A stretch of 64,000 bases of DNA. It comes from Tetraselmis striata. Lineage: Eukaryota; Chlorophyta; Chlorodendrophyceae; Chlorodendrales; Chlorodendraceae. Of this stretch, positions 1-64,000 are shown one piece after another. The stretch is taken from NCBI GenBank assembly GCA_006384855.1, contig VCJN01001726.1:124001-188000 (forward strand), in the 5' to 3' direction. Both the position numbers and the translations under genes were made by a program. Below the pieces are notes generated by a model. It worked only from the letters and a program-made list of their open reading frames with translations, was not told the origin of the DNA and did not search any database. Each line of letters begins with the position of its first letter. Position 1 is the first letter of the stretch.

Positions 1-260
1 CGGCCGCCGGTCTAGCCCATGCGGACAGTCTCTGTGCGCGCCGCGGTGGGCTCTGACAGCGATGCGATCTCGGCATTATTCCCCCGGCAGTGTGCGGTGC
101 CGCAGTGACTTCGTGCGCTTCCGCGTCAACTACGAGCTGGTGGACGCGGTGCTGCGCAGCCGGCGGAACGTCGGTGCGCGCCGGCCGCCAACCTGCCGCC
201 CCTCGGCACGCGCCATCATGCGGCAGCAACCTGCCCAACACGCCGCAGCAGTTGACTGGG
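1..260 (+). other. Possible upstream exon fragment
   Basis: One frame from about 105 to 185 reads like protein (DFVRFRVNYELVDAVLRSRR) and follows a CAG at the end of a GC-rich stretch. It could be an exon of the gene whose last exon is 1097-1578, because both are on the plus strand and nothing else separates them except intron-like sequence and a SINE. No domain is recognised and the frame is not held to 260, so this is a weak call. Confidence 0.25.
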
Positions 261-707
261 TTTGAGACCGCTGCTCTTGTTTTGCACCATCGAGTCAGAG
301 ATTCCGCGCTGTGTTCGCTTTACAGTAAATAGTTCTGATATAGTTCAGATGCATGCAGCAATTTCTTTTCTCGGGAGGAGGTTGAGAGCAATGAACAATG
401 GCGATCCACAGGTTTATACTAAGGAGTCTGGATCCTCTCTAGTTGATGAACCTACGCGCTAGATACCCCGACGTATCAACGGGCACGAGCACTACGGTAA
501 TCGATTGATCACAGCATTATTCGCTGATGCAGTATATGTATACACAATATCATGCAAAGGCGGCTACGGGTCATATGAGTATGATTTACTGTATGGGTAC
601 ACGGATGTGGCGGCATGAAATTTCCGCGCCAGCTGACGACGAGATGACGACCATAAATCATTTCTGTATTCTGTTGCTGATCCACGTGAAGCTGAAATGC
701 AGGCGTC
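261..707. other. Non-coding stretch, probable intron
   Basis: AT-richer sequence with only short open frames and no recognisable motif. It precedes a SINE insertion. If the exon guess at 1-260 is right, 261-1096 is a single intron carrying that SINE. Confidence 0.3.
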
Positions 708-944
708 GTCGTCTGTCCGCTAGGTAGAACGGAGGTCTCTCGTGCTAGAGGTCCCCGGTTCGATTCCTGGTTCTCCCACTGAAGGCACTATCAACCGGGC
801 GTGTCTCGGGTTGACCTGGTTGACGCATTAGAGCCCTTTGGGGTTTGAATGAGGCAAAGGTCTAAGGGGATATGACAGACCTACGACTGCAGTAGGCGCA
901 GGAGGTCAAGTGCTGGGGCGGCTTCGGCCAACCACCCCGGGCCA
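708..944 (+). mobile_element. tRNA-derived SINE, copy 1
   Basis: The head resembles a tRNA gene: an A-box-like GTCCGCTAGGTAGAACGG at about 715-732 and a good B box GGTTCGATTCC at 758-768, followed by a tRNA-like 3' CTGGTTCTCCCA. No matching 5' acceptor strand is present, so it is not a working tRNA gene. The non-tRNA tail contains AGACCTACGACTGCAGT and AGGTCAAGTGCTGGGGCG. The same head and tail in the same order occur on the minus strand at 46587-46816, which identifies a dispersed tRNA-derived SINE family rather than a tRNA pseudogene. The 3' end is set where the similarity between the two copies stops. Confidence 0.75.
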
Positions 945-1096
945 ACTTGACCTTCACACAGTCTGCAGTATATACTTCTGGTCCTCTATCCCGGGCATTG
1001 ATGCCGCACCATGACCGCATCAGCGTGTCATTGGGATTTTGGCTGCCGAGGTGCCAAAGTGATTGCCTGACGGATGCCCCCGCGTGCGACCGACAG

Positions 1097-1578
1097 GCGG
1101 CTACGTGGTGCCCAGCACCTGGGCGTACCACTACTTTGAGCCGGAGGAGGCGGAGCCGCACTTCACCTTTGAGATCACCCTCTTCTCCGGCAGCCTCTAC
1201 CTGCTGTCCACCCGCCTCGACTACCCGCCCTCCTTCACCGCCATGGCGGCCGCCACGTACATGCAGATCGTGGACCAGGCCGCCGCGGGCGAGGCCGGCT
1301 CCTACTCGGTCACTGTCTGCGGCGGGGCGGGGCGGCGGCACTACGTGGGCCTCTTTGGCGGCGACGCCATGGCGACGTACATCATCCACGCCGCGCCGTT
1401 TGCCGGGGACTGCGAGACGGGCGGCGAGGACGAGGGGTACATCGACCAGAGCCGGGCGGCCAGCAGCGCCATCCAGGCAGCGGTGGTCTCCGGCGCCCCC
1501 CGGGCCACCCAGCACCACCGGTGTGTGTCCGCACTGATGGTGGCAGCCGCCGCCTGGGCCGGCGCCCTTCTCTGGTAG
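1097..1578 (+). CDS. C-terminal exon, probable GPI-anchored PPC-like surface protein (partial)
   Basis: Open frame starting after a CGACAG acceptor and ending at a TAG at 1578. The first part (FTFEITLFSGSLYLLST, then YSVTVCGG and HYVGLFGG) has alternating beta-strand character and resembles the pre-peptidase C-terminal (PPC) type of beta-sandwich that often follows proteases. The last about 18 residues are a short hydrophobic run (ALMVAAAAWAGALLW) after a small-residue region, as expected for a GPI-attachment signal or a terminal membrane anchor. The N-terminal domains are missing: upstream is intron-like DNA with a SINE at 708-944. The PPC relation is a judgement from pattern only. The frame and the hydrophobic end are seen directly. 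Confidence 0.55.
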
Positions 1579-1945
1579 GCTGCAGCCCCTCGTGCATGGT
1601 GACGAGGAATCCGAAGGGACTCGGCATTGTTCGCGGGATGAGGTGCGAAGGAGCCTGGGCAAAGGCAGCATGACGAGCCACCAGAGCACGCCCCGGCGGA
1701 AGCCACTGCCCTCCTCAAGCGCATGCATATCCGCGATGCATTTCCACTCGGTGCAATCAGGCAAACAGGGAAACGCCAAAGCCAAACGCAACAAAAAACT
1801 AAAAGCGCCGGAGTAAACCCGCCAAAAGGGTTTGCACAGCGACCACGCCCCTGCCACTCTGTGCACCAAGTGGCGCCACACAGGGGGCAATGCTACAGTT
1901 TTTTCCTTTAAACACAGTGGTTGCCTCCGCTACGAATGCAGTCAT
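1579..1945. other. Intergenic spacer between convergent genes
   Basis: The 3' flanks of the plus-strand gene ending at 1578 and the minus-strand gene ending at 1946. Apart from A-rich sequence at 1780-1800 I see no defined feature. Confidence 0.4.
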
Positions 1946-4792
1946 TTAATGAAGTAGCGCGCGTTCGCTGCCGCCGTCGTCGCTCCGGGCGCTGTCCCAC
2001 CGGAAGGACGGGATCGTTGGCACCGCACCCGGCAGCTGAGGCATAGCATCGCGGAGCAGCTCCCCGCCGGACCGCTGCCCTGCGTGTTGCTGCCCGGCCA
2101 CCCTGACCGGGGCGCTCTGCAGAGCAGTGTACACCAGGTCCCTTGCCAACGGAGACGGCTCCGGCCCCCGCGATGCCGCGCGCTCCGTGTGCGGGGCCTG
2201 CTCGCACAGGGAGCGGCGCTGGTGCTCCTTGCGGACTCTTGCAGCGGCGTGGGCGGCCGCCAGGGATGCAAATGTCACGTTCTTTTTGGGCTGTGGTCTG
2301 ACGTACACCTCCTCCAGCGGAGTCTTTCTGGCTGGGCGCTCCGACAGGAATCGAGTGAGCTTGGGCTTGCTTGGAGCAGCGCTGTCCCCGCCGGACGCCG
2401 AGTGCCGGACACTGGGGACGGGGAGGTGAACGGCGGGAACGCTGTCCGTCTCCGAGACGAAGGATGAGATGTTGGATTGGGCAGACATGTGACTGAGGGA
2501 CTTTCGGAGTGATGGCTGGTTTGGGGGCAGGCCGGGGTCGCTCGCCATTTGCAGGACTAATGAACTCCGCCTCACGCTTCGTTTGATGCAGACATGCTGC
2601 TCCAGCAGCTCGCCCTTCCAGGCCTGCAGATCCTCGCCGCTGGCGCAGCCCAGCCGATGCACCAGCTGGACCAGCTCGCCCTGCCCCTCCACCGGCGACT
2701 GCGCCAGCAGCGGCAGCAGCGCGCGGATCTTGTCCGCGACGACGATGCAGCTGAGCCGGCTCGACAGCATGCGGAACTTGGCGACCACCGCCTGGGCTTC
2801 CTCTGCCGTGAAGGGATCCTCTCGCAGCCACAGCGGCACCAGGCTGGCGCCACCCAGCTGCAGCTCCCGCCGCAGCTCCTCGATCTCCCCCTCCTCCTCC
2901 TCCCTCACCGCCACCATGGCCGCCTCCGCGTCGTCCTCGTCCTCCGCCGCCTGCGTCACGACGTGCAGCCTCCGCGCGATGCAGAACTCCTGGCACGTCC
3001 ACACCCGCTGATGGTAGCGCGACCCCGGCGCCTCCACACTGCGAAGCACCACGGTGTCGGCGGCGGAGGCGTACACCGCCATCATGCGCGCCAGCAGGGT
3101 GTACTTGAGGTCGCAGGCGTGCTGAGGCACAGACAGGCAGTCCAGCCACACGTAGCTGCAGCCCCGCTCCTTGATGGCCGTTGCCAGGGCCTCCAGCTGG
3201 AACGGGCCCATGTTGAGCGCGCAGTCGCGACTGATTTGCACCTGCTCCTCCTGCCAGCGGTAGCTGACCGCCAGCGTCTCCTCCATGCGCGCGGCAGTCC
3301 CCTTGTACGCCGGCAGCCGCCCCAGGAAGGGGCGCCCTTGCAGCGCACACAGCAGCGCCCGCCGCAGGCTGGAAGCGCTGACCACCAGCCCAAAGCCGGG
3401 GCTGTTCTTCAGCTGATCGAAGTTGGCCTCGCGCTCCCGGAGCAGCAGGATGAGGCTCGCCAGCACGATGCGCGCCGCGTACACAATCACGGTCTGGAAT
3501 AGAGTGACGCCGCTTGTCCCGTCGAGGCACAGAACGAGGGCGAAAGTGAGCAGCAGCACCTCCCTCCGTTGACCTGTTGAGGACTGGTTCAGATCACTGA
3601 TCACTGTGTGCGTGCCGCATGTGCTCGTGATGCTGAAGCTGCTCGAGTTTGCCTCTGCGCCAGCGTGCCGCCAGCCAGCGGGCAGCATCCTCTTCGTGAG
3701 CGGGGCGCCACCGCATCGATGCCCGAGCAGGGCGCGCAAAAAGAGCAGCGTATCCTGCGGGATCATGCTATTCCACAGGGAAAACAGGTTGAACACCAGG
3801 CTGACGATCTCCACCAGGAAGATGGCGGCCACCTCGCCCGCGGCGCCCGCGACGTTCGGCACATCCCGAAGCTCGCGGTGGACGTTGGTGTAGATGACCA
3901 GCGCCATCGATACGAGCATGAGGTACGGCTCCCGCCGCAGGCGCACTCTTCGCAGGCCGTGTTTTTTCCCCATGGCAGTAGCCATGGTGCTACTCCATAT
4001 CTGGCTGGGCATGCTGAGGTACCGGACGCCGGCCATGGCACAGACGTGCCTCACAGCGATCTCCAGCACGCCGTTGAAACGTTTCCCCAGAACGCACAGC
4101 TCGCTGTCGCCGCACACCTCCTCGACCACGGCGTCAAGGGGCGCGCCAGTTCTGTAGTAGCCTTCGATGGCTGGCGCGAGGTAGGCGGCGGTTAGCAGCA
4201 GCGCGAGGGGGCCGATGGTGAGGCCCACTATGATGCTGGTGGCCCGGATCGAGTTGAGCGACTCCTCGTACAGGTCGGGCGACGCGGCACCCGTCCAGCC
4301 CAATGACGCCTGCGCGCTGCCGCGGCGCGGAGCCGACGTGACCGCCCGGAGCTTCACAGCTACAAGCAATGCGCCGGCGCCGAAACAGACTATGTAGCCG
4401 ACAATGCGGGCGCGAAATACGATGTAGTACTCGTCGAGGCAGCGACCTGCCGCCAGCGCCTCGGCACTGCCCACGTCGTTGAAGGGGCACGGGGCTAACA
4501 AGCAAACCACCAGGACAAACACCGACAGGAAGAACAGCAGGACCATGACCGCGGCAAGCGTGGTGCGATAGCGAGGCGTGCGAATTGGCTGCTTGCAAAT
4601 ACATGCCCAGCTCCCATCAGATCGAGTCCCAGTCGGAGTGCGGACTAGGACTGCTGGGGGAGGCGGGCCGCCAGGTGGTGCGAGCTGCCCCATACCGCCC
4701 ACGCCCGACCTGCCGGCGGTGGTAGGCGCTCTGTTGCTCGGCCGGCTAGATCGCCAGCAGCAAACACGGCGACCAGGTAGTTGCAGAATCAA
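1946..4792 (-). CDS. Multi-pass membrane protein with HET-like domain
   Basis: A single uninterrupted frame of 948 codons on the minus strand. Hydrophobic segments lie at about residues 81-100, 127-147, 183-208, 290-301, 318-342 and 411-451, so the N-terminal half is a multi-pass membrane region. Residues 507-611 read AVSYRWQ, then SYVWLDCLSVPQ, then YASAADTVVLR, then RVWTCQEFCIARRL. That order matches the heterokaryon-incompatibility (HET)-type domain: a strand with SYRW, the W-[IL]-D-x2-[CS]-I/V-x-Q core, and the RxWTxQE motif. An acidic Glu-rich helix follows at 617-643. The tail (about 750-948) is polar and Ser/Pro/Arg-rich, probably disordered. In fungi HET domains trigger cell death in non-self recognition; the role in algae is unknown. 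The start is the first Met. A later start just before the first membrane span (MVLLFF, residue 83) is also possible. Confidence 0.75.
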   Translation of the reverse strand: MILQLPGRRVCCWRSSRPSNRAPTTAGRSGVGGMGQLAPPGGPPPPAVLVRTPTGTRSDGSWACICKQPIRTPRYRTTLAAVMVLLFFLSVFVLVVCLLAPCPFNDVGSAEALAAGRCLDEYYIVFRARIVGYIVCFGAGALLVAVKLRAVTSAPRRGSAQASLGWTGAASPDLYEESLNSIRATSIIVGLTIGPLALLLTAAYLAPAIEGYYRTGAPLDAVVEEVCGDSELCVLGKRFNGVLEIAVRHVCAMAGVRYLSMPSQIWSSTMATAMGKKHGLRRVRLRREPYLMLVSMALVIYTNVHRELRDVPNVAGAAGEVAAIFLVEIVSLVFNLFSLWNSMIPQDTLLFLRALLGHRCGGAPLTKRMLPAGWRHAGAEANSSSFSITSTCGTHTVISDLNQSSTGQRREVLLLTFALVLCLDGTSGVTLFQTVIVYAARIVLASLILLLREREANFDQLKNSPGFGLVVSASSLRRALLCALQGRPFLGRLPAYKGTAARMEETLAVSYRWQEEQVQISRDCALNMGPFQLEALATAIKERGCSYVWLDCLSVPQHACDLKYTLLARMMAVYASAADTVVLRSVEAPGSRYHQRVWTCQEFCIARRLHVVTQAAEDEDDAEAAMVAVREEEEGEIEELRRELQLGGASLVPLWLREDPFTAEEAQAVVAKFRMLSSRLSCIVVADKIRALLPLLAQSPVEGQGELVQLVHRLGCASGEDLQAWKGELLEQHVCIKRSVRRSSLVLQMASDPGLPPNQPSLRKSLSHMSAQSNISSFVSETDSVPAVHLPVPSVRHSASGGDSAAPSKPKLTRFLSERPARKTPLEEVYVRPQPKKNVTFASLAAAHAAARVRKEHQRRSLCEQAPHTERAASRGPEPSPLARDLVYTALQSAPVRVAGQQHAGQRSGGELLRDAMPQLPGAVPTIPSFRWDSARSDDGGSERALLH

Positions 4793-5238
4793 GCTCTGTG
4801 ATCGTCGTGTTGTGTTTATGATGACAGGGTTGGGGCGACCACTCGTATCAGCCTCTGCAACTACTACGGGGCTGTGGCAAGTGGGTCCAGGGGGCTCAAC
4901 TCTCGCTCCGCTGGACCTCGCTACTGCGGGATGCCGCCGCCCGCCCCCATTTTTCGGTACCAGCAGCGTGTATGTAAGGATTGTACTTGCAGACGAGTAG
5001 TACCTGCACCGATTTGGATTTGGTTCCGGCTATTTTGTACTTCCCACCAGTAGGTACCGTATCTTTAGCGTATCTTATCACCGCCATCGACTTGCTGCTA
5101 CCCCCCCCCCCCCCCCCCCCCGCCGGCCGCCCGGGATCCGTATTATATCAACATAGTCCCATCTACATTATTTACACGCTACCCGGGTTCCGGTATTGCT
5201 TGCGTGCCGGGCCTGTACTCGTAATTTCCATCACTGTT
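4793..5238. other. Upstream region of the HET-like gene with C tract
   Basis: Non-coding. It holds a run of about 20 C at 5101-5120 and no clear gene. It should contain the promoter of the minus-strand gene starting at 4792; I see no convincing TATA box. Confidence 0.35.
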
Positions 5239-5310
5239 GAGGACCTTCTGATTGTCCTTTTTTTGGTGATTTCCTGATATCGCCTTCTGCTGCTAGCTCA
5301 TCTAATTATA
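5239..5310 (+). mobile_element. LINE 3'-end fragment (very 5'-truncated)
   Basis: The sequence GGACCTTCTGATTGTCC, TTTTTTTGGTGATTTCC and GCTAGCTCATCTAAT matches the 3' termini of the copies at 19971-20275 (+), 12660-13030 (-) and 28681-30510 (-). All end at the same GCTAGCTCATgTAA point but begin at different places. That is the signature of 5' truncation by target-primed reverse transcription. Confidence 0.65.
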
Positions 5311-6114
5311 TATTTCCAAAACTGCTGGCAGTTCGCCGTCTAAAACACGGCAATGAAAATACTAGGCGCTGACCACGGAAAGTCCGCCCTACCCGTTTGG
5401 GCGTCGGCCCATTCGAGTATTAATGCGAGTTGGGGCAAGCGCCAACCCGCGTAGCGAAGCATCTCGGGAGTATGATACATGTGCAACATAAAAGCGATAC
5501 ATATGAGGGATGATAGGGCCCTACGCCATAACTGGAAAAATGTTCCGGATTGTGAAGTACAGATACGGTATCCATTAACAATCCTTACATCCCCCTCGCC
5601 AGCCTTCGCGCGGACTTTTTGTTTTTACTACAAGGTAGACAAGTATTCCCTAATACCAGCAAGTACCAGGCGGGTACCTGGTACCCGTACCTGAGGCTGA
5701 ATTTTACACGCCTCACGCGCCCCACCCACCACCAGTACACTAACTAAAAATGCCTCACAGTAAAAGCAGGTGACCCCTGGTAAAAGCCCTCATTCGCGTC
5801 GCGAAGTGCTGACGAGGCGTGGGGTACCGCATCTATGTTTCAAAACGCGCTACCTGTACGACCACCGTCTTGGAAAATGCTTAGGGATTACCTGTAGCGA
5901 CTACCCGACTCGTAACTATGCGATATACACTGTGTATAGTCAAATAGCACAGTCGTTCGCGAACCACTGGGTACCCTACCGACGATACGATATTCCGGTG
6001 CTGTGGGCGAGGCTCCACCTGTTTGTGCCCTGGGTGGTGCGCAGGGGGCGGGAGTTGGGCCGTAGTTGATCGGTGGCATCACTCCACGTGCAGGACCGTA
6101 GTACTACGCTAGAC
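5311..6114. other. Intergenic, no gene seen
   Basis: Mixed-composition sequence with short open frames only. No repeat partner or motif was recognised. Confidence 0.35.
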
Positions 6115-6380
6115 ATGAGTCAAACGAGCGAGAAAAGCAAAGTAGCGACATCAACGGATGAAGCGCGACCAGGAATCTCGGCGCCAGCACGGGAACCGTG
6201 GCTACCAGGACCTGGCTCGCCAGAAGACTGGTTGGCGTGAGCCATGGTACGAACTGAGAGTTCTGCGTCGGATGGGGGCGGCACTGCTACCCGTCCGCCG
6301 CGCACGATCGCGGCTAGCCAGGCGAGCGGACGAGGTGCGAACGGCGGGCTCGTTCCCCTTGCGCGCGCGCCCGCGTGACT
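6115..6380 (+). pseudogene. Possible decayed coding fragment
   Basis: From an ATG at 6115 a frame of 41 codons (MSQTSEKSKV...) stops at a TGA, and the same frame then continues with a Ser/Gly/Ala-rich stretch (TESSASDGGGTATRPP) to a second stop near 6380. One in-frame stop splitting a low-complexity polar sequence suggests the decayed N-terminus of a retroelement gag or a disordered protein. No domain is visible. Confidence 0.2.
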
Positions 6381-7340
6381 AGTTGTCCCGAAACTAAAGC
6401 CTATGAGTATTTTTACTTTTATGTAATGTGTTTACTTTCTATGGAGCGTGGTGGGAGCATGTGGGAGTGTGGACACGCTGCTCGAGAGCCTATCCGGTGT
6501 TAGCTGGAATGCCTAATTAGGATACACATGTTGGTATTAAGCCGACGACCACCTCCATGAAAGGTGGGGGGGGGGGGGGGGGGGGGGTCAATCACGAGGC
6601 AAGATGGCCCGCCCGAGAGGCGAGGCAGCCATTTCTGGAACAGCCACTGCCCCAGCCCCCAGCCCACTATATGGTCACTAAAAGTCAAAAAGTTTACCTG
6701 GGAAGAAGTACCCGGGCAGGGACCCTACCGCTGAAATATGGTCGGCAGACAGAACGATTGCGGCGGAGCGTGCCGCCGCGGATCCGGCGATGATGCCCCA
6801 GAGGAGGGGCAGATCCGATCACTGCCCCCATGATGCCTACTCCGGGCCATGGGCGTAGTGGTGGGAGAGTATGACAGAGACGCAGTAGGCCAAGCCATGG
6901 AAGTCGAGGTGCGCTCTGCCAGCTCAGGATTGAACACAGGGGGAGAGGGGGGGAGGGGCGCAACCCAGGCTCGCCATTAGTGCACGTTGGGAGGCAGGGA
7001 GGAGGGTGTGGAAGGCTCTCACCCGGCGCTGGAGGAGGGCTGCGCACCCCCCCCCCCCCCCCCACACCGCCGCCGCCAGAAGCGAGGCGTTGGACTTCCA
7101 GGGGGGGGGGGGGTGGGTGGGCGGGGGGGCAGAACGGAGAACGGGTCCAGGCAGAACCGCTAGGACATGCCCCCAGGCTTTGGGATCACCCGCTTTGGAG
7201 GAGCTCAGCGCGCTCTGCAGCGGCGAAACACCGCCATGCGGGCGCGGTACCCGCCCCGCGGGAGGGGCCCGCCCCGGCAGCGGCGAGGAGTCTAAAGGAG
7301 GCTCCATCCGGGGCGGGAGAGATGCGTCAAGTTTATGTGT
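6381..7340. repeat. Intergenic region with long G and C tracts
   Basis: Contains homopolymer runs: G at about 6567-6588, C at about 7048-7063 and G at about 7101-7112. Open frames here are proline- or glycine-rich by-products of these runs. No gene is supported. Confidence 0.5.
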
Positions 7341-7344
7341 ACGT

Positions 7345-8315
<971 letters not shown>

Positions 8316-8759
8316 ATGCCCCTTTAAACTGTTCTTGTACTTTAATACCGGGGCCGGCTTGGGGGGGGGGGGGGGTGGGGCTCAGCCGGCCTAGCATGCA
8401 GCGCGTCACTGAAAATTCGATGTGCACAAGTGACCCAGGTGGGGGGGAGAAGACTGAAACGTTTAAATGTTTTATTGACACCCAAACCAGCGCAAACCAT
8501 GATTGTCGTTAAAATGAAGAGTGGCCCCCGCTTCCTTACCTTATTAGGATTCTGCATAAATTGTCACTGTTGCATGACCCGTCCCCTGCAGATCTCTGCA
8601 CGTCACTGACAGTTCCCGTGGGGACAAGCACGACCACAACGCACTCCTGCAACCGCACACTCGAAGCTCTCTCGTAGTTGCCTCAGCCATCAAGCCCCAT
8701 GGCCGCCGCGTCAACCACCCGCCTTCCGAGTGACCGCATCTCGCTGCCCTTCCGCCACT
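8316..8759. other. Intergenic spacer with G tract
   Basis: A run of about 18 G at 8359-8376. It is the 3' flank of the minus-strand glycosyltransferase-like gene. No gene seen. Confidence 0.35.
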
Positions 8760-11700
8760 CTATCTGTCGGGTGAGATGTTGAGCGTGTAGCGCCACGCTC
8801 TGTCTGCGGCGTTGCCGTCGTTTGCTGCTGAGAACCGCGCTTGCGCCGCCTTCAGGCTGCGGAACTGCGCCAAGCGGCCGGCCGCGTACAAGGCACACAA
8901 GTTATGCGCAGCTGGGACACCATGCCGAGGGGGGGGGGGGGGGGAGGGGCGCTTGGAGGTGGAGCGCTGGGTCGGATGCTAGCCGGGCGTGGAGCAGTTA
9001 GGTGTCCGAGCCCGTGGTATGCGCGCACCATCTGGCTCTTGTCCTCCTGCGCCAGGTGGCCAAGGATGGCGGAGAACTCCTCCGGGGTGCCCGCCCGCCA
9101 GGCCGCGCCAACTTCCACCTCCGGCTGCACCTGTCATGCGCAAGACAGGGCGCCAGAGGAATGCGACTGGGGGCCAATGGCGCGGGGCTGGCCACCACGT
9201 CAAGCGCACATGGGCGGTGCAGGGGGTTGAGGGGGGAGGGGGCTACGCGCACAGCTCACCGGGAGGCCCTTCTCTTGTGCCATCTGCTCCAGTTCAGTCG
9301 GTGTGCCCAGGTACACGACGCCTGGGATTCCCCTGCGCGCCGGCCGGGAGCTGCCCCTCAGCCCGACCTCGTCCCAGTCACCAGCACCACCACCGCCATC
9401 ACAAAAGCTCCACCACGGCATCACGCAGCCCGCCGGGCGTTGTCATCGGCAGCACCGGCATGGACGGACAGGGCAGCGAGCATGGCCCTGACCAAAGGAT
9501 GGCATGATAGTTGACGGTGGAGTGGCCGCTGACGACGACGTCCGCCGCTGGGAGGAGATCCTCGCTGGACACGTAGCTGCCCATGGCGGCGACTCCCAGC
9601 TCCAGCGCGGTGGTGAAGTAGCCCGGGTGGTCATTCTGCGCAGGCGCCGCCGGTTACGTGAGTGCCAGCTGAGTGGCAAGGGCGACCGCTGCGCCGGGGA
9701 GGGGATAGCCCCCTGCCTGCTGTATGCTGGTGCGCAGCTAGGAGCGCTCAGAGACGCTGCGGGTGGCCATGAAAGGTATTACGGGCACTGCGGTGATGGG
9801 CAGGGGCATGGGCAGCAATCGATGCCCTGCTCCTTCTGGCCACGCCAGACGCTGATGCCCGCTGTGCAAGGAGGGGCGGGTGGGCAGGGAAGGGGACCTT
9901 GATCTGCATGGCGAGCTCCTTGTCCGCGGGGTCGGCACGGGGGTGCATCCGGAGTAGGATTGCCGCATCGGCCTGGTAGCCGAGGCGGATGTGTCAGCGA
10001 GCCGGCGGAGGAGCAGCGCAGGCCAGGGCGAATTCAGGCGTGCCACAGACCAGAGGGGGTGGAGGGGGGGGGGGGGGGGGCACCTTTGCCAGACGGCCTG
10101 CCGCCTTTGCATGCATGACGCCCTCCAGCAGCAGTGACGCCATCTCAGACGTCCCATGCACCTGCAGCGGAGGGGGGCGGGCGGAAGGGGAGGCGGGCGC
10201 AACGTACGTGAGAGCTTTGGGTGGGAGCATGGCTGTTGGGCTCTGGCCTGGGCCATGAGAGATAGCCGCACGGAGTGAACTGCCTGAAGCGTGGTCCCCT
10301 GCCGGAGCTTCAGGATGCCGGCTTGCGTGTGTGTGTTGACAGCACTCCATACCACACCACGCACAGGCTGGCTCTCTGTGTGTGGGGGGGGGGGGGGGGG
10401 GGGGGGGGGAGTTGCAGTCGCGATCGGACCGCACCTGCCCCACCGCCAGGACCAAAAGGGTGTCCGGGCGCAGCCCCAGCTTGGCGCGCAGCGCCTCGCG
10501 CTTCAACTCCAGCGCGCCGTCCTTGGCCGCCGCCCGCGCGGTGCCGTCAAACTGGGGCCCCCCACAGATGCGGACCTGCGCCGGCGGGGCCCGCGGCCGA
10601 GAGCTTAGCGCGCGCTGCCCGCTGCCCCTTGCCGCGTGTTGCGCATGGTTCCATGGCGGCCGCGGCGCGGGGTCACCTGCAGGCCGAGCTCCACCGCAGC
10701 CTTGCCTGGCTCCCGCTCCCGCATCAACTTGTAGGACACCGAGTCGGGCACACAGGCGCGCACGGCCGCCACGCGCTCCGGGCAGCGCGCCACGATGCTC
10801 TGCAGCGTGCCGCCGCTCACGCGGTACATGTCCTCCACCAGGGAGAGCGACTGCCGGGCGGCGCTGCGCAAGAGGCGCGTGCGGGGGTGGGACCAGTGCT
10901 GCGTCAGGCTGCTGAGGGGTCGCCAGAGGAAGGGACTACGCACAAACTCCTCCCAGGCAGGTGTTCCGGCCTGCGTGGCAGGATGTCCCCCACGATGTCT
11001 GCAGCCCATTGCCTCGCAGTGGGGGAATAATCGGCGCCTGCTGGCTCATTGCTCCCCGTGCCCCTTGAAAGTGTTGCTGCCATGAGCAAGGCATGCAGGC
11101 GGGCGATGCGTCCACTCATCAACTCCCCCCACCTGGGGACAGGTAGGAGAAGAGAGAAGGGGAGAAAGGGGAGGGGGACCTGGTGCACAGCGCGTCCGCA
11201 GCCACGACAATCCCCTCCTTGGAGGCGCTGGTTCCCACTATCGTGATATCATGCGGCTGCAGAGGCGGCGGACGGGGCCCGGGGGGGGAGGGGGGGGAGG
11301 GGGGGGGGGGGGGGAGGGGGGGTTCAGCCAGCTGCGTGACGCCAGCACCTGTAGTGGTGAAATCTCCAAGCTGACACTCGTTCGGGGCATGGCACCCGCC
11401 GTTTCTTGCTCGCGCTGCGAGTAACGCCAATCTCCAGCAGCAAGGCCGCTCACCTGGCCCACAAAGGACGAGACGGTGCTCTGCGGCCACAGCTCCCCCA
11501 CCGGCATCCCTTTGCTCTCCGTGGACAGCGTCACCTGCGGGCCGGGTCCGCAGCTGTCATTGGTCCAGCGAGTGAGGCGCGCCGTCGAGGCGGGGCAGTG
11601 CTTGTGTGGCGCAGGCTACGTCACGCCCGGACCTTCAGCCGCGTGTCCGGTGAGAGCCCCCCGGAGCGCAGCGCCCTGGCGGAGGCGCCGGATAGGTGGA

Positions 11701-11989
11701 CGCGCACGACGGCCCCGCTCTCCAGCGCGCGGCGCAGCACCGGGGAGAGCGCGTTCCAGCCGCCGGTGTCGGACGCGACCGCGCGCACCTCGACACCGCG
11801 CATGTTGATGGACAGCAGGTCGGTCTGCACCAGCGCGGGGCGCGACTGGCGCATGTACGCCATGAAAAACACGCCCAGCGCGACCTGCACCACCAGCAGC
11901 AGCGGCAGGATGCGCTGCAGGTCCCATAGCGCCGGCCTGCCTTTGAAGACGCGCCGCATGCTGCGGTGCGTGGATGAGAAGAGCGGCAT
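8760..11989 (-). CDS. Type II membrane glycosyltransferase-like protein, about 12 exons
   Basis: Start ATG at 11989. Exon 1 (11989-11633) holds a single signal-anchor segment at about residues 29-45 (LPLLLVVQVALGVFFMAYM). Exon 2 is 11534-11454 and exon 3 is 11256-11180 (DITIVGTSASKEGI). Later coding blocks lie at about 11128-10990, 10955-10678, 10580-10425 (REALRAKLGLRPDTLLVLAVG), 10165-10070, 9985-9895 (LLRMHPRADPADKELA), 9645-9510 (LLPAADVVVSGHSTVNYHAI), 9450-9262, 9130-9000 and 8905-8760, ending in TAG. The order R-x2-L-R-x2-L-G-L...VLAVG, then RxHPRADP, then AADVVVSGHSTV is typical of the C-terminal half of GT-B-fold glycosyl- or glycerophosphotransferases. A Golgi/ER location is inferred from the signal anchor. 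Acceptor and donor are unknown. Poly-C tracts follow several donor sites. The junction near 10990-10955 is not resolved. Confidence 0.6.
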
Positions 11990-12659
11990 GATGTGCGCGC
12001 GGCTTCTTCGTCTGTCCTGCTCGACATGAAGGGCATGGGTGCCGGTGAGCAGAGGCAGCTGATGCGGCCAATGGCGCTAGGAAGCGGAGGTACCTCCCCC
12101 TCCGTCTGTGCGATGCTACGATCACCGCCACCGCTCCTGATCGTCTTACGTGTGTGTGCCTGCTGCCAGTCCTGTGGCAGGCGGCAGCGTGACCTTTTGA
12201 CCTGGTCGCTATACGACGAAACGCGATGAGGCGAGAGGACATGGGTGCTCAGGCAGTGGGGCTGTCTGCCGCTGCCTCCTCCGCACCCTGACCCGCTCTC
12301 CGTTGCCGCCTCCCCACTACAGGAAGCCGCACCTGGCTGCTCCGCTGCTGTGCGCGCGCGATGACCCCCGCTGACTTCGCGGCCCCCCTCACCTGCTGCC
12401 CTCGCTCACCGCATCACAGGCGCGGCGTCGAGGCGGCAGGCAGTATGCGCCAAACGAACGCGTTCTACCCGCGTGCGCGCTCGAGAGTGTGCACCCGTTG
12501 ACTTCTTCTTCCTCGACCCGCCTGGCAGGTGCCCGAAAGAAAGCTTCTCGGCGGCGGGCCGGTCCTATGGCGCGCGCAATCGCGCATTGCGTTATTTTAG
12601 GGTTTAGGCAATTGCGTACATTGCGCGTGGAGTACAGTACAGGGTACAGGTAGTGTAGC
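11990..12659. other. Upstream region of the glycosyltransferase-like gene
   Basis: GC-rich to about 12540, then AT-richer. It contains a small palindromic area near 12570-12630 and two TTTAGGG-like units at about 12595-12608. No gene seen. Confidence 0.35.
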
Positions 12660-13030
12660 TACTAGTTACATGAGCTAGCTGCAAAAGGCGATCAGGAAAC
12701 CACCCGAATAGGCAATAGGAAACGTCCACTACAGGAGTTGCGAGGTGGAAGCAGCACCAGAAGAGGGTGCGGAATGAGCACGGGCAAACGCATCAGACTA
12801 AGCCGTCTGCACTCCGGCAGAGAGAATGCCGCCAAGGTACCATGCACGCAAGCAGAGACTCCCTGCAACAATCCCCGCCGCGTGCGCGACTGGTGATGGC
12901 GGAACTCAGCGGGCTGGCTGGCAACAAAGTTTCGAAGAGCCTGGACGGACTGACCACGAAGGAAGCATGAAGTCGGGGCGGAAGGACCGCCAGGGAAGTT
13001 GCGCACAGCAACACCGCGAAGATGTAGACA
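12660..13030 (-). mobile_element. LINE 3' fragment, 5'-truncated
   Basis: Minus-strand copy of the LINE C-terminus also present at 28681-30510. The reading VYIFAVLL, RNFPGGPSAPTSCFLRGQSV, ALRNFVASQPAEFRHH is nearly identical to that copy, and the copy ends at the same GCTAGCTCATGTAA 3' terminus (reverse complement at about 12663-12677). It starts abruptly near 13025 and carries frame changes, so it is a dead fragment. Confidence 0.75.
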
Positions 13031-13471
13031 GGTAGTGTGAGTCGTTCGTCAGCGCAGAGGTTAGCAGTTACTACAGGTAACAAAATCACGGTGCCCCTGT
13101 GAACATGCATGATTCATCATCGCCCCGCCAGCGGCCTGTCCCGACGGCGCACGAGGGACACATGTACCCGTAGTCGGATAATTTTGTGGTCGCGATGCAA
13201 TTTTATAAAAAATAGGCATCTATCTAGCGGAGTGCTATAAAAAGAGTCATCGTTTGTCGCTCTTGCCTAGTGGTACAGTATAGACTGATACCGGCACCGG
13301 ATGGCTATAAATAAGATAAGATGTGGGCCCTTTTGTCCCGACTCCGTGTTGTGCCAGCCCCTATTGCATGTCGTCTCGCAAAATAGAGCGCTCAGCCGAT
13401 CCACATACAACCGTGCGTGACCTGGAGAACCGCAGTAAGTGCACTTGACCCTGTACCGCGTAGTTTTAAAC
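13031..13471. other. Intergenic, no gene seen
   Basis: AT-richer sequence with TATAAAAA-like motifs near 13202 and 13236. No repeat partner or gene recognised. Confidence 0.3.
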
Positions 13472-14226
13472 TTACTCCAACAACGTGGGCTTCAAGCTCC
13501 GGGAATCATAGCTCTCGGTCATGACGAACGTCGGGAGGGAGATCTTGGCGTCCGGCACGGGGTCCTTGAGTTCATCCATGGGCACTGTGTTGCCGAGTGG
13601 CATTGCCTGTTGGAACAAGTCATCCACCTCCCGGCGTACATCGATACCCATATCGTGAGCACAGTCATCGCGAAAGGCATCCGCGATAGCATCGTGTTGT
13701 ACACGCCAGTGGGCGTCTCCATGTGCCGGGAGGTTCATGAGCGCATCTCCATATAGAAGTCGACTATGTTGGGGTTGTGCTTTGACGATTCCCAGCCACC
13801 ATGGCTAGGCAAGGCTAGGCAGAAACAAGTATATCCGGCAGCGACCTCCCGCGGCCCCTTCGGAGTCATGACCGTCTGCGGAGTGAGGATGGCCACCGAG
13901 CGTCCACATACCGACGCCGCGTCGAGATTGCCGAACAAGATCGGTTCCCTCCAGGCAAGTAACCGGGAGAGTGCTCACTCATTATGAAGCCGAGTGTTGT
14001 TGGCATGGTCCAAGAACACCGTCGCCTCCTTTAGCGGCTCCTCCGCTTCCCGCTCCATCATGCGCACGTCCGCATCGTTGAGGTGGCTAATTGTAGCCGC
14101 ATGAAGGCGCCCCCGTGCCTCGCGCACCGCCGCGGCGTAGCTTGCCGACCCACTAGGATCGTTGAGGAAGTGGTAGTGATATTGGCGGACGGAAAAATTT
14201 GCGTTGAAGCTGCCTCGGCCAAGCAA
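13472..14226 (-). pseudogene. Broken gene, unknown product
   Basis: Three consecutive protein-like frames on the minus strand: 14226-13975 (VRQYHYHFLNDPSGSASYAA...), 13938-13735 (GRSVAILTPQTVMTPKGPRE...YTCFCLALPSHGGW) and 13738-13472 (DDLFQQAMPLGNTVPMDELK...ISLPTFVMTES). They lie end to end with no convincing splice sites, so the simplest reading is one gene broken by a stop and frameshifts. No family recognised. Because the window is rich in mobile DNA, an old transposon gene is possible. Confidence 0.4.
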
Positions 14227-14995
14227 GCGACAGGTAGGTACAGGTGGTACAGGTGACTACCACCTTCTTGTTCCTCGCGCGGCGGACAACCCGGGCGCGG
14301 GCGGGGCGGCAGAGAAACGAATAACGAATAATACTGGCGTCATGCAACAACCGGTATTAATTTCTTCGTCGTCCAGGACATGTGAAATATTAACATGGAA
14401 TTGTGACCGTTACATGCGGAGGCAGTAGTAAATAACACAATAGTGAAGTCACATATCGTCGGTGTTCATTCGTTGTTATTATGCACCACGTACCGCTATC
14501 AGGTTTGAAGGATTCTGCAGGGTCGGGCGCGCGCGCGCGGCCTGTCGATGTCTGGCATCCACCGCGTGGCGTGCCTTTTGCTGCTTGGCGGTGCCTTGCT
14601 GGCTCGCGCCTCGACGTCCCGCGCATGCCCACAGTACCGACTGCTACTCGCCCGAGTGCCTCAAAATTTCAGCCGATTCCACCACAGCCTCGGACAGCTG
14701 CTCGCATCACAAGCCAAGTCAGTGCCTGGTTTTCGGGGGACCCGCGACGACGGGTGTGCCCCCCTCAGTCCCAGTTGTCAAGGGCCGCGCCCCCAGCGTG
14801 CATCCCACCGCCTGAAAGTACTGCGCACGGGGTCTGTTGCCGTATATTGTTCCGTGGTTTATCGCGGGGCCCTCGAAGCTTCAAAATGGGCCGCGAAGCC
14901 AGGTTTGGCAACGCACCTGGGGGATTTGTGCCCTGGAGTTCCTGAGCGGCACTGCTCGCCCGTCTCACCCGCGATAAGGGTTACCCGGCCGCACC
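14227..14995. other. Region with short open frames, unresolved
   Basis: Includes a (GC)n run at about 14528-14539 and plus-strand frames of 100-150 codons without domain or splice evidence. It could hold upstream exons of the coiled-coil gene ending at 16078. None can be supported. Confidence 0.25.
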
Positions 14996-15002
14996 GCGAG
15001 GC

Positions 15003-16078
15003 ATGATTGCCTGCTGCCTGAACCCGTACGAGGAGCTGGCCGAGCTGTCTTACATACAGCTGGCGGCATGCCGCCTCGCCGCCGGGCGGTTTGGGCGTGC
15101 GCGGCGTGTAGGGATTCTTAGGGAGAGATTCCCGGGGCTCGCTTCACAGCGTCGATGCTCGCTTGTGGCTGTATCGGCAAGGCTGGAGTGGGCAGCGACG
15201 TCAGCGTGACAGGGCGGCCTGCGTGGGGGGCCGGGTTGCGGCATGCCGCTTGGAGCGCGCGCAGCTGAAACAGTCGCCGTGGGCCTTTTCAGCAGCGACA
15301 TGCAACGCATTCAAACGATGAGAGCTGTTTAATGCCGGGCTAGCGTGTGGGGTGGGCTCATGGGCGGCCCGTGGGCGGCCAACAGCTCCATAGCTGGCAC
15401 CGAATGTCACTACATGGAGCACATGGCAAGCTGGGGATATGTCCCCCTCCCAATCCACGCACAGCTGGTTCTCCTCAAAATCACTTGTGCGCGGCTCTTG
15501 TGCCCTTGCAGGTTGGAGACCCAATTGTTGAGGATCCTTGAGGTAAAGCATGGCGTACGTCTGCTACGACGTGCAGGGGGCGAATGGGTGGAAGCAGGTG
15601 AGCAGATGCTCGTCACCTGGTGTCTTTTCTTTTGGGGAGAGAGGAGGAGGAGGGGGGGGGGGGTCATTTGCCAGGCGACCAGGCTAATGCATGGAATGTG
15701 TGGGCCGCCCCTGCCAGCGCATCACGCGCGAGCAGGCCCAGCATGAGACGTTCATGCGGAACGCCGCTCGCAAGCGGATGATGAAGGGCGACGATGACGC
15801 CAGCAGCATCGTGAGCTCCTACGCCAGCGGCAAGACGAGCAGCACCATGAACACGCTGGTGGGCGCGCAGCGCCAACTTGCTTCCATGCCGCTCTCCCTC
15901 CTGTTTTGGGGGCTGTGAATGGCCCCACTGCCTTGCGGCCGATGATTGCCGCACATGACGCTGTCAGGTGCTGAAGGACCGCCTGAAGAACCTGGAAACG
16001 CAGCTGCTGGAGGAGCGCATGAAGCGGCAGGCGCTTGAGAGCGAGCTGAGCACCATCAGGGCCCCGAAGCAGACATGA
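15003..16078 (+). CDS. Coiled-coil protein, C-terminal exons (5' incomplete)
   Basis: Three terminal exons have consistent GT...CAG borders and phases: 15512-15542 (LETQLLRILE), 15718-15858 (RITREQAQHETFMRNAARKR..., then a Ser/Asp-rich DDDASSIVSSYASGKTSSTM) and 15968-16078 (VLKDRLKNLETQLLEERMKR...), with TGA at 16076-16078. The last exon is a 30-residue heptad-like coiled coil. The stretch around 15012-15058 (NPYEELAELSYIQ) may be an earlier exon. No enzyme motif is present; a cytoskeletal or scaffold role would be a guess. The intron 15543-15717 contains a G tract at about 15650-15662. Confidence 0.55.
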
Positions 16079-16368
16079 CGCCGGCTCTGCCTGAGGACCC
16101 TAGCATGTAAATTTTAGCTTGCCCCGCCGCACACCGCAACGGTGGCCAGATGTAAACAAACACTTTACAGAATGAAGGGCTACTCAGGTAGAACCAACCA
16201 GCAGCTGCGGCCGATTGCTTTTTCGTCAGACCGTAGGTACCCCTAGCGCCACGGCGGCCAACACCAAACCATTGCTTGCGCCGCCCGACCCTTCTTCCAC
16301 AACCGTGAACCAGTACGGCATGGCCGCCTTACTCAGCCGCGGCCGCCGGCGTTGCGCTGCGGACAGCA
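16079..16368. other. Convergent 3' spacer
   Basis: Lies between the plus-strand gene ending at 16078 and the minus-strand gene ending at 16369. No other feature. Confidence 0.4.
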
Positions 16369-17493
16369 CTACTTGCCGGGCTCCTCGTCGGGGTTGAGCC
16401 GCTCCTGGATCTTGCGCGCCTCCGTCATCTTGCCCGTGCGGTACAGCATCTTCATCTCCTCGCGCAGCATCTCCTGCTCGCGCATCTCCTGGGCCTGGGG
16501 GGAGGGGAGGGGGGGGGGGGGGGGGGGGTGACAATCAGGTCAGGGCAGCCAGCCATCGGTTTTGAGCTGCTCTCCGGATAGGGCCACATCAAGAGACGCT
16601 CGGGATAACAGCCCCTGCTTGCGACAGCCGCAGTGTACATGACAACGCAAGTGCGTCACAGTTAACGGCCGCCCTCAATCGTAATGATTTGCCGGCAGTG
16701 AAATCTGCATGATGTGACACCTGATGCCGTGACATGTCCACATTCCCCTTTGTGGAGGGTTTTATGTAGCCAATCGGAGTGGTGAAAGCGGCAAGCAACA
16801 AATGATCCCAACATGCATTGGCGCGAAGAAACGCATGCTGCAGGTCGCAGAGTGCCCGCGCCCGCATACCTTGTTGGTCGTGTAGCGCAGCTCGTTGTAC
16901 GCCTGCTTCTTGCGCGACTCGATCTCGTCGGCGCGCTGCTGCGCAATCTGCCGGCGCCGCTCGTCCTCGTCGTTGAAGGTGGTGCGCTCCTCGTCGCCCT
17001 TGCGGCCCCTGCAGGCGTGCAGCCATGGCGTGTCCCTCACCGCCCTGATGGCATACCGCAAGGCAGATAGCGCCAGTAGAGCAGCGTTAAAAACAAGGGG
17101 GAGGGGGGCGACGACGCGGGTGGGGGATGCGCACGACTTCTTGGCGTCCTTGGCCGCCTGCACGCGCACGTAGGCATCGTAGTCGTAGTACTTCTTGTGC
17201 GCCAGCGTGCCGGTGTTGTAGTCCTCGCAGTACTCCTTGAACAGCTCCTTCTCCTCCCACTTGGGCATCGCCTCCACCTCCATCTGCGGCGCACCGCAAG
17301 CGGTGTCAGGGCGGCAGGCCGGATCACCGAGCCGCCAGCTGAGGCGGCGCAGTCAACACAGCGTCCCACCTTCTTGACCTCGGACGCCCACAGCTGGAAG
17401 TCCCCACGCTTGCGCTCGTAGTCGCTCTGCGGGCATGGGGGGGCTCAGCAGCAGCAAAGGCAGCGCCTCTCGCCTGGAACCAGAAGGGGCTGG

Positions 17494-17588
<95 letters not shown>

Positions 17589-19527
17589 GTATATGTATAT
17601 ATATGTATATACACATATATGTTATATACATACATATATACAAATATACATATATATTTACAGGGGGGAGGGGGCGGGCAAAGACCTCGCGAATGATGCC
17701 GTACTTGCCATACTGCTCTGTGAGCGCTGCTGACCGCGGGACCTGTTGCTTCTCCTTGTGGCGCTTGGCCTTCTTGTCCTCCCTGGCAGCGCCGCACAGC
17801 AAACAGCAGTGAGCGCGCTGAGCGAAGCGAGGACAGGTCAGGCAGTAGCACACCGGACTCCGCCCCGCTCGAGTCGCAGCATCCCACAGCAACCCAGCGA
17901 CGACTTTTGACAGGATGGTGGGAACGGGTGTGCGGTGAAGCTCATTGCAGGTGGCCCCGCGGGAGGGTCGGGGTGAGCACCTGTCCCGCAGCTCCTTGCG
18001 CTTCTTGCTCTTTTTGCTGGAGCGCTCCTTGCGCCGGCTCTTGGACTTGGACTTGCGCTTCGAGTGGCTGCTCTTCTTGCGGTGCCGCGAGCTCTGCCGC
18101 CCGCGCAGCGGCAGCGGCGCCGTCAGCGCCCCCGACGTGCGCCATGGCAAAGAGCGCCCCGTGGCCGGTTCCACATCAGCGGGGTGAGGGTTGTGTGTTG
18201 TGGGGGGGGGAGGAGGGGGCACAGGTCGTCCCGCCGCCGCACCTTGCGGCCGCGTCCGCCGTCCGAGTCGCTGCCGGACTCGCTGTCGGACGCGGAGGAG
18301 TCGCCGCTGCTGGAGCCCCCTGACGCGTCGGAGGCTGGCGCGCCGGCCCCCGCCGCCTTCTTCCCCGCCTCTTCCCGCTGCTGCTGCGTGGCCCGCTCCG
18401 CAAACTCCTTCTGCACCGGCGCGCCAGGCGGGGACGGGCGGTCTGAGAGCGCCGCCCAGGGGACGCTCCTGCTGGGCGGGGCGGGCGAGCTGCGCGGCCG
18501 CGGCCGGCAGCGCTGCAGCGATGGCTGGGGCACTGCCTGGCGCATGATGGGTGGTGCGACGGCTGCGGCTGCCGGTGGGGCGGCGCTGACCGCCGGCGGG
18601 GGTGGGGCCCTTGGCTGGTGCGAACGGGTAGGGACTAGGGACCTCCTGCATGCGTTGCCTGGGGTCGGCCTGTGCGGGATGAAGTGGCAAAGGGCACGGC
18701 AGCTGCGCTGGCGATGGAGGCGCCCACAACTCGCCTGCATGTATGCGCGCAGACCCCAACTGAATGGGCGGGGTGGGCCACCAGGCAAGGTAGGTGGAGG
18801 AGGGGGGGGTTAGGCTCACCTTGAGCGAGGAAAGGTCGCTGGCCTTCACCTCCCGGAAGCGCTTGATCAGCGCGCGCGCTCGGTCCACATCCCAGTCGCA
18901 GTTCTCCAGCGCCAGCGTGCGCAGCGCCGGCCCCGCGTCAGGCAGCAGCACCTTCATCATCGCATGCGCGCCCGCCTCCCGCTCCTCCTTGATCTTGCGC
19001 TGGTGGCGCTCCACCTGCCGGAGATCGTGCGTCAGCGTGCCAAGCTACAGCTCCCCCCCCCACCTCCCATCCTCCCCCTCTACCCCTCCCCTCCGATTAG
19101 GCGCGGCTTGCTTCTCCAATCACAGCCGCGATGGCAGTGTCGCCTCCTTTTCTTCCGTTCCAGCCAAGGAAGGACGACTTGCCATCGGGAAACCTTTATC
19201 GGTACTCCTAAGCAACCACCTTCTACAGGCGAAGTCTTTTTTTTTTAAACGTACTGTGCAGTAAAGGGCGCTGACAATAGCCAGGCGCCGCTGCTGGAGG
19301 ACAGACCAACGCCAGCGCCAGACGCGCGCGCCCGCCAGCAACTGTCTCCCACTCCGCCAGCCCCCGCGCCTGTGCTGCCAGCCGCCGCCGCCTTGCGAGG
19401 CACCGGGTGCCCACAGCGCGTGCAAGTCGTGAGGGCCACCTGGGCGGCGCACCATGCTCTCCCCGCGGGTATCCGGTGCGCCGGGCTCCCCGCGCGTGTA
19501 CATCGTTGGCGCCGCCTCCGCCGCCAT
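16369..19527 (-). CDS. Conserved nuclear Lys/Arg/Ser-rich protein, splicing-factor-like
   Basis: Well-phased minus-strand exons: 19014-18820, 18410-18243, 18093-17981, 17782-17686, 17426-17370, 17283-17138, 17008-16870 and 16494-16369 (TAG). The first of these carries [20 protein letters not shown] followed by [11 protein letters not shown], which resembles a small UBA/CUE-type helical bundle. Next come an acidic Ser stretch ([11 protein letters not shown]) and a basic K/R/S run ([20 protein letters not shown]). The C-terminus reads [20 protein letters not shown], then [19 protein letters not shown], then [10 protein letters not shown], then [10 protein letters not shown], then [13 protein letters not shown]. 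This order is strongly conserved in a plant/eukaryotic family of unassigned nuclear proteins; a role in pre-mRNA processing is inferred from the RS-like region. A possible first exon begins at ATG 19527. The Pro/Ala-rich stretch 18411-18650 is not resolved as exon or intron. Confidence 0.7.
17496..17585. repeat. (CT)n(TA)n compound microsatellite in an intron
   Basis: About 44 bases of CT dinucleotides (from about 17497) run directly into about 42 bases of TA dinucleotides, followed by degenerate TATACA to 17660. It sits in the minus-strand intron 17685-17427, so in the transcript it reads (TA)n(GA)n. Confidence 0.95.
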
Positions 19528-19659
19528 TGCGCCTGCTGAGCTTCCCTCGATATGGGCCTCAGCGTAGAGAGAGCTCGCCCAGGGCGTCACAAGCTCGTCG
19601 TGGCGGGTGGGGTCTCCTCCGATCTAGCAGGGGGTGGTGGTTTCGATGCTGAACGTTCA

Positions 19660-19740
19660 GGAGGAATATCCTCCCAGTGTGATATTAACCTCTACCTGTA
19701 CAGCCTATATGGGCTGTCGCCCTATAGGTGAAACATACTA
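19660..19740. other. Small palindrome cluster
   Basis: Near-inverted pairs GAGGAATATCCTC (about 19660-19672) and AGCCTATATGGGCT (about 19702-19715) lie in the 5' flank of the minus-strand gene. They could form RNA or DNA hairpins. No function assigned. Confidence 0.25.
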
Positions 19741-19970
19741 TATTTGCACAACGCTTCGGAATAAATGGTAAACCCTACTTTGGGTAGGGTCTGTGCTCAC
19801 GCGCAATCGAAGCGCGCGGCGCCAATCCTAATACAGGCCAGGGGTATGTTGGGTAGGAGTGCTGGCTAGCGGCTACAATTCCCATATTGTATATTGAATT
19901 GATTTGGCCGTGTACGTTGAGGTACATATAGATGTAAAAACGAGGCACAAATTTCGAACATCTCGAGTTG

Positions 19971-20275
19971 GCATTAGCACACTTCGGAACTTTGTCGCCA
20001 GCCAACCTGCTGAGTTCCGCCGTCACCTGTCGCGCACACGGCGGGGGCTGTTGCAGCGGGTCTCGGCTTGCATGCATGGTACCCTGGGCGGCATTCTCTC
20101 TGCCGGTGTGCAGATGGCCAAGTCTGATGCGTGGGCTCGTGCCCATTCTGCGTCTTCTCATGTTGCTGCTTCCACCTCGCAGTCGTAATAGAGGACCTTT
20201 CTGATTGTCCTTTTTTTGGTGTTTCCCTGATATCGCCTTAGTTCTGTTGCTAGCTCATGTAATTACATTAGCACA
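19971..20275 (+). mobile_element. LINE 3' fragment, 5'-truncated
   Basis: Plus-strand copy reading RNFVASQPAEFRRHLSRTRR, then GLLQRVSACMHGTLGGILSA, and ending at GTTGCTAGCTCATGTAATTA. Coding region and 3' terminus match the longer copy at 28681-30510. The abrupt 5' start (about 19977) differs from every other copy. Confidence 0.75.
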
Positions 20276-21290
20276 AATATTAGGAAAATATTCCTACGCC
20301 CAGCACATGAGGAGTCTTTGGCATGGCTCTATGGCAATAGGCTGCCCAGATGTGCTCGCATGGTACCGCGGGTGATCCCGCATCGCGCCTTCCAACCGCT
20401 CATAATGCCCGCGTACCTGAGCGGTACACAAGTGCTACACCTGTCACGAGGCACGTACTCGCGTAGGTGGCGAATTGTTTTGTAATGAGCATGATTGCGC
20501 ACCTTCTGAAAACCGCTTCATATGATAGCGCCCTACTAGCTCTACACTGTGGGGCAGCATCTAAAAAACCCTGCAAGTCCAAATTCGGCATAGATCGGTT
20601 ATATTTCCGTCAGAATTGTACGATTTGAGCAGTATTTTTCGCACCCCGAACTAATTCTAAACACCGGCAGGTCACCCCCGCGTCCCTCGTCCGCGTCCCG
20701 CTTCCCCGCTCGGAGGGGTTTCGTAACGCGTTGATCCTCGAAAAATGCTCACCAACTACCCTTCATTGGAGTACACTTCGCTTACTTATGAAGCATAGTG
20801 AGCAACCCAAATGGGAAGTCATAGTGCTCCCAATGATCGCAGTGCCACACAATGCGTCCATGCTAGCTACACATGTTTGTACAATATCACGCCCTAGTTT
20901 TGCTTCCCTTGCAAGATATGCGCGCATCTTGGTTTCGAAACTTCGTGATTTCGGAGATCGGCAATACATGCTTTAATGTAAAGTAAGCGTGATTTACATA
21001 ATGTATGGCATCGGTTAATATTCAGTACTTTAGACGATGGCCGAATGTGCATCATGTATCGTCACGTGTGCGCGGGCCACGCGCCCCCTTAGCTTTGTTA
21101 CCTAGCCTATGCATGGCGTCCACCGTTTGAAGGTTTGTTTGGACGGCCGGCATGTGTTAGTGGGCGCTAACCGCAGTTGGCATTGTGTTGGACTTGCCCC
21201 CTATTTCCTATAAAGCCAACTATGTCCTTATTATAGGTATACCACTACAATCCTTATTAGGGCGACCACCCCAAAGTATCCCTATCTCAC
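20276..21290. other. Unique intergenic sequence
   Basis: About 1 kb between a LINE fragment and the satellite array. Short open frames only; nothing recognised. Confidence 0.3.
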
Positions 21291-24200
21291 GCTGCGCTAC
21301 GCGCCGCTCAGATGTAAAGATGCTAGCCCACGTGCGCGGCCCCATTGTAGTCTATCTGAGGCCTCCGGTGCAGCGCGTGCCGCGGTTTATCCGATTGGTT
21401 TCGGAGTTATATGGAAAATGGATTTATGGCGCTGCGCCGTGAAACGACTATCAATACTCATCCGGGCGAGGCGCGGCATGTTGCAGCGTGTTTGCCTCGT
21501 CTGATAGATGCTAACTGATATGCGCGTCTCATCGACGGGCATTTGTACGGCTCCGGGATAGCGCGTGCCGTGCTTGGGGCATATATATACCGGGACCGCC
21601 GGGTGTGCGGCGCGTCCCGGTTCACATATCCACACGCGCGCATTGGCACCAGGTGGTCAGGTGGTCATCACGAATTGCCGCGGCATGTAGCATCGCGTTT
21701 CTCTCGTCCAACACATGCTCGCCTATGCCCGTGTCTCCTTGGCGCGCATTATGAGCGCTCCGGTGTAGCCCGTGCCGTGCGTGGGCCACATTGCTATGAC
21801 CGCTATACGGTTTACGGTGCCGCGCCGTGAAACGGCTACAAGTACTCAAGTACATCCGGGTGAGGTGCGGCGTGTTGCAGCGTGATTGGCTCGTCCGATA
21901 GATGCTAGCCGATACGCGCTCTCAGCGGCGCGCATTGGCACGTACGGCTCTGGCATCGCGCGTGCGGTGCATGGGGCACAAATACATTAGTTATGCGTCG
22001 CGCCACGGTTTGCAAATCTACACCGCGCAACGGCACTAGGGGGTCATCATGAATAGCTGTGGCGTGCTGCCTTGCGTTTCTCTCCTCCAATACATGATGT
22101 TCTATGCGTAGTGCGTCTACTCGGCGCGCATTTCGTACGATGTGGTGTAGCCCGTGCCGTGCATGGGCACATAGGAAAGCACGCATTCTCGGCCACCCAT
22201 GGAACGGCTCCAAGGTGGCATCCGCAGTGCGGCGGCATGATGCAACGTGTTTGCCTCGTCCGACAGATGCTAGCCCATATGCGCGCCCCCATTGCAGTCT
22301 ATGTGACTGAGGCCTCCGGTGCAGCACGTGCCGCGGTTTATCCGATCGGTTTCGGAGCTATATGGAAAATGGATTTATGGCGCGGCGGCGTGAAACGGCT
22401 ACAAGTACTCATCCGGGCGAGGTGCGGCATGCTGCAGCGTGATGGGCTCGTCCGATAGATGTTAGCCGATACGCGCAACTCCTCGGCCCGCAAAATTGGT
22501 ACGGCCCCGGGATAGCGCGTGCCGTGCTTGGGGTGTACATGTACGGGTATGCGACGCGTCCCGGTTCACATATCCACACGCGCAACGGCAGCAGGCGGTC
22601 ACTCATCACGAATTGCCGCGGCATGTTGCATCGCGTTTCTCTCGTCCAACACATGCTCGCCTATGCCCGCGTCTCCTTGGCGCGCATTATGAGCGCTCCG
22701 GTGTAGCCCGTGCCGTGCGTGGGCCACATTGCTATGACCGCTATACGTTTTACGGCGCCGCGCCGTGAAACGGCTACACATACTCATCCGGACGAGGTGC
22801 GGCGTGTTGCAGCGTGATTGGCTCGTCCGATAGATGCTAGCCGATACGCGCTCTCAGCGGCGCGCATTGGCACGTACGGCTCTGGCATCGCGCGTGCGGT
22901 GCATGGGGCACAAATACATTAGTTATGCGTCGCGCCACGGTTTGCAAATCTACACCGCGCAACGGCACCAGGGGGTCATCATGAATAGCTGTGGCGTGCT
23001 GCCTTGCGTTTCTCTCCTCCAACACATGTTGTTCTATGCGTAGTGCGTCTACTCGGCGCGCATTTCGTACGATGCGGTGTAGCCCATGCCGTGCATGGGC
23101 ACATAGGAAAGCACGCATTCTCGGCCACCCATGGAACGGCTCCAAGGTTGCATCCGCAGTGCGGCGGCATGATGCAACGTGTTTGCCCCGTCCGACAGAT
23201 ACTAGCCCATATGCGCGCCCCCATTGCAGTCTATGTGACTGAGGCCTCCGGTGCAGCACGTGCCGCGGTTTATCCGATCGGTTTCGGAGCTATATGGAAA
23301 ATGGATTTATGGCGCGGCGGCGTGAAACGGCTACAAGTACTCATCCGGGCGAGGTGCGGCATGCTGCAGCGTGATGGGCTCGTCCGATAGATGTTAGCTG
23401 ATACGCGCAACTCCTCGGCCCGCAAAATTGGTACGGCTCCGGAATAGCGCGTGCCGTGCCTGGGTATACATGTACGGGTATGCGGCGCGTCCCATATCCA
23501 TATCCACACGCGCAACGGCAGCATGCGGCCACTCATCACGAATTGCCGCGGCATGCTGCATCGCGTTTCTCTCGTCCAACACGTGCTCGTCTATGCCCGC
23601 GTCTCTTTGGCGCGCGTTCTGAGCGCTCCGGTGTAACCCGGGCCGTGCGTGGGCCACATTGCTACGACCGCTTTACGTTTTACGGCGCCGCGCCGTTTAC
23701 AAGTACTCATCACTGCGCGAGGTGCGGCGTGTTACAGCGTGTTTGGCACGTCCGATAGATGCTAGCCGATACGCGCAACTCCTCGGTCCGCAAAATTGGT
23801 ACGGCTCCGGAATAGCGCGTGCCGTGCTTGGGGTATACATGTACGGGTATGCGGCGCGTCCCGGTTCACAGATCCACACCGCGCAACGGCAGCAGGCGGT
23901 CATCACGAATTGCCGCGGCATGTTGCATCGCGTTTCTCTCGTCCAACACGTGCTCGTCTATGCCCGCGTCTCTTTGGCGCGCGTTCTGAGCGCTCCGGTG
24001 TAACCCGGCGGGCCGTGCGTGGGCCACATTGCTACGACCGCTATACGTTGTACGGCGCCGCGCCGTTTACAAGTACTCATCACTGCGCGAGGTGCGGCGT
24101 GTTACAGCGTGTTTGGCACGTCCGATAGATGCTAGCCGATACGCGCAACTCCTCGGTTCGCATAATTGGCACGGCTCCGGCATCGCGCGTGCCGTGCTTG

Positions 24201-27200
24201 GGGTATATATATACGGGTATGCGGCGCGTTACGTTTCACATATCCACACCGCGCAACGGCAGCAGGCGGTCATCACGAATTGCCGCGGCATGTTGCACCG
24301 CGATTCTCTCGTCCAACACATGCTCGTCTATGCCCGCATCTCCTTGGCGCGCGTTATGAGCGCTCCGGTGTAGCCCGTGCAGTGCGTGGGCCACATTGGT
24401 ATGGCCGCTATACGGTTTACGGCGCCGCGCCGTGAAACGGCTACAAGTGCTCATATCCAGGCGAGGTGCGGCGTGTTGTAGCGTGTTTGCCTTGTCCGAT
24501 AGATGATGGGTCTCGCATTGGTACGGCTCCATCATCCCATGCTACATTTTGGCGGCGCGCCCTGAAACTGCTACAAGTACCCATCCGGGCGAGGTGCGGC
24601 GTTTTGCATCGTATTTGGCTCGTCCGATAGATGCTAGCCGATACGCGCGTCTCAGCGGCGCGCATTGGCACGGCTCCGGCATCGCGTGCGCGGTGCATGG
24701 GGCACATATACAAATATGGGGCACTTAAGTTATGGGGCAAATATGGGGCACTTTAGTTATACATATACACCTATATAGGGCACTTAAGTTATGCGTCGCG
24801 CCATGGTTTACAAATCTACACCGCGCAACGGCAGCAGGCGGTCATCACGAATTGCCGCGGCATGTTGCACCGCGTTTCTCTCGTCCAACAAATACTACTC
24901 CTTGCCCGCGTCTCCTTGGCGCGCGCTATGAGCGCTCCGGTGTAGCCTGTGCCGTGCGTTGGCCACTACATTGCTATGGCCGCTATACGGTTTACGGCGC
25001 CGCGCCATGAAACGGCTACAAGTACTCATCCGGGCGAGTTGTGGCATGTTGCATTGTGATTGGCTCGTCTGATAGATGCTAGCCGATATGCTCGTCTCAG
25101 CAGCGGGCATTTGTACGGGTCCGGCATCGCGCGCGTGGTGCATGGGGCACATATATATACATGAAGGGTGCGTCTTGTTACGGCTTACAAATCTATACCG
25201 CGCAACGGCACCAAGCGGCCGTCATGAATAGTCGTGGCGTGCTGTCTCGTGTTTTCCTCGTCCAACACTCGATTTCCAATACATGTGTCACCTCGGCGCG
25301 CATTTCGTACGCTGTTGTGTAGCCTGTGCTGTGCATGGGCTCATAGGTACCGGCGATAAACGGTTTATCGGCCACCCCGCGGAACGGCTCCAAGCGGGCA
25401 TCCGGAGTGTGGCGGCATGATGCAGCGTGTTTGCCTCGCCCGACAGATGCTAGCCCACATGCGCGCCCCCATGGCGCGCTATGTGAGGCCTCCGGTGCAG
25501 CGCCGGTACCTGTGTGCCCATGCACGGCACGGGCAACACCGCACCGTGCGAAATGCGCGGCGAGGAGACGCGCGTGTAGCAAAGCACGTGTTGGAGGAGA
25601 GAAACGCGAGGTAGTACGCCACGGCTATTCATGATGACCGCTTGGTGCCGTTGCGCGGTGCAGATTAGTAAACCGTGACGCGACGTAGAACTTATGTGTA
25701 TGTGCCCCAAGCACCGCGCGCGTGAGGCCGGAGCCGCGCCGAGCCGTATACGCCGCTGAGACGCACGTATTGGCTAGCATCTATCGGACGAGCCAAATAC
25801 GCTGCAACATGTCGCACCTCGCACGGATGGGTACTTGTAGCCGTTTCACCGCGCGGCGCCGCAGTGGGTTTGTCCAAATAGCTCCGAAACCAATTTGATA
25901 CACTGCCGCACACAATGCACCGGAGGCTTCACATAGCGCGCAATGGGGGCGCGAATGTGGGCTAGCATCTGTCGGACGAGGCAAACACGTCGCGTCATGC
26001 CGCGCCGCACTCCGGATGGCCGGTTGGAGCCGTTCCGCAGGGTGGCCGATAAACCGTATCGCGCCGGTACCTATGTGCCCATGCACGGCATGGGCTACAC
26101 TGCAGCGTACAAAATGCGCGCCGAGGAGACGCGCGTATAGGAAAGCATGTGTTGGACGGGACATACGCTAAGTATGTAGCACGCCGCGGCTATTCATGAT
26201 GTATGCATGGTGCCGTTCCGCGACGTAAACCGTGACGCGACGCATAAGTTATGTATATGTGCCCCAAGGACCGCGCACGTGATGCCGGAGCCGTACAAAT
26301 GCAAGACACTATCATCTATTGGACGAGGCAAACACGCGGCAGCATGCTGCCGTACCTCGTCCGGATGAGTACTTGTAGCCGCTTCACGGCGCCGCGCCGT
26401 AAAGCCATTTTCCATATAGCTCCGAAACCAATCTGATAAACCGCGGGACGCGCTGCACCGGATGCCTCACATAGCGCGCAATGGGGGCGCGCACGTGGGC
26501 TAGGATCTGTCGGACGAGGCAAACACGTTGCATCATGCCGCCGCACTCTGGATGCCCGCTTGGAGCCGTTCCGCATGGTGGCCGATAAACCGTTTATCGC
26601 CGGTACCTATGTGACCATGCACGGCACGGGCTACACAGCACCGTACAAAATGCGCGCCGAGGAGACGCGTGTATAGCAAAGCACGTGCTGGACGAAACAA
26701 ACGCGAGGCAGCACGCCACGGCTTTTCATGATGACCGTTTGGTGCCGTCCCGCGGTGCATATTAGTAAACCGTGACGCGACGCATAAGTGATGTATATGT
26801 GCCCCAAGCACCGCGTGCGCGATGATGGAGCCGTACCAGTGCGAGACCTATCATCTATCGGACGAGGCAAACACGCGGCAGCATGCAGTACCTCGTCCGG
26901 ATTAGTACCTAGCCGTTTCACGGCGCCGCGCCGTAAAGCCATTTTCCATGTAGCTCCGAAACCAATCTGATAAACCGCGGGATGCGCCGCACGGGGTAAT
27001 CAAATTGCGTGGGCTAGGATCTGTCGGACGAGGCAAACACGTTGCATCATGCCGCCGCACTCCGGATGCCCGCTTGGAGCCGTTCCGCAGGGTGGCCGAA
27101 AAAACGTTTTGCGCCGGTACTTATGTGCCCATGCACGGCACGGGCTAATTGACGCATTGCGCGCTATTTATGTGAGGCCTCCGGTGCAGTGCGTTCCGCG

Positions 27201-27890
27201 GTTTATCAGAATGGCTTCGGAGCTGTATGGATATTGACTGTACGGCGCCACCCCGCGGTACGGCTACCATTACTAATCCGCACGAGGTGCGGAATGTTGT
27301 AGGGTGTTAAGCTCGTCCTAAAGATGATGCTAGCCGATACGCGCGTCTCAGCGGCGCGCATTAGCACGGCTCCGGCATAGCGCGTGCCATGCTTCGCGCA
27401 TGTATGCATTCGGTACGCGGCACGTTACGGTTCATGGATTCACACCGCGAAACGGCACTTGGCGGGCATCATGAATTGCCGCGGCATGTTGCATTGCGTT
27501 TCTCGTGCCCAACACATGCTTGCCTATGCCCACGTCTCCTCGGCGCTCGTTATGAACGCTCCGGTGTAGCCCGTGTCACGCGTGGGCGACGTTGGTATGA
27601 CCGCTATACGGTTCACGGCGCCGCGCCGTGAAACGGCTACAAGTACTCATCCGGGCAAGGTGCGGCATGTTGCAGCGTGTTTGGCTCGTCCGATAGATGC
27701 TAGCCGATAGAAGTCTGAGTGGCGCGCGTTGGTACGGCTCCGGCATAGCGCGCGCGGAGCTTGGGGAACATATGCATCAATTATGCGTCGCGTCTCGGTT
27801 TACAAATCTAACCGCGCAAAGGCACTACGAGGCGGCCATCACGAGGCGTGTTGCATCGCGTTTGTTCATGTAATACGTGCTTTTCTAATG
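21290..27890. repeat. Satellite array, about 187-bp monomers with higher-order repeats
   Basis: Diverged monomers share an anchor CTCGTCC-x-A-x-A-x-ATGCT, then a CGGCGCGCATT core, a CCGTGCCGTGC-x-TGGGC-x-CA core, and a GCGGCATGTTGCA block before the next anchor. Anchors occur near 21498, 21703, 21889, 22081, 22254, 22445, 22640, 22821, 23012, 23185, 23378, 23570, 23745, 23937, 24113, 24309, 24494, 24883, 25063, 25257 and 25434, mostly 173-205 bases apart. Five consecutive monomers repeat as a unit of about 932 bp (21889-22820 against 22821-23752, almost identical). Near 25500 the orientation flips and near 27150 it flips back. Open frames in the array, including two near-identical 140-codon frames at 22327-21905 and 23259-22837 (-), follow from repeat composition and are not called as genes. 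Confidence 0.9.
25500..27150 (-). repeat. Inverted block inside the satellite array
   Basis: Here the monomer anchor reads as its reverse complement (GGACGAGGCAAACACG at about 25975, 26325, 26513 and 27027). At the left edge the arms GCATGGGCTCATAGGTACCGG (about 25334-25354) and GGTACCTGTGTGCCCATGCA (about 25505-25524) face each other. The right edge is at about 27145, where GGCACGGGCTAATT joins plus-oriented sequence. Confidence 0.8.
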
Positions 27891-27912
27891 CCACAATACG
27901 GTAGGTGCGAGT

Positions 27913-28413
27913 GCCCCCCCCCCCCCCCCCCCCCCGGGATTGTGATCGACTGCACATTATGATACAATTACGCACCCGAGTATTTCCCAATGCCCGCCGC
28001 TTGGCCCGGATTTATGCCATGCCTGAGCGGTTTCCTCAACACTGCCCTGCATGTGGCGGAAGTGAATCTGAGACTATCGAACATATGTTAGTGGAGACAG
28101 TGCCTGTGCGACAGTCTCAACCGTTTAGAGACTCAGATAACAAATCAAGCTGGTGTGCAGTGGCGGTGCAAGAACGATAGGCTTAAGTGTTGTGACAATA
28201 CAAATGTATTGGTGACAAGGTCGTTGCCACCACCCGCTGCTATATACTCTATTGTGGCCGTCAACAGTAGTGGTCGTCGGACCATGCCGACCTATAACAA
28301 CATGCTCACGGCAAAGAGCGTCACCGTGGAGAGTCGAACGGAGGACCTAACGCCACCCTTGTCATTATATGGCATCGTATGATCTCTCTCATGTATACTG
28401 CAAGTACCGAGCA

Positions 28414-28495
<82 letters not shown>
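27913..28495. repeat. C tract and (TA)n(TG)n microsatellite
   Basis: About 20 C at 27914-27935 at the end of the satellite array, then unique sequence, then (TA)n at about 28415-28462 passing into (TG)n to 28493. No gene seen between 27900 and 28680. Confidence 0.85.
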
Positions 28496-28680
28496 TCATA
28501 CATAATAATTATATATGTTATTTATCTGTTTTTGTTTATATTGATATTGATACTGCTGGCTCATAATCATCAGGAGCTTCTGGTATTGAATCAAGGTACA
28601 CCGAGGTACGAGTACTCGTGCGCGCGGCGCGTGCGCGCATTCGTACTGGTGCCCGTTGTACCCGTAGAATGTTACATAAT

Positions 28681-30510
28681 ATTTACATGAGCTAGCAGCA
28701 GAAGGCGATATCAGGAAATCACCAAAAAAGGACTATCAGAAAGGTCCTCTACAACGACTGCGAGGTGGAAGCAGCAACATGAGGAGACACAGAATGGGCA
28801 CGAGCCCACGCATCAGACTTGGCCATCTGCACACCGGCAGAGAGAATGCCGCCCATGGTACCATGCACGCAGGCCGAGACCCGCTGCAACAGCCCCCGCC
28901 GTGTGCGCGACAGGTGACGGCGGAAATCAGCACGTTGGCTGGCGACAAAGTTCCGAAGTGCCTGAACGGATTGACCACGAAGGAAGCATGAGGTCGGGGC
29001 GGAAGGACCGCCAGGGAAGTTGCGCACAGCCAACAGCACCGCGAAGATGTAGACCACCGTCAAAGCGGACTTCCCGAGACGGCCGCGGTCCTCAACCACA
29101 AAAGCGTAGTACCGGTGAACACCCTGCACTGGGGCGGAAGACGCCCGGTCCGCTGCCAACTTACCATGCTCCGCCTCGGTCGCCGCGATTCCCGGGGTGC
29201 ACCAGCGGGGGTCGTTGCTCCAAGTGGGGGTAGTGGAGGACACGCACGCGAAGTCGATCATGTAAACGCACGCCCCCCCCCCCCCCCCCCCCCACACCCC
29301 GCCAGCGTCAAGTCCGACGGCCGCGAGCGGTCCGCTGGGCGCAGCCCACTCGTCTCAAGGGTCAAGTCGCCGGCTCCCAAACGGTCCCGGTCAAGCACCG
29401 CCCGCGCATCAATTTCCACAGATGCCCATAGATTCTTCAAAGCGGTATGCATACGGTGCTTGTAGTTCGCTACGGGGCATATGGAGAGATGATCCACGAT
29501 GAAATCCGTAGCGCTCCGGTTCGAGCCATCCGTAGAGCGAAGCCATAAGGGATCAATACCACACGTGGGGCCAGGGCAAGTGACAAGCGCGGAACCTCCG
29601 CGCGGGCAAAGGCCCAGTACCCGCGCAGCGGCGGCCGAATAAGTAGCATGGGGAATCTTGCGGGCTGGCTCGTGATCCGACTGGAAAAGCCCGCACGCGC
29701 TGTACAAGTTCAGGGTATCAAGTCGCGAAGCCGCGGCACCAGTACGCTGGAAGCAGAGATCGAGGGCCACGAAGTCACGCAAGCGAATCGCACGGCTGAG
29801 GTGGCGTTGGACAACCATGGTCGTGGGTTGATCATCGGAGGTCGCACCCGAACCCGTACCATAGGTCGGAGCAGTAGAACAGGGCAGCGATTCTGGGAGG
29901 GAAACAGTCGCTGCTGACGGAGGGTGTGCCACAGTACCAAATCCAAAAGGAGTGGCCGTAAAAGGAGATGTGGTGACCAGCAGTCCTCCGCTAGTGCTCG
30001 TACCCGTACGGGTCGTAGTACAAGCTGCTGGATCGGATGCAGCGGTGGTCGTAGCATGACTGACCGTAAGTAACTCGAAGATCTCGTGGGCGTGCCCATA
30101 CGCCGCGCGTGCGCGCCGCACATCTTCTTGCGGTAGGGCCCGTGGTTAGGGCCCGTACAGTCTCGTACACGCGGCGCGTCTCACGCGCCCATGGCAAAGC
30201 ACTCGTAGCCACAGACGACCCCTCGGCGCGGACAACCTCGTATAAGGGGCCAAGGGCGGGCCCGTACTCCCATACAAGCTTTGGCAGAACAACCGATTGC
30301 GCGCAATAAAACGCCGCAGGGGCCTCGGACTGCAGCAAGGCAAGATTCAGACCGCCAAAATCCGCGGGCATTCTCATCTGAACGATTGCAACCTTCATGC
30401 GCGGTGTAGACTGGTCGCAAGCATGGAGGCCAAGCAGCGAAAACGCAGCCGAAATGTTGGCGGCGTCCACGGCCTCCAAGAAAGGGTCCAGCTCCGACGG
30501 CGGCATAATC
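28681..30510 (-). mobile_element. LINE with restriction-like endonuclease C-terminus, 5'-truncated
   Basis: Minus-strand remnant of a LINE. In order it shows a post-RT thumb-like motif (IVQMRMPADFGGLNLALLQS, 30390-30330); a CCHC-type zinc site (CPGPTCGI...TDFIVDHLSICPV, about 29575-29475); and a restriction-like endonuclease (REL) region: RPSDLTL, then after a G run YMIDFACVSST, TPGIAATEAEHGK, and YYAFVVEDRGRLGKSA. This zinc-plus-REL layout is that of R2/NeSL/CRE-type LINEs, which insert by target-primed reverse transcription. A C tract at 29274-29293 (G on the coding strand) lies inside the REL domain and changes the frame, so this copy is probably dead. The 5' two-thirds, including the RT catalytic core, is absent. 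The 3' end is GCTAGCTCATGTAA, shared with the fragments at 5239, 12660 and 19971. Confidence 0.7.
28749..30506 (-). pseudogene. LINE ORF C-terminal part (thumb, zinc finger, REL)
   Basis: Three overlapping frames on the minus strand (30506-29991, 30121-29258, 29297-28749) join into one LINE protein if two frame changes are allowed: one near 30050-30120 and one at the G run at about 29274-29293. RT motifs with the YADD box are missing because of truncation. The tail after REL (ALRNFVASQRADFRRHLSRT) is family-specific and recurs in the shorter copies. Confidence 0.55.
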
Positions 30511-30880
30511 CTGCGGTATTACAGGTACTCGTAAATTATTATGCCAAAGATATTTCAGGACAAGTTACACAACAACATAACTGTCACACCGCGGGTGGGG
30601 TTATCACCGTCATAATTTGGGGTTGTGAGTTCCGGAGTTAAGGGATGTTATTAGTAGTCAGGTTATTGCGTCAACACATGAGGACTGAACTGCCTTTTAT
30701 TGGGCGGGGTCCCTTCCTCCCTTCACGGCGCCATGTGTATTAATGGGAATGGGAAATTGTTCCAGTTATGGCGTCGGAACCTCCCTCACATCACCTTTTT
30801 AGTAGTCTTCTTACATCAATGCTTCAACATATGGGCACTAAAAAAAACTAAACCACTACTAGAAGCAGTTGTGAAAAGTT
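30511..30880. other. Junction between two LINE remnants
   Basis: AT-rich sequence of about 370 bases. No coding similarity seen. It probably includes the 3' UTR of the upstream LINE. Confidence 0.35.
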
Positions 30881-32930
30881 GCTAGCAAAAAAGAGATACA
30901 AGTTTGAAACCAAGGGCCAAGCACGAGGCCATGGAGCTAAGAACCAAGGAAGAGCCACGGGAACCAGGAAGCCACCAAGTCGCCAAGGAACCAAAGGGTT
31001 CATGGAAACACCGAAAGCCAAGGAACGACAAAAAATTGAAAGGGAGACAGGGAACCACTGGGGACCACCGCCCCGGGTCTGCCATCAGCTGCAGCGAGTG
31101 CGCTTGCAACCGATGACCCGGGTTGTCATAGCAACACATGCTGACGAGCGACGCGATGCAGGCGCAGGGAACCAGCGCACGGGCGGGCCAGCGAGCCGAA
31201 CCACTGGGACGAGACGGCACGCACGAAGGGAACAAAGCGAAGCATGCCGGCGGCGTTTCGGACACCCTCGTCATACGTCTGGATTTGTGGCGCTTTGCGG
31301 CCCGCCACAGTGCAGTCGTTGGATCCGAGCTAGGCACGCCGAGGATAGGGGCAATGGTGCTGGTATCGATTGCAACCGTATTCCCGCGGATACCACCATA
31401 TCCAAAAAGCCCAACATCGGCCGGCCGGCCCTCTCTGCCCTTTGGAAGAGAAACAAGCACCGACGGGTCCGCGAGAATCTGGACATCACCCACGCCTAGG
31501 GCGGACTTAACGTCGTGACAAACGTCGGAAAAGCCGTGTGCGGCCCACTCGTGTGCGGCGTGATTGGAGTCGTCCCCCGAGTAACATACCACGTGATCAG
31601 CGTACGCGACCGCCCAAGCCGAAGGAGTGAACTCCACGCCAACAGCCTCAAACGTCCCAACATGCTATGCACAGAGAATAAGGAGCAAAAAACACAAGGG
31701 CATTGCTCGCCGAGGGAGAGGACAAGGTCCGCCGGAAGGCCGAATTGGCGGCAAGCGGCAACGCGGAACATGGAATCGTGGTACTTTGGGGAACGCTCAC
31801 GGACTTCGCCAAGGGGACCCTCACTTGGAGGATCAATACCTAGGAATAACGCCATCTCAGCGCGTAAGAGACGCCCCCGGAAACGGTTACTAATGTCAGA
31901 GCCGCTTGCGTGCATACGCGCAGCAAGCTTTGTGAAGCGCACCGTGTGGATGCCGTGGCTCGAGGTCTCCTGACTTTCCGCATGGAATGCAAGGGGAAGT
32001 CCTAGTAATGCGGGATAGCTTGGCGGTCGGCCGCCGAGCGCATCGCAGACGCCGGCTCAGCCTAGCGGCCGAGCAGCCGGCACGAGCAACGGGAGAGCGC
32101 TTGGAGGGGAGCAACTTTAAGGCAGAGGTCAACGGCCCCGCTAGATCTTCGGGCACCCCGTCCCCACACTCATCAACGACACGGGTATGAGCAGCGCGAA
32201 GCTCGACAGCCCACATCGGCGCCGGCACGTTGGCGTTGGCATCGCGCGCCAACGCTCGAGTGGCCAAAGCCTGGTGAATCGAGGACGCCCCAACAAGGTG
32301 GGGGCTATGAGGTCAGTGCTGGATATATACGCATGGCGGCTCGGAAAGGAACGCGCCGGCGTCCCTCACCGTGGCGTGTTGAGCACAGAGGAAAGTCACA
32401 GCTTGGCCAACCACAAGGGCCGCGGCGCCGACGTGAGAGGCATCTGCGACAATCACATTATCGCCGATGCCGAGGCCACTGAACTGGACCGGGAGGGACA
32501 GCTGCATGCGCATCGAGTAGGGCGTATCCAAGCAAGAGGTTGGGGCTAACACCCCAAATGCCGGTGCGAGCGTTAAAATTGCCTTTTGTGTTGCACATGT
32601 ATTGCACTCCTGAAATGCTTTACTCCGCGGGATGGGGCTTGCCCCAACTCTCCTTACCCGACCCCCAAACGGGTAGGGCGGGCCTTTCGTGGTCAGTGCT
32701 GGGTATTTTGATGAGAGTAGAGTTTTAGACGGTGATCCGACAGTGTTGGAAATTCCGTCATTGGCCCCCAATTAGTATTGCATAATGCTTCGGCAATGCT
32801 TTGCTTGTTGACTATTAACGGAGCGTCGCCTACCCGGGGCTTTCCGTAACTGGATCGCTGCCTAAACGGCCGTCGTACACGAGTCGCTGCAAGGGTTTCA
32901 ATGTTGCCAGTCCTGTCCCGGGGGCGGGGA
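30880..32930 (-). mobile_element. Second LINE remnant of a related type
   Basis: Minus-strand remnant with the same module order but diverged sequence. It shows MQLSLPVQFSGLGIGDNV (post-RT motif, about 32490-32435); RLLRAEMALFLGI and AACRQFGLPADLVLSLGEQC (about 31890-31700, start of the zinc region); DDSNHAAHEWAAHGFSDVCH (about 31580-31520); and REL motifs GREGRPADVGLFGYGGIRG, VAIDTSTIAPILG and KRHKSR, continuing in another frame as YDEGVRNAAGMLRFVPFV. The frame changes at least three times, so it is a dead copy. The 5' RT core is not found within the window. Confidence 0.6.
30882..32771 (-). pseudogene. Degenerate LINE ORF (thumb, zinc finger, REL)
   Basis: Coding remnants in shifting minus-strand frames: 32771-32313, 32267-31896, 31942-31496 and 31637-30882. 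The R-P-A-D-V...A-I-D-T and K-x2-K...Y...AG...FVPFV series is the restriction-like nuclease core seen in LINEs that lack an APE endonuclease. Stops and frameshifts exclude function. Confidence 0.55.
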
Positions 32931-32932
32931 AA
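32825..32932 (+). repeat. Dispersed repeat, copy 1
   Basis: GGGCTTTCCGTAACTGGAT, GCTGCCTAAACGGCCGTCGT and GCCAGTCCTGTCCCGGGGGC recur in the same order and orientation at 47511-47612, about 90 percent alike by eye. The copies differ in the middle by a small indel, and both end in an A-rich stretch. Possibly a short retroposon or part of a larger element. Confidence 0.6.
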
Positions 32933-33737
32933 AACGTGATTTCCTACACGCGCGTCTCCGCCGGTTTCCTCAAGTACTTCTTAGCGCGCATCCTGTTCGA
33001 CAGTACCCGGGTGCCTGATTGGACCTTGGCCCGGTCACGATATCTGTCTGAATCTTTTACGCTGCCAGCTAGGACACAACAATTGCGACTGGATTCACTG
33101 AATCATGTGTACCTGGTAGGTACGGTAGCGGCTTAATTAGGATACCATCAATCGCTACCTGTACACGTATGCCATTATTATTATTAATACTTAATACCCA
33201 TATATATCTGCTGACATATAGAATAGTGACACGATGTCAGTCTCAAGCACCTAATACAGGTGCCCACCGCCCTGCTATACCCGCTATCTGATGGTTATCC
33301 GGAGATAATCCTTACATGCTCTGTGCCATATACGGCGCCATCCTTCCGACTAATATATGATATAATGCAAGTTTTTCCGAGAACAAGCCTGCCAGTACGG
33401 CAATCTCCCTGTAACCAAAAAGTTCATCCCTGTGACCAATAAGTATACTGTAGTACGGTAATCCCCCGCCGGCGCAGTCACAGCACTCGCAGGCGGGCGT
33501 GACAACGGGCGACCATCCCATGGCACGACTCGCACGCCCCCCTATGCTCACTCGCAGCCTCAGCGGCAGGTAGGGCAACGCTCCGTCAGCACGACCAAGG
33601 ATCATCACTCGACGGGCCCCTACACTCCGTCCGGCGCCTGTCGTGTGCGCGGTGGGCGTCAATATCGCTTTCGACGCGGCGCCGAGTTTCGGCGAGCGAT
33701 CAGGGCGGGGCGCCCCTGCCGCGGCAGCCGCCGTGCC
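32933..33737. other. Upstream region of the OPR-like gene
   Basis: AT-rich to about 33450, then GC-rich toward the ATG at 33738. It presumably contains the promoter and 5' UTR. No clear core-promoter motif seen. Confidence 0.35.
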
Positions 33738-34077
33738 ATGACGCCGAGCGTGGCGCCCTCTGTGCGCGGGGCCGCCCACGGGTCGGGCGGCGCTTGCACC
33801 GCTGCGCCCAGCCTCCTGAGGCTGTGGCGGCGGCCGCCGCTCCGCCTGGCCGGCACTGTGGGTCATCCGCTCACGGCAGCGGCGCCAGCGGCTCGCGTGC
33901 TTTGCGGCGGCATACGCCTCGTTGCACGGGCATCGGTGGCAGGTACGTGCATTTGATTGAACCGCCGCCCCCTCATCTAAGCACCCCCCCCCTTGCAGCT
34001 GTCGCACTGGACACCCTCCATCTTGGCGCAGTCGGCAGTCGTATGTATGTGTATGTGTGTGTTTCCCAGGGGGTGAA

Positions 34078-34108
<31 letters not shown>

Positions 34109-37100
34109 CGCTCGGCTGACGGGCCTGCCTTGTGATGGCAGCAGGCGGCGCCGGAGCTGCCGGGAGCGGCGACAACAGTAGCCCCCGCGCGGTGGCGCGA
34201 CCGGCCCCGCCGAGCGGGGAAGGTCGCGCGCGTGCGCGCGCCAACGGCGGCAGCGCGCTGCAGGTGCGGCTACGGCAGGCGGGCAGCGCGGCCGAGGTGG
34301 AGGCGGCGGTGGTATCGGAGCTGGCGGCGGGACGGCCGCTGGAGGAGAGGCTGGTCTGCCTGACGTTGGAGCGGCTGGCCAAGCTGGAGATGCAGGCGGG
34401 GCAGCGAGGTTCGGCCCGGAGACGCGTCCCTGCCAAGCGGCGCCTACTGCGGCGCCTGCACGGTGCGGTGGTGGCGGGCGCGGGCGGCTACAGCGCCACC
34501 GGCGTCGCGAGCTGCCTTGGCTCGCTGGCCAAGCTGCGCGGGCCGGCTTGGGGCGAGGCGGAGGCGGCGCTGGCGGCTCGGGGCACCGTGGTGGCCGCCG
34601 AGATGAAGCCGCTGGCGGTGTTGATGGCGGCTAAGGCGGCGGCGGGCGCCTCCCACCCGGCGGCCGGCCCGCTGCTGGCCGCCCTGGCCCGCCGCACCGC
34701 CGCCGCCGCGCCCTCCTTCAGCTCCCAGCAGCTCGCCACCGCGCTCCGCTGGTTTGCCGCCGAGCTGCCCGACGCCGCGCTGCCGGAGCTGGCGGGCCCC
34801 GTGGCTGCCGCCGCGCCTCGCCTCGAGCCCCCCGACCTGCTCGCAGTCGTTACTGCCTGCGGCCGCGTCGGCGGGCCGCACGCTGCCTCGCTGCTGGCGG
34901 AGCTGGAGCCTGCGGTGGCGGCGGCTGCTGCGGGGCTCGGACGCGACGGGCTGAACACCACGCTGGCCGCCTACGTGCAGGTGCGCTGCCCTGAGGGCTG
35001 CCCCCTGTATCATGAGCGCAGCCCCTACCCTGCTGCGTGACCATGCTAGCGACCGCCGGAAGGGCCGGCCTGCCCTCCTGCGGCGGTATGGAAAGGGAAG
35101 CGCGCAAATCCTTCAACACTGACGGCGCATTAGGCCTCCCCACATACACCTATATACACCGTCTGGCACGTGTCATAATACACAATGTCTGGCACATGTG
35201 TCATAACATGCACTCAAAGAAAGGAGGAAGTCCTCGCCGACCTTTGACACATCGAAAACTCACCCTGGGCTCGCATAAATACTGTATCTCACCCCCGTTT
35301 AGAGAGGCACATAGCGACTGATGATTACGCCCGAATTAGAGAAGACATTTAGAACGCCGCACCAAATCACTGACGCAATGCGATGCGGCAAAGCAATCCG
35401 TTACTGTTGGGGCCGCCGCACCGGATGAAACGGTTCTCCATTCCCAGGTCCCCATTCAGGACAGCGTCTTTGGTTCTCCCTTTGCGCTGTGCGTGCCAAT
35501 GCTGTTGATGAGCGGAAGCTTGCATTGCCATCACGGCGGCGCTGCCCGTGCAGGTGGCGGAGGATGGCGAGCGCGGCGCACTGCTCGCGCGGCTGCAGCC
35601 TCTGCTGACGCAGGAGCTGGCGGGCAGGAGCAGGGAGCAGGAGGGCGCGGGCGGAGGGAGGGAGCGCACGGCGCGGGGGCCTACTGCGCTCCCGCCGAGC
35701 GGCTCGTCGCCGCCGAGCCTTCAGGCGGCGATGGTCGGGGTCGGCGACCACGAGGCGCCGGCGCTGGCGGAGCTGCCCGCGTCCGAGCTGCTGCGGATGC
35801 TGGGCGGGCGGGGCGAGATGGATGTCGCGGCCGCGGGCGTGGTCGCGGAGGAGCTGGGGGCGCGGGAGGGCCCCCAGGTGGCGGCCGCGGCGGAGGGGCT
35901 GCCGCCGCGCGTGGTGGTGGCCGCGATGAGGATGGCGGCGGTGGCGGGACGGGAGTTGGGCGGGGGCTGCACCACGCCGGCGCTGGTGGGCGCGCTGGGG
36001 GAGGGCATGAGCGAAGCGCGCGCGGCGCAGCTGACGCCCAGCGCGGCTGTGGCGGCGCTGCGCGCGTACGCTACTGCGGGCGGCGCCTCGCCGCGAGTGG
36101 CGGCGGCCTTTGAGCCGGCGCTGCGCGCCCACGCGGCGCGCTTCAGCGGGGCGGAGCTCGCGGCGCTGGCGCGCGCGCACCACCGCATGGGCGCCGTGCG
36201 CCCCGGCCCGCTGTGGACAGCGCTGGCGGGCGCGGCCTGCGAGGCCGCGCCTCGCCTCGCCACGCGCGACATGGCCACGCTGCTGTGGGTCTACGCCGAC
36301 TCGGGGTGCGCGGAGCTGGAGGCCGCGCAGCGCATGTTCCTGCAGGCGAGGCAGCCCTCCTCCCTGGGGCCCTTTTCGCCCGGCATCTGTCCCCATTGAC
36401 CTGGAGTAGTTTGTTTCTGGGCCAGTAATCATCAGGTCCAGCATCAGGCCGCACCGCAGACGTAGTCGAGAAACATTCACAACAACCGTCTGTCAACTGC
36501 ATGTTTATGTACGCAATGTTGTCCCACGACCCTCAAAGAAAGATGCTTATTTCCCGTACAGTACATCCTCCTCATAGTCGTGATACTCGGAGGAGATCAG
36601 GGCTCCCTATAGTTTTCATCTATAAGGTAACGACCAGCACGACCCAGCATGATCGTACATATCACACCGTAGTTACGGGTGCCGGCCCACTTCCAACACT
36701 TCCATCATAAGCCTGAACTTGTGCTTGCACGCAACCTAAGGAAAAAATCCGCTATGGTTCCGCCGTGGTTCCGGTTGGTTGGAGGCCTGGCAGGTAGGGC
36801 AGGCTGGTATTCGCAGTGTTATTATTACCGCGGCGGCGCTCGAGCTTATTTATGTATGCAGAGTTTTACGGTTTATGAGTTTATGTATGCAAGTTTTACG
36901 GTTGTACCCCAGCATCTGGGCAATGCCCGTCTAGACTACTCTGACAGAAGAAACCTGTACATGCATACTTACCCCACCCTAGTCTACTCACCCCCCCCCC
37001 CCCCCCCCCCCCTACCCCCATACACATACACACAACATTCCGGCCTTGCGTCCCACACTGTCTCGTCGTTTCTTCCTCCTGCCTCATCTTGCCATTCCTC

Positions 37101-40100
37101 TTCTGCGGTGAACAGCGCTGGTGATGGCGTTGGCGAGTGACCGGCCCTCGCGCAGCTAGCATGCCTATGCCGGGCGGTGGTCCGTGGCGTTGACGGCGCT
37201 GTCATTGCCAGGGGTGTCGGCCGCTGCGCACGCCAGGAGGCTGACTCGCCACCGCGTGCCGCCCTTCCCTGCCCCACAGCTGGGCGAGGAGCTGGCGCGG
37301 CGCGCCCCCAGCCTGACGGACGCGGAGCTGGAGGGGCTGTGCCGCAGCTACGCCAGCGCCGGCGTCGCCTCACACGCGCTGCTGACCGCGGTGGGGGAGG
37401 AGCTGGCGGGGGGGCGCGCCCTGGCGGGGGCGGCCGCCGCGCACGTGCTGCGTGCGTTTGCCACCCTCGGGCACGGCGGCGCCCAGCGGGGCGCGCTGGC
37501 GGCGCTCGCGGCCGCCGTCGCGGCGGACGGCGTGGACGCGGCGCCGGCAGGGCGGCTGGCGGGGGTGCTGCGCTCGGCGTCCGCGCTGCCGGCCGGGCTG
37601 CTGGGTGACCTGCCGGCCCGGGCGGCGGCCTCCCTGGCGGCGCGCGGCTGGAGCTGCCTGCCGCCCAGCCGCCTGGCGGGCGCGCTGCGCGCGCTGAGCT
37701 CGCTGCCGGGGCACGCCGGCGTGGAGCTTGGCCCGGTGAGGGCGGCGCTGGCGGGCGCGGCGGGCCAGCTGAGCGCAGGTGAGGTGGCGGCGGCGGGGCA
37801 CGGGCTGGCGGGCGCGGGCGCGGAGGCGGGCGCGCAGGAGCTGCGGGCGGCGCTGGCCCGGCGCGGCGCCCAGCTGGCGGCCGGCACGGGAGCGCAGCAG
37901 CTGCCGCTGGAGGAGCTGCTGGCGGTGGCAGGCGGCCTCGCGGCCGCCGGCGCGCCCGGGCAGGCGCTGCTGGACAGCGCCACGCTGCGAGTGGAGGCGG
38001 CGCGGCGGCTGACCCCGCGCGCGGTCGGCGCGGCCGCGGGCCTCGCGGCGGCGGCTGGCGGCCCGTCCGCGCTGCTGCACGCCTTGGAGCGCCACGTGCG
38101 CGCCGCCGCAGGGGAGCTGTCCCCTGGGCAGGTGGCGGCGGCAGCAGCGGCCTACGCGTCGGCGGGCCGCCGGGCCCCAGCAGCTTTCGCCGCGCTGGCG
38201 GGCCGGCTGGAGGGGCGCGCGGGGGAGTTCTCCGCGGCGCAGCTGGCGCAGCTGCTGTGGGCGCTGGGCGTGGGCGGCGTGCTGGCGGACAAGCCCCGCC
38301 TGGAAGCCGACCTCGCTGCGCAGCTGGCCGCCACGGCGCCGGGGCTCAGCGATGCGGCGCTGTGCCGGGCGGTGCGCCGCTTGGCGCAGGAGGCTGCCCC
38401 GAGCGCGGCGACGCTCGGTGCGCCGCCAGCACGCCTGGTATGCGTGCTGGGCGAGGCGACGGCGACGAGGGCAGCGACGCTGGGCGGCGAGGACGCGGTG
38501 CTGCTGCTGGAGGCGTGGGCGTCCTTGGGCGAGGTAGGGTCACCCCCCCCCTCTCCACCCCCCCCCCCCCCCCCCCCCCAAAAAAAAGAAAAAAAAAACC
38601 CACCGACTCTGGCAGCCGGCCCCGGCATGCGGGGACAGCTTTCAGCCACCGTGTTTATGTTTAAGGTGATCTCTATATACACAGATAGGTGTTTATATAC
38701 CTGTTATATGTTGCCATGTTGTGCATAATTCTGTCATGTTGCATGTCGTATTTCGGACTTCTATGGTGCTGTGGGATGCAGCGGTTCCGAGATTAAAACA
38801 ATTTTCTCCGATTTCTCGACTGACGCGCCCCTTGCGTCCGGTGTGTTGCGATGGCACAGGAGGACTGTCCGCGCGGCGCGGCCGAGGCGCTGCTCCAGCG
38901 TGTGATCGCTGCCGCGGGAGATCCGGCGTCGGTGAGCGAGGAGGCCCTGGCGCGCGCCCTGCACACGTGGACGACCGCCTTTCCGTCGCAGGAGGCGCTC
39001 TGCGAGGCGCTGCTGGCGGCGGCGGCCCCCCGCCTGGTGGCGTACCCGGGCGGCCTAACCCCCTGGGCGCTGTCCGCCGTCGCGTGGGCGTACGCCGCCC
39101 CCAGCGCCCCCTCGCACCCGCCCGCCGGTCTATTTGCCGCGCTCGGTGGCGAGGTGGCTGCGCGAGCGGGGGAGCTGCGTGGCCACGAGCTGGCCAGCGT
39201 GTTGCGCTCCTTTGCGCGCGCCGCGCCCGAAGCACTGAGCCGGGAGACATACGTCGCACTCGGCGCCGCCGCCGCGGACGCGGCCGACCTGTCGGCGCAA
39301 AGCCTGGCGATGCTGCTGCGCAGCCTCTCGGTCGCGAGCGCGTACGACGCCGGAGTTTTCGCGGCGCTGGAGCCGGCCGTTGTGCGCTGCGCCGGGCAGC
39401 TCAGCCCGCACGGCGTCGCCACCGTGGCGCGCGCGTACGCCGTCGCGGCGCACGACGCCCCGGAGGCGTTGGCGGCGCTGGCCGCGCGCGCGATTGAGGG
39501 CGCGCCAACCTTCCCACCTGCTGCGCTCGCCAGTACGCTGTGGGCGTTCGGTACCGCTGGCGAACCCGACCCGCCGCTGCTGGCCGCCATGGCGCGGCAG
39601 ACGGTGCGGCGCGCTGTCGACTTTGACAGCCGCTCGCTCGCACTCACGGTGGGGGCGTACGCCCGGTGCCTGGGACGGGCCGAGCAGGGCGGACGGGTGC
39701 GCGGCCAGCCTCTTCGCCCCCTCCCCTCACTCTTTCCGTCAGCCTTGTCGGTCATATATAGCAGATTTCAAGATAGTTTAGGTTTGTTATCGATTTGTTA
39801 CACCTGGGCGCGCCCACAGCCGTTTAGTCGTAAATGCCAGGACATCTAGCTAGCTAGCGATAAAAGTAAATAAATTTGTCGCCGCCATGCTTTACATATG
39901 GCGCTTCCCGTATATCGATATGTGCCACGATCGTCCTGTAGGAAGCAGTCATCTGCAGACGTGCTACCAGCAGGTCTACAGGGTAGGGGCCGGTGGTGAT
40001 GGCAGTAATCGGGACTAACATCATCAATGCCTCGCCTCCCATGTTCGCCGACAGAGTCAGGCCGAGGAGGGGGCCGTAGCTTTTCCGGAGGTGTTCGAGG

Positions 40101-41281
40101 CTCTCGGTCAGCAGGCCGTTCTGATCGCCGACACGTTTTCGCACCGCGACCTCGTGGCCGCCGTGCGCTCGTTTGCGGCCGCCGCCGACGCGGATCAGGA
40201 CCTTTGCGCCGCACTGTCGCCCGGCCTCTTCATTGAACTGGGGCAGCAGGCGCTGCTCATGGCCGAGCGCTTCGATCCGCGGCAGCTGGCGGCGCTCCTG
40301 CGCTCCTACGCGCGCCTGCGGCTCCACCGGGGCTGCACCGACCTCTTTCACGCGCTCGCCCAGCAGACCATCCTGAAGGCGCACCGCTTCAGGCCCTCAG
40401 ACTTAGCACTCGCGGCGGGCAGCTTCAGCAAGCTGCAGTACGCGGAGCCGGGCGTGTACACCGCGCTAGCGGCAGAGGTCGACCGCCAGGCCGATAGCCT
40501 CTCGCCGCGGGATATCGCCGAGCTGGCGCAGGCCTTCGCGCTGGCGCCCCTAGGGCAACGACACCACGGCGACGCGCCGTACCCTCGACTCGCGGCCGCG
40601 GCGAGTATTCGCCTGGCTGAGTTCGCGCCGCGCGACCTGGCCACGCTAGTCGCTGCAGTGTCGGGCATCGACGCTGGGTCCGGGAGCGTCGAGTTAAGCG
40701 AGCTGCTCGAGGCCGCCGCTGCCGTGATAAAGCGCCGAGCGTCGACGTTTCCCCGGGCCGCCGACCTCGCGCTCGCGCTGCGCGCCTACGCAGCGTCGCG
40801 GACAGAGTTCGCGGCCGCGGCGGTCGCCACTTTGGCGCCTGAGCTGACGCGTCGCATGAGTGAGCTATCGGCGAGTGAGGTCATCGTAATGCTAGCAGTC
40901 CTGGCGGAGCGGCTCGCTGACGACGCTGGCGAGGCAGGCAGCGCAGAGGCTCGGCTGGTAGAGGTTCTGGTGGAGCGGCTGGCGGAGGATTCTGACCGCC
41001 TGTCGGCGCGCTCTGTCGTGACGCTGCTATCTGCAGCGGGCACGCAGGTCCCAAGCACAATGCCCTCCCGTGGGGCGCTGCTCGCCGCTCTCAGCCGCCC
41101 CCTCATCAGGCACATCGCGGCGCTTGATATGGAGGACCTCCGCCACGCGCAGCGCGTCTACAGGGCGGCTGACGACTCGGAGTTTGTCGACGGCAACAGC
41201 GGCAGCGGCCCTGCAAGTTGTGGTGTTCTCGCTGCAGTAGAGCAGCAGTTGGCGCTGCTGGGCGTGGCAGCGTACCAGTAG
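33738..41281 (+). CDS. Giant OPR-like helical-repeat protein, six exons, organelle-targeted
   Basis: Exons 33738-33942, 34142-34980, 35554-36345, 37280-38533, 38860-39696 and 40055-41281 join in frame (all phases agree) to 5,154 bases, about 1,717 residues, TAG at 41279. The N-terminus (about 68 residues, rich in Arg, Ala and Ser, no acids) looks like a mitochondrial or chloroplast transit peptide. The rest is a tandem array of roughly 36-40-residue two-helix repeats with motifs such as LAALLRSYARL, MATLLWVYADSG, LASTLWAFGTAG, LAQLLWALGVGG and FSHRDLVAAVRSFAAA. The L-L-W-A-x-A/G-x-x-G pattern is typical of octotricopeptide (OPR) or FASTK-like repeats that bind organellar RNA. No RAP nuclease-like domain is seen at the C-terminus. 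Intron 3 would use a GC donor (CAG|GCGAGG). Exon 4 is extremely Ala/Gly-rich. A role in organellar RNA stability or translation is inferred from the class. Confidence 0.75.
34065..34110 (+). repeat. G tract in intron 1 of the OPR-like gene
   Basis: About 30 G at 34079-34108, on the sense strand, shortly before the acceptor TGGCAG at 34136-34141. It is an exception to the usual sense-strand C tracts of other introns here. Confidence 0.8.
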
Positions 41282-43160
41282 CCAATTGTAGGAATCTATC
41301 AGAAGGAGCAGTAAAGTAATGGTCTCTCCGTAATGCCACCCACCCACCACCAACGGCCAGCAATACAGCGAGTTTCGCCGCGAGTAGCTGCAGTCGCTGT
41401 TTGACTGAGCTGATCAGTATGTGTCACATGGTCGATCGCTGAGTGCTGGTGAAGGCACAAGCAACATTCCAATGCGAGCAACAGCGTCCTGTGTATACTG
41501 CGTGCATGCGCCATCGTCCGTGGTATGCAGTGACTAAATTGCAAAAGGGCACACGCCAAACATCTTGACAGTCTGAATGTCGTATTGGGTTGATACGTTT
41601 GCCGCATGCAGCTTTCCAATGACAGTGAAACAATATAATAAAGGTCATAGATATTGGTACCTGTACCCCAAAGAGGCCTGCTGGGAGTTTATTATTAACT
41701 ACACCCCTCTACATACGTCCCAGGCCCCTTTCTCGCCGGATCCGAGCTTCAGAATAGTAGGGCAGCTGATTACAGGGTTTATGACCTGAAAACCTGGAAT
41801 ATTGCACATTTATTCTCAGCCGTTACCACCATATAGGGTGCAAGCAACCCCTTTGGCGCCCTAACAAGTGCCCTACACGAGTGGCACTTGCGCCACACTG
41901 AGTGTTTCCAGTACCCCCCCACAACAACGGGGGTTGGTGCCCCGTACGTCCCGCCGCGCATGCATAGACCATTGCATGGTGGGATGGCCATGGGCGGGCG
42001 AGGAAAAATGTCAGCAAAGAGGCTAGGGTATTTTTGCTTGGTGTGGGGCCATAGTGGCGTGCGCCCGTGCACGATGTGGCGTGATACCATCGCCTTTGCA
42101 GTGCCGCCTTGTGGTGCAGCTCCCAAAGTCGCGGTATCGCTCAGTGCGTTGCGACGAAACGTCAGAAAATTTTCATATAAATACCAATAAAAACTACGCG
42201 AGCAGGGGTACAGATTCCATAGTAGCAGCACGGTCGTCCGAGGCCATTTAGGCGCTTTTTTGATTTTTTAAAATAATATGTCGAAATCTGACATCTGTGT
42301 CAGCGTGCGGTCAACACGTTGGCGTGAAACTTTGCGCCAAGGGGATCTCAAAACCTGATACACGGTGGCGGGACAGTGTGTTGTATGTATTTGTGCACGG
42401 ACTACTCATACTTGGCACATACCCCCCTTGAGCGATGCTCACGGCCGTCATGCCGGATCCACCCTTTCACAACATTATTTCCACCAGCATCGACGCATTA
42501 AGGTGCACGCCATTGCCGCCCCACTGGGTTCACCATGGCGCGCTATGAGCATGCGGCCATGCACTGCTATAGAAAAGCTTTGGCCTACTACGGCAAGGAG
42601 GCCGCGAGAACCCTCTCCCGCCTGCGCGTGCAACAATCACAGCCGCGTTTTGTCCGTGATTTTGGCCATAAACTACTGTCATCGTAGGGCTTGGTCCAGC
42701 TCGTTAATGACATAATTTCAATGCCCTACGTGTGTGGTGGATAGTGATCATACCAAGGGTGATGTAGTGTGAGTACGAAGGCTGTGGTGTCCCATGCGTA
42801 TTTGTGCACACGAGTGGCGCAATTTGTGCTTTTGAAGCGCTAGCGCCAGTGAGAAGCCATGCTTTTGCTTGGATGAAAGCGTTGACGGCAACGGCCACCG
42901 CGTGGCAATATGGGGTGTATTGCGCTATCGCAACATTTCCCCCCAGCCGTACGACCCTGAGTGAGACGCATGCACACGCGCACAATAGATCTCAGTGTGG
43001 CCGCGCATGGGCATATGGATCAAATCCGCAAACCCCATACTTATGTGGAGGGATGTACTACCGATATATACCGGTATAGCGACTGTGGGCATGCAAAAAT
43101 CCTGATATATATGACAAATATATCTCTATGGCCATATGTAATAATGATATATTATAATAG
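41282..43160. other. Intergenic, only weak coding hints
   Basis: Nothing firm. There are protein-like minus-strand frames around 42231-41779 (YWKHSVWRKCHSCRALVRAP) and a plus frame at 42003-42190, without domain or splice support. The short frame at 42535-42687 is listed separately. Confidence 0.3.
42535..42687 (+). CDS. Short open frame, 50 codons, hypothetical
   Basis: ATG in a CACCATGG context at 42535, TAG at 42685. The product (MARYEHAAMHCYRKALAYYG, then KEAARTLSRLRVQQSQPRFV) is charged and helical in character, unlike composition-driven frames nearby. It may be a fragment of a larger lost gene. No family recognised. Confidence 0.25.
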   Translation: MARYEHAAMHCYRKALAYYGKEAARTLSRLRVQQSQPRFVRDFGHKLLSS

Positions 43161-43436
43161 TGTATTCCATTATCCCTTTATGTTATTGAGCGTCCGAAAT
43201 TCGACACCGGTGCGGCCTATGTTCTATTAAGTACTGGAATCTGGAGTTGCCAAACCTGAAATGCATCGGGTCGACCCGCGTGGAATTCTGTCGATAAGTA
43301 TTAGGTTCTGTAGCGATCTATGTACGAAATCGAAAGTGTGGGTGCCTGTCTGCCTGCCTGCCTGCGTCTGGACATGTATCCTGATTCTCACAGGTCATCA
43401 TTTTTGGTATTTTCAAACGCAAAGTAATTTCCCCGT

Positions 43437-43505
43437 AGTTTTCGCAGCTAGACAGCGTAGATTTTGCATCAAAATGTACGGGGTCGGCGGGGACCGAAAG
43501 ATCCA
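43437..43505 (-). repeat. B repeat, outer copy (B2)
   Basis: TTTTCGCAGCTAGACAGCG, TAGATTTTGCATCAAAATG and TACGGGGTCGG are repeated almost exactly at 44062-44131. This copy ends abruptly at AGTTTT, giving the far terminus of the element. Confidence 0.85.
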
Positions 43506-43863
43506 CGACTGGTACGGGGCCGCCAGACCGGATGGTGTCCGGAAAGGCGCCGCACGTCCCGAGCCCCCGCCGGTGTTTGTAAATTACATGCCACCAGCGA
43601 TCACGTGGCTCATCAGGACAGTACATTCCGCTATGCTGCTCTCGGCCTCTCATCACGGCTAAGATGCTGGGAAAGCCTGACTAATTGCTGCCGCATCTGG
43701 GCTTATCGGACACGCAACACCCCTGTGGGATGACGTATATCAAAATGATATTCACTCCCCACCTCAGGTGCTTTCACAACTAACCAGACTAACCCTATCT
43801 AAATCGAGCAGCATCCGGAAACGTACACACAAGCGACTAATTGTCTCCGGGCGGGTGGGTGGG

Positions 43864-44067
43864 AGACAATATAGTCGGGTGCCTTCCAACAACTGAAGGC
43901 GCCCCCAGTCCGCGGCCGCCCTTTATACTCGGCTAAAGGGCGCCGCCGGACCGGCGGCGCTGGCCGGTACCGGCGTACCGGGCCGGCAGGGTCGTCACTT
44001 AACGCTGACGGCGCTGCGAAAACCAGGGTTTCCTAGGTCGTTCCTCCCAAGGAAACCCTACAGTTTT
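43864..44067 (-). repeat. A repeat, internal copy (A2)
   Basis: About 204 bp, matching 46123-46327 apart from a few substitutions and two small indels (GCCCCCAGT against GCGGGCCCTCGGT; GGCGGCGCTGG against GGCGCTGG). It contains a hairpin CCCTTTATACTCGGCTAAAGGG. Confidence 0.9.
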
Positions 44068-44131
44068 CGCAGCTAGACAGCGTAGATTTTGCATCAAAAT
44101 GTACGGGGTCGGCTGGGACCGAAAGATCCAA
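44062..44131 (-). repeat. B repeat, inner copy (B1)
   Basis: Inner copy of the B repeat, contiguous with the A2 repeat at the shared AGTTTT. One visible substitution (GGCGGGG against GGCTGGG) relative to 43437-43505. Confidence 0.85.
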
Positions 44132-44189
44132 CAGATGAAAGAACAGTGGCCGGTCTGGCGGGGCCCGTACACGGACATATGTGAGTCAA

Positions 44190-44546
44190 TTATACATGGA
44201 ATATCCATATATAATCCACAGGACGCATAGGTTCTTCTCTGCTATGGCCCAGTGGCAATAACAAAGCGATCTGCCCATCAATTAAATCGGGGTGCTGCAG
44301 CGCGGAAGGGCGATTTGGCAGATGACTGGGTGGTGCGGGACCATCAGCCCAGTTCATACGGTAGCCATGCCTGACCCAATCTCTGACTCGACTGACTCTG
44401 ACTGATTCAGAGAAACTGTCCCAAAATAGCCAGCCTTTACGGATAACAACGGCCGATTCCACAGGAGAATTGACGTCCAGAGCCGGCTCATGAGGAAGCT
44501 CAAATTTAGCTGACGTTAAAACCGTCACAAAATGCCAACGCCACAT
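44190..44546 (-). pseudogene. Reverse transcriptase N-terminal fragment (DIRS-like)
   Basis: 118-codon minus-strand frame downstream of gag. The stretch WDSF...VRDWVRHGYRMNW then PSHLPNRPSA resembles the segment just before the RT fingers in DIRS-type and related polymerases (W..F/L......V..WI..GYR..F...PP...PN..S). The frame ends at TGA before any catalytic Asp motif, so only the leader of pol is left. Confidence 0.4.
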
Positions 44547-44982
44547 ATAGCATCATAGTGGTTAGCAGGCAGCCTGGATGACTGCTGCATGAATCAAACA
44601 ATGAGTTTGAACTCGAAAATGTCTGGAACTGAAAGTAGCAGTATTTTCAAATTAAATATCGCTCCGACACAACGGGAGATATGAATCGTCCCACAGGGTG
44701 AGCCGCCCTTTACACGAAAGCATCGCCGGCCAACTGATGGGAAGTTGCCGAGACAACTGCTCGGGGCAGCACAGAGTCGCAGGGACATCATATGTATTAC
44801 ACACGAGGTATCTCTCGGAGATACACCACCTAACATGTGACTCTCCCGGAGGAGATCAGAGCTGCTATGACACGAGCCTGAGCTCAGCTCCCGGAGGAGG
44901 GCTAACAGTCGCCCGGAGGCCTAACTGCAGCTACATGAACACCATCACTGGCCAGGCCAGGAGGATTGCAGACTCCACAGCT

Positions 44983-45852
44983 TCATCGACGTGCACTCGG
45001 GCAGTCCCTACTGAAGTGTCCCTTCCTTTGGCAGCGATAACAAGTGATGTCCGCAGCAGAAGACCGACCAGAAGGAGACTTCTCCTCGCGCCGGCCGCCC
45101 TCCCTCCGGTCGTCGCTCCCACGGTGAAAAGACTCGGGCTCGCGAGAAAAGGAAGAAGGCTTCTCGCGCGAAGAAGAAGAGGAAGGTTTCTTGGCCTTGA
45201 CCTTCTCAATCGCCTTCTTCAGCTCCTTGTAGTCCGCTGAGCCCTTCCCGCCGAGAGGGTCCACTGCATCGAACTCCTTGGCGACTTCCGCGCCGTACTC
45301 GTGCTCCACATGCAGCTTCTTGCCACGCTTGTTAATCCGAAGAGCTACAGTGGTACACAAAGCCAGTGCCGCGGTGATCGTCTTGAACAGCTCCGCAGAC
45401 GACGCTGGCGAGGAAGCAGGAAGATCGGTGCCGTCCTCCACCAAGTCACGCAGAGGCTCCTCCGCCGGTGCCAAAAGGTCATAGATCTGGAAGACGTCGT
45501 CTAGGTCGCGTTGAAGAATACGAGCATCAGCGGTATGGCGGCGGTGAACCTTACCATCTTTGTCCAGCCAGCCATCCTCGGGTGCGTGGATGGTACGAGA
45601 CGGAGCTTCCACAGCTGCAGGTTGAGCTGGTCTCTTGCCCTTGCTGTCGTAGTCGGCGTCCCCCTCCGCAACGCGTTTCGAAGCTGAAGCCGGAGTGGAC
45701 GGACCGCTCGACGACGCGACTGCCTGCCTAAGCTCAGAGACCTCTCGTTCGATACGGAGTAGAGCAGCAGAAGTATCAGCAACTGCCTGTCTAGCGGCGA
45801 CGAGAGGGGGAGATTCAGCTACGTACCCCGTCTGCAGGAAGAGTGTCGCCAC
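44983..45852 (-). CDS. Gag-like protein with CCHC zinc knuckle
   Basis: 289 codons. The N-terminal part (IEREVSELRQAVA) is coiled-coil-like, the centre is helical, and a basic Ser/Arg/Glu-rich stretch (SSSSREKPSSFSREPESFHR) leads to a zinc knuckle CYRCQRKGHFSRDC at residues 271-284 (C-x2-C-x4-H-x4-C) right at the end. Such proteins coat retroelement RNA. An overlapping upstream frame (46057-45815, -) starts MARSASPSWAWLLVS with a hydrophobic segment and may be the true N-terminus joined by a frameshift, or a separate small protein. Confidence 0.75.
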   Translation of the reverse strand: MATLFLQTGYVAESPPLVAARQAVADTSAALLRIEREVSELRQAVASSSGPSTPASASKRVAEGDADYDSKGKRPAQPAAVEAPSRTIHAPEDGWLDKDGKVHRRHTADARILQRDLDDVFQIYDLLAPAEEPLRDLVEDGTDLPASSPASSAELFKTITAALALCTTVALRINKRGKKLHVEHEYGAEVAKEFDAVDPLGGKGSADYKELKKAIEKVKAKKPSSSSSREKPSSFSREPESFHRGSDDRREGGRREEKSPSGRSSAADITCYRCQRKGHFSRDCPSARR

Positions 45853-46027
45853 CTAGGACAGTGAGATGATTTTCGCGCGAAACGAGTTGCTCGCGAAGAG
45901 CTCTGCGAGACTCAAGTAACTCGTTCCAAACGAGTTCAATCTTGTCTACTAAAACAGAGACGAGAAAGCAAGGCGACAGCACCACAAGCGAGACAAGGAG
46001 CCACGCCCAAGACGGACTCGCGGAGCG
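45815..46027 (-). CDS. Small hydrophobic frame overlapping gag
   Basis: From the ATG of MARSASPSW (about 46033) the product has one hydrophobic segment (WLLVSLVVLSPCFLVSVLV), then a helical LVWNELLESRRALREQLV. It overlaps the gag start by 38 bases in another frame. Either a leader joined to gag by frameshifting or a separate reading frame. No family recognised. Confidence 0.3.
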   Translation of the reverse strand, partial: RSASPSWAWLLVSLVVLSPCFLVSVLVDKIELVWNELLESRRALREQLVSRENHLTVLGGDTLPADGVRS

Positions 46028-46122
46028 AGCCATGGTGAGTGCCGGGATCAAACACACTATAGAAAGCAGAAGAAATTTGAATTTTTGTAGTCGAAGATAT
46101 ACGAAAATGTACCAGTCGTAGA

Positions 46123-46327
46123 AGACAATATAGTCGGGTGCCTTCCAACAACTGAAGGCGCGGGCCCTCGGTCCGCGGCCGCCCTTTATACTCGGCTAAA
46201 GGGCGCCGCCGGACCGGCGCTGGCCGGTACCGGCGTACCGGGCCGGCAGGGTCGTCACTTAACCCTGACGGCGCTGCGAAAACCAGGGTTTCCTAGGTCG
46301 TTCCTCCCAAGGAAACCCTACAGTTTT
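46123..46327 (-). repeat. A repeat, outer copy (A1), with TATA box
   Basis: Second copy of the repeat. Read on the minus strand it starts TGTAGGGTTTCC and contains GAGTATAAAGGGCGG, a TATA-like element pointing toward the gag frame. That agrees with a promoter at the 5' end of a minus-strand element. Confidence 0.85.
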
Positions 46328-46586
46328 ACTCGTACTCGTGCGATGTAGTCAGTTTATATGGCATACGAGTGTAATACGAGTAATCATTTATCCGTTACTA
46401 CCCGTACTCGTACGATGTCGGTTCGTCCTATACACAGCGCGATTCGGAGCATGGTACCGATACCTATATTTTCGTCGTACGAGTTCCGTTATCCCTTTAT
46501 GACCCGGCGATAAGTATCAGGTGCTGTACGTTACGATCCATGTACGAAATCGAAAGCGGGGGTATAAATTGACAACTAAACACTTC

Positions 46587-46816
46587 GCCCAGGGTCATCG
46601 GCCGAAGCCGCGCCCCAGAACTTGACCTCGTGCGCCAACTGCAGTCGTAGGTCTGGCGGCATAGCCATGAGACCGTGGCCTCAACCCCGAAGGGTGATGC
46701 ATCAACCGGGTAAACACGGGACACATGTCCGGATGATATTGCCCTGAACCGACAGAGCCGGGAATCGATCCGGGGACCTCCTTAGAAGACCACCGCTCTA
46801 CCGAGCGGACAGACAA
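46587..46816 (-). mobile_element. tRNA-derived SINE, copy 2
   Basis: On the minus strand: GTCTGTCCGCTCGGTAGAGC (A box region), an anticodon-like loop CTTCTAA (anticodon TCT, tRNA-Arg-like), and GGATCGATTCC (B box, 46771-46761), then a tail with AGACCTACGACTGCAGTTGG and GAGGTCAAGTTCTGGGGCG. Head and tail match the copy at 708-944. This copy keeps the better tRNA features. Confidence 0.75.
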
Positions 46817-47510
46817 CGAGGCTAGACAAATCGACTAGACAAATCGACTAGTACTAGCATGCAATATATGCGAATAGATGAACAGTATAGTCGCTACAAG
46901 GATATTAAGGGCCCAACCTCCTTTTCTCACCGCGACGAAGCCGGTATTCTTATCTTACTATCTTTTACCATATTAATTACAAGTTGAGTATGTCTGTGAG
47001 TATGTTTGCTGCCGATTTTCGGAACAGTTTTGCATAGAATATTAGATAATCGACAATTTATCCGTTATATATTCCGTCTTAATTCCGCGCAGGCCAAAAT
47101 AATCGCTTATACCTGCGGACTATCTGTATCAGGACGGGTACCGACCGCCCGGCCGCCGCCGGTCGGGCCGGTCGTCAGGTCTACGGGGCGGGCATTGCGC
47201 AAACACTGTGATATTCAGATGTGACATACGGGTGAGTGGGTGACGAAGCACTACCGTACCGGTACCACTATTATCCGTGAAAGCTGCTGCTGGTGGCGGC
47301 ATGTCCATCCAGTTACGTGCGAGTACATCCGGCGTTATTGCCGGCGGGCGATAAATCCTTTTTGTCATCATTCTGGTAGTCGTACTAGCCCGGTGAATTG
47401 TTACATGGCACTGACGTATAAGGTACAAGGTTGTCCGTGTGGTACCGGGTAGTACCGGGTGGTACCGGGTAGTACGCGATATATTTATTAAGCCGGTACC
47501 GGGTATCTAG
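46817..47510. other. Intergenic, no gene seen
   Basis: Mixed AT-rich sequence with GGTACCGGGT-type short repeats near 47440-47505 (GTACCGGGTAGTACCGGGTG). Nothing else recognised. Confidence 0.35.
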
Positions 47511-47622
47511 TCGCCTACCCAGGGCTTTCCGTAACTGGATTGCTGCCTAAACGGCCGTCGTAGAGACGCTGCAAGGGTTTCACTGGTGCCAGTCCTGTCC
47601 CGGGGGCGAAAAAAAAAAAACC
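47511..47622 (+). repeat. Dispersed repeat, copy 2, with A tail
   Basis: Match of 32825-32932. Here the repeat ends in about 12 A (47609-47620), which suggests a retroposed origin. Confidence 0.6.
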
Positions 47623-48055
47623 CGGGCGCGATGGCTAGTCGTCCTGTGGATAACTACGACTATTAGTACATGGGAGCGCAAATCTCAGCCGTACTATTTG
47701 GCTCAAGTGGGGAATTGTGTGTACATTATAGCAAGTACTGCTGAACGGGCCTGCCAGCCGTCCGATCAAAGGCCATCAGATGGGCGGTTTGGCTGCCATG
47801 TTTTGCCAAAGAGTGCTCACGTTACATAAATATTCGCGAGGGGGAGGGCGGGGGCAGGCAGCGGTTTGCCGAAGAATGATTAAATTACAATATTCGCGAC
47901 AGCTGCCATCGGGGAATGTGGCCCGGGGGGGGGGGGGGGGGGGGTTGTGCGGGGGCGGGGGGACCACGCCCCCCCCCCGCCCCCCCTCGCCGCCAGCCGC
48001 TCCCGCCTGGGGGGGGGGGGGGGGGGTGAGGGGAGGGGGGGGGGGGGGGGTGGAG
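47623..48055. repeat. Spacer with G/C tracts
   Basis: Two related short stretches containing AATATTCGCGA (about 47829 and 47890), then runs of G at 47926-47943, C at 47970-47978 and G at 48010-48050. This is the 3' flank of the minus-strand gene ending at 48056. Confidence 0.5.
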
Positions 48056-49167
48056 CTACTGCTTGTTCTTGTTCTTGCGTGCCCGGGGGACCCGCCTCGA
48101 CCTCGCTGCCTCCGCCTCCGCCTCCGACTCCGCGACCGTCAGTTTCTTACCTGGGCGCTTCTTCACTGGCCTCTTCCGCTTCTTGTCGGCGTCCGACTGC
48201 TTCTTGTCGGCGGCGTTCATCCAGCACATCTCCTTCTCAGTTAGGGGTGGGCGGGGCAGCGGCGCGTCCGGAGGGAGAACGGCGGCCGTCAGTGTCTTCA
48301 CCACCCCGGGAGGCTGTGCCGTCGACGACGCCGCCATGAGCTTCCTTGCCTTGGCGTCGGGACGCCCCCTGTGCCCGGACGCCCACAACAAGCCACAATC
48401 GTTTCGCCTCCAAGCGGCTGAGGATGCGGCCTCCTCGGCCACCACGAGTTGCGCCGCTGGCACTGTGGAAGCCTTGGCGTTGAGGTGGGCCTTACGGCGC
48501 TCCCGGACGAACCTGCGCGCGGCACAAGTTAGCCACGAGTGGGTGCGTGCTAATGTGGAGGATGGAGTGTTTTGTTGCGCGCCCACCTTGTCACGCGTTT
48601 CCTCATGTCTTTCTCGTCCCCCTCGATGCCGGCGGCGCGGACACGCGAGACAACAAGGCCCGCCGCCCGGTCAGGGGCAACAACCTCGCCCAACGCACCT
48701 TGCACCGGCAAGTACACGTCGTCATCATCTCGTGGCCATACGGCCTGGATCTCTGCACGCATGACAGTGATGGTGTCGGTGCTGGCGCGCGACCTTGTTG
48801 AGGAGGACGAGGCAGCCCCAGCAGCGCTGGAGGGGTCCGTGATGCCGGTGCGATCTGCGGGCGTGACATAGAAGGCCAGCACCCCCTCTGGCAGCGTGTA
48901 CTGCGCGGCCTCGAGTTGTTGTCGCAGCGGCCCCCCGCCGGATTGGTTCCTAAGCCGGGCTGCAAACTCCTGCAGAGGTGCGCCCCAGGAACCCTTCCTG
49001 GCGTCGTCTTCTGAGGGGTAGACCCGCAGATCTGCTGGTTGCGACTTTGCCGCGTGGGCAACCATTGTCTCCACGGACTGCGCCGCGAACACCAGGCATA
49101 AGGACACCTCTGCACGGGTTTTCTTTGTGATAACGATGGCTTTTGCCCGGGAGACGAGGTCTGCCAT
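48056..49167 (-). CDS. Basic protein of unknown function, two exons
   Basis: ATG at 49167. Exon 1 runs to the donor AAG|GTGGGC at about 48585 (MADLVSRAKAIVITKKTRAE..., ...VWPRDDDDVYLPVQGALGEVV...VVSRVRAAGIEGDEKDMRK). Exon 2 starts after CGCGCAG near 48513 (FVRERRKAHLNAKASTVPAA) and ends at 48056. The C-terminus is strongly basic (ADKKRKRPVKKRPGKKLT and RRVPRARKNKNKQ), as in nuclear DNA- or RNA-binding proteins. No domain recognised. It is divergent from, and about 450 bp from, the Ulp1/dioxygenase gene, so the two may be co-regulated and belong to the same element. Confidence 0.5.
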
Positions 49168-49619
49168 GGCGCTGTGAGCGGTGAAAGCGGGGGGGGGGGG
49201 GGGGGGGGGCGAGGTGGAGAAACTAACACCCAGTCGACGACCGCCTTCCGGGGCAGTCAACGACACAGCGGAGGCGAGGAGCAGCGCGCCTCTACTACTG
49301 GTATGCATGTATTGTGAAGGGCTAGTCTGTGCGGCATTGTGTCGGGGTAATTTCGCAGTGTATATTGTTGAAGCAGCACGGCGTTTTGAATACGTGGTTT
49401 CACCGAGTGAATCCGGGATAATATATGCGGTAGGGCGCGCGTGTATATGTGCGCGACGAATATGCGCACCGGTGTGCGGCAGCGGTGTGCAGCAGCGGTG
49501 TGCACGACATGTAGAGGCGGAACGGGTGAGTGTCCGCCGCTCCACCCAGCGCCGCAAATCCCCGTGCGTGGGCACCCAAGACCCCCCCCCCCCCCCCCCC
49601 CCCCCATAAACATGCCGCC
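49168..49619. promoter_or_regulatory. Shared intergenic region of a divergent gene pair
   Basis: 452 bases between two divergent starts. It contains a G tract (49189-49209), a C tract (49581-49604) just upstream of the plus-strand ATG, and three tandem GCAGCGGTGTGC-like units at about 49470-49504. No TATA box was identified. Promoter function is inferred from position only. Confidence 0.4.
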
Positions 49620-52600
49620 ATGTCAAACAGTGTTAATTCCCCCGAGCTCCTCGCTGAGGAAGATGCGACGACGAGGTTGCAAGCCTACCTCGAGCGGTGG
49701 CTACACGGTGGTGGTACCCATGACCCCGTACGCCTGGAGCTGTGGAGGCTTCTCGGAGAAGACGCCGCGGATGCCTTGCTGAGAAAGTTCCCTACTGTGG
49801 CCCCGACGTCAGACCCGGAACTGAACGCTCCCGGGCTGCTAGAGGTGGGTTTGTTGTCGCACATCGCACGAGACCTGGTTGGGTTCAGCGAAGGACGCGG
49901 CGGAGCGGAAGGGAGTACAAACGTCGTGGTTCTGAGCATGGTGTCCGGGAACGAGGCCTATCTGCGCAGGAAGTTGTTGGGAGAGGGCGATAGCATAGGG
50001 CAGTGGGAGATGGACGTGCGAGCACAGCAGGCATCCTTCCGGCGGGCCCGTTGCTTCCAGAACCCTCCCCCGGCGGCCCAGCCCTTATCGGACGTGCGCA
50101 CCTTCGTGATTCCGGTCTGTGTCTCCATCCACCTCACTGCCTTGGTGGTGGACGCTGCGGAAACCGAGCCCCTAGTCTTCGACTCGATGATGAAAGAAAC
50201 CAACTCGCAGCACATGCTGATCATGTCCATGTTCCGTGAGTTCGTGACCCGGATGATGAAGTCGCCTGATCCGGGGGTGCCTGCCGGCTTGTGCTGGGAG
50301 AACGTGACACACCTCCTGGGAGTAGCGGAGGCGGAGGCTCGCACTATCCCCGTGGCGGAGGAGCAGGTACAGGATGACATTTGGACCTGCGGGTGGCGGG
50401 TGCTGTTCTTCATCTACTGCTTGCTGAAGTTGAAGCCCGAGGACGAGCGTCGCGCTGCATGCACTGTTGAGGGCGGGGACGTGCAGAGAATTCAGCACGG
50501 AAGCCCTGGAAAGCTTTCGCAACAACGTTGTGCAGCAACGGAGTGCCCAGGATGGCGTCATCCATGCTCCTACTGACACGGACATCGTCCCCATGGACTT
50601 GTGTGCGCGGGTGGGCAAGCCCGAGGATGGCCTGCGACCGTTCACGCCCTGGGCTGCAAGGCGCATTGCCCAGGTCCGCCCCCCCGCCCCTACCTCTTGG
50701 CATGCAGCACTTGGCAAGTAGCATGCAGCGCTGACACACAGTGGGGGGTGAGCGCGTGCGTGGGCCATGCAACCCGCAGGTGCGAGGCTGGAAGTCTGTC
50801 TCCATGGGGGCGACAGTGGCGCTAGTGGAAACAGTCCTGAACCAGGATCCGTCAAGCCTCATCCAGCAAGAGGCCGCCGCGGGGAAAGCACCGGAGCGGG
50901 CGGTGAGGCGGGTAGATGAGGTTCGCCTGAAGGGATGCACGGGCGTCCTCCATGCTCCAGATGGTGTGTTCTTTGCAGCGGCCGCGTTCAATACCGCCGG
51001 CGGCAATCGGCGTACCTCGAAGTGCAAACGGTGCGTGGCGGTTGAAGCTGTTAAGTGGCGCAAGTCTGCGAAGAGGCTGAAACGAGCGGGAGGTTCTTCG
51101 AGCGTGCCACCCGCCGTGCATGAAGACGGCACCCCAATGGAGCTGATATCTCCCAGCCAAGCCCTGCGGGCGCGTTTCATCGGCAACAAGCAGTTGCAAT
51201 CGGGCCAGCCCACGCCGTTTAAGTTGGACCTGAGTGACGCCCAGAAGACCTTGCTGGAGATGGCGATGGAGTGTCTGGTCAACATGCCTAGCAAGCAATG
51301 GAGCGAAATGGGCTTTGGCATTCAGGGCGGGCGCATCCAGGTGCAACCCCCCCCCCCCCCCCTATAAACATGATGCCTTGCTGCTGCCGATGCCCGCCTT
51401 GGCTTGACGTGTGTGTGCCCCTGACACCAACAGGTCATCCCGCCCCCGGAAGACATGTTGGACATTGCGGAGCACACGCAGGTGATGCCGTACGTCGGTG
51501 AAAAGGAGGGCAAAGTCGACCCGTGGAAGCTGTGGCATTGGGCAAGGAGTGCGCCAGAGACCTTGGTCGGCAAAATGCCGAATCAGATGAAGAGGTGCCC
51601 CCCCCCCACCCCCCCCCCCCCGCTCCCTTCAACCCCTGACCCGTGCGTCGCTTATTCTGAGCGTGTGCCTTGCAGGAAGGCCTTGTTTGCCGCCTTGCTG
51701 GAATTGCGGCGCGCTTTCGTGGCTGGTGCCGAGAAGGTCGGCGAGCTAGCACCAGGGTTTTGGTCGTGGCCGGTGATCGCGTTGCTGTTCACCCCGGCGA
51801 ATGCCCCCGCTCAGATCACCCACATTGATGGGCAGGCTCCAAATCTGCAGGCCATCCTTGCATGCACGTGCCACTGCCGCCCCACTGAGGTGTACCGCGG
51901 GCCAGAAGTGAGCTTCACAGATGCCGTGAAGCACATTCGGTACCGGGTGCGCCCCCCCCCCCCCCCCCCCCCAACGCCGGTGGCGGGAGCGGGGGCGGGG
52001 GCGGGGACTGAGTGCCATCCATGTGTTGACATGAAAAGGGCCACGAGAATCACCGCCTCACGGAGAGGACGCTGGCGGACACAGATCCGGGAGTTGCCAA
52101 CTTCATCACGAGCCACAAGAACTTGATGCAGCCCCTGGAGGACTTGGAGCGTGGCATGGGTGTCCCCGAGGAGGACAAGCCCTACATGGAACAATACCAT
52201 GGGTACATGTTTGGGTCGGACACGACGCACCGCGGGCCCGCGGGCGCCCCAGTTGACCAGCCCGGCGGTAACCCCTGCCTCAAGTGTCAGGGGCGTGGCA
52301 ATGTCCGCTTGTACGGGCAGGGGCACCTTCTGGGACTGCCTGGCTGCGGCCGTGCGGACGACCCTACCCAGTACACGCCGTTCCTGGCAGCCTACAACGA
52401 GGCACTGTACCCACACATCACCCCCCGCAGTGATGCTGCGGAGAAACGCAACCACGAGTTGGCGGCGCAGTATGTGGCCCACTTTGGGGAACATGCTGTG
52501 TTGCCAAACCATTTGTACAGTGACGAGGACTACGCCAGCATCCATGCCAGAGCGAAGGAGCTGCGGCTTGTTGTTGAGGCTGCGGCTCCTGCCGCTGCCG

Positions 52601-52623
52601 CTGCCGCCTCCATCCCGCCGTAG
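49620..52623 (+). CDS. Ulp1-like cysteine protease with C-terminal 2OG-Fe(II) dioxygenase-like domain
   Basis: Start ATG 49620. Exon blocks are 49620 to about 50460, about 50440-50673, 50780-51340, 51434-51594, 51676-51946 and 52039-52623 (TAG). From the second block on all phases agree. The first part has a Ulp1/C48 protease layout: His171 in SIHLTALVVD, Asp188 in LVFDSM, Gln251 and Cys257 in VQDDIWTCGW. Such proteases cleave SUMO-like modifiers and are often carried by DNA transposons. The middle has a basic CKRC segment. The last two exons hold APAQITHIDG (HxD at 51821-51829) and about 105 residues later FGSDTTHRGP (distal His at 52228), the metal-binding pattern of 2OG-Fe(II) oxygenases. 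A one-base frame change near 50430-50470 separates the protease from the rest, so these could be two genes, or one with a sequencing error or mutation. Introns carry poly-C next to donors. Confidence 0.6.
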
Positions 52624-52966
52624 ACAGACGATCGGGTCTGGCAGCACCGCCCGTGCTTGTAAATAAGCGACAATGGATCACGTCATGCTCCGGTTGTACT
52701 CATGCACTTCCTCCACTTTGGCGGGGGGGGGGGGGGGGGGTCCTGTCCTTATTACTTGCTATTGGATATGGAGGTCACCGGCCACATCGCGTGGTTTCGG
52801 AGCAGTTCATGCGCGCCTCCTCGTCTTGTTTGCAATCGCCGCCCTAATCCAATGCAGGTTGAGTAGCGGGACACTGCTGTGCTCCCCCCCCCCCCTAGGT
52901 TTATGTAAACAAATATCTAGCCGTGCATGCGCCGCAATCGGTACCCAATGAGCGGGGTATGTGACA
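52624..52966. other. 3' flank with G tract
   Basis: G run at 52723-52740 and C run at 52886-52895. A GTGGTTTCGGAGCAGT motif at about 52790-52805 recurs at 52967-52981. No gene seen. Confidence 0.35.
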
Positions 52967-54478
52967 GTGGTTTCGGAGCAGTGCAAGCATTCCGTGCGTG
53001 TACACAAGCACGTACTACTGGGAATGAGGCGGGGGTTAGTTACGGATGGAGTGCATTGGCGGTATGCATACCATAATATATGGGTGCATGGAATAGCGTG
53101 TCCCTGGGGTTTTGGCTGCATCAGACGCCGTATTCCCATCCATCCGGCACGGAATGTCCGGTTTTCACACATTTGTGTGTTAATATATTTGAATATTACG
53201 CGTCTTTTACGCCGGGTGGGTGGGCGTCCGGCGTGCGATGCGCCCCAATTATTTCCAGCACACTAGTCTGTGCACCGCCAGTGCACTCCGCAAGCCCCGC
53301 CTCCATCCGCGTCGGAACCGGTAGTAAGTGTTGTTGTGTGCGCACATAGTGACAACATTACACGGTGGCAATTGCAATTAGCGGTGGACAATGTGAAGGC
53401 GTTCTCGAAATCGACAGAGAATGAGGCGGTGCTGGCGGAGTGCATTGGCGGTGCATAGAATAGCGTGTCCCTGGGGTTTTGGCTGCATCAGACGCCGTAT
53501 TCCCATCCATCCGGCACGGAATGTCCGGTTTTCACACATTTGTGTGTTAATATATTGTGAATATTACGCGTCTTTTACGCCGGGTGGGCGGGCGTCCGGC
53601 GTCCGATGCACCCCAATTATTGCCAGCACACTAGTCTGTGCACCGCCAGTGCACTCCGCCAGCCCCGCCTCCATCCGCGTCGGAACCGGTAGTAAGTGTT
53701 GTTGTGTGCGCACATAGTGATAACATTACACGGTGGCAATTGCAATTAGCGGTGGACAATGTGAAGGCGTTCTCGAAATCGACAGAGAATGAGGCGGTGC
53801 TGGCGGAGTGCATTGGCGGTGCATAGAATAGCGTGTCCCTGGGGTTTTGGCTGCATCAGACGCCGTATTCCCATCCATCCGGCACGGAATGTCCGGTTTT
53901 CACACATTTGTGTGTTAATATATTGTGAATATTACGCGTCTTTTACGCCGGGTGGGTGGGCGTCCGGCGTCCGATGCACCCCAATTATTTCCAGCACACT
54001 AGTCTGTGCACCGCCAGTGCACTCCGCATGCCCCGCCTCCATCCGCGTCGGAACCGGTAGTAAGTGTTGTTGTGTATGTGCGCACATAGTGACAACATTA
54101 CACGGTGGCAATTGCAATTAGCGGTGGATGATGTGAAGGCGTTCTCGAAACCGACAGAGAATGAGGCGGTGCTGGCGGAGTGCATTGGCGGTGCATAGAA
54201 TAGCGTGTCCCTGGGGTTTTGGCTGCATCGGACGCCGTATTCCCACCCATCCGGCACGGAATGTCCGGGTTTCACACATTTGTGTGTTAATATAGTGTTA
54301 ATATTACGCGTCTTTTACGCCGGGTGGGTGGGCATCCGGCGTCCGATGCACCCCGAATCTCACCAACACGCTACTACTCTACGCACCCCCAATGCACTCC
54401 GCCAGCCCCGCCTCTATCCGCGCAAGTCCTACGTTCCATTGTATGTATGTACAGACGAACATGTACTGCTCCGAAACC
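52967..54478. mobile_element. Possible element: tandem repeat flanked by inverted motif
   Basis: GGTTTCGGAGCAGTGCA at about 52968 faces ACATGTACTGCTCCGAAACC ending at about 54478, so the tandem array lies between short inverted ends (about 14 matching bases). A non-autonomous element with internal tandem repeats is possible. No target duplication was identified. Confidence 0.35.
53051..54420 (+). repeat. 368-bp tandem repeat, about 3.7 copies
   Basis: GTGTCCCTGGGGTTTTGGCT begins at 53098, 53466, 53834 and 54206 (spacing 368, 368 and 372). Units are nearly identical through TGCATTGGCGGTGCATAGAA. The first copy starts within the unit and the last is cut near 54420 and more diverged. Frames inside repeat with the unit and are not called as genes. 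Confidence 0.95.
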
Positions 54479-54499
54479 AGCCCAAACTTAATGAGTGCA

Positions 54500-54645
54500 C
54501 AAGTGGAAATGGGGGGGGGGGGGGGGGGGGTGGCGGCGGGGCATCCACTCACACATACCCCGGCGATGCATGACAGATATTACATGCCGTGGCGGGTCGG
54601 CGGGCCGACCCGGCGGGGGGTGGGGTGGGGGGGGGGGGGGGGGGT
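54500..54645 (+). repeat. G tracts
   Basis: Two G-rich runs at about 54511-54531 and 54617-54643, with GC-rich spacer between them. No gene. Confidence 0.8.
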
Positions 54646-55130
54646 CTATTCAACTACACGTGCGACAGTGTCGTTTCGTGGAGCAGTATATGTGCCCGGC
54701 CTCATTTATACCGCCCCCTACCTGCGCTGCATGGTCCACGTCACTCGTCGAAACGGGGTTCGCCTAACCGCGCCTAACACGGTACTTGTACTGTATCCGT
54801 ACTCAATTTTACTGTACGATTACTGTATTCCGTATCACCCCGCGCCTTACCGCGCCTTACCGCGCCTATATCCTCTTTCAATCAGCTTATCTCGGCGGTG
54901 GTCGCGAGTACCCGCGCCGCCATGACTGCCATAGCAGTACCCGTACGCAAATGGTACGTGATATGACGGCGTACCAGTACCGGAACTGCCCTTTTTGTAA
55001 TTCACACCAGTACCAGTACCAGTACCATGCCGCTTTTAGGCGGCTTGCTGTGTTGATTTTCTAATTATGGGGAACTGCCCTTTTTGTAATTCACACCAGT
55101 ACCGGGATATCGTGCATGAACTAGTTATGC

Positions 55131-55250
55131 ACTGCTGTCGCACACTGCACACTGCTGCACACTGCGCACTGTAGCGCACACTGTCGCACACTGCACACTG
55201 CACACTGTTGCACACTGCGGCGCACACTGTCGCACACTGCACACTGCGCT
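55131..55250. repeat. (CACACTG)n degenerate microsatellite
   Basis: About 15 heptamer-like units, GCACACTG with inserted GTCG, CTG or CGG, occupy about 120 bases. Confidence 0.9.
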
Positions 55251-55260
55251 AGTACTGCTG

Positions 55261-55515
55261 TACTATAATAGAATCCTTTATGCGGGCCGCGCGCACCGCG
55301 TCCATCACACAGCAAACTTCCTCACCCACCCCGAGCTGCACATAGCGCGCTTGCCCCCAGTGCGCGCGGCTACTGCGCATCACGCCCCCCGGAGCGCAAA
55401 CCTTACCCCATGGGTACACATTACTGGCGGTTGTCGGGCAGGTGGTGCCCACAGTGGTCAACATCGGCTGTGCACTCGGCCGCATCAGGTACGGACGCCG
55501 CCCTTTTTGCCCCAC
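55261..55515 (-). CDS. Possible exon, unknown product
   Basis: 88-codon minus-strand frame with protein-like sequence (VYPWGKVCAPGGVMRSSRAH, then WGQARYVQLGVGEEVCCVMD). It lies inside the inverted-repeat element. Start and partner exons not resolved, family not recognised. Confidence 0.3.
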
Positions 55516-55620
55516 TCACTCACTGCAGCCCACCCACGCCAAACATAATCGGAGACATCTCGGCACCGATCCCACCCGACACGCACCCGATATCGCTAGA
55601 GGGAGGGGAAGCTGAGGTGG

Positions 55621-56091
55621 TTGCCGTGGCGGATTTTTGAGTTCCTCCGTTGTTCTCTCGCATCGTCCGTTGATGCTACATCGGGTTGGAGGCTGAAAAC
55701 CCTTCGCGCCGACGCAGCGCCCCAACGATATGGCGCGACGCGAGAACTGCGCTCGGTGCGTTCTAGCCGTTTCGGACACCAGCCCGCCGCCTCCGAATTC
55801 TGCCGGAAGTGTGGCAAGTCCACCACAGTAGATGGCCTACCAGTGGTACGCGAGGAGGCGTTGGTCTCGGCGGTGACCGAGGCGATGTACGACCGCATGA
55901 ACGGCCACGGCCACCACATGGAGCTGCCAACTGGCTACTCAGTGGGCCCAAGTGATCCAAAGGCGTGGCCCTTCCTCACTGCCTTCGATGATCCCAAAGT
56001 ATACGCAATGCGCGAGCTGCATGCGCTGTGCGAGGCGCATTTTATGGACCCGATGGACGATAGCGATGCTATGCGCGATGTGATGGGCTAG
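55621..56091 (+). CDS. Possible element-encoded protein, 5' part uncertain
   Basis: The later half looks real: FCRKCGKSTTVDGLPVVREE, then VTEAMYDRMNGHGHHMELPT, then AWPFLTAFDDPKVYAMRELH, then LCEAHFMDPMDD, ending at TAG 56091. One CxxC pair (CRKC) could be half of a zinc site. Further plus-strand blocks (56400-56595 with DAVKCGPYEKKYFMQRRAGR and CRSCD) may belong to the same multi-exon gene. No transposase core recognised. Confidence 0.4.
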   Translation: MPWRIFEFLRCSLASSVDATSGWRLKTLRADAAPQRYGATRELRSVRSSRFGHQPAASEFCRKCGKSTTVDGLPVVREEALVSAVTEAMYDRMNGHGHHMELPTGYSVGPSDPKAWPFLTAFDDPKVYAMRELHALCEAHFMDPMDDSDAMRDVMG

Positions 56092-56339
56092 GATTCAGCG
56101 CACCAATCCCGCCACCGCTTCCCATAGAGACGGGTGGCTATGTATTCCGGTGGGAGGCGCTGCCGGGCAAGAGCGAGGCAGACAAGCTGGAACAGTAGGC
56201 GCTCCGAACTGTGCGCTCAGAGCGTGCGCGTGAGTTGGGTGAGCGCGCTCGGAAGTTGCGCGCTACGGAGTGGCAAGAGCGCATGGAGCGAGAGTGAGCG
56301 GGTATCTCAGACAACACCAGCGAAGGCGACTATTCAGCG

Positions 56340-56595
56340 CCCCGCACATCGGCGCAGTTCTGAAAGCTACGACAGCATTGACAGGTGGGATGCGGTAAAG
56401 TGCGGGCCATATGAAAAGAAGTACTTCATGCAGAGGAGGGCGGGGCGCGAAGCAACGATGGAGGCGGGAGGCGAGGCGTTCAGCATCGGTGAGGGGGCTG
56501 AGGGCAGCGGTGAGCCGAGCACCTGCCGCTCATGTGACATAGCTGTCTATGGCAAATCCAGTAAGGGCGAGAAGGGGAAGGGACACGCTCACTAG
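56340..56595 (+). CDS. Possible downstream exon of the element gene
   Basis: Frame ending at TAG 56595 with ESYDSIDRWDAVKCGPYEKK and a C-terminal STCRSCDIAVYGKSSKGEKG tail. Plausible as coding, but splice connections to 55621-56091 are unresolved. Confidence 0.3.
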
Positions 56596-56610
56596 ATGTA
56601 ATTAATGCAT

Positions 56611-56865
56611 TCACATCTTCCTTCGCTTCGTCGCCGCTTTCTCTGCCATCTCTGCCTTCACGGCACACGCCTTTGCCTTGGGCAGGTGGGGCTGTGCACG
56701 ATGGGCTGGTCCATGCATGTCACGGTGGTGCGCGATCAAGGTGCTGCGCGTCGTGACTTGGCCAGTCCTGGAGAGCATCACCTTGCCGGACTTGAGCAGG
56801 TGCTGGGGCTTTTGGTTGCTGCCGTTGCGGAAGCCCTGCTTGATCTCCATGTTTGCAGTGAGCAC
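56611..56865 (-). CDS. Short basic frame, unknown product
   Basis: 84 codons on the minus strand: MEIKQGFRNGSNQKPQHLLK, then SGKVMLSRTGQVTTRSTLIA, ending with a basic AEMAEKAATKRRKM. The basic tail and Lys/Gln-rich start look coding. It overlaps plus-strand frames. A distant piggyBac-like resemblance was considered but is too weak to assert. Confidence 0.3.
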   Translation of the reverse strand: MLTANMEIKQGFRNGSNQKPQHLLKSGKVMLSRTGQVTTRSTLIAHHRDMHGPAHRAQPHLPKAKACAVKAEMAEKAATKRRKM

Positions 56866-57098
56866 TCAATGCGTCAAGGTTGCCATGCAGTTCTATCCAT
56901 CGGGAAATTGCCGTCATGCAACTTATTCATGCACGGAGTGATGTCCTTTGCTGCCGCGATGTTCATGAAGGCTGCGAAGAATACCTCCGTAGCTGCCCGT
57001 AGCTTGTAGGTCAAGGTAACTTATTTCGTTGTCGCTGAGAGCCACCTCAAAAACAGCGCGATGACTTCGCCTCCCGTTGTGTTTGCAGTTGGAGATGC

Positions 57099-57478
57099 GT
57101 GCTATCAACGCCTATGAGCAATGGACTGTGGGAGGGCCCGATCAACACTGTCTTCCAGCAGGACTTTGTCTTCCCGCCCAGGATTGTGCATGGCAGACTT
57201 GTCACATATACATGGACAGAGGCCAGCAACACTGCTGGTAGGGGGCGGCGGCAAAGGGCCGCCGGTGACGCTGTGCCGAGGCAGATGATCAGGTGATGGG
57301 CCACCTGTGTGATATATTATTGCTGAAGCATCTTACATGTTGTTGTTGCTTTCCTGCACTTTGCGCTGATGCTGATAGTGCAGCCCGGCACGGGTGGTGC
57401 TCCTACTTGAAGCACTCCCATGCCTACGACATCGCCGCCCTCGATGAGGATGATGGCGGTGTTGATGCCATGCAGTAG
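57099..57478 (+). CDS. Possible two-exon C-terminal fragment
   Basis: MSNGLWEGPINTVFQQDFVF then PPRIVHGRLVTYTWTEASNT (57114-57235) reads as protein. A block after the CAG near 57383 (ARHGWCSYLKHSHAYDIAAL, then DEDDGGVDAMQ) ends at TAG 57478. Both are plus strand, with intron-like sequence between. Family not recognised. Confidence 0.3.
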
Positions 57479-58040
57479 TAGCATATACGTAGCAACCGTG
57501 GCGTGTGTGAATTGAGCATATCCATATGTTGTGGGAGCAGTTGCGTAGTATGGCAGGCGCATGATACATATAGGCGTCGGTTGGGTCTGGGGTTTCCAAA
57601 TGTAATGTTAAGCAATACTATCTTACGAAGCATCGCCAATCTGCATTATGCTTGCACATATTGCGCGCATGCCTGCTTCACTAATTTTCCTGACACACTC
57701 ACAACATTTTTTTTTGATACTGACAACATGGGTCAATGTTACGCATGGATGCCGCGGTGTACTGCAGTATCGTCGCGAGCAAGCATTGTCAACCGATGTT
57801 GACACAAAAGTTTGCATTTGTCTTTGCCGCTATACACATCTGTACTTTTGTGAATTTCATGTCATTTGTGGTATGTATGTTGATTTGCATGTAATCTGTT
57901 CAGCAATAAGATTAATGTGAAACGCGTCGTGCATTACATACAACAGCAGATGCATCGTAGTGTCATTGATTATGTTATTGTGACGCCCCGGGTACCGAGG
58001 TACCATTACTAGTCGAGACTGATGCAATGATATAAAGTAC
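57479..58040. other. AT-rich spacer within the element
   Basis: No coding support. Contains a T run at about 57707-57714. Confidence 0.3.
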
Positions 58041-58154
58041 GTGATGAGCCACCAGCCGCGCGCGCACTTTCACTCTTCGGCACTTCCTCTTCGCCTATTT
58101 ATGCTGACCGCTTCGCATGAAGAGCAGATCGCCCTGCTCGCCCCCCGTGCCACC

Positions 58155-58822
58155 ATGGCCTCCGTCAGCACCTTCCATGCCGCTGCCGGGACGGATGACG
58201 CGTCGTGGGAAGATATCATGCTGCCGAGAGGAGCACGCGAGCCCCCGCCTGTCCCGCGCGGCCCGCCCCTGCGCTACTACCTCACGACAGTCAGCGCCGA
58301 TGACACGTCGAGCGTTTTTGACTGGTCAAGCTGAACGGCCCGTCTGCCCACCCTAATTGACCGTGGAGGAGGAGCAAGCTGCCCTGCTTAAATCGATGAA
58401 GCCGACGCATGCAGCAAGGGTTCTTTGCATCCCTAGTGCAAAGGTGCGCTTGCCGGCCGGTTTACCTGCTCATCGTGTAGCTAGCTGCTGACGTTGTCGC
58501 TGCCCGAGCGAGTGTCGGCGACTAAGTGTTTTTTCTTTCATCACTACCGCAGTCCGGAATCGACCAGAACGGCGCTCCGGTGCAAGACCTGTCTACCGGC
58601 TACAGCCCCCCTCCCCCGCTCGCTCGACGAGCTCATGTTCCCCGTGCGGCTAGATCCCCGGCGCTTCAGGACGCTACTGCGAGGATGCAGGCTGGACGCC
58701 AGAGGAAGCAAGCGCCACGGGAGCGCGCGGCGGCATCATGCCAGCCCCGTCAAACAAGCTCCCTAGCCGCGGGGCGCAGCAGATGGCAGCAGCTGCCATG
58801 AATAGCATGCCCCAGAAGTAGC
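58155..58822 (+). CDS. Possible small spliced gene, unknown product
   Basis: MASVSTFHAAAGTDDASWED then IMLPRGAREPPPVPRGPPLR and YYLTTVSADDTSSVFDW (58155-58333), then LTVEEEQAALLKSMKPTHAA (about 58358-58440), then GIDQNGAPVQDLSTGYSPPP after a CCGCAG near 58552. The pieces look like successive exons of one protein with a basic, Ala/Gln-rich tail. Splice junctions are not proven. Confidence 0.3.
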
Positions 58823-58829
58823 TGCGGGC

Positions 58830-59522
58830 AATAAGGGGCAGTCAGCACCCGAGCCGACAGCGGGCATAACACCACGTGCCGGCGCCAGGAAGAGGCCGGC
58901 GGCAGCGGAGCCAGCCGGCCGCAGGCCAGGGGGGGCGGGCACGGGCCGGGGGCGGTAGTAGACCCATTGTAATTAAATTTCTAGTATTTCCCTAATACTT
59001 TATGCAGTTGCCGACCCCTCCGCCATAAATCCGAAAATGTCCGGTGCCTTGACGTTAAATTTGCCAGCTAGGAGTAGGCGCGCCCATGTCCGCTTAACCA
59101 CACCCCGAAGCTCGACGCTCATTGGCCGCTGATCCAGCATGGCACCTCACCTTTATTAAATCACAAAACCAACCGTGACTACCGTGTAATGCATTTTTGC
59201 AGCCTTTGTTGTGTATCGACCAGTTCCCTACTGCCCCGCCTGCTCGTCATCATCACTCGTCATCACGCGGGTATCTTCCGCGCGTACTCGTGAGGAGGCG
59301 CGCGCCTAATAGCAGATATGAAGGGCAGTGATTCCCGTAAAGTACAGTGACTCGTGTACTCGTCTCGTACTTTGTGCACTCGTGACTACCGAGTACCCGC
59401 TACTCGCTATAGTACTTTGATGCAGGGCTCCGCTGCCGTACTCATCCTTACCGCCAAGTTTTTAAGTACTGTGACGCCTAACGTTAGGCGCGATATATAC
59501 ATGCGACTACTCGCGCCTGGTA
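58830..59522. other. 3' part of the element, non-coding
   Basis: GC-rich to about 58960, then AT-richer, with repeated ACTCGTG and GTACTCGT words (59345-59425) and a perfect palindrome CGCCTAACGTTAGGCG at about 59473-59488 close to the right inverted repeat. Confidence 0.45.
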
Positions 59523-59940
59523 GTCGTTAAGCGCGGTTAAGCGGACCCCGTTTCGACGAGTGACCCCTACGATTTACTTAGCACAAACCGCCATTACTTG
59601 ATAGGAACCTAGCACAGCCAGGCTTATATGCCCGCTTTGCCGATCAACTTCTACGCACTTTCCGTCCCTCAACCGCCGGACATGGGGGTTAAGCCGCCAG
59701 CCTCGGCAGTTGCTTAGCCAAACTTGGCATCCCGTACCGTGTCCATGGCTTCGTAGCTCTGCCGCCGGCACACGCCGAGTCCGGCGCTTGCTGCCGCCGG
59801 GTTGCGCACGCATGCACGCACAGTAATACGCCGCCGACGCCGCCACGCTTACTTCCACCACCTTCGCCAGCCGCAGCTTCGCACGCCGTTCCGCCGATAT
59901 ACGAAACGCACTCCCCCCCCCCCCCCCCCCTCCCCGCGTC

Positions 59941-60849
59941 ATGTATAATATATTCGAGGCGACTATGCGGGGCGCAGCACACGCCGCGGCGTGGGTCGGC
60001 GGCGCGGCGGGCGGCGGGAGCCCTAATGGCCGCGCAGTATCCACACCCACACCGGCACCGCCGCTCACCTCCGACGCGGATGAACCGCCTCCCAAAGGAA
60101 ACATGCCGGATGGTGGTAAGCGCAGCAGGCGTGGGGTGCCGGTGCCGGTACCTGTGCGACGGAGCTGTCGCGTCAGGAACCGCACCGCAACCGCAACCGC
60201 ACCGCATGTGGAGCAACACATGGCGGTGCCGGCCCCACCTATGTCTAGGGCCACCTCCTCACAGCACCCCGCCACGACGGCGTCGGCCACCGCCGACGGC
60301 GCCGTTGCGGGGGGGGACGCCCTGCCAGGCGACGACGATGCGCCTGATGCGCCGCATCAGGAGGCGGAGGAGGCCGTGGTAGAGGCGACTGATAGGGATG
60401 AGGGAGTTGTCGAGGCGAGCGAGGCTGCGCTCGCGCCACCCGCCCCGCAGCCACCTGCGGGACATGCCGACTTGCTCGTCGCCATGTTGACCGGAGCACT
60501 ACGAGCAGTGGCGGGAGGCGGCCACATGCACTATCATGTGCGTGTCCTGGCCGGACGCCCGTCATGCGTGTACTGCGGCCGACGGACGGACTGGGAGTGC
60601 TGCTGCGACGGCACCCCGGCTTTGTGCGGCCCCAAGTACCCATGCATGGCGACCCATCAGCGGGCAGTCCCCTGCCCGACCACGGCCGCGGTGAGGGCGG
60701 AGTTCCGCCATGCCAGGGACGCGTTCCACGACGCGACTCGCGCCGCCGTGTCTGAGGCTTCCGAGAAGGCACGCGCGGCTGGTAGGGTGCGCAGGGTGAG
60801 GCGGCGGACGGCCCAGGAGATGAAGGAGAGCGAGACATGCCGTCAGTGA
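59941..60849 (+). CDS. Zinc-ribbon protein with piggyBac-like cysteine-rich end
   Basis: 302 codons in one exon, ATG 59941, TGA 60847. Residues 1-180 are low-complexity: Ala/Pro/Gly-rich, a basic KRSRRG...RRSCRVRNR patch (60-81), then an acidic stretch. Residues 209-239 form a cross-brace-like zinc site: C209, C212, C220, C222, C229, C235, H239 (PSCVYCGRRTDWEC, then ALCGPKYPCMATH). The C-x2-C...C...LC...C...H order resembles the cysteine-rich domain at the C-terminus of piggyBac transposases, where it binds transposon ends. No DDE catalytic domain is present, so this is a free-standing end-binding-like domain or a degraded derivative. The C-terminus is a basic helix. It is convergent with the Tnp2-like gene ending at 61016. 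Confidence 0.55.
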   Translation: MYNIFEATMRGAAHAAAWVGGAAGGGSPNGRAVSTPTPAPPLTSDADEPPPKGNMPDGGKRSRRGVPVPVPVRRSCRVRNRTATATAPHVEQHMAVPAPPMSRATSSQHPATTASATADGAVAGGDALPGDDDAPDAPHQEAEEAVVEATDRDEGVVEASEAALAPPAPQPPAGHADLLVAMLTGALRAVAGGGHMHYHVRVLAGRPSCVYCGRRTDWECCCDGTPALCGPKYPCMATHQRAVPCPTTAAVRAEFRHARDAFHDATRAAVSEASEKARAAGRVRRVRRRTAQEMKESETCRQ

Positions 60850-61015
60850 GGTCGGGCGCAATGTTATTGGGTGGGGCTCACGGGCGTGTAACACTTGCAC
60901 TTTGCGCGTACTGCTGGGTTACATCCAGGCGGCGTCACACTACTATGCAACCGGAAAGGCTGCGTTGCTACTGCAAACGATGCTAAGCCTCACTCGGTAG
61001 CAACCGCTGCCCCGC
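60850..61015. other. Convergent 3' spacer
   Basis: 166 bases between the stop codons of the zinc-ribbon gene (+) and the transposase gene (-). No other feature. Confidence 0.4.
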
Positions 61016-63961
61016 CTATCCCTCAGCCGCTGCCCCCCCCCCCCCCCCCCCCCCCTCTCGCGCACCGTCCTGCGACCTTGCGTGGATCCCCGCCACCAGC
61101 AGCTCCCCGGCGTCGACGCCCAAGTCGGCAGCCTTCGCGGAGGACATGTCGGCAGGGGCCATGAGAACAGCCACCTTGCGGATGCCCGGACCATCTAGTA
61201 GGACAAGGGCCTCCTCCCCGCCGGATCCGCCGCCGCCGCCCGGCACTCTCCACAAGTCCAAGCCCACGGCAGTGTGGGCTCTTTCCGGCGTCCACACCGT
61301 ACACAATGCAGCCCGAATGGGCCGCGCGCTGCCACGGCTGCCGTCCGAGTCAACCCCTAGCGGGGGCGGTGGCGTGGCAAGGTAGAAGTGTTGAGCTCGC
61401 GCGACCATGGTGGTGTACTTGGCGTCTTCGCGCTCCGCCAGCAGGTTTCTTGGCAGCTCCTCCTCGCTCTCTAGCTCCTCGGTGGTGTAGGGGGGTGGGT
61501 CGGCGTCGGGGACTTGCTTCAACATCTTGTACACAAAGAAGGAGTTGTCTCTCGACGTCTCCCCATCTCCCCCCCCCCCCCCCCCCCGGTGTAGCCGGGG
61601 CTTGTCGCCGTTGCGAAGCGACGCCGCCTTGTAGGCCAGGAGCCCCCCAGCGCCACCGCTGGGGCTCCAGCCCGGCAGGACCGCACCCCACCCCGCGAGT
61701 ATGGGTGCATACGAGTGCGAGCCCTGCACCGTACGTCGGACGTCGTCCAGCAACTTCTCCAAATGGTCCTTGAAGTCCACCGCGTGCTCCCACGCAGCGG
61801 ATGCGCTCCCAACCAACCGGATGGGCGTCTCCACGGCGCCGGGGCCTGCGTCGTCTGGGGCCATGTACCCCTGTGTGTGTGGATGGGTCGCTGTGAGTGC
61901 GAGTGTGAATGTGTGTGTGTGTGTGGGTGGGTGGGTATGGGTGCACGTGGCTGAGGAGGCAGCAAGAGGCGGGCGGGGGGGGGGGGGGGGAGAGACGACC
62001 TTGTTGGGGTTGGGTTCCCGGTAGAGGCGATGCGCCTTCAGGCGGTTGATCCGCTGCGCGAAAAGGAGGTCCCTCATCATGGTCTCGCAGACATTCTTCG
62101 GCAGCACGCGCTTGGCGCCCGCCTTCAAGAAGACCATGAGGTTCTCCATCCACAGCTCCGCAAGGGGGTGCCCGCAAGCCAGCATATGGTGGATCATGCG
62201 GCACACCGCCGAGTGCAAGTTGGAGACGAGGAGCGACACGAAGCCGTTCCCCTCAGCCAGGCGGGCATACACGGTGATGTCCGCTAGGTATCGAGTCCTC
62301 CCCTCCCTGGTGAGCGCGTCCACCTGCGCCTTCCGCTCAGGGCCGTCCTCCTCCGTCACCACGCTCTGCACCCCCCACCGCGTGACGAACCACACAGCTC
62401 CTTGCAGGCGCTTGTACATGTGCCCAAGCACCCCCAGCTGCGACACCGCACGCATCACCGCTGGGGACGCGAGCTCCTTCCCGGTCATGATCGCCTTCAC
62501 CCGGGCCTCCTCGAACAGCGGACCGGCGGTAAGAAGGGAAAACGTTTCCGAGTGGTGCCAGCAGTCCTCGATGACCCAGCCGGACAGCACCGTCACCTTG
62601 CATGACCCTGCAGTCATGAAGGGGAATGCCGTCACGCCCCCGCGCCCGCCCACGCCGCCCACCGCCCATGGGGGAGGGGGGGGGGGGGGGGGCTTACCTT
62701 TCGACTTCTTGGACACCGCAAACGAAGGGCGCAACCCGCGTCCAAAGTTGCTGGGTATCAGGACTAAAGCCTTGCGCCGGTCTTCCTGCTTCATAGCCCG
62801 AAATCCAACGTGGCCCAGCACGTCGAGGAAGTTCCTCCAAAAGTCCTTTCCCAAGCCCAAAAAGCACAGGTGGTCCGGCGCGAGGGGGAAGAGGTTGACC
62901 ATGCTGACATAGCCCAGGACCGCAAGCACCTGGCACACGCCATGGCAGCCAGTGTTCTGCTTGGCCTGCTCCAGCCGGGTTGTGTTGAACGCACGCCGGG
63001 CAGCGGGGCTCAGTTCGCCGTCCTCATCCCCATCAAGGGCCGACTTGGCCAAGTCCTCCTCTATCTGGCCGATGACGCCCATCTGCTCCAGCATCTGGTC
63101 GCCGGAGAGCAGGAGGCAGCTCGCGCCTGTGCGCACAGCCTGGTACTCTACGCCATCCACCCTCTGGATGACGTCCTTTGCATACCCCGCAGGCGCCACC
63201 TTCACCGTGCCGTCCGGGCCCTCCACATGGCTCCACAGACGGCACCAGGGGCAACCTCTGAGCTGCCTAGGACCCCCCCGCATAAAGATCTTTCGTCTGC
63301 CCTGGGCGTCACACACCCACGTACCGAGGAAGACCTTGTGCACGAACTGTTCCCCCCCGTCTGCGGGGGTGACCCTCACTCCATGCTCGCCAAGCACCGC
63401 GAGCTCGTCCAGCACCACTAACAGTATTTTGCCCAGGTTGGGCGGCTCCGGGGGCCCGATGAGTGCGACTGGGTGCCAGTTGCTCCTGGAGGTCAGCATG
63501 TGGGGCGGCATGTCCTCACACCTGATCCCAACCCCGGTGACAGACTGGGTGGCCCGAAGGTGCGACAGGAAGCCATCATCTGTGAGTGTGTAGATCCCGT
63601 TGTCGGCATGGAGGAAGTCTCCCGCGGCGAGGCCGGTGCCGTGCCCGCCTTCATTCAGGCGCTCCGCCTCCGACGAGGCGCGGAAGGCGTTGATAGACAC
63701 GTCCGTCCCCTTCTTCCAGCAAGCGTACCACGCAGGGTCTCGGAACCAGCCCTTGATGATGTCCACCACGCTCAAGACGTACCAAACCCGTGCAGCCGTG
63801 AGCTTCAGGGACTGCGGCGTGCGGATAAACCTGTCGGCATTGCACTCCGGGCAGTGCTGGTCGGGGAGGTTCGCCCATTCGGCAGCCTTCCCGGGCGCCC
63901 CGCTGAACGCCACGCACCCCTTGGGGCACATGTGCCGGACATATCTGGATGTATCAGGCAC
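61016..63961 (-). CDS. Tnp2/KDZ-like transposase, 5' end beyond the window
   Basis: Minus strand. The first visible exon begins at 63961 after a TGCATGCAG acceptor, so the gene starts outside the window. Exon 1 runs to the donor AAAG|GTAAGCCCCC at about 62697. Exon 2 runs from the acceptor TGACTGCAG (about 62610) to AACAAG|GTCGTC (about 62002), and exon 3 from CACACAG (about 61871) to 61016. Motifs: CPKGC and HCPECNADRF near the start; WHPVALIGPPEPPNLGKIL and VLDELAVL; then FLGTWVCDAQGRRKI with GGPRQLRGCPWCRLW; later LVSNLHSAVCRMIHHMLACG and PLAELWMENLMVFLKAG. This order (CPxC, LxGPxEPxxL...L.DEL, the D.xGRRK...GCxxC zinc site, then the HxxxH...W.E region) matches the Tnp2/DUF4218-type transposases of CACTA elements and the related KDZ group. 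The C-terminal 250 residues are variable. One C-type zinc site is seen; the catalytic acids were not assigned with certainty. Confidence 0.65.
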   Translation of the reverse strand: MPDTSRYVRHMCPKGCVAFSGAPGKAAEWANLPDQHCPECNADRFIRTPQSLKLTAARVWYVLSVVDIIKGWFRDPAWYACWKKGTDVSINAFRASSEAERLNEGGHGTGLAAGDFLHADNGIYTLTDDGFLSHLRATQSVTGVGIRCEDMPPHMLTSRSNWHPVALIGPPEPPNLGKILLVVLDELAVLGEHGVRVTPADGGEQFVHKVFLGTWVCDAQGRRKIFMRGGPRQLRGCPWCRLWSHVEGPDGTVKVAPAGYAKDVIQRVDGVEYQAVRTGASCLLLSGDQMLEQMGVIGQIEEDLAKSALDGDEDGELSPAARRAFNTTRLEQAKQNTGCHGVCQVLAVLGYVSMVNLFPLAPDHLCFLGLGKDFWRNFLDVLGHVGFRAMKQEDRRKALVLIPSNFGRGLRPSFAVSKKSKGKPPPPPPPPWAVGGVGGRGGVTAFPFMTAGSCKVTVLSGWVIEDCWHHSETFSLLTAGPLFEEARVKAIMTGKELASPAVMRAVSQLGVLGHMYKRLQGAVWFVTRWGVQSVVTEEDGPERKAQVDALTREGRTRYLADITVYARLAEGNGFVSLLVSNLHSAVCRMIHHMLACGHPLAELWMENLMVFLKAGAKRVLPKNVCETMMRDLLFAQRINRLKAHRLYREPNPNKVVSPPPPPRPPLAASSATCTHTHPPTHTHTFTLALTATHPHTQGYMAPDDAGPGAVETPIRLVGSASAAWEHAVDFKDHLEKLLDDVRRTVQGSHSYAPILAGWGAVLPGWSPSGGAGGLLAYKAASLRNGDKPRLHRGGGGGGDGETSRDNSFFVYKMLKQVPDADPPPYTTEELESEEELPRNLLAEREDAKYTTMVARAQHFYLATPPPPLGVDSDGSRGSARPIRAALCTVWTPERAHTAVGLDLWRVPGGGGGSGGEEALVLLDGPGIRKVAVLMAPADMSSAKAADLGVDAGELLVAGIHARSQDGAREGGGGGGGAAAEG
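61900..61992 (-). repeat. Poly-C and (AC)n tracts in transposase intron 2
   Basis: On the sense (minus) strand the intron begins GTCGTCTC, followed by about 16 C and later an ACACAC run. It is one of the clearest examples of a C tract placed directly after a donor site. Confidence 0.8.
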
Positions 63962-64000
63962 CTGCATGCATCGGGAGGCGAGGAGCGTGAGGGGCCTGAC

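Follow-up and report, generated by a model that had tools for sequence, protein, structure and literature searches.

We report that gene B, a gene in a 64,000-nucleotide stretch of contig C1397 (hereafter the window), belongs to an abundant algal CACTA/EnSpm-type transposon, and we put the probability at roughly 0.5 that it encodes a SUMO protease which acts as an accessory protein against silencing and whose C-terminal half is uncharacterised. Gene B, the divergent gene A and the transposase gene (gene C) are all parts of this one transposon (Table 1). The element is abundant and of a mobile kind, and at least one copy has its protease-type gene intact. The window copy is dead: its gene B carries a frameshift, and the copy is broken up by two other elements. 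A search of the host genome (224 Mb) returned 63 light-harvesting protein matches, which identified the host as an alga, as had been claimed earlier.

Table 1. Features of the transposon copy, in window positions
Feature	Position	Strand	Remarks
CACTA/EnSpm-type element, window part	47204..64000	+	collinear in C724 and in the complete element of C1870
Left terminus of the window element	47204		CACTGTGATATTCAGATG
Gene A	48056..49167	-	divergent; lysine-rich (basic) C-terminus; open stretches 49167-48598 and about 48518-48056
Gene B exon 1	49620..50673	+	N-terminal region and Ulp1/Peptidase_C48-like domain; frame change near 50460-50480 in the window copy
Gene B exon 2	50780..51340	+	187 aa; GT-AG by comparison with C1870; without known domain
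Gene B exon 3	51434..51594	+	by comparison with C1870 splice
Gene B exon 4	51676..51946	+	THID (HxD) motif
Gene B exon 5	52039..52623	+	HRGP motif, CxxC
368-bp tandem repeat	53083..54422		3.6 units in the window; longer array in C1870
Nested 4.8-kb insertion	54740..59562		own terminal inverted repeats GTCACTCGTCGAAACGG...; foreign to the element
Gene C, transposase, main open frame	61016..64000	-	994 aa in the window; still open at the window end

The class of the element was read from its termini. A complete sibling on contig C1870, 15,859 bp long and with four genes (A, B, C and D), carried CACTGTGAGATTCAGATG at each end and an ACG duplication on either side, and the element ends read CACTG...CAGTG in inverted orientation, which are CACT(A/G) ends as in CACTA/EnSpm elements. 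Ten further end pairs, picked as neighbouring opposite ends from a listing of terminus sites, carried CACTGTGAGATTCAGATG plus four more bases (a feature for which they were picked), and their 3-bp flanks were identical in six pairs and different in four, with a chance of 1 in 64 per pair for identical flanks; the four may be false pairs. The 22-base terminus was found at 2,331 sites in the genome (1,221 + 1,110, at most two mismatches), compared with 0 for a reversed-pattern control. The earlier note had taken the transposon to be of the KDZ type. The CACTG...CAGTG terminal inverted repeats and 3-bp target duplications, the mark of EnSpm/CACTA, ruled that assignment out and placed the element in CACTA/EnSpm; the KDZ side of this comparison was represented by Kyakuja, from among Kyakuja, Dileera and Zisupton, and excerpts of the published account give Kyakuja 7-bp duplications and no terminal inverted repeats (PMC12730594).

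BLAST comparison of the window with the copies on C724 and C1870 revealed a collinear block from 47204 to 54739 that resumed at 59563, with 95-98% identity to these siblings in the long blocks, compared with 85-91% in the first 308 bases. This collinearity, together with the complete C1870 element, indicated that genes A and B and the transposase gene reside in one element, just as the earlier note had proposed. The same gene order was also encountered elsewhere in the genome, genes A and B adjoining in many copies (judged by coordinates) and gene C accompanying them in C724 and C1870. Between the two collinear parts lies the nested insertion, which is absent from both compared siblings and has 39-bp terminal inverted repeats without a clear target duplication; the one open frame scanned in it (163 aa) matched no Pfam family. 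The window element itself extends beyond the window to about 66574 (in L075), where another family terminus interrupts it.

Gene B spans 49620-52623 and starts with an ATG at 49620. In C1870 it consists of five exons with GT-AG at 4/4 introns and encodes 875 residues without a stop, and the exon borders in the window were placed at GT-AG sites with the C1870 splice as a guide. The window copy contains a one-base frame change, the frame from 49620 ending at 50576 and the continuation frame beginning at 50434, whereas both parts of window exon 1 lie in a single frame in the C1870 sibling. An assembly error behind this change is unlikely, since the copies on C983, C2768 and C35 also match the shifted frame, through the query end in one match. 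The protease pattern, the apparent one-base frame change and the further GT-AG exons ending in HxD...HRGP that had been described for this gene are thus all present. Gene B did not arise by chance as a gene, because its exons recur many times in the genome: exon 4 gave at least 150 matches (of 234 candidates, 150 were scored), which are 80-100% identical, and exon 1 at least 131 rows (125 scored of 277 candidates), a row being a match, of which several may fall in one copy.

The N-terminal half of gene B was examined for its relation to Ulp1. Exon 1 encodes H171, D188, Q251 and C257 in this order, with Q251 six residues before the Cys, and a Gln at this spacing is a mark of the Peptidase C48 (Ulp1) family. 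Pfam Peptidase_C48 matched window exon 1 marginally, at E 3.1e-4 and with 21.1 bits where the cut-off is 20.7, and C1870 gene B equally marginally, at 20.7 bits against the same cut-off. A genome-wide search with PF02902 yielded 5 matches, one of which (on C2036) is a copy of the gene B family, while phmmer of exon 1 against the PDB retrieved no Ulp1 chain and one unrelated chain (E 0.96), and viral contigs scanned with the protease region showed no relatives. Among 63 loci, several of which overlap one copy and were each counted apart, H171 was present in 37/37, D188 in 57/57 and C257 in 58/58 readable loci, and Q251 differed in about 4% of rows. The motif windows, those of the protease as well as HxD...H, were no better conserved than the rest, though the catalytic residues were unchanged or nearly so. 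With Pfam at its cut-off and the catalytic residues in place, the match to an Ulp1-type protease is real but marginal, and the protease type assigned in the earlier note was borne out.

The C-terminal half bears on a bolder form of the same explanation, not exclusive of it, in which gene B would genuinely fuse a SUMO protease to a 2OG-Fe(II) oxygenase. The oxygenase would oxidise methylated bases or histone or chromatin proteins at the element, and together both activities would undo silencing; we consider this fusion somewhat unlikely. A 2OG-Fe(II) dioxygenase-like domain had been claimed for this half, and of that claim the HxD...HRGP pattern held, whereas profile similarity to a known 2OG family or to Tet_JBP did not. 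THID in exon 4 and THRGP in exon 5 match the 2OG-Fe(II) HxD...H triad as a pattern, their order and surroundings being those typical of 2OG enzymes, and are followed by NVRLY, which, as a motif reading, could supply the 2OG-binding arginine. The HxD His was found in 59/60 loci (one Tyr) and the Asp in 60/60, loci overlapping one copy being counted apart; the distal His was kept in all 35 readable of 36 loci, with Arg next to it in 34 and Gln in one. This near-invariance speaks for the fusion, as does the retention of the C-terminal half by copies that lost the protease (see below), and excerpts of one study record fungal EnSpm elements with TET/JBP genes (PMC12730594). By our estimate, however, an HxD...H pair is weak by itself, being not rare in 875 residues, and the lack of any higher conservation in the motif windows than in the rest argues against the fusion.

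Database searches also argued against it. With the C-terminal half as query, no 2OG family was detected in Pfam up to E 10 (the sub-cut-off matches were unrelated, e.g., CHAD at E 0.05-0.16) or in NCBIfam and PHROGs; no 2OG enzyme was found in the PDB by single sequence or by profile, each giving one unrelated chain; and phage records gave no match, nor were relatives seen in viral contigs scanned with part of exon 5. Pfam scans of the gene B exons showed no Tet_JBP, and the Tet_JBP profile had no genome match at E <= 1, in a search without a strong positive control, the controls matching only below the cut-off and in one genome. Alignment by hhalign with five cyanophage 2OG enzymes reached a probability of 0.5%, with the distal-His strand aligned and 5/30 column-shuffled controls scoring higher, the gene B profile being nearly a single sequence (Neff 1.08). 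When the five true phage enzymes were left out one at a time, four scored 27-95% and one 1.1%, indicating some power of the test, limited to one subfamily. A 2OG-oxygenase domain in the C-terminal half is thus at most suggested to the eye, by a short motif.

Many copies of the element are internally deleted. Among the matches listed, copies with the protease part had 81-98% identity and were distributed over many contigs, and 47/131 exon-1 rows ended at residues 107-110. The three such copies that were read (L024, L027 and L029) have the protease part deleted, with a jump from 49942-49944 to 51409-51411 in L024 and L029, and the sequence continues in frame into exon 3 in L024 and L027 but not in L029; protease-less copies retain the C-terminal half. 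Because the protease part is deleted in these three of the 47 short exon-1 rows, it is dispensable for copy number. On C142, one of the six pairs with identical flanks also encloses, judged by coordinates, pieces of a protease-less gene B. On C148, a family member of 7.8 kb includes a 1.5-kb piece with 95% identity to C1870 (element positions 7734-9257); from the distances to its ends, both its A/B part and its transposase part are probably shortened, and C148 was absent from the gene A and exon-4 matches, among the matches listed.

Selection was evaluated as pN/pS. Among copies, after removal of duplicate rows, of rows covering less than 60% and of pairs that overlap by less than 50%, the values for exons 1-5 were 1.44, 1.26, 0.66, 0.88 and 0.82, those for gene A and the transposase were 0.62 and 0.72 (the latter from two rows only), and between deleted and full copies the ratio was 0.55, 0.42 and 1.03 in exons 3, 4 and 5, respectively, and 1.65 in the N-terminus. 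Residues 1-109 and 190-245 of gene B reached 1.7-1.9 among copies, above the other segments tested, which could reflect fast evolution or relaxed decay. Since the ratio was 1.44 in exon 1 and 0.82-0.88 in exons 4-5, there is no clear sign of purifying selection on gene B. Such ratios, near or above 1, and the exon-1 rows that stop ahead of the protease would be expected if the Ulp1-like region were part of a captured host gene carried without use (transduplication), and plant CACTA and MULE elements have been described as capturing Ulp1 (PMC2528002, PMC13317346). We nevertheless regard such a passenger as quite unlikely, given that the catalytic residues are unchanged or nearly so in a varying neighbourhood, that the 875-aa frame, interrupted by four introns, is intact in C1870, and that protease-bearing copies are spread so widely. 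It is very improbable that the substrates of the protease are proteins of the element itself, as for viral or Polinton-type C48 enzymes, and not SUMO: C1870 exon 1 has a second, sub-cut-off Pfam match, to the viral processing peptidase Peptidase_C57 (E 0.056), but no polyprotein was seen, and the open frames of the four genes in C1870 stand apart, on both strands.

The remaining genes of the element were characterized likewise. Gene A matched no Pfam family over the cut-off, and its matches in the genome fill at least 150 rows, with 150 of the 1179 candidates scored. Relatives of gene A with 41-44% identity were observed on C1272, C633, C2330, C21, C74 and C2014; as a path to a distant gene B these relatives (about 43% identity) were rejected, the two flanks that were read (on C1272 and C633) having no gene B alongside. 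CACTA/EnSpm elements have Tnp2-like DDE transposases with C(2)C and H(3-4)H motifs. For the gene C transposase, no Pfam family scored over the cut-off, and the PF02992 profile matched nothing in the genome and nothing in any control either; a run ending in GCPWC looks Tnp2-like to the eye. Gene C gave at least 83 rows in the genome (64 scored of 4669 candidates), and viral contigs scanned with the transposase showed no relatives. A further 5′ open stretch of gene C lies at L075:376-1263 (-), with a weak Tudor-like match below the cut-off (PTM_DIR17_Tudor, E 0.077); a CxxC-type finger-like run was also noticed there by eye. Gene D, the fourth gene, is located beyond the window.

The host possesses C5 DNA methyltransferase genes. 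CpG transitions in the element occurred at 24/1844 sites, versus 31/4367 for other C/G sites, in three copies, and singleton CpG transitions at 38/361 versus 88/1070 in 30 copies; being raised 1.3- to 1.8-fold only, they are weak evidence for methylation of the element. The C5 DNA methyltransferase profile had at least 123 genome matches (123 scored of 337), e.g., at C663:45961-46221, and in 39 of the rows listed, spread over many contigs, a short core sits within open frames of at least 1000 aa, as would be seen with a methyltransferase borne by a repeated element. Retrotransposon-borne DNMTs are a parallel to such repeated frames.

Returning to the reading of gene B as an accessory SUMO protease, we infer a role against silencing, in which the protein would aid the escape of the element from host control. 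At element DNA, silencing factors or the transposase complex would be freed of SUMO, or of a modifier resembling it, by the cysteine protease, and the C-terminal half would serve to target the protease or bring a second activity. Mobility of the element and, in trans, of its internally deleted copies would come from the gene C transposase. The 368-bp array, which lies downstream of gene B, and the three exact copies of GGTTTCGGAGCAGT around it may serve as a lead, being natural candidate sites at which to look for binding; the window contained 8 matches to the GGTTTCGGAGCAGT-type motif, compared with 0.4 expected. Five near-copies of GGTTTCGGAGCAGT (GGTTTCGGAGCTAT four times and GGCTTCGGAGCTGT once) were also observed at window positions 22348-27226, far from the element. 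That one protein removes SUMO from silencing complexes and also oxidises their mark (5mC or histone) at the element's own repeats, by means of a highly divergent oxygenase, is in our judgement unlikely. If the C-terminal half were an oxygenase, a single protein would act against two silencing layers, in a host with DNA methyltransferases. A high-copy algal CACTA element whose copies have either a full-length or a deleted protease also provides a natural comparison of what the protease contributes.

Anti-silencing genes carried by transposons are known from a few plants and fungi. A literature search on transposons found no publication joining an Ulp1-type protease and a 2OG oxygenase in one protein; CACTA elements with ULP1 (PMC2528002) and EnSpm elements with TET/JBP (PMC12730594) have been published, and the comparisons below are with excerpts of these and related papers. 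The plant CACTA-ULP1 elements (grapevine Cactavine-2, -3, -4, -5 and -13, and rice Tnp2 + ULP1 proteins) share with the algal element the CACTA superfamily and a C48/Ulp1-like protease (PMC2528002), but the algal protease is encoded apart from the transposase and forms the front part of an 875-aa protein, of which about 525 aa make up an uncharacterised half. The TET-positive EnSpm elements of the fungi Puccinia and Agaricus resemble it in their 5′-CAC..GTG-3′ termini, 3-bp duplications and an accessory gene thought to counter methylation; they encode TET/JBP, whereas algal gene B has only the HxD...H motif, with no profile match, and a protease in addition (PMC12730594). In Arabidopsis, VANC genes of VANDAL elements bear Ulp1 and are a reported cause of hypomethylation of related elements (PMC13317346), a parallel that counts for the accessory anti-silencing role of gene B, and VANC21 offers a precedent for tandem repeats as target sites (PMC5735166). 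The KIU/VANC genes of VANDAL (MULE) elements share with gene B a transposon-borne Ulp1 joined to another domain, and tandem repeats in non-coding parts of the element (PMC13317346, PMC5735166); they belong to another transposon superfamily, and the 368-bp repeat is at most a candidate binding site. Compared with these systems, what is new here is a protease-headed 875-residue protein within a four-gene algal CACTA element.
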